Below, one piece after another: positions 1 to 41,204 of a DNA stretch of 41,204 nt. How positions within the stretch are numbered: the first letter of the stretch is position 1; every line of letters starts with the position of its first letter. The stretch comes from Candidatus Stoquefichus sp. Lineage in GTDB: Bacteria; Bacillota_I; Bacilli_A; Erysipelotrichales; Coprobacillaceae. A model generated the notes under the pieces. That model had not been told where the DNA came from. It did no database searches and saw only the letters and a program-made list of their open reading frames with translations. Location of the stretch: positions 1-41,204 of the forward strand of contig JAETUM010000047.1 of the NCBI GenBank assembly GCA_021768625.1, written 5' to 3'. The translations under genes and the position numbers were made by a program.

Positions 1-5
1 AAAAA

Positions 6-52
6 CGAGATAGCAAGTAATTTTTATTTGGTTAGAATAAAGTTCTATCTCG
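6..52. other. Long-loop hairpin at window edge
   Basis: An 8-bp perfect inverted repeat (CGAGATAG at 6-13, CTATCTCG at 45-52) encloses a 31-nt loop. Read on the minus strand it is followed by five T residues at positions 5-1, so it could be a minus-strand terminator. The loop is long for a simple terminator. No coding sequence is seen in positions 1-138. Confidence 0.4.
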
Positions 53-80
53 CAGTCTCATTATACAATATATTTTAGAA

Positions 81-113
81 AAAGAAAAGAGTATTGAACT
101 TTGTCAACACTCT
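81..113 (-). terminator. Terminator of the cupin gene
   Basis: On the minus strand a 9-bp stem (one G-U pair) formed by 88-96 and 105-113 is followed by a T-rich tract at 87-81. It lies 26 nt beyond the cupin stop codon, so it is the natural end of that transcript. Confidence 0.7.
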
Positions 114-115
114 GA

Positions 116-141
116 AGAGATTATTAAATAATCTCTTTTTA
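116..141 (+). terminator. Plus-strand hairpin with T tract
   Basis: Stem AGAGATTAT (116-124) pairs with ATAATCTCT (128-136) over a 3-nt loop and is followed by T residues at 136-140 on the plus strand. It would stop transcription entering from a plus-strand gene left of the window. It abuts the cupin stop codon on the other strand. Confidence 0.45.
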
Positions 142-804
142 AGCTCTTAGGTTTACTCCATCAACAATAAAATCAAATATTCCATTAGCAATAAATATAT
201 AACGTACATAATCAGAGTCTTCAACCTGATGATGTGTTATATATTCATTTGCTTCAGTAACAACAAACTCTCCAGGACCATACAACTCAAATTTATCATT
301 ATAGGATACTTTTAAAATTCCATCTAATACATAAAATCCATGTGCAATAGAATGTGTATGCCATGGAATTTCACAACCCTTTGTATAAATTCCTGTTTGG
401 AATTTAATTCCATAGTCCTCTGCTTTAATCATATGTCTAGAACAACATGATTTCTCTTTTAATGGATGATTCCATTCAATCAACTCATCAATAAACACAT
501 CGAAAGTAATCTCTTCTGATTTTAATAAAGTATGACTTTCAATAAATAAAGCATGAACATTTTTTTGTAAAAAAATAGACAATGTCTTTCCACCTGTAAA
601 CCACAATAATGTATTTTGAGTATATGTTTTATCATGTATTGTTATTTCACCATCTAAAATATAATATCCAAAAGCATACTTGTTTTTATTGATAATTTCT
701 TGATTTCCTCTTAATAAAACAATCTCATCAAGTTCAACTCCAAAGTGTTCTTTGTCCATTAAAATCTTATAATAATACCTTTCTTTTTGTTTCCAGTTTA
801 TCAT
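139..804 (-). CDS. Two-domain cupin protein
   Basis: A 221-residue protein with two cupin-like halves. The C-terminal half carries the clearest motif, PWHTHSIAHGFYVLDG near residues 148-163, in which the two His residues of HTH are the usual metal ligands of a small beta-barrel cupin. The N-terminal half (roughly residues 20-100) looks like a cupin barrel that has lost its metal His residues. The start is set at 804 and not at an upstream codon, because a perfect AAGGAGGA lies 6-13 nt upstream of this ATG. It is transcribed divergently from the RpiR-family regulator at 953, and palindromes lie in the shared intergenic region, so control by that regulator is plausible. Cupins of this kind can be sugar-binding, isomerase or dioxygenase-like proteins; the substrate is unknown. 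No signal peptide, so it is cytoplasmic. Confidence 0.75.
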   Translation of the reverse strand: MINWKQKERYYYKILMDKEHFGVELDEIVLLRGNQEIINKNKYAFGYYILDGEITIHDKTYTQNTLLWFTGGKTLSIFLQKNVHALFIESHTLLKSEEITFDVFIDELIEWNHPLKEKSCCSRHMIKAEDYGIKFQTGIYTKGCEIPWHTHSIAHGFYVLDGILKVSYNDKFELYGPGEFVVTEANEYITHHQVEDSDYVRYIFIANGIFDFIVDGVNLRA

Positions 805-874
805 TATAATTCCTCCTTTTTTTAAGCATAGCACAAAAGATAAAATAAAAATTTTTATTTAAAAAAATACTTGT

Positions 875-925
875 TTTGTAACAAATAAATTATATATTTT
901 GTTATAATTGTGTTACATTGTAACA
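875..925. promoter_or_regulatory. Candidate operators and -10 box, cupin/rpiR intergenic region
   Basis: Two palindromes share the core TGTAACA. TTTGTAACAAA lies at 875-885 and the perfect 7-1-7 palindrome TGTTACATTGTAACA lies at 911-925. A TATAAT at 903-908 sits between them and would start transcription near 914, inside the second palindrome. No -35 box fits well at standard spacing. The arrangement suggests autoregulation by the RpiR-type protein, with possible control of the divergent cupin gene; that is inference. Confidence 0.55.
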
Positions 926-952
926 TTATATAATAGATGGGAGAGATATATT

Positions 953-1789
953 ATGACTCATATTATTCAAAGAATACAAGAAGATATGAAATTAAATATT
1001 AATGAAGTTTATATTCTACAATATATGTTGGACAACCTTCATCAAATAACACAATTATCATCAAGACAATTAGCCATTTATACAAATACAAACCCTATGG
1101 CAGTTATACGTCTAGCAAGAAAATTAGGATATTCATCATATAGTGATTTTAAATATAATATACAGGAGCTATTTAATCGTTATTCTATTAAAAATACAGA
1201 GATGACAAAAAAGGATAATATGGATATGATTATTAATAAAATAACAGAAATTGAAATTAATATTATGAATACAACCAAGTCAATTCTTAATAAAAAAGAT
1301 ATGAGTGAAATTGTTGATTTGCTTAAAAATACACTATATATAGATATTATAGCTAATGATGCTAATAGTGAAATTGCTAAGTATATTACACATCATTTTT
1401 GTGCTGTTGGTAAAATAACAAATGTATATCATTCTATAGATACACAGATTCTTCATAGTTCTATTGTTCCTAGTGATCATATTGTTTTTATTCTTACAAA
1501 AGGTGCTAATAATAGTTATATGCGAGATATACTACTTAAGTTAAAAGAACGTAATATTCAAACAATTTTGATAACTGGTTATAGAAAAAGTCGATTATCA
1601 CCAATATGTACTTATACAATTCATACAGTCTATGAACCAACAAAGCAACTTGGTAATTTTGTTTTTCATGTTTCTATCAAGTATTTATTTGATCTTATCT
1701 TTGGATTACTTTATGTTCAGGATTTTGATCATAATCAAGTTTTAGAGAATATTCATCAAAATATATATCAAAGAAATACTAAAACTTAA
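953..1789 (+). CDS. RpiR-family transcriptional regulator (HTH plus SIS)
   Basis: A 278-residue protein with the two-domain plan of RpiR/MurR regulators. Residues 1-75 hold an HTH_6-type DNA-binding domain (SSRQLAIYTNTNPMAVIRLARKLGY, with the characteristic SYSDFK that follows it). Residues about 105-250 form a SIS sugar-phosphate-binding domain. Family members sense phosphosugars and repress or activate sugar catabolic genes. The ATG at 953 is preferred over an upstream in-frame start because GGGAGAG lies just before it and the palindromic operator candidates lie upstream of it. The gene is divergent from the cupin gene. No catabolic enzyme is adjacent, so the effector cannot be named. Confidence 0.85.
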   Translation: MTHIIQRIQEDMKLNINEVYILQYMLDNLHQITQLSSRQLAIYTNTNPMAVIRLARKLGYSSYSDFKYNIQELFNRYSIKNTEMTKKDNMDMIINKITEIEINIMNTTKSILNKKDMSEIVDLLKNTLYIDIIANDANSEIAKYITHHFCAVGKITNVYHSIDTQILHSSIVPSDHIVFILTKGANNSYMRDILLKLKERNIQTILITGYRKSRLSPICTYTIHTVYEPTKQLGNFVFHVSIKYLFDLIFGLLYVQDFDHNQVLENIHQNIYQRNTKT

Positions 1790-1852
1790 ATTTCGCTTTT
1801 GTATAAAATTAGAAAATATATTTTGCTTTTTCAAAAAAATAATCAAAAAGTA

Positions 1853-1881
1853 TTGACAAAATATTTTAATGCCTGTATCAT
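1853..1881 (+). promoter_or_regulatory. Promoter of the arginine operon
   Basis: A consensus TTGACA (1853-1858) is separated by exactly 17 bp from TATCAT (1876-1881). Transcription should start near 1888 and run into the T-box leader. No operator is obvious around it. Confidence 0.8.
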
Positions 1882-1887
1882 AAACGC

Positions 1888-2136
1888 AAGTTTAACAATT
1901 AAATCGATGATTGAGAAGAGTAATTGATTGAACGCTTCAAGCGAGGTAACATAGAGTGGAAGGTTACTAAGTGGAAGTCGATGAACCGCGCTCATGAGAG
2001 TCTGTTGGAAAGAAAAGTATAACAGAACGTAACCTGCGTTAAAGGCAAGAGTGGTTAAGACATATTTAAGTTTTAACAATGAGAGTGGTACCGCGTATAT
2101 ATACGTCTCTAGAATAATCTAGAGACGTTTTTTTTA
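1888..2136 (+). ncRNA. T-box riboswitch, probably arginine-specific
   Basis: The hallmark T-box sequence AATGAGAGTGGTACCGCG lies at 2078-2095. It is followed by a strong intrinsic terminator: an 11-bp stem (2103-2113 with 2118-2128), a 4-nt loop and eight T residues. Upstream, Stem I can be drawn with the AGTA S-turn at 1919-1922, an upper stem ATTGAT with GTCGAT (1977-1982) and a lower stem TGAG (1912-1915) with CTCA (1991-1994). The specifier side reads GAACCGCG (1983-1990). The trinucleotide CGC at 1987-1989 is an arginine codon followed by a purine, as is usual. Uncharged tRNA-Arg would stabilise the antiterminator and switch on the operon. The specifier choice is by eye; CCG (Pro) is one nucleotide off, but the downstream genes make Arg the reasonable reading. 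Confidence 0.9.
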
Positions 2137-2222
2137 TTAAGGGGGATAGTTATGATTCGGCGATTAGGGAGATATAAATTATAAACAATAGAACAAACAT
2201 AGAAAAAGAGGAGAGAAATATT

Positions 2223-3443
2223 ATGGAAAAGAAACACTATAAAAAAGTCGTATTAGCTTATTCTGGAGGATTAGATACATCAATTATTATTGCATGGTTA
2301 AAGGAAAATTATGGATGTGAAGTTATTGCTGTAGCAGGAGATGTTGGACAAAATGACGAATTAGAAGGGTTAGAAGCAAAAGCATTAGCAACAGGAGCAT
2401 CTAAATATTATTGTGCAGATTGTAAAGAAGAATTTGTACATGATTTTATTTTCCCATCAATTAAAGCAAATGCTATTTATGAAGGAAAATATTTATTAGG
2501 AACTTCTTTAGCAAGACCAATCATTGCTAAAAAGTTAGTTGAAATTGCAAAAGCAGAAGGTGCAGATGCTATATGTCATGGATGTACTGGTAAAGGAAAT
2601 GACCAAGTTAGATTTGAATTAACAATTAAAGCATTTGCTCCTGATATGGATATTATTGCACCATGGAGAACATGGGAATTAAAGAGTAGAGAAGATGAAA
2701 TTGAATATGCAGAAAAGAGAAATATTCCATTAAAGATTAATAAAGAAACAAATTACTCAAAAGATAAAAACTTATGGCATTTATCACATGAAGGTTTGGA
2801 TTTAGAAAATCCAGCTAATGAACCAATGTATGATAAGATTTTAGAGTTAGGTGTAACACCAGAACAAGCGCCAGATACACCAACATATATTACATTAACT
2901 TTTGAAAAAGGAGAACCCGTTGCTTTAAATGGAAAGAAAATGGGTGGAATTGAGTTAATTGAAGAATTAAATAAAATTGGTGGTGCTAATGGAATTGGTA
3001 TTGCTGATATGGTTGAGAATAGATTAGTTGGTATGAAGTCAAGAGGGGTTTATGAAACACCAGGTGGAACTATTCTTTATAAAGCACATGCTGATTTAGA
3101 AGAGATTACTTTGGATAAGGAAACTCAACATTTTAAACAACAAGTTGCATTAAAATTAGCTGATATTTTATATAATGGACAATGGTATACACCACTTACA
3201 AAGGCTTTATTAGCTTTTGTTGATGAAACACAAAAAACAGTTAATGGAGATGTGAAGTTAAAATTATATAAAGGAAATATTATTGGTGCTGGTATGACTT
3301 CACCAGATACTTTATATAGTGAACAAACTGCTTCATTTGGAGAAGATGAAGATTATAATCAAATGGATTCACAAGGATTTATTAATTTATATGGTTTACC
3401 AATTAAGGTAAAAGCTTTATTAGATCAAAAGAGAAATAAGTAG
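2223..3443 (+). CDS. argG: Argininosuccinate synthase
   Basis: Joins citrulline and aspartate with ATP to make argininosuccinate, the penultimate step of arginine synthesis. It is 406 residues, normal for the family. The N-terminal PP-loop AYSGGLDTS (residues 12-20) binds ATP. GDVGQ, the [15 protein letters not shown] block near residue 120-135 and the ENR-GMKSRG-YETPGG region near 270-290 are all typical of ArgG. It is the first gene after the T-box, with GAGGAG upstream of the ATG at 2223. argH starts 10 nt after its stop, so the two terminal steps of the pathway are made from the same message and sit first in the operon. Confidence 0.97.
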
Positions 3444-3453
3444 GAGTGATAAT

Positions 3454-4830
3454 ATGGCACTATGGGCAGGAAGGTTTAAAAAAGAAATCGATGAAAATGT
3501 TAATGCATTTAATTCATCTATTTCATTTGATGCAAGAATGTATAAACATGATATTATGGGAAGTCAGGCACATGCAAAAATGCTTGCTAAACAAGGAATT
3601 ATTGATGAAATAAGTTTATATGAAATATTAAAGGGGTTAGATGAGATACTCAAAGAATTGGAAGATGGAACTTTGTTATTTGATCCTAATGCCGAAGATA
3701 TTCATATGTTTATAGAAAGTGAATTGACAAAAAGGTATCCTGTTAGTGGAAAAAAGTTACACACAGCGAGATCAAGAAATGATCAGGTTGCTTTAGATCT
3801 AAGATTATATACAAGAGATGAAATGCAAGACATAAAAGCAATGTTGATAGATTTGATAAATGTTATTATTGAACAAGCATCAAAGCATACAACAACAATC
3901 ATGTGTGGATATACTCATATGCAACGTGCCCAACCTATTACATTTGCTCATCATTTAATGGCTTATGCCGAAATGTTTTATAGAGATATTACAAGAATTA
4001 ATGATTGTTTTGAAAGAATGAATGTTTCGCCACTTGGGTGTGGTGCATTAGCAACAACAACTTATGATATTGATAGAATGTTTGTTGCTAAAGAATTAGG
4101 TATGAATGATATTACTTATAACTCATTAGATGGAGTAAGTGATAGAGATTATGCCATAGAATTTGCTAATGATTTAGCTTTAATCATGATGCATTTATCA
4201 AGATTTAGTGAAGAAATGATTTTGTGGTGTTCATGGGAATTCAAATATGTAGAGCTTGATGATGCTTATGCAACAGGTTCATCTATTATGCCTCAAAAGA
4301 AAAATCCTGATATAGCTGAATTGGTAAGAGGAAAAAGTGCTAGAGTTATAAGTCATGCTTCATCATTACTAACTATGATGAAAGGATTACCTCTCGCATA
4401 TAACAAAGATATGCAAGAGGATAAGGAAGCATTATTTGATGCTATTGACCAAGTGAAATTATGTTTACCTGTCTTTACAGATATGTTGAAAACAATGAAA
4501 GTCAATAGTGGAAAAATGAGAGAATTTGCTGCTAAAGGATTTATCAATGCAACAGATTGTGCAGATTATCTTGTTAAACATGGAAAGGCATTTAGAGATG
4601 CTTATAAAACAACAGGCCAATTGGTTGCCTATTGTATTGATCATGATGAGGTGTTAGAAACACTTTCATTAGATGTTTATCAATCCTTTGATCCTATTTT
4701 TGAAGAATCAATTTATGATGCTATTTCTTTAGAAACATGTGTGAAAAATCGTCAGGTAGATGGAGGACCATCACCAATAGCAGTACAAAAATCAATAACA
4801 TTAATGAAAGAAAAGGTGAAAGCTTTATGA
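3454..4830 (+). CDS. argH: Argininosuccinate lyase
   Basis: Splits argininosuccinate to arginine and fumarate. It is 458 residues, the usual length. The fumarase/aspartase superfamily signature GSSIMPQKKNPD lies near residue 275, and the LHTARSRNDQVALDLRL block and GYTHMQRAQP motif are typical of ArgH. It follows argG by 10 nt with its own GGAGTGA. Its stop codon overlaps the argC start as ATGA (4827-4830), so translation of the two is likely coupled. Confidence 0.97.
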   Translation: MALWAGRFKKEIDENVNAFNSSISFDARMYKHDIMGSQAHAKMLAKQGIIDEISLYEILKGLDEILKELEDGTLLFDPNAEDIHMFIESELTKRYPVSGKKLHTARSRNDQVALDLRLYTRDEMQDIKAMLIDLINVIIEQASKHTTTIMCGYTHMQRAQPITFAHHLMAYAEMFYRDITRINDCFERMNVSPLGCGALATTTYDIDRMFVAKELGMNDITYNSLDGVSDRDYAIEFANDLALIMMHLSRFSEEMILWCSWEFKYVELDDAYATGSSIMPQKKNPDIAELVRGKSARVISHASSLLTMMKGLPLAYNKDMQEDKEALFDAIDQVKLCLPVFTDMLKTMKVNSGKMREFAAKGFINATDCADYLVKHGKAFRDAYKTTGQLVAYCIDHDEVLETLSLDVYQSFDPIFEESIYDAISLETCVKNRQVDGGPSPIAVQKSITLMKEKVKAL

Positions 4831-5867
4831 ATAAAATAAAAGCAGGAATTATAGGTGCAAGTGGCTATGCTGGTGCTGAATTATTGAGATTATTGATTAA
4901 TCATGATGATGTTGAAGTTGTTGCTATCAGTTCACAAAGCTATTTAGGAAAGGCTATTTATGAACTATATCCATCTTTTTATGGTATTTGTGATATGGTG
5001 TTTGTGGAAGATCAGGTTGTTTTAGAAGAGAGTGATATTGTTTTTGCTTCTCTTCCTCATGGATTAAGTGAAAAATATGCAAAGTATTGTGATAATCATG
5101 ATAAAAAATTTATAGATTTAGGTGCTGATTTTAGATTAGATAATGAGAAAGACTATCAAGATTGGTATAACTTAAATTATCAAGAAAAGAATCTTCATCT
5201 TAAACAAGTCTATGGTTTAAGTGAAGTCAATAGAGAAAAAATAAAAAATGCAACATTAATTGGTAATCCTGGATGTTATCCAACATCTATTATGTTAGGA
5301 TTATATCCATTATTAAAAGAAAAAATGAATGCTTCAGATGATATTATTATTGATTCTAAATCAGGAACAACAGGAGCAGGTAAATCTTTAACAGAAGATA
5401 CCCATTTTCCTAGATGTAATGAGTCTTTTCATCCCTATAAGTTAGGATGCCATAGACATACACCTGAAATAGAACAAGAACTTTCTAAAATGGCAGATCA
5501 TGAAGTACATGTGACATTTACTCCGCATTTATTACCAGTTAATAGAGGGATTGTATCAACAATTTATGTTCCTTTAAAAGATCATATTCAAAGAGAAGAT
5601 GTTTATAAAATATATCATCAGTATTATGACTCAGAATATTTTGTAAGAGTTTTACCAGAAGGTAAAGTTGCAGATTTAAAATTTGTTAAATATTCTAATT
5701 TCTGTGATATATCATTACACTATGAACCACGTTATCATCAATTAATCATTGTTTCAACAATTGATAATATGGTAAAAGGTGCAGCAGGACAAGCTATTCA
5801 AAATATGAATATTATGTTTGGATTAGAAGAAACAAAAGGATTAAAGATGGTTCCCCCATCTTTCTAG
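4827..5867 (+). CDS. argC: N-acetyl-gamma-glutamyl-phosphate reductase
   Basis: NADPH-dependent reduction of N-acetylglutamyl phosphate to the semialdehyde, the third step of the acetylated ornithine pathway. It is 346 residues. The Rossmann motif GIIGASGYAGAELLRLL is at residues 7-23. The catalytic Cys is residue 150 in GNPGCYPTS. SGTTGAG and the HRHTPEIEQEL region are also typical. The ATG at 4827 overlaps the argH stop. A 30-residue upstream extension in the same frame lies inside argH and has no homologous look, so it is not used. argJ follows after 10 nt. Confidence 0.96.
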   Translation: MNKIKAGIIGASGYAGAELLRLLINHDDVEVVAISSQSYLGKAIYELYPSFYGICDMVFVEDQVVLEESDIVFASLPHGLSEKYAKYCDNHDKKFIDLGADFRLDNEKDYQDWYNLNYQEKNLHLKQVYGLSEVNREKIKNATLIGNPGCYPTSIMLGLYPLLKEKMNASDDIIIDSKSGTTGAGKSLTEDTHFPRCNESFHPYKLGCHRHTPEIEQELSKMADHEVHVTFTPHLLPVNRGIVSTIYVPLKDHIQREDVYKIYHQYYDSEYFVRVLPEGKVADLKFVKYSNFCDISLHYEPRYHQLIIVSTIDNMVKGAAGQAIQNMNIMFGLEETKGLKMVPPSF

Positions 5868-5877
5868 GAGGAAAAAT

Positions 5878-7092
5878 ATGAAAGATATACAAGGTGGAGT
5901 TTGTGCTCCTTTAGGATTTAAAGCAGCAGGAATACACTGTGGTATAAGAAAGAACAAATCAAAGAAAGATTTGGCTCTTATTGTCAGTGATGTCATGTGT
6001 CATGCTGCAAGCACATATACACTTAATAAAGTAAAAGGGGCTCCTATTGCAGTTACAAAACAACATTTACAAAATGGAGAAGCCAAAGCCATTATTTGTA
6101 ATAGTGGAAATGCCAATACATGTAACCCTGATGGTGAAGATATTGCCAATGCAGTCTGTGATTTATGTGCAGATGCATTAAAAATAAATGTTGACGACAT
6201 TATTGTTGCTTCAACAGGTGTCATTGGACAACCTTTATCTTTAGAACCTTTTCAAGATCATATGCAAGAATTAGTTGATGCATTGGGAAACCAAAATAGC
6301 AGTGATGCATGTGAAGGAATTATGACAACAGATACAGTAAAAAAAGAATATGCTGTTGAATTTGAATTGGAGGGGAAAACATGTCATGTAGGAGCCATTG
6401 CCAAAGGTAGTGGGATGATTCATCCTAATATGGCAACGATGCTTGCTTTTGTAACAACTGATGTTGCTATTTCAAAAGATATGTTAAATGAAGTTATTCA
6501 TGAAGTTGTTGATGATACATTTAATATGGTAAGTGTTGATGGAGATACATCTACAAATGATATGTTAAGTGTTATGGCTAATGGGTTGGCTCATAATCAA
6601 GAAATTGTTCAAAAAGATGATTATTATCAAATATTTAAAAATGCTCTTATGTATATTTGTACATGTTTATCAAAAGGAATTGCTAAAGATGGAGAAGGTG
6701 CTACAAAACTATTGACATGTAAAGTGACTAATGCTCAAAGTATTAAAGACGCTAAAGTTGTAGCTAAGTCTGTTATTACAAGTTCATTGTTTAAAGCAGC
6801 AATGTTTGGACGTGATGCAAATTGGGGACGTATACTATGTGCAATAGGTTATAGTGATGCGAATTATGATGTTGATAAAATTGAAGTTTCATTAGCAAGT
6901 CTTAAAGGTGAAATTTGTGTCTGTCAAAAGGGCAGAGGCTATCCTTTTAGTGAAGAAAAGGCATTAGAAATATTAAGTGAAGATGAAATAGATATTTTCA
7001 TTAATCTTCATGATGGTAACTTTCAAGCAACAGCTTGGGGTTGTGATTTAACTTATGATTATGTAAAAATTAATGGAGATTATAGAACATAG
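5878..7092 (+). CDS. argJ: Bifunctional ornithine acetyltransferase / N-acetylglutamate synthase
   Basis: Transfers the acetyl group from N-acetylornithine to glutamate, recycling acetyl in the arginine pathway; many members also make N-acetylglutamate from acetyl-CoA. It is 404 residues. The self-cleavage site is in KGSGMIHPNMATMLAF, between Ala186 and Thr187, with Thr187 becoming the nucleophile of the beta chain. The GDTSTND motif and the C-terminal GRDANWGRI block are also present. AGGAGG precedes the ATG by 5-8 nt. With argJ present a separate argA or argE is not strictly needed. Whether it is mono- or bifunctional cannot be told from the sequence. Confidence 0.95.
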   Translation: MKDIQGGVCAPLGFKAAGIHCGIRKNKSKKDLALIVSDVMCHAASTYTLNKVKGAPIAVTKQHLQNGEAKAIICNSGNANTCNPDGEDIANAVCDLCADALKINVDDIIVASTGVIGQPLSLEPFQDHMQELVDALGNQNSSDACEGIMTTDTVKKEYAVEFELEGKTCHVGAIAKGSGMIHPNMATMLAFVTTDVAISKDMLNEVIHEVVDDTFNMVSVDGDTSTNDMLSVMANGLAHNQEIVQKDDYYQIFKNALMYICTCLSKGIAKDGEGATKLLTCKVTNAQSIKDAKVVAKSVITSSLFKAAMFGRDANWGRILCAIGYSDANYDVDKIEVSLASLKGEICVCQKGRGYPFSEEKALEILSEDEIDIFINLHDGNFQATAWGCDLTYDYVKINGDYRT

Positions 7093-7103
7093 AGGAGAAG
7101 TAT

Positions 7104-7964
7104 ATGGTAAATAATTCTATTTTAAAAGCAGAAATATTATCACAAGCACTACCATATATTCAAAAATACAACAATAAAATTGTTGTCATTAAATATGGTG
7201 GCAATGCTATGATTAATGAAGAATTGAAGATGAATGTTATTACAGATGTTGTTTTATTATCTGAAATTGGCGTGAAGGTCATTCTTGTTCATGGTGGAGG
7301 ACCAGAGATTAATGGGACTTTAAAGAAGATTGGTAAAGAATCGAAATTCATTAATGGGCTAAGATATACAGATGAAGAAACAATAGATGTTGTACAAATG
7401 GTTTTAGCTGGAAAAACAAATAAAGATCTTGTAAAATTAATTATGCAAAAAGGTGGTAATGCCACAGGAATTAGTGGTATTGATAATATGCTTATTGAAG
7501 CAGAAAAATATGAATCAGAAGATGATTTAGGATATGTTGGAGCAGTTAAAGAAATTCATCCTAATATTATTATGGATATGTTGGATAAAGGGTATATTCC
7601 TGTTATAGCAAGTGTTGGTATGGATAAAGATGGACATACATACAACATTAATGCTGATACAGCAGCAGCTGAAATAGCGAGTGCTGTAGGTGCTGAAAAC
7701 ATGATATTAGTAAGTGATATACCAGGTTTATTAGAAGATAAAGATGATGAAAATACGTTATTACCTCTTGTTCATGTTTATGAAGTAAATAGTTTAATGA
7801 ATAAAGGTATTATTAGTGGTGGAATGATTCCAAAGGTAGATTGTTGTGTTCGAGCAATTAGGCAAAATGTTAAAAAGGCAGTCATTATTGATGGAAGAAT
7901 ACCACATTCTATATTGATAGAAATGTTATCTAAGGATGGTATTGGAACTATGTTTAAAAGATAA
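7104..7964 (+). CDS. argB: Acetylglutamate kinase
   Basis: Phosphorylates N-acetylglutamate, the second step and usual control point of arginine synthesis. It is 286 residues. The amino-acid-kinase fold is shown by IKYGGNAM near residue 30, VHGGGPEI near residue 66 and the [12 protein letters not shown] block near residue 180. SGGMIPK near residue 234 is typical of the nucleotide site. It belongs to the argGHCJBF operon, starting 11 nt after argJ with AGAGGAG. A stable hairpin begins at its stop codon. Confidence 0.96.
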
Positions 7965-7987
7965 AACAGTGGAATATCCACTGTTTT
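7963..7987 (+). other. Intra-operon hairpin between argB and argF
   Basis: A perfect 11-bp stem (7963-7973 with 7977-7987) with a 3-nt loop starts at the last base pair of the argB stop codon. Only four T residues form the 3' edge of the stem and no long T tract follows. It is more likely a partial attenuator, RNA processing site or mRNA stabiliser than a full terminator. It would change the argF dose relative to the upstream genes. Confidence 0.6.
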
Positions 7988-8010
7988 ACAATTATGAAAG
8001 GAAAAAATAT

Positions 8011-9012
8011 ATGGTTAATTTAAAGAATAGAAGTTTCTTAACATTAAAAGATTATTCTCAAGAAGAAATAAGATATTTATTGGATTTAGCACATCAATTG
8101 AAAAAAGCTAAGAAAGAAGGAAGAATTGGGAAGTCATTAGAAGGAAAGAATATTGTTTTAATCTTTGAAAAAACATCTACAAGAACAAGATGTTCATTTG
8201 AAGTTGCTGCATTAGATGAAGGTGGACATGTTACATTTTTGAGCAACTCTCAAATGGGAAAAAAGGAATCTATCGAAGATACAGCAAAAGTATTAGGTAG
8301 AATGTATGATGGTATTGAATTTAGAGGATTTAAACAAGAAACAGTAGAAGACTTAGCTAAATATTCTGGTATTCCAGTTTGGAATGGTTTAACAGATGTT
8401 GATCATCCTACACAAACATTAGCAGACTTTTTAACAATAGAAGAACACTTAAAGAAACCATTGAATCAAATTAAGTTTGTTTTTACAGGAGATATTAGAA
8501 ATAATGTATGTTATGGGCTTATGTATGGAGCAGTGAAAATGGGAATGCATTTTGTTGCTTTAGGTCCAAAGTCATTAAATATTGATCCAGAAGTTCTTGA
8601 TTATTGCCAAAAAGAAGCTCAAAAATCAGGCGGAAAAATTGAGGTTTTAGATAATGTTGATGAAGCAGTTAAAGATGCTGATGTTATTTATACTGATATA
8701 TGGGTAAGTATGGGAGAAGATGAAAGCTTGTATAAGACAAGAGTTGAAATGCTTTCACCATATAAAGTAACAGTTGATATGATGAAGAAAACAGGTAAAG
8801 AATCAAGTTTATTTATGCATTGTTTACCTTCGTTTCATGACTTTGAAACAGAAGTTGCTCAAGCAAAATATGAGCAGGGTATTGATATAAGAGAAGTAGA
8901 AGATGAAGTCTTTAGATCTCAAAATTCTGTTGTTTTTGATGAAGCAGAGAATAGAATGCATACAATTAAGGCTGTTATGGTTGCAACAATTGGGGAAGAA
9001 GTGGATTTATAA
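8011..9012 (+). CDS. argF: Ornithine carbamoyltransferase
   Basis: Makes citrulline from ornithine and carbamoyl phosphate. It is 333 residues. The carbamoyl-phosphate loop STRTR is at residues 56-60. [17 protein letters not shown] and HCLPSFHD (the ornithine-site Cys) follow in order. The ATG at 8011 is chosen because GAAAGGAAAAA precedes it; a longer frame from 7936 reads through the argB-argF hairpin. The sequence type is shared with the catabolic ArcB enzymes, but no arcA or arcC is nearby and the operon setting argues for a biosynthetic role. A clear terminator ends the operon. Confidence 0.95.
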
Positions 9013-9024
9013 AGAATTTTTTAG

Positions 9025-9055
9025 GAATGAGTTGGCTTATAAACTCATTCTTTTT
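9025..9055 (+). terminator. Terminator of the arginine operon
   Basis: A perfect 9-bp stem (GAATGAGTT at 9025-9033, AACTCATTC at 9042-9050) has an 8-nt loop and is followed by five T residues. It lies 12 nt after the argF stop. Confidence 0.9.
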
Positions 9056-9093
9056 AATAGAAAATAATTTAATTATATTATAAAATGTCTACT

Positions 9094-9122
9094 TTGATAA
9101 TATTCTATAAATACGTTATACT
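9094..9122 (+). promoter_or_regulatory. Promoter of the aldo/keto reductase operon
   Basis: TTGATA (9094-9099) and TATACT (9117-9122) are spaced by 17 bp. A strong AGGAGG follows at 9131-9136, before the ATG at 9144. Confidence 0.75.
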
Positions 9123-9143
9123 TATATATAAGGAGGATGGCTT

Positions 9144-10262
9144 ATGGAGAAGAGAATATTTAATAAATTGGGTGTTGAATCATCGTTATTAGGATTTGGG
9201 TGTATGAGATTTCCTTTAGATAAGGAAGGAAACATAGATGAAGAAGAGGCAGAAAAAATGATAGATTACGCTATAGAAAATGGTGTAACATATATTGATA
9301 CTGCATATCCATATCATAATGGTGATAGTGAACTATTTGTTGGAAAAGTATTGAAAAAGTATAATAGAAACTCTTATACTTTAGCAACAAAATTACCTAT
9401 TTGGGAAATTGATAGTCAACAAAAAGCAAGAGAAATTTTTGAATCACAATTAAAAAGATTAGATGTTGATTATGTAGACTTTTATTTATTACATGCATTA
9501 GATGAAAAAAAGTGGGATAAGGTTTTAGAATATAAAATTATTGAGTTATGTGAAGAATTAAAAAGAGAAGGAAAAATTAAATATTTGGGTTTTAGTTTTC
9601 ACGACGAATTTGAAGTGTTTGAAAGAATTATTCGTTATTATCCATGGGATTTTTGTCAATTACAATTAAACTATATGGATATGAATATTCAAGCTGGACA
9701 AAAGGGTGTTGATTTAGCGCATGAACTTGATATCCCATTAGTTGTCATGGAGCCTATTAAGGGTGGATCACTCGCAACTTTACCAGATGATGTTACAAGT
9801 ATGTTTAAAACTTACGACAAAGATGCTTCTTTAGCATCATGGGCATTACGTTATGTTGGAACACTACCAGGAGTTAAGGTTATTTTAAGTGGTATGTCAA
9901 CATTTGAGCAAGTGCAAGATAATATAAAGACTTTCCAAGATTATCAAAATCTTTCACAAGAAGAATTGGATATAGTTTTAGAGGTTGCTGATACATTACA
10001 TTCTAGAACAAAGAATGGTTGTACAGGATGTAGTTACTGTATGCCTTGTCCTTTTGGGGTTGATATTCCATCTAACTTTAAATATTGGAATAATTGCTTT
10101 ATTTATGATGATGCTCAAAAGTTTAAAACAAGATATCAAAGTTTAGCTAAGGAAGCGAAAGCAAGTCAATGTAAAGAATGTGGAGCATGTGAAAAAATGT
10201 GTCCACAACAATTATCAATTAGGGCTGATTTAAAAAGAGTTGTTGAAGATATGGGTGAATAA
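9144..10262 (+). CDS. Aldo/keto reductase with C-terminal 4Fe-4S domain
   Basis: A 372-residue protein with an aldo/keto reductase TIM barrel in residues 1-290 and a ferredoxin-like tail. The N-terminus (KLGVESSLLGFGCMRFPL) and the catalytic Asp and Tyr in YIDTAYPYHNGDSE, near residue 50-63, are typical. The tail holds two Cys clusters, CTGCSYCMPC near residue 293 and CKECGACEKMCP near residue 343, enough for 4Fe-4S clusters. Proteins of this type are common in anaerobic Firmicutes and may draw electrons from ferredoxin and not only NAD(P)H; the substrate is unknown. A DUF885 lipoprotein gene follows 13 nt later with its own AGGAGG, so the two form an operon. Confidence 0.9.
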   Translation: MEKRIFNKLGVESSLLGFGCMRFPLDKEGNIDEEEAEKMIDYAIENGVTYIDTAYPYHNGDSELFVGKVLKKYNRNSYTLATKLPIWEIDSQQKAREIFESQLKRLDVDYVDFYLLHALDEKKWDKVLEYKIIELCEELKREGKIKYLGFSFHDEFEVFERIIRYYPWDFCQLQLNYMDMNIQAGQKGVDLAHELDIPLVVMEPIKGGSLATLPDDVTSMFKTYDKDASLASWALRYVGTLPGVKVILSGMSTFEQVQDNIKTFQDYQNLSQEELDIVLEVADTLHSRTKNGCTGCSYCMPCPFGVDIPSNFKYWNNCFIYDDAQKFKTRYQSLAKEAKASQCKECGACEKMCPQQLSIRADLKRVVEDMGE

Positions 10263-10275
10263 GGAGGCGTTTGAT

Positions 10276-12054
10276 ATGACAAAAAGGATACTCACATATG
10301 TATTATCACTTGTTATGATATTCTCTTTAATGGGATGTCAAAAAGATACAAAGAGTAATGAAGAAACACAAAAAGAATTTGATGCATTTATTAATAAAGA
10401 ATTTGTTGATGCCATGGAAAATGATTATATGACAATGCATGTATATTTAGAGAATCCAAAGGATTATGGTGTTGATCAAAGTAAAGTTAAAGTAAGACTA
10501 GGTGTCTATTTAGATGAGAAGAGTCAAAAAGAAGCAATCAAAGAAGAACAAAGTTCTTATGAAAAGTTCAAAGAATTTGATAGAGAAAAATTGACAGAAA
10601 AGCAAAAAGATATTTATGATATTTATGAATATGAAAATTCATTAAGTGATAAATTGAGTGATGATAAATTTGATTATTATGAACCAGTATTTCAAAGTAT
10701 GACAGGTATTCATTATCAAATTCCAACATTATTTGCAGATTGGGAATTAAGAAATGAACAAGATGTTAAAGATCTTATTTTATTGGTTAAAGATGTTAAA
10801 CCATATATTGATAGTGCTTTAGAATATACAAAGAAACAAGAAGAAAAAGGATTGTTAATGTTAGATTTAGACAGTGTTATAAAATATTGTAAAAATATTA
10901 TTGATAAAGGATCTAAGAGTTCTGTTTTAACTTCTATGAATGAAAGTATAGATACTTTATCATTAGGTCAATCTAAGGCAGAGAAATATAAGAAAGAATT
11001 AAAAGAAGCTTTTACATCATCATTTGTGGTAGCATATCAAAATATTTATGATGTAATGAATGATTTTAAAAAGTCAGGAAAAAACAATACTGAAGGTTTA
11101 GCAAAGTTTAAATATGGAAAAGAATACTTTGAATTAAAATTACAACAAAAGATTGGAAGTTTAAAGACTGCCAAAGAAGTTAAAGAAATGATGGAAAAAG
11201 GATTTGATGATCATCTTCAAACTTTACAAGAAGTTATTATGAATAATGTTGAAGATATGCAACCCCTTATTAATAATAAACTACCAAACACATCATATAA
11301 AAGCTATAAAGATATATTAGACAGCAATAAAAAGAAAATCAAAGAAAATTTCCCTAGTGTTAATAATCTTGATTATGTTATTAAAGATATTAATGAAGAA
11401 ATAGCTTCGGATTCAGGTGTTGCAGCATATTTCAATATTCCTGCAATAGATGGAAATTCAGCTAAACAGTTACGTGTTAATCCTAAAAACGGAGGAGCTA
11501 ATACAATTGATACATATTCAACAGTATCACATGAAGGATTCCCAGGACACATGTATCAATATGCTTACATGTATGAAAATGTTGATAGTTTATATATAAA
11601 AGCAATAGCGAATGTTCTTGCTTATACGGAAGGATATGCAGTTTATGCTCAATATGAAAGCTTTAATTATCTTGATGGAATAAGTAAGGCGTTGTTAGAA
11701 GCATTTAAAGAAAATATGTTAGTTTCTTATGATGCTATTATTGTTGCTGATATAGGTATTCATTATGAAGGATGGTCTTTAGATGAATTTAAGAGTTATT
11801 TAAGAGGTAAAGGATTAGCTTTGGATGATGATGCATTCCAACAACAATATTTACAGTTACAGGCAAATCCTGCTGCATTTGAAGCTTATTATGTAGGATA
11901 TCATGAAATAGATATGATGAAGCAAGATGCTAAAAATCAATTAGGTGAAAAGTTTGATGAAAAGGAATTCAATAAAGCTTTATTAGAGAGTGGAACAGCA
12001 ACATTTGAGGTTGTACAACGTCATGTTAATGAGTATATCTCTCATGCAAAATAA
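10276..12054 (+). CDS. DUF885 family lipoprotein (putative metallopeptidase)
   Basis: A 592-residue secreted lipoprotein. Residues 1-20 are a signal peptide with the lipobox SLMGC, giving lipid-modified Cys21. The C-terminal half matches the DUF885 pattern: HEGFPGH at residues 419-425 and a downstream Glu in YTEGYAVYAQ near residue 452 look like the zinc ligands and general base of an HExxH-like metallopeptidase. The middle (residues 30-370) is Lys/Glu-rich and helical. It would act at the outer face of the membrane, perhaps on peptides; no substrate is established here. The start at 10276 is supported by AGGAGG at 10262-10267 and by the signal peptide that follows it. Confidence 0.88.
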   Translation: MTKRILTYVLSLVMIFSLMGCQKDTKSNEETQKEFDAFINKEFVDAMENDYMTMHVYLENPKDYGVDQSKVKVRLGVYLDEKSQKEAIKEEQSSYEKFKEFDREKLTEKQKDIYDIYEYENSLSDKLSDDKFDYYEPVFQSMTGIHYQIPTLFADWELRNEQDVKDLILLVKDVKPYIDSALEYTKKQEEKGLLMLDLDSVIKYCKNIIDKGSKSSVLTSMNESIDTLSLGQSKAEKYKKELKEAFTSSFVVAYQNIYDVMNDFKKSGKNNTEGLAKFKYGKEYFELKLQQKIGSLKTAKEVKEMMEKGFDDHLQTLQEVIMNNVEDMQPLINNKLPNTSYKSYKDILDSNKKKIKENFPSVNNLDYVIKDINEEIASDSGVAAYFNIPAIDGNSAKQLRVNPKNGGANTIDTYSTVSHEGFPGHMYQYAYMYENVDSLYIKAIANVLAYTEGYAVYAQYESFNYLDGISKALLEAFKENMLVSYDAIIVADIGIHYEGWSLDEFKSYLRGKGLALDDDAFQQQYLQLQANPAAFEAYYVGYHEIDMMKQDAKNQLGEKFDEKEFNKALLESGTATFEVVQRHVNEYISHAK

Positions 12055-12061
12055 ATATGAG

Positions 12062-12100
12062 AAAGATTTAACTTTGTATAAACATTGTTAAATCTTTTTT
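12062..12100 (+). terminator. Terminator after the DUF885 gene
   Basis: An 11-bp stem (12062-12072 with 12087-12097) with a 14-nt loop is followed by T residues to 12100. Confidence 0.85.
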
Positions 12101-12169
12101 CATAATGTGAAAAAAAGAAAAAATATTTTATTTTATGATAGAATAGTTCTGCTAATAGGAGGAACGTAT

Positions 12170-13333
12170 ATGGGATTAAAGATGAGGTATAATTTCTTAC
12201 ATTTATTTTATTGGTTTAGTTGTTGTTGTATTAATGGATTTATAGCTGTTTTTTTACAATATAAAGGCTTAACGAATACAGAAATTGGTATTGTAACAGG
12301 TGGTTCGTGCATTGCGACTATTTTTTTATCACCTTTTATTTCATCACTGATTTCAAAAATAAAAGGTTTAACAATTAAAAAATTAATGACAATTATTTTT
12401 ACTTTAACATGTGGTATGTATTTAATTATGGCGTATTTAGCATTACCATCTTTTATATTAATGGTCATATATATTATTATGTATGCATTAAATTTATCAA
12501 CAGTACCTATGTTGACAATGATTGCAATGAATTATATTAATGAAGGTATATATGTTAATTTTGGTTTGGCAAGAGGGATCGGATCTGCATCATGGGCAAC
12601 AAGTGCTTTGGTATTTGGACGAGTTTTAGCGTTTTTAGATACAAGTATATTATCAGTTGGTTATCTTGTTTTTACAATGATTACACTAATGATATTATTT
12701 ACTCTTCCTGAGAGCGAAATGAAACAAGTTAAGAATAAAAAAGAGGGGTCTATTTTTACTGTTATAAAGAAATACCGAATCTTTTTCTTTTTACTCTTAG
12801 GTTTTTGTTTTATGTTTGCAGGAGCAACATCAATAGGAACATATTTAATTAATATTGTTAAAAATTTAGGTGGAGATACATCATTATATGGAGTGGCCAT
12901 GTTTGCTATGGCATTTAGTGAACTTCCTGTTATGATGGCAGTTCCTAAATTAATGAAAAAGTTTAATAGCATTACCCTTATTTTAGTTGCTTCTATTTTT
13001 TATATTTTAAGAAACTATACAATAGGTTTGGCACCACATTTAATTATTTTAATTATTGGAATGATGTTTCAAGGATTATCTTATGGATTATTTACAGGAG
13101 TTATTACATACTATGTGACTTATAATTTAGAGACACAAGATCAAATGGCTGGACAAACAATGATAGGAATTATGACTTCTGGAATAGGTTCTACACTTGG
13201 AAATGTTTTAGGTGGTATTTTACAAGATACAATAGGGTTAAATGCTCTCTTTATGTTTGTATACATAATGACAGCTATTGGAGCTATTGTTATTGTTCTT
13301 TGTAAAGTAATGAGTAAGAGGTTAGCAAAATAA
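12170..13333 (+). CDS. MFS transporter
   Basis: A 387-residue integral membrane protein with about 12 hydrophobic segments, the size of a major facilitator superfamily permease. The first segment starts near residue 8 (FLHLFYWFSCCCINGFIAVF). Central charged loops such as KKYRI near residue 200 and the repeated GxxxxG patterns in the second half (GIGSTLGNVLGGIL) fit the fold. The general look resembles the LacY/nucleoside-symporter-like group (MFS_1-like), but the substrate is not readable. The ATG at 12170 is chosen for AGGAGGA at 12157-12163 and the membrane segment that follows. It stands alone between a terminator and the purF-like promoter region. Confidence 0.85.
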   Translation: MGLKMRYNFLHLFYWFSCCCINGFIAVFLQYKGLTNTEIGIVTGGSCIATIFLSPFISSLISKIKGLTIKKLMTIIFTLTCGMYLIMAYLALPSFILMVIYIIMYALNLSTVPMLTMIAMNYINEGIYVNFGLARGIGSASWATSALVFGRVLAFLDTSILSVGYLVFTMITLMILFTLPESEMKQVKNKKEGSIFTVIKKYRIFFFLLLGFCFMFAGATSIGTYLINIVKNLGGDTSLYGVAMFAMAFSELPVMMAVPKLMKKFNSITLILVASIFYILRNYTIGLAPHLIILIIGMMFQGLSYGLFTGVITYYVTYNLETQDQMAGQTMIGIMTSGIGSTLGNVLGGILQDTIGLNALFMFVYIMTAIGAIVIVLCKVMSKRLAK

Positions 13334-13406
13334 GATTATCATAAATTTAGTGGGTGTATAATTTTAATTAACATAATAAATAAAAATTATTATTATTTTA
13401 TAGACT

Positions 13407-13434
13407 TTGTTGTTAAAATCAACTAAAATATGAA
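13407..13434 (+). promoter_or_regulatory. Candidate promoter of the purF-like gene
   Basis: TTGTTG (13407-13412) and TATGAA (13429-13434) are spaced by 16 bp, upstream of AAAAGGAG and the ATG at 13461. It is a moderate match. No purine-type PurR box or guanine riboswitch is seen in 13334-13460. Confidence 0.45.
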
Positions 13435-13460
13435 TATGTTGAAAAAAGGAGAAATAAATT

Positions 13461-14870
13461 ATGAGTGGATTTTTTGGTGTAGCATCTAAAAATGATTGTG
13501 TAATGGATTTGTTTTTTGGTGTTGATTATCATTCTCATTTAGGAACAAGAAGAGGTGGAATGGCTGTATATGGTAAAAATTCGTTTAATCGTTCTATCCA
13601 TAATATAGAAAATTCACCTTTTAGAACAAAGTTTGAAAAAGATATAGAAGAATTTGAAGGAAATATAGGAATTGGATGTATATCTGATAGTGAGGCACAA
13701 CCATTGTTGGTTAACTCTCATCTTGGATCTTTTGCAATTACAACAGTAGGAAGAGTTAATAACTTAGAAGAGTTAAAGAATAACTGTTTTGCACATGGAA
13801 CATCACACTTTTTAGAAATGAGTGGAGGTGTGATTAATCCAACTGAGTTGGTTGCAGCTTTAATTAATCAAAAAGATTCTATTGTAGACGGTATTAAATA
13901 TGTTCAAGATATTGTTAAAGGATCAATGAGTATTTTAATTATGACTAGTGAAGGTATTTATTGTGCAAGAGATAAATATGGAAGAACACCTGTTATTATT
14001 GGAAAGAAAGATGGAGCATATTGTGCAACTTTTGAAAGTTCTGCATTTTTAAATTTAGGATATCATCATGTAAAGGATTTGGGTCCAGGAGAAATTGTTT
14101 TTATGACACATGATCAATTAAAACAAGAACAAAAACCTTATGAAAAAATGAAGATATGTTCATTCTTATGGGTATATTATGGATATCCAACATCTACATA
14201 TGAAGGTGTTAATGTAGAGGCGATGCGTTATCGTTGTGGAGATATGTTAGCACAAAGAGATGATGTTGCTCCAGATAGTGTAGCAGGAGTACCTGATTCT
14301 GGAATTGCACATGCGGTGGGGTATGCGAATCGTTCTGGGTATCCTTTTGCAAGACCTTTTATTAAGTATACTCCAACTTGGCCTCGTTCATTTATGCCAC
14401 AAAGTCAAGGTCAAAGAAATCTTATCGCAAAGATGAAATTAATTCCAGTACAAGAATTAATTAAAGATAAAAGTTTATTATTAATTGATGATTCTATTGT
14501 AAGAGGAACACAGTTAAGAGAAACAACAGAATTCTTATATCAAAGTGGAGCTAAGGAGGTTCATGTAAGACCTGCATGTCCACCATTGTTATATGGTTGT
14601 AAGTATTTAAATTTCTCTCGTTCTAATTCAGAAATGGATTTGATTACAAGAAGAGTTATTAGAGATTTAGAAGGAACAGAGGATATTAGTGATGAAATCT
14701 TACAAGATTATGCTAATCCAGATCATCCTAAGTATCAACAAATGTTAGATGAAATTTGTAAGAGATTGAAATTTACATCTTTAAGATACCATCGTTTAGA
14801 TGATATGATTGAATCAATAGGAATTAATCCTTGTGATTTGTGTACATATTGTTGGAATGGAAAAGAATAG
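13461..14870 (+). CDS. PurF-like amidophosphoribosyltransferase without the N-terminal Cys
   Basis: A 469-residue protein with the two-domain plan of glutamine PRPP amidotransferase: an Ntn glutaminase-like domain (1-225) and a type-I phosphoribosyltransferase domain (235-440). The PRPP loop LLLIDDSIVRGTQ is at 339-351 and VPDSGIAHAVGYANRSG near 277-293. Cys233, Cys380, Cys461 and Cys464 fall where the 4Fe-4S ligands of the Bacillus-type enzyme lie. The N-terminus reads MSGFFGV where PurF has CGxFGI after propeptide removal, so the catalytic Cys1 is replaced by Ser2 and there is no propeptide. It may be ammonia-dependent, may use Ser as nucleophile, or may have another role. No other purine gene is adjacent, which also argues against calling it the main PurF. 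Confidence 0.85.
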   Translation: MSGFFGVASKNDCVMDLFFGVDYHSHLGTRRGGMAVYGKNSFNRSIHNIENSPFRTKFEKDIEEFEGNIGIGCISDSEAQPLLVNSHLGSFAITTVGRVNNLEELKNNCFAHGTSHFLEMSGGVINPTELVAALINQKDSIVDGIKYVQDIVKGSMSILIMTSEGIYCARDKYGRTPVIIGKKDGAYCATFESSAFLNLGYHHVKDLGPGEIVFMTHDQLKQEQKPYEKMKICSFLWVYYGYPTSTYEGVNVEAMRYRCGDMLAQRDDVAPDSVAGVPDSGIAHAVGYANRSGYPFARPFIKYTPTWPRSFMPQSQGQRNLIAKMKLIPVQELIKDKSLLLIDDSIVRGTQLRETTEFLYQSGAKEVHVRPACPPLLYGCKYLNFSRSNSEMDLITRRVIRDLEGTEDISDEILQDYANPDHPKYQQMLDEICKRLKFTSLRYHRLDDMIESIGINPCDLCTYCWNGKE

Positions 14871-14872
14871 GC

Positions 14873-14900
14873 AAAACCAAATCTTTTGATTTGGGTTTTT
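14873..14900 (+). terminator. Terminator after the purF-like gene
   Basis: An 11-bp stem with one bulged G (AAAACC and AAATC pairing with GATTT and GGTTTT) ends in a run of five T residues, starting 3 nt after the stop codon. Confidence 0.8.
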
Positions 14901-14912
14901 ATGTTAAAAGGA

Positions 14913-14941
14913 TTGCTTTCAAATAAATGTTCATGTAAACT
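14913..14941 (+). promoter_or_regulatory. Candidate promoter of the ttcA-like/tcdA pair
   Basis: TTGCTT (14913-14918) and TAAACT (14936-14941) are spaced by 17 bp, after the preceding terminator and before the AGGAG and ATG at 14962. Confidence 0.5.
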
Positions 14942-14961
14942 GTATCCATAAGGAGATATTT

Positions 14962-15801
14962 ATGGATAGAACAAAACAAATAGAACAATCAATCATTAAG
15001 AAGTATAGAAAAAATATATGGAGAAAGTTTGTTAAGGGAGTACAAACTTATGATTTGATTCAACCAGGTGATAAAATAGCTGTTTGTATATCTGGAGGAA
15101 AAGATTCAATGTTATTGGCAAAACTTTTGCAAGAATTAAAACGTCATGGAAAATTTGATTTTGGTCTTGTTTTTTTATCTATGGATCCAGGTTATAATGA
15201 GAAGAATAGAAAACGTATTGAAGAAAATGCTGAGATATTGGGAATACCTTTAGAAAGATTTGAATCTGATATTTTTCAGGTTGTTACAAATATAGAAAAG
15301 TCACCTTGTTATTTATGTGCGAGAATGAGAAGAGGATTTTTGTATGCAAAAGCAAAAGAATTGGGATGTAATAAAATTGCTTTAGGCCATCATTTTGATG
15401 ATGTGATAGAAACGATATTAATGGGAATGTTTTATGGCTCGCAAATACAAACAATGATGCCAAAACTGCATAGTACGAATTTTGAAGGAATGGAACTTAT
15501 TAGGCCAATGTATTTAATAGAAGAAAAAGATATTATACAGTGGATGAACTATAATGATTTGCATTTTATACAATGTGCGTGTCGCTTTACAGAAGATATG
15601 GAAGAACGTGGAGAGATTGAGCATACTTCTAAAAGAGAAGAAATGAAAAACTTATTAAAGTATCTTGAAACAATGAACCCAAATGTTAAAAAAAATGTGT
15701 TTAAGAGTGTAGAAAATGTTAATCTTGCTACAATTATTGCATATAATGACGAAAATGGAAAACATCATTTTTTAGATGTGTATAATGAAAAAGGAGAATA
15801 G
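14962..15801 (+). CDS. TtcA-family tRNA 2-thiolation PP-loop protein
   Basis: A 279-residue ATP pyrophosphatase. The PP-loop SGGKDS is at residues 44-49. CYLC (Cys116, Cys119) and a later Cys pair near 205-207 match the three Cys that hold the 4Fe-4S cluster in TtcA-type enzymes. ALGHHFDDVIET near 140-151 is the second family motif. E. coli TtcA makes 2-thiocytidine at tRNA position 32; Firmicute members of this family are often less well characterised, and the modified base here is not certain. It starts behind its own promoter and is followed after 3 nt by tcdA, so two tRNA-modifying enzymes are co-expressed. Confidence 0.88.
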   Translation: MDRTKQIEQSIIKKYRKNIWRKFVKGVQTYDLIQPGDKIAVCISGGKDSMLLAKLLQELKRHGKFDFGLVFLSMDPGYNEKNRKRIEENAEILGIPLERFESDIFQVVTNIEKSPCYLCARMRRGFLYAKAKELGCNKIALGHHFDDVIETILMGMFYGSQIQTMMPKLHSTNFEGMELIRPMYLIEEKDIIQWMNYNDLHFIQCACRFTEDMEERGEIEHTSKREEMKNLLKYLETMNPNVKKNVFKSVENVNLATIIAYNDENGKHHFLDVYNEKGE

Positions 15802-15804
15802 ACT

Positions 15805-16503
15805 ATGTTTTCAAGATTTGCATTGTTAGTTGGAAACGACAATATAGAGAAACTTAGCCAGAAACATATTATTATTTTTGGCATAGGAGGTGTAGGTGGA
15901 TATGTTGTAGAGGCACTTGTAAGAAGTGGTGTTGGACATATAACGATTGTAGATAATGATACTGTTTCATATACGAATCTTAATAGACAAATTATAGCAA
16001 CTCATGAAACTATAGGTCAAAAAAAGGTTGACGTTATGAAAAAACATATATTATCTATTAATCCAAATTGTCATGTTGAAACAAAAGAATTATTTTATTT
16101 GCCAGAAAATGCCCATGAGATTCATTTAAATGAATATGATTATGTTATTGATGCAATAGATACAATAACATCCAAAATAGAGATAGCAGTATATTGTGAG
16201 GAAAATAATATTCCTTTAATAAGTTCGATGGGAACAGGAAATAAATTAGATCCTTCAAAATTAGAAGTTTCTGATATTTATAAAACATCAGTATGTCCTT
16301 TAGCAAAAGTAATGAGAAGAGAATTAAAAACAAGACATGTCAAACATTTAAAAGTTGTTTATTCTAAAGAAATACCAATAAAACCAACTTTTAGTCAAGA
16401 AGAAACAAAAAAAAGAACTGTACCAGGAAGTACAGCCTTTGTTCCTGCAAGTGCAGGTTTATTAATAGCAAGTGAAGTTATTAAAGATTTATTGAATTTA
16501 TAA
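15805..16503 (+). CDS. tcdA: tRNA threonylcarbamoyladenosine dehydratase (TcdA)
   Basis: ThiF/MoeB/E1-like adenylating enzyme of 232 residues that cyclises N6-threonylcarbamoyladenosine (t6A) at tRNA position 37 to ct6A. The nucleotide-binding motif FGIGGVGGYVVEAL is at 25-38. IVDNDTVSYTNLNRQI near residue 50 and the SSMGTGNKLDPSKLEVSDI block near 140 are typical of TcdA rather than MoeB or ThiF. Cys168 in SVCPLAK is at the conserved position. It has no C-terminal Cys-rich sulfur-carrier tail. The ribosome binding site AAGGAG lies inside the end of the ttcA-like gene, so the pair is tightly linked. Confidence 0.9.
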   Translation: MFSRFALLVGNDNIEKLSQKHIIIFGIGGVGGYVVEALVRSGVGHITIVDNDTVSYTNLNRQIIATHETIGQKKVDVMKKHILSINPNCHVETKELFYLPENAHEIHLNEYDYVIDAIDTITSKIEIAVYCEENNIPLISSMGTGNKLDPSKLEVSDIYKTSVCPLAKVMRRELKTRHVKHLKVVYSKEIPIKPTFSQEETKKRTVPGSTAFVPASAGLLIASEVIKDLLNL

Positions 16504-16513
16504 TGATTATTAT

Positions 16514-16541
16514 TTGCAATTGGTAAATATTTTGGTATAAT
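16514..16541 (+). promoter_or_regulatory. Strong plus-strand promoter facing the XRE gene antisense
   Basis: TTGCAA (16514-16519) is separated by 16 bp from TATAAT (16536-16541), which has an extended TGG just before it. Transcription would start near 16548 and read across the 3' end of the minus-strand XRE gene. The nearest plus-strand gene begins 370 nt further on and has its own candidate promoter. Confidence 0.55.
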
Positions 16542-16555
16542 GTTGCTGTAAGGAA

Positions 16556-16786
16556 TTAATTGTTGTCTTTGTCTGATGGAACATATGTAATAAGTTCATC
16601 AATAGTACAGTTTAAGTATGAACAAAGTTTACAAATAAGATTTGCATCTATTCTCTGAAATCTATTTTGACAATATCTATTAAAATTAGGTCGAGCAATA
16701 TCTAGGTCCTTACATATTTTGTTTTTACTAATATTATTTTCTGCTAATAACTTTTCAATATTAAGTATTAAATATCCATATTTCAT
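16556..16786 (-). CDS. XRE-family HTH regulator
   Basis: A 76-residue Cro/C1-type helix-turn-helix protein that fills one DNA-binding domain and nothing else. Residues 11-66 contain the five-helix pattern: LLAENNISKNKICKDLDIA (helices 1-2), NFNRYCQNRFQRIDANLI (recognition region) and KLCSYLNCTIDELITYVP (the typical end with TIDEL). The ATG at 16786 has AGAGGTG 7-13 nt upstream. The gene stands alone and convergent to tcdA. Small regulators of this type often belong to mobile elements or toxin-antitoxin pairs, but no partner is visible beside it. Confidence 0.85.
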   Translation of the reverse strand: MKYGYLILNIEKLLAENNISKNKICKDLDIARPNFNRYCQNRFQRIDANLICKLCSYLNCTIDELITYVPSDKDNN

Positions 16787-16849
16787 ACAAACACCTCTTT
16801 TTATAAGTATAATAAAATAAATATTGTTTAAAAATTATCTATAAAGTAA

Positions 16850-16878
16850 TTTACTAAATAGCAAGGGGTATGTATAAT
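16850..16878 (+). promoter_or_regulatory. Candidate promoter of the two-TM gene
   Basis: TTTACT (16850-16855) and TATAAT (16873-16878) are spaced by 17 bp, ending 38 nt before the ATG at 16917. Confidence 0.5.
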
Positions 16879-16916
16879 AAAAGAAGAAAATATAAAAGAA
16901 AGAGCTGAATGAAATA

Positions 16917-17333
16917 ATGAATATAAAAAACTTAATAAGGAAGTTATTTGTTTTAGATAGAGAGAGATACGAAAATAAACAATTAAAAGCATTTATAAGA
17001 TTAGAAGAAAATATTAATAATCTTGATAACATTGATTCTTATATTATGTGTTTTATAGAATCTATTCCTAAAGAAATAGATAAAATAGACTATAAGTATT
17101 ATTTTATTAATTTTAATTCTGATTATTTTAATATATTATATTTTAATCTTATGATTATGATGTTAATTATTTTTCCATTTGCAATAGATGAATACTATGG
17201 CTTTATTTTTATTGTTCCCATTATATACTTAATTATTTCTTTGATTTCTAATTTTGTTTTAACAATTAAAGAAATTAATGATATAAAGAAAAAATTTAAA
17301 AGAATATATCAAAATATACAAATGAAATTATAG
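16917..17333 (+). CDS. Hypothetical two-TM protein
   Basis: A 138-residue protein that I do not recognise. Residues 1-70 are hydrophilic and charged. Two hydrophobic segments lie at about 72-90 and 94-117, separated by a short DEYYG turn. A Lys-rich tail (KKKFKRIYQNIQMKL) follows. The likely topology is both ends in the cytoplasm with a very short external loop. The ribosome binding site is weak (AAAGAG about 15 nt upstream) and the gene is even more AT-rich than its neighbours, with heavy use of Ile, Asn, Lys and Tyr, which may point to recent acquisition. It lies beside the XRE regulator on the other strand. The reading frame is open over its whole length. Confidence 0.6.
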   Translation: MNIKNLIRKLFVLDRERYENKQLKAFIRLEENINNLDNIDSYIMCFIESIPKEIDKIDYKYYFINFNSDYFNILYFNLMIMMLIIFPFAIDEYYGFIFIVPIIYLIISLISNFVLTIKEINDIKKKFKRIYQNIQMKL

Positions 17334-17384
17334 TTCTTTTTTTCACAATTATAGACATTTCTCATACAATATAGAGAGGTGAAT

Positions 17385-17792
17385 ATGATGAAGGAAGAAC
17401 TTCAATCGTTTATTTATATAGAGAAATTACTTGCTCAGATGTATAGAATGGCAGCACCATTAGCCACAATGCAGGAAGAAAGGAATACATTATTATCTTT
17501 TGCGAGTGATGCAGAGCAGAATGCTAATTTTTTAAATTATTTTTATAAACAAGAATTTGGGACAAATTTTGATCCAATGATTCCTGAAGGTATTATTAAT
17601 GGTAGCTTTAGAGATGTTTTAAGAGAGATACAAAGGCAGGAATTAACATCTTATCTTCAATTTAGAAAACAGCTTTATAGACAACAAGATTATGATTTTA
17701 GGCAAACAATGCAAGTTATAACTGATAAAAAGCTAGGACACATTTTAACTATTATGGCCATTATTTCGGATATGGATAATCAAGCTAATTAA
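17385..17792 (+). CDS. Ferritin-like helical protein
   Basis: A 135-residue all-helical protein with the pattern of the ferritin-like superfamily: an N-terminal helix (ELQSFIYIEKLLAQMYRMAA), a helix with DAEQNANFLNYFYKQEFG near residue 43, then RDVLREIQRQELTSYLQFRKQL and a last helix with DKKLGHILTIMAII. The metal motif ExxH appears as EQNA in the first half, so one His is replaced by Asn. The second half keeps a His in KKLGH. It may bind metal weakly or not at all. The ATG at 17385 is chosen over a GTG at 17379 because the AGAGG at 17374-17378 is spaced correctly for it. A bidirectional terminator follows. Confidence 0.65.
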   Translation: MMKEELQSFIYIEKLLAQMYRMAAPLATMQEERNTLLSFASDAEQNANFLNYFYKQEFGTNFDPMIPEGIINGSFRDVLREIQRQELTSYLQFRKQLYRQQDYDFRQTMQVITDKKLGHILTIMAIISDMDNQAN

Positions 17793-17800
17793 AATGAAAA

Positions 17801-17848
17801 GAAGATCTAATTATATTGATATTCATCAATAATTAAATCTTCTTTTTT
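17801..17848. terminator. Bidirectional terminator, ferritin-like gene / tRNA operon
   Basis: GAAGAT (17801-17806) and TAATTAT pair with ATAATTA and ATCTTC (ending at 17842), followed by six T residues on the plus strand. An A-rich flank (AAAATGAAAA) gives a T-rich tail on the minus strand, so it can also end the tRNA transcript. Confidence 0.8.
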
Positions 17849-17860
17849 ATATATATTAAA

Positions 17861-17936
17861 TGGTGACCTGTACGGGATTCGAACCCGTGAATGCATGCGT
17901 GAAAGGCATGTGAGTTAACCGTTTCTCCAACAGGCC
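17861..17936 (-). tRNA. tRNA-Glu (TTC)
   Basis: Minus-strand cloverleaf of 76 nt with encoded CCA. Acceptor GGCCTGT pairs with ACAGGTC. The anticodon stem CATGC/GCATG encloses the loop CTTTCAC with anticodon TTC. Last gene of the tRNA operon. Confidence 0.95.
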
Positions 17937-17944
17937 AAAAAAAA

Positions 17945-18020
17945 TGGCGCTTGAAGTAGGACTCGAACCTACGACCGATCGGTTAACAGCCGATTGCTCT
18001 ACCAACTGAGCTATTCAAGC
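17945..18020 (-). tRNA. tRNA-Asn (GTT)
   Basis: Minus-strand cloverleaf of 76 nt with encoded CCA. Acceptor GCTTGAA pairs with TTCAAGC. The anticodon stem ATCGG/CCGAT encloses CTGTTAA, anticodon GTT. Confidence 0.95.
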
Positions 18021-18029
18021 ACGGAATTT

Positions 18030-18103
18030 TGGAGCGGGTGATGGGAATCGAACCCACGTAGTCAGCTTGGAAGGCTGAAGTTCTACCATTGAACTACACC
18101 CGC
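18030..18103 (-). tRNA. tRNA-Gly (TCC)
   Basis: Minus-strand cloverleaf of 74 nt with encoded CCA. Acceptor GCGGGTG pairs with CACCCGC. The anticodon stem TCAGC/GCTGA encloses CTTCCAA, anticodon TCC. Confidence 0.95.
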
Positions 18104-18108
18104 AGAAA

Positions 18109-18197
18109 TGGTGCCCAGGGCCGGAGTCGAACCGGCACGGATTTTAAGGTCCGCAGGATTTTAAGTCCTGTGCGTCTACCAATTTCGCCACCTGGGC
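18109..18197 (-). tRNA. tRNA-Leu (TAA)
   Basis: Minus-strand class II tRNA of 89 nt with a long variable arm and encoded CCA. Acceptor GCCCAGG pairs with CCTGGGC. The anticodon stem CAGGA/TCCTG encloses CTTAAAA, anticodon TAA. Confidence 0.95.
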
Positions 18198-18211
18198 ATA
18201 TAGAGTTTTAT

Positions 18212-18287
18212 TGGTGACCCGCAGGCGACTCGAACGCCTGACCCTCTGATTAAAAGTCAGATGCTCTACCTGCTGAGCTAGCGGGTC
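18212..18287 (-). tRNA. tRNA-Lys (TTT)
   Basis: Minus-strand cloverleaf of 76 nt with encoded CCA. Acceptor GACCCGC pairs with GCGGGTC. The anticodon stem TCTGA/TCAGA encloses CTTTTAA, anticodon TTT. Confidence 0.95.
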
Positions 18288-18293
18288 AAAGAA

Positions 18294-18377
18294 TGGTGGG
18301 GAGGGGCGGATTCGAACCACCGAACCGAAAGGAACTGAGTTACAGTCAGCCGCGTTTAGCCACTTCGCTACCTCCCC
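18294..18377 (-). tRNA. tRNA-Tyr (GTA)
   Basis: Minus-strand class II tRNA of 84 nt with a long variable arm and encoded CCA. Acceptor GGGGAGG pairs with CCTCCCC. The anticodon loop CTGTAAC gives anticodon GTA. It is the first intact tRNA of the operon. Confidence 0.95.
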
Positions 18378-18382
18378 AATAA

Positions 18383-18412
18383 TGGTGCCGGCTAAAGGAC
18401 TTGAACCCCATG
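18383..18412 (-). pseudogene. 3' fragment of a tRNA (probably tRNA-Thr)
   Basis: The minus strand reads a T-arm-like GGGGTTCAAGTCC, an acceptor 3' strand AGCCGGC, discriminator A and CCA, then the intact tRNA-Tyr. The acceptor 5' strand, D arm and anticodon arm are missing; in their place is the operon promoter, whose predicted start (about 18413) falls at the edge of the fragment. The 3' end resembles Bacillus-type tRNA-Thr (ends in GCCGGCACCA), and Thr-Tyr is a common order in Firmicute tRNA operons. The T stem is weak. The identity is inference; the truncation is seen directly. Confidence 0.7.
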
Positions 18413-18419
18413 CTTATAT

Positions 18420-18448
18420 AATATACCAATTTTATGAGTTTTAGTCAA
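18420..18448 (-). promoter_or_regulatory. Promoter of the tRNA operon
   Basis: On the minus strand TTGACT (18448-18443) is separated by 17 bp from TATATT (18425-18420). Transcription would begin about 18413, right at the tRNA fragment, and continue through the six tRNAs. Confidence 0.75.
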
Positions 18449-18530
18449 TATGTTTAAAAAATTTTTTCACAAAAATTGAAAAAACTTAAAAATGATAATT
18501 AAAATTTGTAAAATATTCTAGTTATAGAAT

Positions 18531-18556
18531 AAAAAAATGGCCAATTAGCCATTTTT
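18531..18556 (-). terminator. Terminator of the aminotransferase gene
   Basis: On the minus strand a 9-bp stem (AAAAATGGC pairing with GCCATTTTT, 6-nt loop) runs from the stop codon to 18533 and ends in a run of T residues to 18531. Confidence 0.85.
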
Positions 18557-19832
18557 AAAGTTCAAGTAATTTTTTTGCACTTACTAATTTAACACAAAGT
18601 GCAAATAAATGAGCGGCTTGAGTTAATTCGTTCATTGCAGGATATGAAGGGGCGATTCTAATATTTGAGTCATGTGGATCTTGTCCATATGGATAAGTTG
18701 CTCCAGCATCAGTAAGAATAGCTCCTGCTTCTTTACAAGCTGCTACAATTTCTTTTGCACAACCATCTAAAGATTCAAAAGATATAAAATATCCACCTAA
18801 TGGTTTTGTCCAAGTTCCAATTTTAAGATCACCTAATTCTTTTTCTAAGATTTCTAATACGGCTTCAAATTTAGGGCGAAGAATATTAGCGTGTTTTGTC
18901 ATGTGATTCTTTAATCCATCAAGATTTTTAAAATATTCAACATGTCTTAATTGATTGATTTTATCATGTCCAATAGTTTGTACTGTCATATGTTTAAGAA
19001 TATCTTTTTTATTATTAATTGAGGTTGCTAGAGCTGCGACACCAGAACCTGGGAAAGTTACTTTTGAAGTTGAACAGAATTCAAAAACAATATCTTCATT
19101 ATTTGCTTTTTGACAAGCAGTTAAAATATTATCAACGTGATCTTGTTTATCATCATATAAATGGTGGATAAGATAAGCGTTATCCCAAAAAATTCTAAAA
19201 TCTTTTGCTGCTGGTTTTAAATGAGCAAAACGGTTAACTGTTTCTGATGAATATGTATAACCACTAGGATTAGAATATTGTGGTACACACCAAATCCCCT
19301 TTACGCTTTTATCATTATTTACATATTTTTCAACTATATCCATATTAGGGCCATCTTCATTTAATGGAACAGGAATCATCTTAATCCCAAAATGCTCTGT
19401 AATAGCAAAATGACGATCATATCCAGGAACAGGACATAAAAACTTTACTTCATCAAGTTTACACCATGGAGTTTCTCCTAAATAACCATGAGTATAACCA
19501 CGACTTACTTGATCAAACATAATATTTAAACTAGAATTTCCGTAAATAATTAAATGATCATTATCAGTATCTAACATTTCAGCAAATAAAGTTTTAGCTT
19601 CATCTATACCATCCAAAATACCATAATTACGATAATCCATCTTTTTCACAAGTTCACTTTGACTATTAATTACATCTAATAAATCCATTGATGCGTCTAA
19701 TTGATCAAAGTCAGGTTTACCTCTAGCCATATTTAAACTTAAGTTTTGTTTTTTGATTTTATCATAGTCTTTTTCTAAATCATTTAAAACTAATTTTAAT
19801 TCATCTTTATCCATTTCTACAAAAGCTTTCAT
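18555..19832 (-). CDS. Aminotransferase, class I, MocR-like subgroup (putative aspartate aminotransferase)
   Basis: A 425-residue PLP-dependent fold-type I aminotransferase. The N-terminus LSLNMARGKPDFDQLDASMDLL (near residue 32-53) and the PLP-Lys block STSKVTFPGSGVA near residue 250 match the separate subgroup often listed as Aminotran_MocR, in which aspartate aminotransferases are known. The YGNSSLNIMFDQ block near 99 holds the phosphate-binding loop, and the C-terminal GGYFISFESLDGCAKEI and RIAPSYP (Arg for the substrate carboxylate) follow. The second in-frame ATG (19832) is chosen since AAGGAG sits 9 nt before it and directly abuts the first. No MocR DNA-binding domain is present. It stands alone. 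Confidence 0.88.
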   Translation of the reverse strand: MKAFVEMDKDELKLVLNDLEKDYDKIKKQNLSLNMARGKPDFDQLDASMDLLDVINSQSELVKKMDYRNYGILDGIDEAKTLFAEMLDTDNDHLIIYGNSSLNIMFDQVSRGYTHGYLGETPWCKLDEVKFLCPVPGYDRHFAITEHFGIKMIPVPLNEDGPNMDIVEKYVNNDKSVKGIWCVPQYSNPSGYTYSSETVNRFAHLKPAAKDFRIFWDNAYLIHHLYDDKQDHVDNILTACQKANNEDIVFEFCSTSKVTFPGSGVAALATSINNKKDILKHMTVQTIGHDKINQLRHVEYFKNLDGLKNHMTKHANILRPKFEAVLEILEKELGDLKIGTWTKPLGGYFISFESLDGCAKEIVAACKEAGAILTDAGATYPYGQDPHDSNIRIAPSYPAMNELTQAAHLFALCVKLVSAKKLLEL

Positions 19833-19866
19833 ACTTTTCATCTCCTTATATCAAATATATGCAAAT

Positions 19867-19895
19867 ATTTTAACCTTTCACAAATTAAATTGCAA
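19867..19895 (-). promoter_or_regulatory. Promoter of the aminotransferase gene
   Basis: On the minus strand TTGCAA (19895-19890) and TAAAAT (19872-19867) are spaced by 17 bp, upstream of AAGGAG and the ATG at 19832. Confidence 0.6.
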
Positions 19896-19985
19896 TCTAT
19901 ATCTAAATAAAAATCGTAAAAAAGATATAATAGTGGTATAATATATATATATTTTAAAAAGTTATAAAAGTATAGGAGAAAAAAT

Positions 19986-20564
19986 ATGGATACAAATGCG
20001 TTTTTTAAATTAAGTTATGGACTTTATGTTATCACATCAAAAAGCAATGATAAGGAAAGTGGTTGTGTTATTAATGCTATGATGCAACTAACAGCTGAAT
20101 CACCACAAATAGCAATTGCAGTTAATAAGAATAATTATACAACAGAACTTATTCAAGAAAGTCAAGTTTTTAATGCTAGTGTATTAATGGATGATGTTTC
20201 AATGGATGTTATTAAAACATTTGGATTTCAATCAGGAAGAGATAATGATAAATTCAAAGATGGAAATTATGGAACTGATCAAAATGGATTAAAATATTTA
20301 AAAGATGCTTCAGCAACTTTTAGCTGTCAAGTCAAAAAGAGTATAGATGTAGGAACACATATCTTGTTTATTGCAAAAGTTATAGAAGCAAAGATTCTTA
20401 ATGAGGGAGAAGTACTTACATATGCTGCTTACCATGAAAAGAAAAAGGTAAAAAAAGGTTGGCGATGTACTGTATGTGGATTTATATATGAAGGAGAAAA
20501 TTTGCCAGAGGACTATATATGTCCAGTTTGTAAAGTTGATGCTTCACACTTTTCTAAAATATAA
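19986..20564 (+). CDS. High-molecular-weight rubredoxin (flavin reductase-like domain plus rubredoxin)
   Basis: A 192-residue fusion. Residues 1-150 form a flavin reductase/flavoredoxin-like FMN-binding domain (FFKLSYGLYVITSK and the NNYTTELI block). Residues 158-192 form a rubredoxin with the iron ligands Cys161, Cys164, Cys179 and Cys182 (CTVCG, then CPVC). Proteins of this build pass electrons from NADH, through FMN and the iron, to flavodiiron proteins that remove O2, H2O2 or NO in anaerobes. No flavodiiron protein is nearby. TAGGAG lies 7-12 nt before the ATG, and TATAAT boxes at 19926 and 19937 lie upstream, but without a clear -35. Confidence 0.9.
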   Translation: MDTNAFFKLSYGLYVITSKSNDKESGCVINAMMQLTAESPQIAIAVNKNNYTTELIQESQVFNASVLMDDVSMDVIKTFGFQSGRDNDKFKDGNYGTDQNGLKYLKDASATFSCQVKKSIDVGTHILFIAKVIEAKILNEGEVLTYAAYHEKKKVKKGWRCTVCGFIYEGENLPEDYICPVCKVDASHFSKI

Positions 20565-20571
20565 ATAAATT

Positions 20572-20607
20572 AAAAAAATGTATATATGATGAAATATATA
20601 CATTTTT
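20572..20607. terminator. Bidirectional terminator, rubredoxin gene / rpoN
   Basis: A perfect 14-bp stem (20574-20587 with 20594-20607, 6-nt loop) has an A run on its left and a T run on its right, so it can end both convergent transcripts. Confidence 0.85.
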
Positions 20608-20627
20608 AATGTAAAAGAATTTTATTG

Positions 20628-21848
20628 TCAATTATCATATAATTGTTTTCTTTTAAAAGAATTAGGAATATTTGCTTCCTCTCTATATTTTGCTATTGTT
20701 CTTCTTGATATTTGAAATCCTTCCCTTTTTAATAAAAGAAATAATTCATAATCACTATAAGGAGCTTTTTTATTTTCATATATAATTATATTTTTAAGCA
20801 TATTTATTATATTTTTGTTTTTTTCTAACAGAGTTGGTTTTCGAAACAAGTCTTTAATAGAGAATATTTTATCCTGAAATAAATAATATTTATGAGAAAC
20901 ACATCGACTTACAGTAGATATATTAATACCTAAATTTATGGCAATATCTTGCATTTGACATACTTTTAAAGGCGAACCAAATAGGAAATGATGTTCTTGT
21001 ATTTTAATAATTTCATTCATTACAAAAAGTAAAGTTTTATTTCTTTTAGTAATATCTTCCATAAGAATAGAAGCATGATGAAAATAGTCTTTTAATATAG
21101 GATCTTGTGAAATTTGAAAAGAAAAATCTTTTAAAGTTTCTCTGGCAATATCTACAGAACGAACTTGAATTTTACCATCATGAATACTAATTTCTAAATC
21201 AGGAATAATAAGTTCTTCAGTTGTTGAATTATATTGAGCAGCAGGAAAAGGAGATTGTTCACGTATAACATCTATAGCATCATAGATTTCATCAATTGTT
21301 GTGTGATATTTTTTAGCTAAAGATGAATAATCTTGATTTAAAAGTGCATTTTGATCGTTTAAAAGAATTTGTAAAGCAAAAGTTTGAAAATCTTGTTCTA
21401 ATTGAATACAAATACTGTCTAATGAATTTTTAGCAAATACACCCGTAGGTTCTAGTTTTTGTAGTTCATGTAGTATATGTTGCCATTGATTGTTATTGAT
21501 ATGTAGTTGTTTACAATATTCTTTATCACTAAGAGTTAAGAAACCATTATCATCTAAAGATTCAATAATAAAATGTGCATGGGCTTGATCAACATCTAAT
21601 GAAACAACATGTAATTGAAAAAGTAAATCTGTAATTAGTGAATTATCCTGTTTATACAATTCTTGATGGACTTTAGGGTAAGAATAATATGGATTCCAAT
21701 GATATTCAAAATAACCTTTAGTAATTTTTTTTAATCGACTCATAAGTTCTGTATTATTCATCTTTAAAATTTCTAAAGATTGTTCTCTATCATAATTAAA
21801 ATTTTGTTTTTGTTTAATAGTTGGCACAATTAATTGCTCGTTTTTCAT
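20628..21848 (-). CDS. rpoN: RNA polymerase sigma-54 factor
   Basis: A 406-residue sigma-54, slightly shorter than usual. The C-terminal RpoN box appears as SRRTIAKYREEANIP near residue 382-396 (usual ARRTVAKYRE), which contacts the -24 element. The HTH region (MQDIAINLGINISTVSRCVSHKYY, near 300) lies before it. The N-terminal Region I (REQSLEILKMNNTELMSRLKKI) is only a weak version of the usual Gln/Leu-rich activator-contact region. In this window it is divergent from a sigma-54-dependent activator, with a mannose-type PTS downstream of that activator, so it likely serves that pathway. The ATG at 21848 is the first codon with a following Region I; its ribosome binding site is weak. Confidence 0.93.
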   Translation of the reverse strand: MKNEQLIVPTIKQKQNFNYDREQSLEILKMNNTELMSRLKKITKGYFEYHWNPYYSYPKVHQELYKQDNSLITDLLFQLHVVSLDVDQAHAHFIIESLDDNGFLTLSDKEYCKQLHINNNQWQHILHELQKLEPTGVFAKNSLDSICIQLEQDFQTFALQILLNDQNALLNQDYSSLAKKYHTTIDEIYDAIDVIREQSPFPAAQYNSTTEELIIPDLEISIHDGKIQVRSVDIARETLKDFSFQISQDPILKDYFHHASILMEDITKRNKTLLFVMNEIIKIQEHHFLFGSPLKVCQMQDIAINLGINISTVSRCVSHKYYLFQDKIFSIKDLFRKPTLLEKNKNIINMLKNIIIYENKKAPYSDYELFLLLKREGFQISRRTIAKYREEANIPNSFKRKQLYDN

Positions 21849-21891
21849 TATAGAACACTCCCATTATTACAAATTTTGTAGCTTGTAAAAA

Positions 21892-21935
21892 AGTAGAATT
21901 TATATATACTAAAATTATAATAACAAAATTCTACT
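21892..21935. promoter_or_regulatory. Inverted repeat between rpoN and the levR-like gene
   Basis: A perfect 10-bp inverted repeat, AGTAGAATTT (21892-21901) and AAATTCTACT (21926-21935), is separated by 24 bp. A TATAAT at 21915-21920 lies between the arms. It is placed to act as an operator for both divergent genes or as two half-sites for a dimer of dimers. Confidence 0.5.
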
Positions 21936-21976
21936 AAAATACAATAGGAGAGATAATAAAAGAAAGAGAGGATTTT

Positions 21977-24763
21977 ATGGAAAAACAATTGATTTTATAT
22001 ATGAAACTTAAAACTCAACAAATCGATTTTAAAGATATATCTTTCTTTTCCTCAAATGCAATTGCTTTAGATATGGAAAAGAATAGAGTACAAATATCTA
22101 GAGAATTAAATAATTTAGTTAGAGAAGATATACTTATAAAAACGAATACAAGACCCGTTTATTTTTTTCATCGCCAAACTTTAGAAGAACAATTTCATGT
22201 TCATTTATCAAAAAATGTTTTTGATAGTATTGAAGAGCTTTTACAAGAAATTAAACCCAATACAATTCATCATATCTTTTCTCAACTTATTGGTTATAAT
22301 GGATCATTAAATCTATGCATAAATCAATGTATAGCAGCAATTAACTATCCTGGCAATGGACTTCCTATATTATTACAAGGGGCATCAGGGACTGGTAAAA
22401 GTTACATTGCTCAATTAATTTACCAATATGCAAATGCTACTGAAAAGATAAAAGGGAAATTTATTACTATTAATTGTGCAGAATATAGTAATAATCCAGA
22501 GCTTTTTTTAACAAATGTATTTGGATATAAAAAAGGTGCATATACAGGTGCTGATAGAGATCAAAATGGGATTTTATATCAAGCTAATCAAGGTGTTTTA
22601 TTCTTAGATGAGGTACATGGACTTTTACCAGAATGTCAAGAAAAAATATTTCAATTTATGGATAGTGGAATGTATCATAGGGTGGGTGATAATGAAAATT
22701 GGTATCATTCAAATGTTCAAATTATTATGGCTACTACAGAAAATCCAAATGATGTCCTATTAAAAACACTTTTACGACGTATCCCTCTTATCGTTCAAAT
22801 TCCAAATTTAAGTGAAAGACCATTACAAGAAAGAAAAGAGTTGATTCGCTATTTATTTAGTAAGGAAGAGGAATATATTCATCGAAAAATAGAAATTTCT
22901 AGAATGGTATATCATGTATTGCAATCAGTTTTTTTTCAGGGAAATATAGGTAAAATAAAAAATATAATTAAAACAACAGTTGCAAATGCCTTATTAAAAA
23001 ATATGACAATTGATGTTGTATATATTCATATAAGAGATTTTCCACCTGATTTATTAAAAAGTATTTCTACACAAGGAATTAATCTTTTAGATGATAAAAA
23101 GATGTTAAAAATTGAAACACTATTAACTTCTCATCATATCGAACAACATTTCTATCGTTTTAATAAAGATGTTGTTAATTATTTAAATAAAAATAATAAA
23201 AGCTTTCTTAATGAGACAGAAGAACAATTTATTTATGATAAAGTTAAAATATATATAGATTATTTATTTTATGATAATAAAAAAAATACGATTTATGATA
23301 ATGATATGAGTTTAGGATTTATTGAGCAAGCCTTGAGTATGATAGAAAAGAAGTATTTCATTAAACATTTTTCAAATAATGAAATGGAAATTATTTATCG
23401 CTTTATCTCAAATTTTTCAGGTCTAGAGAATGTAGATAGTATAGGATTAACTATAGCAGAAATACATTCAGCGATGCAGGTAGTAAAGGGAGTACAAAAT
23501 TTTCAATTAGATAAAAATATTATAAAAGATTTTATTGATTTGATTAAGGATACATTTCTTATTCCACATATTGAAATCTTTGAACTGGATTTAATGATTC
23601 TATTTATATACTTGCTTAAAGATTATGATAACCTTCCAGCAACAGGTTTGATTATTGCACATGGATATTCTATTGCTAGTGAAATGGCAAAAGTTTCCAA
23701 TCAACTCTTACAAAGACATATATTTGATGCTATTGATATGCCAATTAATAGTAATTTTGAAGATATTGTAGAAGAATTAAAAAGATATTTAGATAGTTTG
23801 CCTAAACGTATTCAAGATGTTATTGTTTTAGTTGATATGGGTTCATTGGAAATTGTACATGAGAGTTTAAAAAATTATTCTTTTAATATTGGTATTATTA
23901 ATAATGTTACAACAAGAATGAGTTTAGAGGTAGGAAATAAACTTATTCAAAACGAAGACATTAAACAAATTCTAGAACAAACAAGTGCTCAAAATATTAG
24001 CTACTTTACACTTATACGTAAACAAAATAAGCCTGATTTAATCTTGACAGTATGTGAGACAGGGATTGGAATGGCAAATATGATTGTAGATTTAGTAAAA
24101 AGAAGTTTTCCTAAAGATGTCAATATCCTTGTTATTCCTTATGATTATCATAGTTTGTTGTATGAAGGTAAAAAACTCCCAATCTTTGAAAATTATCATG
24201 TATGTTTTATATTGGGAACACAAAATCCGCAAATAGACAATATTCCATTCTTATCTATATATGATATTATGGATGGAAGAAATAAGCGTTACATTGAGGA
24301 ATTAATGAGAGGACATTTAAGTGGTATACAAATAGAAAGTTTTTGTAGAGAGATATTAAAGAATTTTTCTATTGAAAATTTAAAGAATTATTTAAATATT
24401 ATTTCTCCTAAAAAAATAATTACATACATTGAAAAAATCACAGATAATATTCAAAGAATGTTAGAAATAGAATTTAATCCCAACTTACTTTGTTGTCTTT
24501 ATATACATATAGCATGTATGATTGAAAGAGTTCTTCTTCATGAGGAGATTGATAGTTTTGAGGGTGTAGATATATTTATATATAAGCATGAGGATTTTTA
24601 TATAAAAATAAAATCAGCATTTAATGAAATTGAACAAGTGTATGGTCTTAGTATACCAGATCAAGAAATTGCATATTTATATGAATATATATATTCTCAA
24701 AAGGATGGTAGTGTAACAGAAGATAAAAATAGTGTAATAGATAATCATTATTTTTTAGATTAA
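21977..24763 (+). CDS. LevR-type sigma-54-dependent PTS regulator
   Basis: A 928-residue multidomain activator of sigma-54 promoters. An HTH region (30-60) is followed by an AAA+ domain with Walker A GASGTGKS (135-142), the sigma-54 contact loop GAYTGA (187-192) and Walker B LFLDEVH (208-214). Next come PRD1 (around 440-540) with a degenerate His site, an EIIA-Man-like domain with His562 in IIAHGYSIA, an EIIB-Gat-like domain with Cys693 in CETGIG, and PRD2 with His844 in YIHIACMIERVL. Phosphorylation of these residues by HPr and the cognate EIIB would tune activity. It lies immediately upstream of a mannose-family PTS operon, which is its probable target, and next to rpoN. AGAGAGG precedes the ATG. 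Confidence 0.92.
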   Translation: MEKQLILYMKLKTQQIDFKDISFFSSNAIALDMEKNRVQISRELNNLVREDILIKTNTRPVYFFHRQTLEEQFHVHLSKNVFDSIEELLQEIKPNTIHHIFSQLIGYNGSLNLCINQCIAAINYPGNGLPILLQGASGTGKSYIAQLIYQYANATEKIKGKFITINCAEYSNNPELFLTNVFGYKKGAYTGADRDQNGILYQANQGVLFLDEVHGLLPECQEKIFQFMDSGMYHRVGDNENWYHSNVQIIMATTENPNDVLLKTLLRRIPLIVQIPNLSERPLQERKELIRYLFSKEEEYIHRKIEISRMVYHVLQSVFFQGNIGKIKNIIKTTVANALLKNMTIDVVYIHIRDFPPDLLKSISTQGINLLDDKKMLKIETLLTSHHIEQHFYRFNKDVVNYLNKNNKSFLNETEEQFIYDKVKIYIDYLFYDNKKNTIYDNDMSLGFIEQALSMIEKKYFIKHFSNNEMEIIYRFISNFSGLENVDSIGLTIAEIHSAMQVVKGVQNFQLDKNIIKDFIDLIKDTFLIPHIEIFELDLMILFIYLLKDYDNLPATGLIIAHGYSIASEMAKVSNQLLQRHIFDAIDMPINSNFEDIVEELKRYLDSLPKRIQDVIVLVDMGSLEIVHESLKNYSFNIGIINNVTTRMSLEVGNKLIQNEDIKQILEQTSAQNISYFTLIRKQNKPDLILTVCETGIGMANMIVDLVKRSFPKDVNILVIPYDYHSLLYEGKKLPIFENYHVCFILGTQNPQIDNIPFLSIYDIMDGRNKRYIEELMRGHLSGIQIESFCREILKNFSIENLKNYLNIISPKKIITYIEKITDNIQRMLEIEFNPNLLCCLYIHIACMIERVLLHEEIDSFEGVDIFIYKHEDFYIKIKSAFNEIEQVYGLSIPDQEIAYLYEYIYSQKDGSVTEDKNSVIDNHYFLD

Positions 24764-24770
24764 AAAATAT

Positions 24771-24807
24771 AAAAGGGATAATACGAAAATAAGTATTATC
24801 CCTTTTT
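24771..24807 (+). terminator. Terminator of the levR-like gene
   Basis: A perfect 13-bp stem (24772-24784 with 24793-24805, 8-nt loop) followed by T residues to 24807. It separates the regulator from the PTS operon. Confidence 0.9.
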
Positions 24808-24833
24808 GTTATATAAAAACAAATAAATTAAGT

Positions 24834-24850
24834 TGGCACATTTAATTGCT
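24834..24850 (+). promoter_or_regulatory. Candidate sigma-54 promoter of the PTS operon
   Basis: TTGGCAC at 24833-24839 matches the -24 element and TTGCT at 24846-24850 matches the -12 element. The GG and GC are 11 nt apart (24835-24836 and 24848-24849), one more than the usual 10. It lies 35 nt upstream of the EIIA start codon, downstream of a terminator and beside rpoN and its activator, so the context strongly supports a sigma-54 promoter despite the spacing. Confidence 0.6.
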
Positions 24851-24884
24851 ATGTATAAAGTGAAGAAAGAAAGGAGGATTAAAT

Positions 24885-25319
24885 ATGAGACAATTCATTA
24901 TTGCATCACATGGAGAGCTAGCATCAGGGATAGTAAGTGCAGCAAAAATGATTATTGGCGATGTTACAAGAGTGAAAAGTTGTAATTTAAGTGATTATGA
25001 AACAGTTTATGATTTATATGAAAACGTAAAATCATGTATAGTAGCAAATCCAGAAATAGAATATGTCTTAATGACTGATTTATTAGGTGGAAGTGTAAAT
25101 AATTTACTTATGCAGTTATGTGAATATAAAAATGTCTTTATTGTTACAGGTATGAACTTAGGACTTTTATTAGAATTGTATTTATCAAGTGAAAATGAAC
25201 AAACTAAAATTGCAGCTTTAAAAGCAATTGAATCATCAAAGAATAATATTCGTTTATTTGCTTACCCAATTAGTGATTATGTTGAGCAAAGTGAACAAAA
25301 GGAGGTGAATCTGTGGTAG
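24885..25319 (+). CDS. PTS EIIA, mannose/fructose/sorbose family
   Basis: A 144-residue EIIA of the mannose class. The phosphorylation site is His9 in FIIASHGELASG, and the hydrophobic fold with TDLLGGS near residue 66 is typical. It receives phosphate from HPr and hands it to EIIB. AAAGGAGG precedes the ATG. It is the first gene of the operon and follows the candidate sigma-54 promoter. The end overlaps the EIIB start by 7 nt (25313-25319), so the two are coupled. Sugar specificity cannot be read from EIIA. Confidence 0.93.
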   Translation: MRQFIIASHGELASGIVSAAKMIIGDVTRVKSCNLSDYETVYDLYENVKSCIVANPEIEYVLMTDLLGGSVNNLLMQLCEYKNVFIVTGMNLGLLLELYLSSENEQTKIAALKAIESSKNNIRLFAYPISDYVEQSEQKEVNLW

Positions 25320-25789
25320 TACTTTTAAGAATTGATGATCGTCTTTTACATGGACAAGTCGCTTTTTCATGGTTGAATACAATGGGACCAGATGCAATTG
25401 TCATAGCAAATGATGAAATATTGAGTAATGAAATTCAAAAAACAGCAATTAAAATGGCAAAACCTGCTGGAATTAAAATGACAATTCGTTCTTTAGAAGA
25501 TGGTATTGATTTAATTAATAATGATCGAGTTAAAAAAATGAAATTATTTGTTGTTGTGAAAACAACAGAAGATGCTTTAAAAGTCATTAAAAGAATTAAA
25601 GAAAAAATTCCTTTAGTTAATATTGGGGGAATGTCGAATCGTACAAAAGGAAATAACAATATTGCTAAAGGTGTCTATTTAAGTGATCAAGATATTATCA
25701 ATGTGAAAGAAATACAAAAATTAGTTGATAAAGTAGATGTCCGTATTGTTCCTACGGATAAAAAAAGGAATATTAATGATTTAATTTAA
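25313..25789 (+). CDS. PTS EIIB, mannose/fructose/sorbose family
   Basis: A 158-residue EIIB. The N-terminal LLRIDDRLLHGQV carries the phosphorylated His13 typical of the family, and NIGGMSNRTKGN near residue 103 is also conserved. It phosphorylates the sugar during transport through EIIC-EIID. It uses a GTG start at 25313; AAAGGAGG lies 7-14 nt upstream within the end of the EIIA gene. EIIC follows after 17 nt with its own AAGGAGGA. Confidence 0.92.
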   Translation: MVVLLRIDDRLLHGQVAFSWLNTMGPDAIVIANDEILSNEIQKTAIKMAKPAGIKMTIRSLEDGIDLINNDRVKKMKLFVVVKTTEDALKVIKRIKEKIPLVNIGGMSNRTKGNNNIAKGVYLSDQDIINVKEIQKLVDKVDVRIVPTDKKRNINDLI

Positions 25790-25806
25790 GAAGGAGGAGA
25801 GAAATT

Positions 25807-26598
25807 ATGTTTGTAGAAGCTTTGCTAGTAGCGATAGTTGTAGCTATATGCTACTATTTGAATATGTGGTTTGGATATATTTTTACAGATAAACCAATCA
25901 TTGTTGGAACATTAGTGGGTTTTGTTTTAGGTGATTTACAGACTGGAATTATTTGTGGTGCTACATTTGAGTTGATTTTCTTAGGGGCAGTTAATATTGG
26001 AGGAGCAGTTCCAAGTGATCCTACAGCAGGAACAGCTGTAGCAACAGCTTTTGTTATTTTGACAGGAATGTCTACTGAGGAAGCCATGGCTTTAGCAATC
26101 CCAACAGGTTTGTTGATGGCGCAAGCTCAAATGCTTACATACATTTTCCCAAGTTTTTTCAATGGTTATATTGATAGTTTAATTGAAAGAGATAAAGATA
26201 AAGGATTTGGATGGATGATTGTTTTTCTTTTACTTTTCCGTACATTGGTAGAAGCTATATTCCCATTTATAGTTATCTTTTTAGGAACAGATGCAATAAC
26301 TGCAATTATGGCATATTTGCCAGAAGTTGTTACTGGAGGATTTTCAGTTGCTGGAGGAATGCTAGCAGCAGTCGGATTTGCAATGTTATTAAAGATGATT
26401 TGGACTAAAGAGCTTGCTGTATATTTCTTTGTTGGGTTCTTTATGGCTACATATTTGAATATTCCAACATTAGGAATTGCAATTGCAGGGTTATTATATT
26501 GTATCGTTAAATATTATACTATGAAAGAACAACCATCTTATACACAAATAAGTGGTATGAACGCTTCATTAGGAGAGGAGGATTTATTCAATGACTAA
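25807..26598 (+). CDS. PTS EIIC, mannose/fructose/sorbose family
   Basis: A 263-residue membrane permease subunit with about eight hydrophobic segments. GTLVGFVLGDLQTGIICGATFELIFLGAVNIGGAVPSDPTAGTAVATAF (residues 34-80) is the typical EIIC-Man core; the GAVPSD loop lies near the sugar path. It pairs with EIID in the membrane. The end of the gene overlaps the EIID start by 8 nt. The protein length is normal and no residue is clearly out of place. Confidence 0.92.
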   Translation: MFVEALLVAIVVAICYYLNMWFGYIFTDKPIIVGTLVGFVLGDLQTGIICGATFELIFLGAVNIGGAVPSDPTAGTAVATAFVILTGMSTEEAMALAIPTGLLMAQAQMLTYIFPSFFNGYIDSLIERDKDKGFGWMIVFLLLFRTLVEAIFPFIVIFLGTDAITAIMAYLPEVVTGGFSVAGGMLAAVGFAMLLKMIWTKELAVYFFVGFFMATYLNIPTLGIAIAGLLYCIVKYYTMKEQPSYTQISGMNASLGEEDLFND

Positions 26599-27424
26599 GA
26601 AAAATTCAATTTTACATTTAGAGCCAGAAGATAAAAAAATGGTTAACTCCATTGCTTGGAGAATGATGGTAGGAAGTTCTCCTTACCAATATGAAAAAAT
26701 GCAGGCACTTTCTTTTCTTTATGCAATGACACCAGCTATTAAACGTTATTATAAAGATGATAAAGAAGGACGTATTGCTGCTTATAAGCGTCATTGGGAA
26801 CTTTGGAATACAACTCCACAGGTTGCAGGAATTGTTGCAGGGTTAGCCGCATCAATGGAACGTGAAGCATCAAAAAATCCTGATTATGATGTAAATAGTA
26901 TTAATGCACTTAAAGTTTCTTTAATGGGTCCATTAGCAGGTATTGGAGATTCTTTCTTTTGGGGATCTTTGAAGATTATAGCAACAGGTATTGGGGTTTC
27001 TTTTGCATTGCAAGGAAATATATTAGGTCCAATTTTATATTTCTTAGTTTATAATATTCCATCATCTTTAATAAGGCATTTATTTCCAGTTATAGGATTT
27101 AATTTGGGAAATAGTTTTATGGAAAAAATGAATAAAGCTGGAATTATGCCATTCTTAACAAAATGTTGTAATATTATTGGAATTATGATGGTAGGCGCTA
27201 TGGCATGTTCGATGGTTACGCTTAAAATTCCATTTGTATATGAAGCACATGGAGCGACTATCAATGTTCAAGAAATTATAGATTCTATTTTACCAAATGC
27301 ATTACCAATGGGTCTTACATTGTTATGTTTTTGGATGTTGAAAAAGAAAAATGTTTCACCAACAGTACTTATTATCTCATTGATTATTGTATCTATTGCA
27401 TTACATGCAATTGGTATTTTATAA
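26591..27424 (+). CDS. PTS EIID, mannose/fructose/sorbose family
   Basis: A 277-residue EIID, the subunit unique to the mannose class. The N-terminal SIAWRMMVGSSPYQYEKMQALSFLYAMTPAIKRYY block (near residue 14-50) and PQVAGIVAGLAASMERE near 77 are typical. SLMGPLAGIGDSFFWG near residue 110 is a family signature. Several membrane segments follow in the C-terminal half. AGGAGGA precedes the ATG, inside the end of the EIIC gene. With the full A-B-C-D set, this operon encodes a complete transporter that delivers a sugar phosphate to the cytoplasm. Confidence 0.93.
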   Translation: MTKKNSILHLEPEDKKMVNSIAWRMMVGSSPYQYEKMQALSFLYAMTPAIKRYYKDDKEGRIAAYKRHWELWNTTPQVAGIVAGLAASMEREASKNPDYDVNSINALKVSLMGPLAGIGDSFFWGSLKIIATGIGVSFALQGNILGPILYFLVYNIPSSLIRHLFPVIGFNLGNSFMEKMNKAGIMPFLTKCCNIIGIMMVGAMACSMVTLKIPFVYEAHGATINVQEIIDSILPNALPMGLTLLCFWMLKKKNVSPTVLIISLIIVSIALHAIGIL

Positions 27425-27467
27425 GACATTAAAATAAATTGATATTAAAAATAAGGAGAAAACAGTT

Positions 27468-28241
27468 ATGTTAAGTAAAGAAGAAATCATAAAAAGTTTA
27501 GAAGGTGGTTTAATTGTTTCTTGTCAAACAGAACCAGGAGATTGTATCCATAATGATGGTCAAACAGTTGTTACAATGGCAAAAGCAGCACAATGGGGTG
27601 GAGCAGTAGCTATTCGTGCAAATAGTCCAGAACAAGTAAAAGCTATACATGAAGCAGTAGATCTTCCAATTATAGGATTAGATAAAATCTATTATGACAA
27701 TATGGATTATTTAATTATGACACCAACAATTGAACATGCAAAAGCATTATGGGAAGCTGGAGCAAGAATTATTGCTTTAGAAGCAACAGATCGTCCAAAT
27801 CATTTAGGAGTACCAACTCGTGATTTAATTCCTGCAATTAAAAGAGAACTTCCAGATGCAATTATTTTTGCAGATGTGGATAATATAGAGAATGCGAAAG
27901 CAGCAGCTATGTTAGGTGCAGATATTGTAGCTCCAACATTAACAGGATATACAGAAGCAACAGCTTATGTTACTGAACCACCTGCATTTAGAGAGGTTGC
28001 ACAAATGTGTCGAGAAGTAGATGTTCCAGTTGTTATGGAAGGACATGTTTATGATCCAGAATCAGCAATGAAAAGTTTATATCTTGGATGTCATGCAGTT
28101 GTTGTAGGTAGTGCTATAACACGTCCTCACTTTATTGTTAAAAGATTTACTGATTTAATGAGTAAATTCCCTGTAGACTCTAACTGGAGAAATGATGAAA
28201 AGAAATGGACAGGACCAATTACTAAAATAAATAAAGATTAA
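27468..28241 (+). CDS. NanE-like N-acylmannosamine-6-phosphate 2-epimerase, divergent
   Basis: A 257-residue TIM-barrel protein of the NanE family, which converts ManNAc-6-P to GlcNAc-6-P. SCQTEP at 18-23, Lys73 in GLDKIYYD (position of the catalytic Lys in GIIKRDY), Glu191 in VMEGH (position of the second catalytic residue) and TLTGYTEA near 158 match. It departs from NanE in several conserved places: IALEAT (usual IALDAT), FADVDNIEN (usual ADISTxEE) and GAVAIR (usual GAVGIR). The catalytic pair is kept, but the substrate may differ. It lies between the PTS and the glycyl radical enzyme with its own AAGGAG, so it probably acts on the sugar phosphate the PTS delivers. Confidence 0.85.
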   Translation: MLSKEEIIKSLEGGLIVSCQTEPGDCIHNDGQTVVTMAKAAQWGGAVAIRANSPEQVKAIHEAVDLPIIGLDKIYYDNMDYLIMTPTIEHAKALWEAGARIIALEATDRPNHLGVPTRDLIPAIKRELPDAIIFADVDNIENAKAAAMLGADIVAPTLTGYTEATAYVTEPPAFREVAQMCREVDVPVVMEGHVYDPESAMKSLYLGCHAVVVGSAITRPHFIVKRFTDLMSKFPVDSNWRNDEKKWTGPITKINKD

Positions 28242-28272
28242 ATAAAAATTAATGTAAGAGGAGGTATATTTT

Positions 28273-30576
28273 ATGGGTAGTATCGTAGATGAAGGATTAT
28301 CAGGAGAAAACAATGTAGAGATTCTTGCAAAATTTCCATGTGAAAAGTCTTTAGAAGAACAATTACAGGTTATGGAACTTTATACTGAAAAGCATAAGGA
28401 AACAAAAGGTATGCCAAAAGGGAAAAGAGAAATTGCTTGTATGAGAGTTTTATTCCCTAGAATGTTCCGTAAAAGACAAAAAGAAGATCTATTTGTAGGA
28501 AGATATGATGCCTTACCTATTGGCTTTGGAGCAGTTACTTCATTAGGTGGTGTAGGACATTATTGTGTATTTGGAAAATTAAGTACATTCCAACAGCAAT
28601 TAGAAAAGGAAGAAGATAAACAAAGAGTTAATGCACTTATTGAATATTGGAATGATCATGATTTAAAAGCTAAACATGCTAGAAAATATAATGATAAAAT
28701 TGTTAATAAAGTTTTTTCAAAAAATTCTTTAGATGCACCTATTGAAAGTTCAGCACGTTTAAGTGGAATGATGCTTGACTACAATAAGTTAGTTGAAAAA
28801 GGAGTTAAAGGATTACGACAAGAAACTTTATCTAGAATGTGTGATGATAAAGATAATGAATTTTATTTAGCTGTATTAGATGCATTAGACTTATTTAGTG
28901 ATTGTTGTGATTATTTGGCAAAACAGGTTGAAGATGAAATAACATATGCAGATAAAGACCAAATAGAAGATTTAAAAGTCATTGTTGAAAGTCTTCATGT
29001 TATTAGAGAAGAACCACCAAAGACATTTCATCAAGCAATTCAAATTGTATGGCTTTATGCTATCTTAGCTGGAATCATTAATTATGGAAGATTAGATGAT
29101 GTTGTTGGAACATTCTTAAAACATGATTTAGATACAGGATATATTACATATGATAAAGCAAAAGAATATGTTAAATGTCTTTGGACAATGATAGAGAATA
29201 AAAGAACAACAGTTAATGGAAGAGTTATAGTAGGTGGAAGAGGTAGAAAAGACCCTGAAGCAGCTGATATTTTTACTAGAATAGCTTTAGAAGTATGTCA
29301 TGAATGTCGTTATGTAGAACCTCAATTTACATTAAGAATATATGAAGATACACCAGAAGATATATTTGATAAGGCAATGCAATGTTTAGCAGATGGAGCA
29401 ACATATCCAACTTTATATAATGATAAAGTACATGTTCCTGGACTAGCACATTGTATGAAAGTATCAGAAAGAGAAGCAGAACAATATGCCCCATTTGGAT
29501 GTGGAGAAATGAATATTGTTGGAAAAACAGTAGGAACTCCAAATGCAACTATTAATCTTACAAAAACTTTAAATATATTTATGAATGGTGGTATTGATCC
29601 TTATGATAATGTCTATAAAGGTGATGGAGTTCATTTAAAGAGTCTAGAAGATATATCTTCTTATCAAGAGTTTTATAATGAATATTTAGTCTTGGTTGAT
29701 CATTATTTAGATATTCTTGCTTATTCTCAAGCCAAATCATATGAAAGCATGAATAATGATGTTGACTTTGTTTTTAATAGTATATTGATGGATAATTGCT
29801 TAGCAAGTGGAAAGCCACTTCTAGGAGGTGGTGTTACGTATCTTGGTGGATGCTGTGAAACATTTGGAAATACAAACACAGCAGATGCTCTAACAGCTAT
29901 TAAAAAACTTGTCTTTGAAGAAAAGAAATATACATTAACTGAAATTAATAAAGCATTACTTGCTGATTTTGAAGGATATGAGATGATGAGAAAAGATATG
30001 CTTGAATGTCCAAAATATGGAAATGATGATGATTATGCAGATAAAGTATATTTAGAGTTATATGATCATGTATCAAGATATACAAGAGAAGCAGGAATAC
30101 GTAATGGATTACATCATTATGGAATTGTTATTATAAATAACCAACAAAATACAGATTGGGGATTATTAACAAGTGCATCAGCAGATGGAAGAAAGAATAC
30201 TGTTTACTTAAATCCAAGTAATAATCCACAAGGAGGAGCAGATAAAAATGGTCCAACTGCGGTATTAAAATCTATATCAAAATTAGATTCACGTTTCCAT
30301 CTAGGATCAGTTCAAAATATTAAATTCCAAAGTGATTTCTTTAAAGATAATATGGAAAAAATAAAAACAATGATAAAAACATATTTTAATCAATTAGGTG
30401 GATGTCAGTTAATGGTAACAGTAGTTGATGCAGGAGCATTGGAAGATGCTATGGTACATCCTGAAAAATATCCTGATATGATTGTAAGAGTGAGTGGATT
30501 TAGTGCAGTATTTGTTAATTTAAGTAAAGAAGTACAAATGGAACTATTAAGTAGAACACTCAATGCGAGGGTATAG
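28273..30576 (+). CDS. Glycyl radical enzyme, unassigned subgroup
   Basis: A 767-residue member of the pyruvate formate-lyase-like superfamily. Active-site Cys410 and Glu412 are in FGCGEMN, and the radical site is Gly742 in RVSGFSAVF. Dehydratases and C-O lyases of the superfamily have GCVE at this point; the GCGE here is unusual. PFL itself has adjacent Cys-Cys and no Glu, so a formate-lyase role is unlikely. The Cys-x-Glu pattern fits a dehydratase or C-O/C-N lyase acting on a polyol-like or sugar-like substrate. The activase follows after 2 nt; NanE-like and PTS genes precede. By analogy with the E. coli enzymes YbiW and PflD, which open anhydrosugar phosphates, a phosphorylated sugar substrate is plausible. 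GAGGAGG precedes the ATG. Confidence 0.9.
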   Translation: MGSIVDEGLSGENNVEILAKFPCEKSLEEQLQVMELYTEKHKETKGMPKGKREIACMRVLFPRMFRKRQKEDLFVGRYDALPIGFGAVTSLGGVGHYCVFGKLSTFQQQLEKEEDKQRVNALIEYWNDHDLKAKHARKYNDKIVNKVFSKNSLDAPIESSARLSGMMLDYNKLVEKGVKGLRQETLSRMCDDKDNEFYLAVLDALDLFSDCCDYLAKQVEDEITYADKDQIEDLKVIVESLHVIREEPPKTFHQAIQIVWLYAILAGIINYGRLDDVVGTFLKHDLDTGYITYDKAKEYVKCLWTMIENKRTTVNGRVIVGGRGRKDPEAADIFTRIALEVCHECRYVEPQFTLRIYEDTPEDIFDKAMQCLADGATYPTLYNDKVHVPGLAHCMKVSEREAEQYAPFGCGEMNIVGKTVGTPNATINLTKTLNIFMNGGIDPYDNVYKGDGVHLKSLEDISSYQEFYNEYLVLVDHYLDILAYSQAKSYESMNNDVDFVFNSILMDNCLASGKPLLGGGVTYLGGCCETFGNTNTADALTAIKKLVFEEKKYTLTEINKALLADFEGYEMMRKDMLECPKYGNDDDYADKVYLELYDHVSRYTREAGIRNGLHHYGIVIINNQQNTDWGLLTSASADGRKNTVYLNPSNNPQGGADKNGPTAVLKSISKLDSRFHLGSVQNIKFQSDFFKDNMEKIKTMIKTYFNQLGGCQLMVTVVDAGALEDAMVHPEKYPDMIVRVSGFSAVFVNLSKEVQMELLSRTLNARV

Positions 30577-30578
30577 TT

Positions 30579-31481
30579 ATGAATGCATATATTATGGAAG
30601 TAGAAAAATTTGCTATACATGATGGACCTGGTATAAGAAGTGTGGTCTTTCTACAAGGGTGCCCTTTAAGATGTCCATGGTGTGCTAATCCTGAATCACA
30701 AGAAATAAAATCTCAACTTATGTATAAAGAAAAAACATGTATTAAATGTGGAAAATGTGTTGTTAATTGTCCACAAAAAGCGATTTCTATTGTAGATGGG
30801 AAATTACAATTTGATAGAGAAAAGTGTATAAAATGTGAAACATGTGCAATTAATTGCCCAGTAAGTGCAATTCATTTTATTGGAAAAAGTGTTGAGATAG
30901 AAGAAATTATGCAAGAAGTATTAAAAGATAAACCTTTTTATATTGAATCTCAAGGAGGAGTCACAATATCAGGAGGTGAACCTTTTGTACAATTTGCAGT
31001 ATTAAAGGAATTGTTAGTAAGGTTAAAAGAAGAAGGAATATCAACAGCTGTTGAAACAACAGGAGATACAGACTGGGAAAAAATAGAAGAATGTCTTCCA
31101 TATATTGATTTGTTTTTGTTTGATGTTAAACATAGTCAAGCATCTGAAATAAAAAGAGTTACTAAAGGTAATGGAGAACGAATATTATATAATTTAAAAA
31201 AATTAGCTTCTGTTGCAGCGAATAAGATCATTATTAGAACACCAGTTATACCAGAATTTAATTATGATTCTAAAACAATAAAAGAAATTATTGATTTAGG
31301 AGCAAAGTATCAAGTATCAGAAGTTCATTTGTTACCTTATCATACATTAGGAACATCAAAATATGAACAATTAGATAGAGAGTATACTTTACAAGGTATA
31401 AAAATGCTATCAAAAGATGATTTAAAAGATTTTGTAGAATACGGGAAAAGTCTTGGTGTGAATATACAAGCAGGAGGATAA
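30579..31481 (+). CDS. Glycyl radical enzyme activase (radical SAM)
   Basis: A 300-residue radical SAM protein that abstracts hydrogen from the Gly of the partner enzyme. The cluster motif CPLRCPWC is at 28-35 (Cys28, Cys32, Cys35). It is followed by an inserted ferredoxin-like region with two sets of four Cys (54, 57, 60, 64 and 83, 86, 89, 93), as in activases of dehydratase-type glycyl radical enzymes. PFL activase lacks this insert, which supports a non-PFL partner. GISTAVETTGD near 150 and the VIPEFN strand near 223 are typical. The ATG lies 3 nt after the stop of the enzyme gene with GCGAGGGT as ribosome binding site. Confidence 0.93.
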   Translation: MNAYIMEVEKFAIHDGPGIRSVVFLQGCPLRCPWCANPESQEIKSQLMYKEKTCIKCGKCVVNCPQKAISIVDGKLQFDREKCIKCETCAINCPVSAIHFIGKSVEIEEIMQEVLKDKPFYIESQGGVTISGGEPFVQFAVLKELLVRLKEEGISTAVETTGDTDWEKIEECLPYIDLFLFDVKHSQASEIKRVTKGNGERILYNLKKLASVAANKIIIRTPVIPEFNYDSKTIKEIIDLGAKYQVSEVHLLPYHTLGTSKYEQLDREYTLQGIKMLSKDDLKDFVEYGKSLGVNIQAGG

Positions 31482-31529
31482 AAGTATACATTATAACAAT
31501 TAATGAATATTTTAAAATCCAAAAAACAT

Positions 31530-31626
31530 ATAGAAATGTTACAATCATAAAATATACACTCTCCCTAATGAATTAAAATTTTCTATTTATCGTCCAAATA
31601 TACTATTACTAAAGTAACATTTCTAT
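31530..31626. repeat. 97-bp unit with 13-bp terminal inverted repeats
   Basis: ATAGAAATGTTAC (31530-31542) and its exact reverse complement GTAACATTTCTAT (31614-31626) flank a 71-bp AT-rich core with no open reading frame of note. It lies in the 300-bp gap after the activase gene, upstream of the terminator at 31642. It could be a long hairpin in the 3' untranslated region, a small structured RNA or a relic of a miniature element; no clear target-site duplication is visible. Confidence 0.5.
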
Positions 31627-31641
31627 TTTTATTAAAAATTC

Positions 31642-31672
31642 AAAAAAGTATCTAAAATAAGATACTTTTTTT
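31642..31672 (+). terminator. Terminator of the PTS-glycyl radical operon
   Basis: A perfect 12-bp A/T-rich stem (31642-31653 with 31660-31671, 6-nt loop) with a T run at 31666-31672. Confidence 0.85.
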
Positions 31673-31705
31673 GTGTTTAAAAAAATAAAAAGTTTGAATA
31701 GATAA

Positions 31706-31777
31706 TTGCATTAAATAAAAAAATAATATATAATACTTTTGATAATAGTTGACGAAAGTTATCTGTGTATATATACT
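31706..31777 (+). promoter_or_regulatory. Two tandem promoters of the ROK regulator gene
   Basis: P1 is TTGCAT (31706-31711), 17 bp, TATAAT (31729-31734). P2 is TTGACG (31749-31754), 17 bp, TATACT (31772-31777), with a predicted start only a few nt before the first possible start codon. An imperfect inverted repeat, GATAATAGTT and AAAGTTATC (31741-31763), overlaps the P1 start and the P2 -35 box, a natural place for an operator. Confidence 0.65.
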
Positions 31778-31788
31778 TTAGATAGAAG

Positions 31789-32832
31789 ATGATAAAAATG
31801 AATAAAAATACAACCCAAAGTTTAAGAAAAATTAATCAAGAAAAAATTATTAAAGCACTACGAGACCATGGAGAATCTAACAAAAATCAATTATCAGAAT
31901 ATACTTCATTAAGTGTTGGAACATGTTATAACATTTTAATGGATTTATTAGAAACTAAGGAAGTTATTCGTGGTGATGGTTTTGCTTCAACAGGTGGAAG
32001 AAAGGCAAAAAGCTACAAATTGAATGAAGATTTTTCATATATATTAGCTGTATCAATGTATCGAAAATTTGAAGAAATTTATTATATTTTGAGAGTATAT
32101 AATCATATAGACCAGCAGGTTTATGAATATATTTCACAAAAAAGAGTTATAAATTTTGAAGATTTATATAATGATATTGTGCAAGTCAATAAACAATTTC
32201 CAAATATTTGTATTATTTCCTTGGCAATACCAGGAATAGTCTCTAAAGAAGGGCAATTAGAAAAGATTTCAATGGTCAAAGGACTAGAAAAAATATCGCA
32301 AGTCCATATGAAAGAAAAACTTGAAACATTACTTCACAAAAAAGTGATTTTAGATAATGATGTTAATATTGCAACTATTGGATATTATTCTTTACATACA
32401 GATATTAAAAATATTGCTTTTATTTATCAACCATTAGATGAATTAGCAGGATTCTCTTTTATTGTAGATGGACGTTTATTACGTGGACAACATGGACTTA
32501 TTGGAGAAGCTCCTTATTTACCAATATTGAATCAAGAACAACAATATCATTATTTAGAAACTCATGAAGGAACTTATGAACTTTTAGTGAAATTTATAGT
32601 ATTGATTATGCTTATGAATGATCCACAACAAATTATTATATGTTGTCAAGAAAATATAGATATTAAACAAATATATAATGGTATTTTTAAATATATTCCA
32701 GATAAAAATTTTTTTCCAAGTATAAATGTTTATAAGGATATTAATGAATTTATTTTTGCAGGGTTGATATTCATCAGTAGAGAAATACTTAATACAAATT
32801 TAGTTATGAAAATGCAAAGTGTATATAAATAA
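31789..32832 (+). CDS. ROK-family (NagC/XylR-type) transcriptional regulator
   Basis: A protein of up to 347 residues. Residues 12-75 form a winged HTH (EKIIKALRDHGESNKNQLSEYTSLSVGTCYNILMDLL, then a GGRK wing). The rest has a ROK fold: VILDNDVNIATIGY near 188 and IAFIYQPLDELAGFSFIVDGRLLRGQHGLIGEAPYLP near 208-244 are typical. The ATP-binding DxGGT is lost (VSMYRKFEE) and the Cys-rich zinc motif is absent, so it is a sensor and not a kinase. It probably binds a sugar or sugar phosphate and represses. The start may be 31789 or the ATG at 31798; neither has a strong ribosome binding site. It lies behind the operon with its own promoters and shares a transcript with the PHP gene. Confidence 0.85.
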   Translation: MIKMNKNTTQSLRKINQEKIIKALRDHGESNKNQLSEYTSLSVGTCYNILMDLLETKEVIRGDGFASTGGRKAKSYKLNEDFSYILAVSMYRKFEEIYYILRVYNHIDQQVYEYISQKRVINFEDLYNDIVQVNKQFPNICIISLAIPGIVSKEGQLEKISMVKGLEKISQVHMKEKLETLLHKKVILDNDVNIATIGYYSLHTDIKNIAFIYQPLDELAGFSFIVDGRLLRGQHGLIGEAPYLPILNQEQQYHYLETHEGTYELLVKFIVLIMLMNDPQQIIICCQENIDIKQIYNGIFKYIPDKNFFPSINVYKDINEFIFAGLIFISREILNTNLVMKMQSVYK

Positions 32833-32845
32833 AGGAGGAGAAAAT

Positions 32846-33736
32846 ATGAAAAATTATATTGATTTACATATGCATAGTAAATATAGTGATGATGGTGAGT
32901 TTACACCATCACAATTAGTAGAAATGTGTTTTGAAAAAGGGATTCAAATTATGGCTATTGCTGATCATAATAGTGTTAAGGCTATTGATGAAGCTAAAAA
33001 TAAAGCAAGAGAATTAAATATGTTTTATATACCAGCAGTAGAAATCGATTGTACATATGAAACAACAAATTTACATGTTGTGGGATATGGCATAGATTAT
33101 AAGCATCCTGATTTTATAACTTTGGAGCAAAATGTTTTAAATCAAGAGTTAGCATCTTCAATGAAAAAAATTGAATTAACAAGAAGTTTAGGATTTGAAA
33201 TTACACAAGAAGAATTAAATCAATTATCAGATAATGGTGTTTATACTGGTGAGATGTTTGCTGAAATTTTATTAAATAAGGAAGAATATAAAAATCATGA
33301 GTTATTAAAACCATATCGACAAGCTGGTAAAAGAAGTGATAATCCATATGTTAATTTTTACTGGGATTATTATGCTCAAGGGAAACCATGTTATACAGAA
33401 ATTGTTTATCCATCACTTAAAGAGATAATTGATTTGATTCATAATCATGGGGGTAAAGCTGTATTGGCACATCCTGGAAATAATTTAAAAGGAAAATATG
33501 AAATATTTGATGATATGGTGAAGCTAGGACTTGATGGAATAGAAGCATTTAGTAATTATCATAATAAAGAAGCAGTTGATTATTTTTATAAAAAAGGACA
33601 AGAATATCATATTATGGTTACTTGTGGAAGTGATTTTCATGGTAAAACAAAACCAGCTATTGAATTAGGGGAATGTCGATGTCCCTATGATGAAGAATTT
33701 ATTGAAATTGAATTAAAGAATAATAAACTTATTTAA
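32846..33736 (+). CDS. PHP-domain phosphoesterase
   Basis: A 296-residue PHP-domain protein related to the YciV/TrpH group (RNase AM, 3',5'-nucleoside bisphosphate phosphatase). The metal ligands appear as DLHMHSKYSDDGEFTP (His8, His10, Asp15), ADHNSV near residue 40, VLAHPGNN near 210 and CGSDFHG near 262. The family uses two or three metal ions to remove phosphate. The start at 32846 is chosen since AAAGGAGGAG lies just before it; an upstream frame overlaps the ROK gene. It follows that gene by 13 nt, which suggests it takes part in the same pathway, for instance by dephosphorylating a product; that is inference. Confidence 0.87.
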   Translation: MKNYIDLHMHSKYSDDGEFTPSQLVEMCFEKGIQIMAIADHNSVKAIDEAKNKARELNMFYIPAVEIDCTYETTNLHVVGYGIDYKHPDFITLEQNVLNQELASSMKKIELTRSLGFEITQEELNQLSDNGVYTGEMFAEILLNKEEYKNHELLKPYRQAGKRSDNPYVNFYWDYYAQGKPCYTEIVYPSLKEIIDLIHNHGGKAVLAHPGNNLKGKYEIFDDMVKLGLDGIEAFSNYHNKEAVDYFYKKGQEYHIMVTCGSDFHGKTKPAIELGECRCPYDEEFIEIELKNNKLI

Positions 33737-33764
33737 AAAATGGAACATTATGTTCCATTTTTTT
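33735..33764 (+). terminator. Terminator after the PHP gene
   Basis: A perfect 13-bp stem (33735-33747 with 33751-33763, 3-nt loop) with seven T residues overlaps the stop codon. Confidence 0.9.
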
Positions 33765-33799
33765 ATGACATGTATACTAGAGTCTAAGATATAACTTTG

Positions 33800-33829
33800 T
33801 TGACAAGTAGATAAAAATTAAGGTATCAT
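33800..33829 (+). promoter_or_regulatory. Promoter of the ABC transporter operon
   Basis: A consensus TTGACA (33800-33805) and TATCAT (33824-33829) are spaced by 18 bp, upstream of AAAGGAG and the ATG at 33859. Confidence 0.7.
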
Positions 33830-33858
33830 AGAAAAAATTAAATAAAGGAGTTAAAATA

Positions 33859-34710
33859 ATGAAAAAAGAATGTATTTCATTGCAACATATATCAAAAGAG
33901 TTTAATGGAAATCTTGTTTTGAAAGATGTTAATGCAGTATTACATCAAGGAGAGATTTTAGGTTTTCTTGGACCAAGTGGAGCTGGTAAAACAACAACTA
34001 TAAAAATATTAACAGGACAATTAAAACCAACAGATGGACAAGCTTATGTATTAGGTATAAATTGTCAAGATATAGATGAAACCATTTATGAACAAATCGG
34101 AATAGTGACTGATGTGAGTGGTGTTTATGAAAGAATGAGTGTTTATGATAATTTAAAATACTTTGCTAAAATTTTAAATGTTCCATTAGATAATATAGAT
34201 ATTTTATTGAAAAGAGTGGGTTTATATGAACATAAGAAAAAGTTAGCTAGTCAATTGTCAAAAGGACAAATACAAAGATTAATTTTAATTCGAGCAATTC
34301 TTCATACACCTAAAGTATTATTTTTAGATGAACCAACTAGTGGTTTGGATCCAACAACAGCATTGGAAATTCATAAATTATTAAAAGAGTTAAAAACAGA
34401 GGGAATGGCTATATTTTTGACGACACATAATATGGAAGAAGCAACGAAATTATGTGATCATGTGGCATTATTAAATGAGGGAGTTATTGTTGAATATGGA
34501 ACACCTCAAGATATTTGTTTGCGTTATAACAAAGAGAAGAAATATAAGATATTAAAAAATGATAAAAAAGAAGTTTTATTAATTCATACAGAAGAAAATA
34601 TAAAAGTATTGAATCAATGGTTAATGGATGATGAAATTATTTCAATTCATTCATGTGAACCAACTTTAGAATCGGTCTTTTTAGAAGTGACAGGGAGGGA
34701 ATTGCAATGA
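33859..34710 (+). CDS. ABC transporter ATP-binding protein
   Basis: A 283-residue ATPase of the exporter type found with ABC-2-like permeases. Walker A GPSGAGKTT is near residue 38, the signature is LSKGQIQRL near 133 (Lys in place of the usual Gly), Walker B is VLFLDEPTSGLD near 152, and the H-loop is TTHNMEEA near 192. A C-terminal extension of about 60 residues (ESVFLEVTGREL at the end) is common in bacitracin- or drug-type ATPases. The stop overlaps the permease start as ATGA. It faces a two-component system on the other strand. Confidence 0.92.
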   Translation: MKKECISLQHISKEFNGNLVLKDVNAVLHQGEILGFLGPSGAGKTTTIKILTGQLKPTDGQAYVLGINCQDIDETIYEQIGIVTDVSGVYERMSVYDNLKYFAKILNVPLDNIDILLKRVGLYEHKKKLASQLSKGQIQRLILIRAILHTPKVLFLDEPTSGLDPTTALEIHKLLKELKTEGMAIFLTTHNMEEATKLCDHVALLNEGVIVEYGTPQDICLRYNKEKKYKILKNDKKEVLLIHTEENIKVLNQWLMDDEIISIHSCEPTLESVFLEVTGRELQ

Positions 34711-35438
34711 AAACAATTCATATAAATAAACTTCTTGCAATTATAGAAGTTAAGGGAAAAGCTTTATTTAGTAAGAATTTTATTATTATGCCAATCTTTT
34801 CATTAGGAATGACATATATAATGAAACTTGCTTATGGAAGTATATCTAAAGAAATTGATATGACTGGTTATTATCTTTCTATGGGTGTTTTAATGAATGT
34901 ATGTATGACAGGTGTGTATTGTGTAGCAGCTTGTCTTGCTGAGGAAAAAGAAAAGAATACTTTAAGGACGTTGATGACATCATCAGTAAATGGTTTAGAA
35001 TTCTTTTTAGGAAGTTTGATTCCTGTAGTTCTATTAATGGTGATTGTTAATGTATTATGTGTATTTATTGCAGGTTTTTCAATGACTATAACAGAATGGT
35101 TATGTTATGTTGCTATTACAACAATATCATCAATAATTGGTGCAGTGACAGGAATGATTTTTGGTATATTTGCTAAGAATCAAATGTCGGCAGGAACAAT
35201 GACTACACCAGTGTTAATACTTTTCATGTTAATTCCTATGTTTTCTCATCTTAATGAGATTATTGAAACTATATCTAATTATTTATTTACAGGAGTTATT
35301 ATGAATTTTATTAATCATGTTACAACAAAAGTAACTTTAACCAATCCATTAGAATTAGGTGTGTTATTTTTAGAATTTATTTTAACAGTTATATTATTTC
35401 TTGTTTTGTATAAGAAGAATGGTTTTGAAGCTAATTAG
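34707..35438 (+). CDS. ABC-2-type transporter permease
   Basis: A 243-residue membrane protein with about six hydrophobic segments. The first is near residue 25-40 (NFIIMPIFSLGMTYIMK). The short cytoplasmic stretch CLAEEKEKNTLRTLMTSSVNGLEFFLG near 77-103 is the typical coupling region of ABC-2 exporters, including the EEKE motif. GAVTGMIFGIFAKNQMSAGTMTTPVL near 145-170 is also usual. Its start overlaps the stop of the ATPase gene. The exported substrate is unknown; peptide or drug export is common for the family. Confidence 0.9.
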   Translation: MKTIHINKLLAIIEVKGKALFSKNFIIMPIFSLGMTYIMKLAYGSISKEIDMTGYYLSMGVLMNVCMTGVYCVAACLAEEKEKNTLRTLMTSSVNGLEFFLGSLIPVVLLMVIVNVLCVFIAGFSMTITEWLCYVAITTISSIIGAVTGMIFGIFAKNQMSAGTMTTPVLILFMLIPMFSHLNEIIETISNYLFTGVIMNFINHVTTKVTLTNPLELGVLFLEFILTVILFLVLYKKNGFEAN

Positions 35439-35470
35439 TATAAAACAATTAAATTGAGGATACATATAAA

Positions 35471-35507
35471 AAAGGAAGTTGCTTTTATTACTAAACAACT
35501 TCTTTTT
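35471..35507. terminator. Bidirectional terminator, ABC operon / kinase gene
   Basis: GAAGTTG (35475-35481) and CAACTTC (35496-35502) form a stem over a 14-nt loop, with an A run on the left and five T residues on the right. It can serve both convergent units. Confidence 0.8.
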
Positions 35508-35516
35508 AATATAAAA

Positions 35517-36635
35517 TTATTTTAAAGTTCTTGGTAGTGAAACAACAAAAGTTGTTTTATCTTTATGACTTGTTGCTAAAATATTACCATTATGAATGTT
35601 GACAATATTTTTAGCAATAGCTAGTCCTAAACCAGTACCACCTGTAGAAGAAGAACGAGAGCTATCGCTACGATAAAATTTATCAAAGATGTAAGGAAGA
35701 TCTTCTTTAGAAATTGGATTTCCATAATTCATAATTTTAATAGTTACTGTTTGGTCATCATTTAAAACCTCAATTTTGATATCATTGTTATCTTCACCAT
35801 ATTTAACAGCATTAGATAATAAATTATCAAAGACTCTTGCTAAAAGTTGTCCATCACCATGAATCAATAAATTGGGTTGGCTTACATGAATAGAAGGTGT
35901 AAGATTATGCTCTTGAAAAGTTGGATAAAATTCATCAACAATTTGTAAAATAAGTTCAGATATGTTAATTGTTGTCATATGAACTTTTACATTAGCTTGA
36001 TCTAGACTTGTAAATTCAAATAAATCATCCATCATACTTTGTAATCTTTTTGATTTTTCATAAGCAACAGTAGAATATTTTTTAATATCTTCTTTATTTA
36101 ATTGATCATTATTTTTTATTAATTCTAAGTATCCTACAATTGTAGTTAGTGGAGTTCTTAAGTCATGAGCTACATTAGTAATTAAGTCATTTTTTTGTTT
36201 TTCAGCATTTCTTTCTGCATCAAAGGCTAATCGCTCATTTTCTTTTAAGATAGCTCCTTCTATTTCTTTATCAGCTAATGTTTTTGCTAAAGCATTGATA
36301 TTAGCTGCTAATAAACCTAATTCATCATCATATTCAATAGGAACTTCAACATTATAGTCTCCATTTGTTACTTCTTGAATAGCACCACTTAAATTACCTA
36401 AATATTTAAGTGTAATATTCATTAAGTCAAAGAAAATAATAAGAAATACACATAATGATAATACAAATGAAATAAAGTATTTGATTTCAATTGATAAACT
36501 AAAAATATCAAAACTTGCCAAAATAATAATCATTGAACTATAAACTAAAAAAGTAATAATATAAGAAACAATAATATTAATAAGTAATCTCCATCGAAAA
36601 CTACTTATAAATAATCTTCTTAACTTTTCCATCAT
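35517..36635 (-). CDS. Sensor histidine kinase (VanS-like)
   Basis: A 372-residue membrane kinase. Two TM segments lie at about 18-40 and 50-71 with only about ten residues between them, so there is little outside domain and the signal is likely sensed in or near the membrane. HAMP region at about 75-125, phosphorylated His157 in VAHDLRTPL, N box DNLLSNAVKYGE near 275, and TGGTGLGLAI near 335. It overlaps the response-regulator stop by an ATGA, so the pair is translated together. It starts with two Met codons (36635 or 36632). It is convergent with the ABC genes, a frequent arrangement for antimicrobial-peptide sensing. Confidence 0.92.
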   Translation of the reverse strand: MMEKLRRLFISSFRWRLLINIIVSYIITFLVYSSMIIILASFDIFSLSIEIKYFISFVLSLCVFLIIFFDLMNITLKYLGNLSGAIQEVTNGDYNVEVPIEYDDELGLLAANINALAKTLADKEIEGAILKENERLAFDAERNAEKQKNDLITNVAHDLRTPLTTIVGYLELIKNNDQLNKEDIKKYSTVAYEKSKRLQSMMDDLFEFTSLDQANVKVHMTTINISELILQIVDEFYPTFQEHNLTPSIHVSQPNLLIHGDGQLLARVFDNLLSNAVKYGEDNNDIKIEVLNDDQTVTIKIMNYGNPISKEDLPYIFDKFYRSDSSRSSSTGGTGLGLAIAKNIVNIHNGNILATSHKDKTTFVVSLPRTLK

Positions 36636-37327
36636 AAATCAAATTTATAACCAATACCCCAAACAGTCTTAATATGTCTAGGATTTCTTGGTTGCCTTTC
36701 TACTTTTTCTCTTAATTTACGAATATGTACCATAATAGTATTATTAGAATTACTTGATTTCTCATGCCATATTTCTTCAAAAATATCTTCAATAGAAAAT
36801 ACTTTGCCAGGTTCACTAGCAAGCAAAATAAGTATTTCATATTCAATTCTTGTCAAAGCAAGAGGTTGATTATCTAGAGTAACAGATTTTTTTTGTTTAT
36901 CAATAATTAAATCTGTCGCTTGAATAATTTGTGAAGAATCAACTAGAGGTTTATTAAAAACCTGAGCTCTTCTTAATTGAGACTTAACTCTTGCAACTAA
37001 TTCCATAGCATTAAAAGGTTTGCTAACATAATCGTCAGCTCCTGATAACAATCCTTCGATTTTATCTTGGTCGGCTGTTTTTGCCGAAACAATAATAACT
37101 GGAATATGAAATTGCTCTCGAATCATTTTCAGTGCTTGAATACCATTGATTTCAGGCATCATTACATCTAATAAAACAAGATCAATTTGATTTTCTTTTA
37201 TATCTTCAATTAAAGTAAAAGCATTGTAACGTTTAGTAACTTGATACCCTTCTTGAGTTAAATATATTTCTACTAAGTCAGTTATTTCCTTTTCATCATC
37301 TACAACAAGTATATGAGGTATTTGCAT
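36632..37327 (-). CDS. Response regulator, OmpR/PhoB family (VanR-like)
   Basis: A 231-residue regulator. The receiver domain (1-120) has the acidic pair at Asp10-Asp11, phosphorylated Asp54 in LLDVMMP and Lys in KPFNAMELV near 105. The winged HTH (130-231) has LTRIEYEILILLASEPGKVFSIEDI and the closing KTVWGIGYKF. The start at 37327 is chosen because AAGGAG lies 9 nt before it; upstream in-frame codons have none. It is the first gene of the kinase operon. TATAAT (37354-37349) and TTGATA (37375-37370) upstream suggest a promoter with a 15-bp spacer. Confidence 0.93.
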   Translation of the reverse strand: MQIPHILVVDDEKEITDLVEIYLTQEGYQVTKRYNAFTLIEDIKENQIDLVLLDVMMPEINGIQALKMIREQFHIPVIIVSAKTADQDKIEGLLSGADDYVSKPFNAMELVARVKSQLRRAQVFNKPLVDSSQIIQATDLIIDKQKKSVTLDNQPLALTRIEYEILILLASEPGKVFSIEDIFEEIWHEKSSNSNNTIMVHIRKLREKVERQPRNPRHIKTVWGIGYKFDL

Positions 37328-37411
37328 TTTTATCAACTCCTTATCTTTATTATATAGATTTTTTAAAAATATCAAAGAAATATTTTTATAATTTATAATA
37401 ATAGAAAATTA

Positions 37412-37440
37412 TTGAAATAATAAAAAATGTTTGATAAAAT
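37412..37440 (+). promoter_or_regulatory. pyrG promoter with GGGC start
   Basis: TTGAAA (37412-37417) and TAAAAT (37435-37440) are spaced by 17 bp. Six nt later, 37447-37450 read GGGC, the start sequence used for CTP-sensitive reiterative transcription in other Firmicute pyrG genes. Confidence 0.8.
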
Positions 37441-37446
37441 AATAAA

Positions 37447-37479
37447 GGGCACTCACAGCCTTCCAGTGAAGTGCTTTTT
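37447..37479 (+). promoter_or_regulatory. pyrG attenuator (CTP-sensed reiterative transcription)
   Basis: The stem GCACTCAC (37449-37456) and GTGAAGTGC (37466-37474, one bulged A) encloses a pyrimidine-rich loop and is followed by five T residues. The terminator begins within the first nucleotides of the transcript. In the Bacillus pyrG mechanism, low CTP stalls polymerase at +4 C, extra G residues are added at the 5' end, and the G tail pairs with the C/U-rich 5' arm to prevent termination. All parts of that design are visible here; operation in this organism is inference. Confidence 0.8.
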
Positions 37480-37490
37480 ATTTTTATTAA

Positions 37491-39119
<1,629 letters not shown>

Positions 39120-39158
39120 ACTTTCTGAAAATATTTTTTTCAAAATCTGTTTGAAATA

Positions 39159-39186
39159 TTGAAATCATTATAAAAATTAGTATGAT
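39159..39186 (+). promoter_or_regulatory. Candidate promoter of the HAD gene
   Basis: TTGAAA (39159-39164) and TATGAT (39181-39186) are spaced by 16 bp, upstream of AGGAGGG and the ATG at 39207. Confidence 0.55.
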
Positions 39187-39206
39187 AATAATAGGAGGGA
39201 AAAATA

Positions 39207-40064
39207 ATGAGTATAAAAGTTATTATTATGGATGTGGATGGGACACTAACAAATAGACAAAAAATTGTTACTCCAAAAACAAAAGAAGCTTTGTTAAAAG
39301 CTGAAGAAAAAGGAGCAATTCTTATTCTTGCATCTGGAAGACCAACATCAGGTTTAATGGATCTAGCAAGAGAATTAAAAATGGATCAACACCATGGGTT
39401 ATTAGTTGCATACAATGGTTCAAAAGTTATTGATTGTGAAACAAAAAAAGTTTTGTTTAATCAAGTATTGAGTGTGGAAGAAGGAAAAGCTGTATTAGAG
39501 CATATGAAAAAGTTTGATAAAGTAAGACCTATGATTGATAGAGATGAATATATGTTTGTCAATAATGTATATGACAATTGGATTACTTGGAGAGAGGAGC
39601 CTTTTGATGTGATTCAATATGAATCACGAGGAGGAAAATTTAAGTTATGCGAAATAGATGATTTAGCAGAATTTGTTGATTTTCCATTAAATAAAATTCT
39701 AACAACAAGTGATCCAGAATATTTACAAGAACATTATCAAGCAATGATGGAACCCTTTAAAGACACTTTAAGTTGTATGTTTACAGGAGATTTTTATTTT
39801 GAGTTTACGGCACAAGGTATTGATAAAGCGAAGGCATTGGATACAGTTTTAATTCCAATGGGATATAAAAAGGAAGAAATGATTGCCTTTGGAGATGGGC
39901 ATAATGATGCTTCCATGATTAAATATGCAGGAATTGGTGTAGCAATGGAAAATGCTGTTCAAACATTAAAAGATATTGCTGATGAAGTAACCTTATCTAA
40001 TGAAGACGATGGCATTGCTGAATCACTTTATAAACATATGCTAGAAATGGGGGATGCTTTATGA
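39207..40064 (+). CDS. Cof-type HAD phosphatase
   Basis: A 285-residue haloacid dehalogenase-fold phosphatase of the Cof/IIB group. The nucleophile is Asp9 in MDVDGTLTNRQ, motif II is LASGRPTSGL near residue 41, and motif IV is AFGDGHNDASMIKYAGIGVAM near 228. The cap domain (80-190) is the large alpha/beta type, usual for sugar-phosphate and flavin-phosphate phosphatases. The substrate is unknown. It is translationally coupled to the next gene by an ATGA overlap, which suggests the two act on the same small metabolite. Confidence 0.92.
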   Translation: MSIKVIIMDVDGTLTNRQKIVTPKTKEALLKAEEKGAILILASGRPTSGLMDLARELKMDQHHGLLVAYNGSKVIDCETKKVLFNQVLSVEEGKAVLEHMKKFDKVRPMIDRDEYMFVNNVYDNWITWREEPFDVIQYESRGGKFKLCEIDDLAEFVDFPLNKILTTSDPEYLQEHYQAMMEPFKDTLSCMFTGDFYFEFTAQGIDKAKALDTVLIPMGYKKEEMIAFGDGHNDASMIKYAGIGVAMENAVQTLKDIADEVTLSNEDDGIAESLYKHMLEMGDAL

Positions 40065-41053
40065 AATTAGGAATTGTAGGAAGTGGAATGATTGTTGAAG
40101 ATTTATTATCTTTTATTGGAGATATTCCAAGTATTGAATTAATACATATTTCAGGGACTCAACGTAGTGAAGAAAAAATAAAAAACTTACATACAAAATA
40201 TCAGTTTAAAAGATATTCTACGTCTTATGATGAATTATTAAATGATAAAGAAGTTGATACAATTTATGTTGGTTTACCTAATTATCTTCATTATGAATAT
40301 GCAAAAAAAGCATTACAAACATATAAAAATGTTATTTTAGAAAAACCTTTTACTTCAACAATAGAAGAAGCAAAAGAACTAGAAGAACTTGCTATTCAAA
40401 ATCATTTATTTTTATGGGAAGCAATTATTAATCAATATTTACCTAATTTTTATAAAGTAAAAGAGTTATTACCAAAGTTAGGTAAAATTAAGATTGTAGA
40501 ATGTAATTTTTCTCAATATTCATCAAGATATAATGCTTTTAAAGAAGGGAATATCTTACCAGCATTTGATTATACAAAATCAGGTGGAGCATTAATGGAT
40601 TTGAATATTTATAATATTCATTTTGTAGTTGGATTGTTTGGTAAACCTATAAATATAGAATATTATCCTAATATAGAAAGGAATATTGATACTTCAGGAA
40701 TATTGATATTAGATTATGGTTCTTTTAAATGTGTATGTATTGGCTCAAAAGATTGTAAAGCGCCTTTATCTAATAATATACAGGGAGATGAAGGATGTAT
40801 TCATATTGAAACACCTGTAGCTATTATTGAAACAATTGATATATTTATGAATGATGGAACAAAAGAAACAATAAATGAAAATAAAAATGTACATAAAATG
40901 TATGAAGAGTTTATAGCATTTGAAAAAATGTTACAAGAACAGGATTATGAAAAATGCTATAAAATGTTAAAACATAGTTTAGTTGTTACAGAGGTACAAA
41001 ATATAGCAAGAAAAAAAGCAGGAATTATTTTCCCAGCAGATATGCAAAAGTGA
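40061..41053 (+). CDS. Gfo/Idh/MocA-family oxidoreductase
   Basis: A 330-residue NAD(P)-dependent dehydrogenase. The Rossmann motif GIVGSGMIVEDLL is at 4-16. VGLPNYLHYEYAKKAL (near 70-85) and the catalytic ILEKPFTSTIEEAKELEELA (near 92-111, Lys of EKP) follow. The C-terminal alpha/beta domain begins near 125 and has GGALMDLNIYNIH near 170. Family members oxidise sugars, inositols or reduce keto-sugars. The ATG overlaps the stop of the HAD gene. It is about the usual length and complete. A terminator follows at 41141. Confidence 0.88.
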   Translation: MKLGIVGSGMIVEDLLSFIGDIPSIELIHISGTQRSEEKIKNLHTKYQFKRYSTSYDELLNDKEVDTIYVGLPNYLHYEYAKKALQTYKNVILEKPFTSTIEEAKELEELAIQNHLFLWEAIINQYLPNFYKVKELLPKLGKIKIVECNFSQYSSRYNAFKEGNILPAFDYTKSGGALMDLNIYNIHFVVGLFGKPINIEYYPNIERNIDTSGILILDYGSFKCVCIGSKDCKAPLSNNIQGDEGCIHIETPVAIIETIDIFMNDGTKETINENKNVHKMYEEFIAFEKMLQEQDYEKCYKMLKHSLVVTEVQNIARKKAGIIFPADMQK

Positions 41054-41096
41054 GTTTAAGGGATATTAATGATTTTATAAAAAATAAAAGGTATTA

Positions 41097-41189
41097 TAAA
41101 ATCCAATGAGGATTTAACAAAATCGCTTTAAAATGCAATGAGGATTCGATGTTAAAATTTCGAATCCTTTTTAAAATTCTATGAGGAGA
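41097..41189. repeat. Three degenerate direct repeats
   Basis: Units at 41097-41114, 41129-41146 and 41172-41189 share the pattern TAAAATnCnATGAGGA. The first two differ at one base (TAAAATCCAATGAGGATT against TAAAATGCAATGAGGATT), and the third is more degenerate. Spacings are 32 and 43 nt. The second contributes the 5' arm of a terminator and the third supplies the ribosome binding site of the next gene. Confidence 0.55.
41141..41172 (+). terminator. Terminator after the HAD/oxidoreductase pair
   Basis: A perfect 9-bp stem (AGGATTCGA at 41141-41149, TCGAATCCT at 41160-41168, 10-nt loop) with a run of five T residues to 41172. Confidence 0.8.
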
Positions 41190-41193
41190 AGTG

Positions 41194-41204
41194 ATGTCTG
41201 GCTG
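41194..41204 (+). CDS. Start of a gene cut by the window edge
   Basis: An ATG at 41194 lies five nt after GAGGAG and reads Met-Ser-Gly before the window ends. Position and ribosome binding site support a real start. Too little is visible to say anything about the product. Confidence 0.4.

Follow-up and report, generated by a model that had tools for sequence, protein, structure and literature searches.

Does an unusual residue beside the thiyl-radical Cys of a glycyl radical enzyme (GRE) mark an enzyme group of its own, and what might such a group do? GREs are often behind medically important gut chemistry, such as that of choline, hydroxyproline, and isethionate. A 2024 review lists the functions of many abundant gut GREs as unassigned (PMC11574389). 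The question is raised here by the gene for an oxygen-sensitive GRE in a 41,204-nucleotide stretch of DNA from a gut-type bacterium, a Candidatus Stoquefichus sp. (the window, by which we mean the whole stretch that was analyzed), where the Cys loop reads GCGE and the operon also encodes a mannose-family PTS and a homologue of the epimerase NanE (Table 1). We find that the motif belongs to a clade that is a real, new, and well-delimited variant within a known enzyme class, widespread and uncharacterized, and that its pairing with a sugar-phosphate epimerase points to an undescribed anaerobic route of sugar breakdown.

Table 1. Features of the GRE operon and its surroundings, in window coordinates
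Feature	Position	Strand	Basis
rpoN, sigma-54 factor, divergent neighbor of the operon activator	20628..21848	-	Pfam Sigma54_CBD, Sigma54_DBD
DagR/LevR-type sigma-54-dependent activator with PRD and EIIA	21977..24763	+	NCBIfam DagR; Pfam Sigma54_activat, PRD, EIIA-man
Mannose-family PTS EIIA	24885..25319	+	Pfam EIIA-man
Mannose-family PTS EIIB	25313..25789	+	Pfam PTSIIB_sorb
Mannose-family PTS EIIC	25807..26598	+	Pfam EII-Sor
Mannose-family PTS EIID	26591..27424	+	Pfam EIID-AGA
NanE-type N-acetylmannosamine-6-phosphate 2-epimerase homologue	27468..28241	+	NCBIfam PRK01130, 229.6 bits (cut-off 189)
GRE of the GC[GT]E clade	28273..30576	+	Pfam PFL-like (375 bits) and Gly_radical; tree; AlphaFold2 model
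GCGEMN Cys loop (thiyl-radical Cys410, Gly411, Glu412)	29497..29514	+	Translation, alignment
GTPN (421-424), clade-specific; Asn424 aligns with glycerol dehydratase Asp447	29533..29544	+	Alignment
Glycyl radical loop RVSGFSAV (Gly742 codon 30496-30498)	30487..30510	+	Translation, alignment
Radical-SAM activating enzyme of the GRE	30579..31481	+	NCBIfam TIGR02494, 339.8 bits (cut-off 174)
NagC/ROK-type protein with N-terminal DNA-binding region	31789..32832	+	Pfam ROK, 46 bits; NCBIfam NagC, 34 bits (below cut-off)

The Cys Loop of the Window GRE

The GRE open reading frame is intact, encodes 767 amino acids, and starts at an ATG with the Shine-Dalgarno sequence AGGAGG. Both Pfam domains score above their cut-offs, and the superfamily features are present: a C-terminal RV[SAG]G[FY]-type glycyl loop, a catalytic Cys loop, and a PFL-like barrel. 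The Cys loop translates to G409-C410-G411-E412-M413-N414 (Cys410 TGT at 29500, Gly411 GGA, Glu412 GAA), which confirms the GCGE motif with retained Cys410 and Glu412 that the initial annotation had read there; its description of the RVSG radical site at Gly742 (codon GGA, in IVRVSGFSAV) as normal is likewise correct. By its motif, the enzyme would fall among the CXE-class GRE eliminases. Other enzymes read GCVET (HypD), GCIET (YbiW), and GCVEL (PflD) at this place, and IslA has Cys-Ile-Glu (PMC8473560). The annotation had also held that Pro commonly follows the CXE triad, a view that our sample contradicts: GCVEP occurs in only 3 of 96 other GREs, the commonest forms being GCVET (38) and GCVEL (18).

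Position 411 Marks a Clade

The clade is represented here by 98 relatives that are 36-64% identical to the window GRE. In a common alignment, Cys410, Glu412, and Gly742 are invariant in all 98, and C-x-E is found in every one with x as Gly (53 members) or Thr (45). Outside the clade, position 411 is mostly Val (85) with a few Ile (4), and Gly or Thr occurs in none of the 96 comparison GREs, which are not a census but a sample taken from genomes that host the clade, from relatives of these genomes, and from a small number of reference records. Because Gly or Thr is fixed at 411 in 98 of 98 relatives and found in 0 of 96 other GREs, the motif goes beyond chance or sequencing error. Non-clade GREs in this alignment are below 34% identity, mostly at 20-30%.

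A 91-sequence tree, which was built without column 411 by a quick LG+G4 search and has long branches in the outgroup, places the clade on one branch with an SH-aLRT value of 100, which bears out the earlier suggestion of a separate subgroup; GCGE was found in none of the characterized GREs checked. Gly stands at 411 in every deep branch and Thr has about three origins, with four changes in total, so that Gly is the older state on this tree and GC[GT]E marks the whole clade, with no subgroup bearing a PTS set apart by GCGE alone. The two residues interchange within a single clade, and the idea of GCGE as the mark of a subclade is not upheld. An apparent tracking of Gly and Thr with PTS and ROK kinase genes, respectively, was set aside, as it is inseparable from phylogeny on the tree (three independent pairs, no significance).

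When 84,980 species genomes were scanned on the basis of an alignment, with only two short patterns, 162 encoding stretches came up. We retained 80 of these, at 50-64% identity; their hosts belong to Bacillota, Bacteroidota, Actinomycetota, and Spirochaetota. A match at E ≤ 1e-150 is present in 53 of the 316 genomes from the order to which the window belongs. Deeper members include a group at 42-43% identity (L175-L179), also from the window's order, and two enzymes at 36-37%, that of Persicobacter psychrovividus (L036) and a second GRE of Clostridium lacusfryxellense (L228/L248). A single-protein scan of viral contigs gave no match and no sign of phage carriage; an equivalent scan of genome contigs was also matchless.

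The two clade GREs of C. lacusfryxellense are at about 53% and 37% identity (L248:8700-10895). The 37% enzyme lies among Gfo/Idh, GH31, and GH27/36-like genes, and neither an activase nor NanE was recognized in the stretch read.

Active-Site Changes Outside the Cys Loop

Is 411 the only residue that distinguishes these enzymes? The segment of beta-2 before GR[LM]D has 17 residues in all 98 clade members vs 22-25 (23 in 61) in 69 other eliminases, so the clade's loop is six residues shorter. The beta-1 His that is present in most sampled eliminases is replaced by SGMM-type residues, and T422-P423-N424 (TPN) is a clade signature. Seven further residues, Asn270, Thr312, Arg317, Asn622, Asn623, Asn650, and Gln681, do not vary within the clade and are seldom found in other GREs; a pocket so rich in Arg, Asn, and Gln would fit a polar, phosphorylated substrate. 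The initial annotation had taken the change beside the Cys as a possible signal of different substrate geometry. Altered geometry is plausible because further pocket residues are changed as well, but there is no support for residue 411 as its cause. Residue 411 serves to mark the clade and does not prove that the geometry is altered.

The AlphaFold2 model of the window GRE (pLDDT 88, pTM 0.90) has the GRE fold, with TM scores of about 0.84 to glycerol dehydratase, propanediol dehydratase, CutC, HypD, YbiW, and PflD. Its top structural matches are B12-independent glycerol dehydratase (1r8w) and propanediol dehydratase (5i2g), with which the clade shares the Cys/Glu/Gly radical machinery. This closeness, together with the variation of X in the CXE of characterized enzymes (V, I, and others), could be taken to mean that 411 is neutral or structural, with Gly and Thr as lineage markers, and that the clade does the job of a known eliminase such as either of these dehydratases. 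We consider this very unlikely. In structural alignments, the enzyme shares only 18-24% identity with solved GREs, and no curated full-length NCBIfam GRE model (PFL, PFL2-3, HypD, CutC, HpsG, IAD, HPAD) is reached, with scores of 92-302 bits against cut-offs of 678-1150; the best is PFL2-3 (302 bits, cut-off 678), and HypD (265/1100), CutC (264/1050), and HpsG (262/1000) are other examples. Where 1r8w has GCVEP, the clade has GC[GT]E without the Pro, and it lacks the His164 region and Asp447, the latter being replaced by Asn424. No propanediol or glycerol pathway genes and no microcompartment genes were recognized in the clade's operons. HypD resembles the clade in its CXE eliminase fold and is among the best sequence matches, but it reads GCVET, and its His160 and Asp278 have no clade counterpart; both the beta-1 His160 and Asp278 are essential in HypD (PMC7077986).

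NanE as the Recurring Partner

In the window, the GRE gene lies between those for the NanE homologue and the activase, downstream of the PTS genes. We call the activator DagR-like only, because it scores 429.6 bits against an NCBIfam DagR cut-off of 1400. A near-consensus sigma-54 -24/-12 site before the EIIA gene (TTGGCACATTTAATTGCT at 24834) was not counted because 11 rather than 10 bases separate its GG and GC. The NagC/ROK-type protein is probably a regulator, and we are unsure whether it belongs to the operon. Elsewhere in the window, an ordinary arginine biosynthesis run (argG, argH, argC, argJ, argB, argF; 2223-9012) was read from the open reading frames.

Across loci, an activase is present in 69 of 80 and NanE in 55 of 80. 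NanE lies within 3 kb of the GRE in 50 of the 61 loci with 3 kb or more of sequence on either side, and within 1.3 kb of 47/83 clade genes vs 0/20 other eliminases (p ~1e-6). The pairing recurs in four phyla with differing transporters and regulators. Thus, the part of the earlier expectation that concerned NanE-like neighbors stands; the part that concerned the PTS does not, as a mannose PTS occurs within six genes in a minority of about 7 of 80 loci (6/36 Gly-type, 1/44 Thr-type). A ROK kinase is found in 23 of 80, all but one of the Thr type, and the regulators are AraC with the Thr type and mostly DeoR with the Gly type. Listeria immobilis has a minimal set made up only of DeoR, activase, NanE, GRE, and PTS IIBCDA (L074). 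The nearest relative (64%, L040) has the PTS and GRE in an operon without NanE, and about one-fifth of the loci with room have no nearby NanE, which counts against the link. Other neighbors vary by lineage (ManA, DeoC, Gfo/Idh, GH94-like proteins, and others), and the clade members may therefore not share a single substrate.

The partner scores above the NCBIfam cut-off for NanE, and six catalytic residues (SaNanE numbering: Gln11, Arg40, Lys63, Asp124, Glu180, Arg208) are kept in 57-58 of 58 GRE-linked NanEs, the window copy included. Tyr149, which contacts the acetamide group according to the published residue roles (PMC8482478), is kept in 54 of 58. The partner differs from NanE near the phosphate and the catalytic lysine (Asn182 to His, Gly204 to Ser, Ala179 to Met, Arg64 to Ile/Val).

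In the sister group at 42-43% identity, the GRE sits in a large cluster that encodes NanE, a PTS of the mannose family, a protein with a SIS domain, and a NagA above the curated cut-off, with Eda-type and DeoC-type aldolases and several ManA-like proteins (L176, L177, L178, L179). MurQ-related SIS proteins include NagS, which dehydrates GlcNAc-6-P and ManNAc-6-P (PMC12680351). By analogy, the SIS protein and NanE of this group may point indirectly to N-acetylhexosamine-6-phosphates. One of the ManA-like proteins, of about 600 amino acids, has no Pfam or NCBIfam match at the thresholds used.

Proposed Reaction and Competing Explanations

The clade conserves its radical Gly and Cys, its CXE Glu, its activase, and its partner genes. 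We propose, at a probability of about one in two, that the GC[GT]E-clade GREs are eliminases acting on a hexose-type or, more narrowly, an N-acetylhexosamine-type 6-phosphate, in series with NanE. We infer elimination chemistry from the CXE class and a phosphorylated substrate from the gene context; the N-acetyl group is a guess. More tentatively, an undescribed radical elimination on N-acetylhexosamine-6-phosphate, or a direct derivative of it, could together with NanE make up a dedicated anaerobic amino-sugar pathway, spread over four phyla and mostly over host-associated anaerobes.

In the proposed sequence, modeled on the CXE-class mechanism (PMC8473560), the downstream activase would place the radical on Gly742, from which it would move to Cys410. 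The Cys410 thiyl would abstract a hydrogen from a hydroxyl-bearing (carbinol) carbon of the substrate, Glu412 would deprotonate the hydroxyl of that carbon, and the vicinal substituent would then be eliminated, as with other CXE eliminases. The 6-phosphate substrate may be supplied by the mannose-type PTS in the window and by the ROK kinase in Bacteroidota. The adjoining NanE-type 2-epimerase would tie the substrate to the pool of ManNAc-6-P and GlcNAc-6-P, and it may either feed the GRE or drain it. C2 epimerization of an aldehyde sugar by NanE alone leaves the need for a radical elimination unexplained. Two NagA homologues, which can take up GlcNAc-6-P, are encoded in the window genome as well. 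A search of the open-access literature found no paper that joins GREs with N-acetylmannosamine-6-phosphate.

Among the nearest described enzymes are E. coli YbiW and PflD, which open 1,5-anhydrohexitol-6-phosphates, cleaving 1,5-AG6P and 1,5-AM6P (PMC12441222). Like the clade, they combine the GRE eliminase fold with CXE, a dedicated activase, and a 6-phosphate sugar delivered by a PTS; in contrast, they have CIE or CVE in place of C[GT]E, are only about 21-22% identical, and have a beta-2 loop six residues longer. The clade might open the same compounds to 1-deoxyketose-6-phosphates, with another aldolase or a NanE homologue acting next. The supply logic would be equal, the GRE model has TM scores of about 0.83-0.85 to both enzymes, and some loci encode Gfo/Idh oxidoreductases that are distantly like 1,5-anhydrofructose reductase, DeoC-type aldolases, or, at L078, a GH31 enzyme. 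However, the partner of YbiW/PflD-type enzymes is the FSA aldolase, which lies within 1.3 kb of 0/83 clade genes vs 10/20 other eliminase genes (Fisher p ~8e-9); the sole FSA in any clade locus (L090) lies next to a different GRE, one of the GCVE type. With NanE showing the reverse distribution, the clade's slot in its pathway therefore differs from that in anhydroglycolysis. A 1-deoxyketose lacks the C1 aldehyde on which NanE chemistry would act, YbiW and PflD are unlike the clade in their pocket residues and at the beta-1 His, and the window genome already has, on another contig, a PflD-like GRE adjoining its own FSA. Because FSA is missing from the clade's loci, we rank this route second, as an unlikely one.

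A further explanation is that the GRE and NanE are merely co-regulated and catalyze separate reactions, with NanE serving ordinary ManNAc use and the GRE acting on a nonsugar or unphosphorylated compound, for example, the aglycone of an imported glycoside. Besides the loci without NanE, its inconstant adjacency (directly upstream of the GRE in 43 of 91), the diverse neighbors (GH94-like proteins, ABC importers, Gfo/Idh proteins with TIM-barrel isomerases), and the radical-free processing known for PTS sugars all speak for separate roles. Against these stand the persistence of the pairing in four phyla despite the change of transporters and regulators and the fact that the NanE in the GRE operon is the sole one in the window genome (a single match). 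We judge separate roles to be improbable, below the anhydrohexitol route, and retain the NanE-linked elimination on a 6-phosphate as the preferred reading.

If this reading is true, a radical step coupled to NanE would be a new oxygen-free use of sugar phosphates. The clade can be recognized from a single line of sequence, its partner genes recur, and its hosts include some that can be cultured (Parabacteroides distasonis, Listeria immobilis, Enterococcus, Holdemanella biformis, and Thomasclavelia); a specific substrate class is therefore testable.

Additional Gene Arrangements

Tandem arrays of four clade GREs occur in ruminant-gut Erysipelotrichaceae MAGs (L045:5985-15170, the same as L180:4705-13890, and L044:43-9228). 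The array from a goat jejunum MAG (L045/L180) is accompanied by two copies of NanE, a single activase, and a PTS of the mannose type, and one GRE copy in the L044 array is apparently split over two frames. Such arrays suggest that the paralogues are each adapted to a different sugar phosphate.

A GH94-like protein of about 740 amino acids accompanies Thr-type GRE loci (L049:8066-10300 and ten further copies, at L051, L054, L061, L066, L072, L075, L081, L084, and L094). It scores 46 bits to Pfam GH94, and its model is nearest to cellobiose, cellobionic-acid, and chitobiose phosphorylases at 12-16% identity, a range that does not fix the substrate; it is possibly an undescribed phosphorylase that feeds the pathway. 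In Parabacteroides, Tannerella, and Dysgonomonas, DUF1080 and/or Gfo/Idh/MocA proteins often follow the GRE operon (L035, L058, L062, L071, L078, L080, L082, L085, L092), an arrangement that resembles 3-keto-glycoside pathways.
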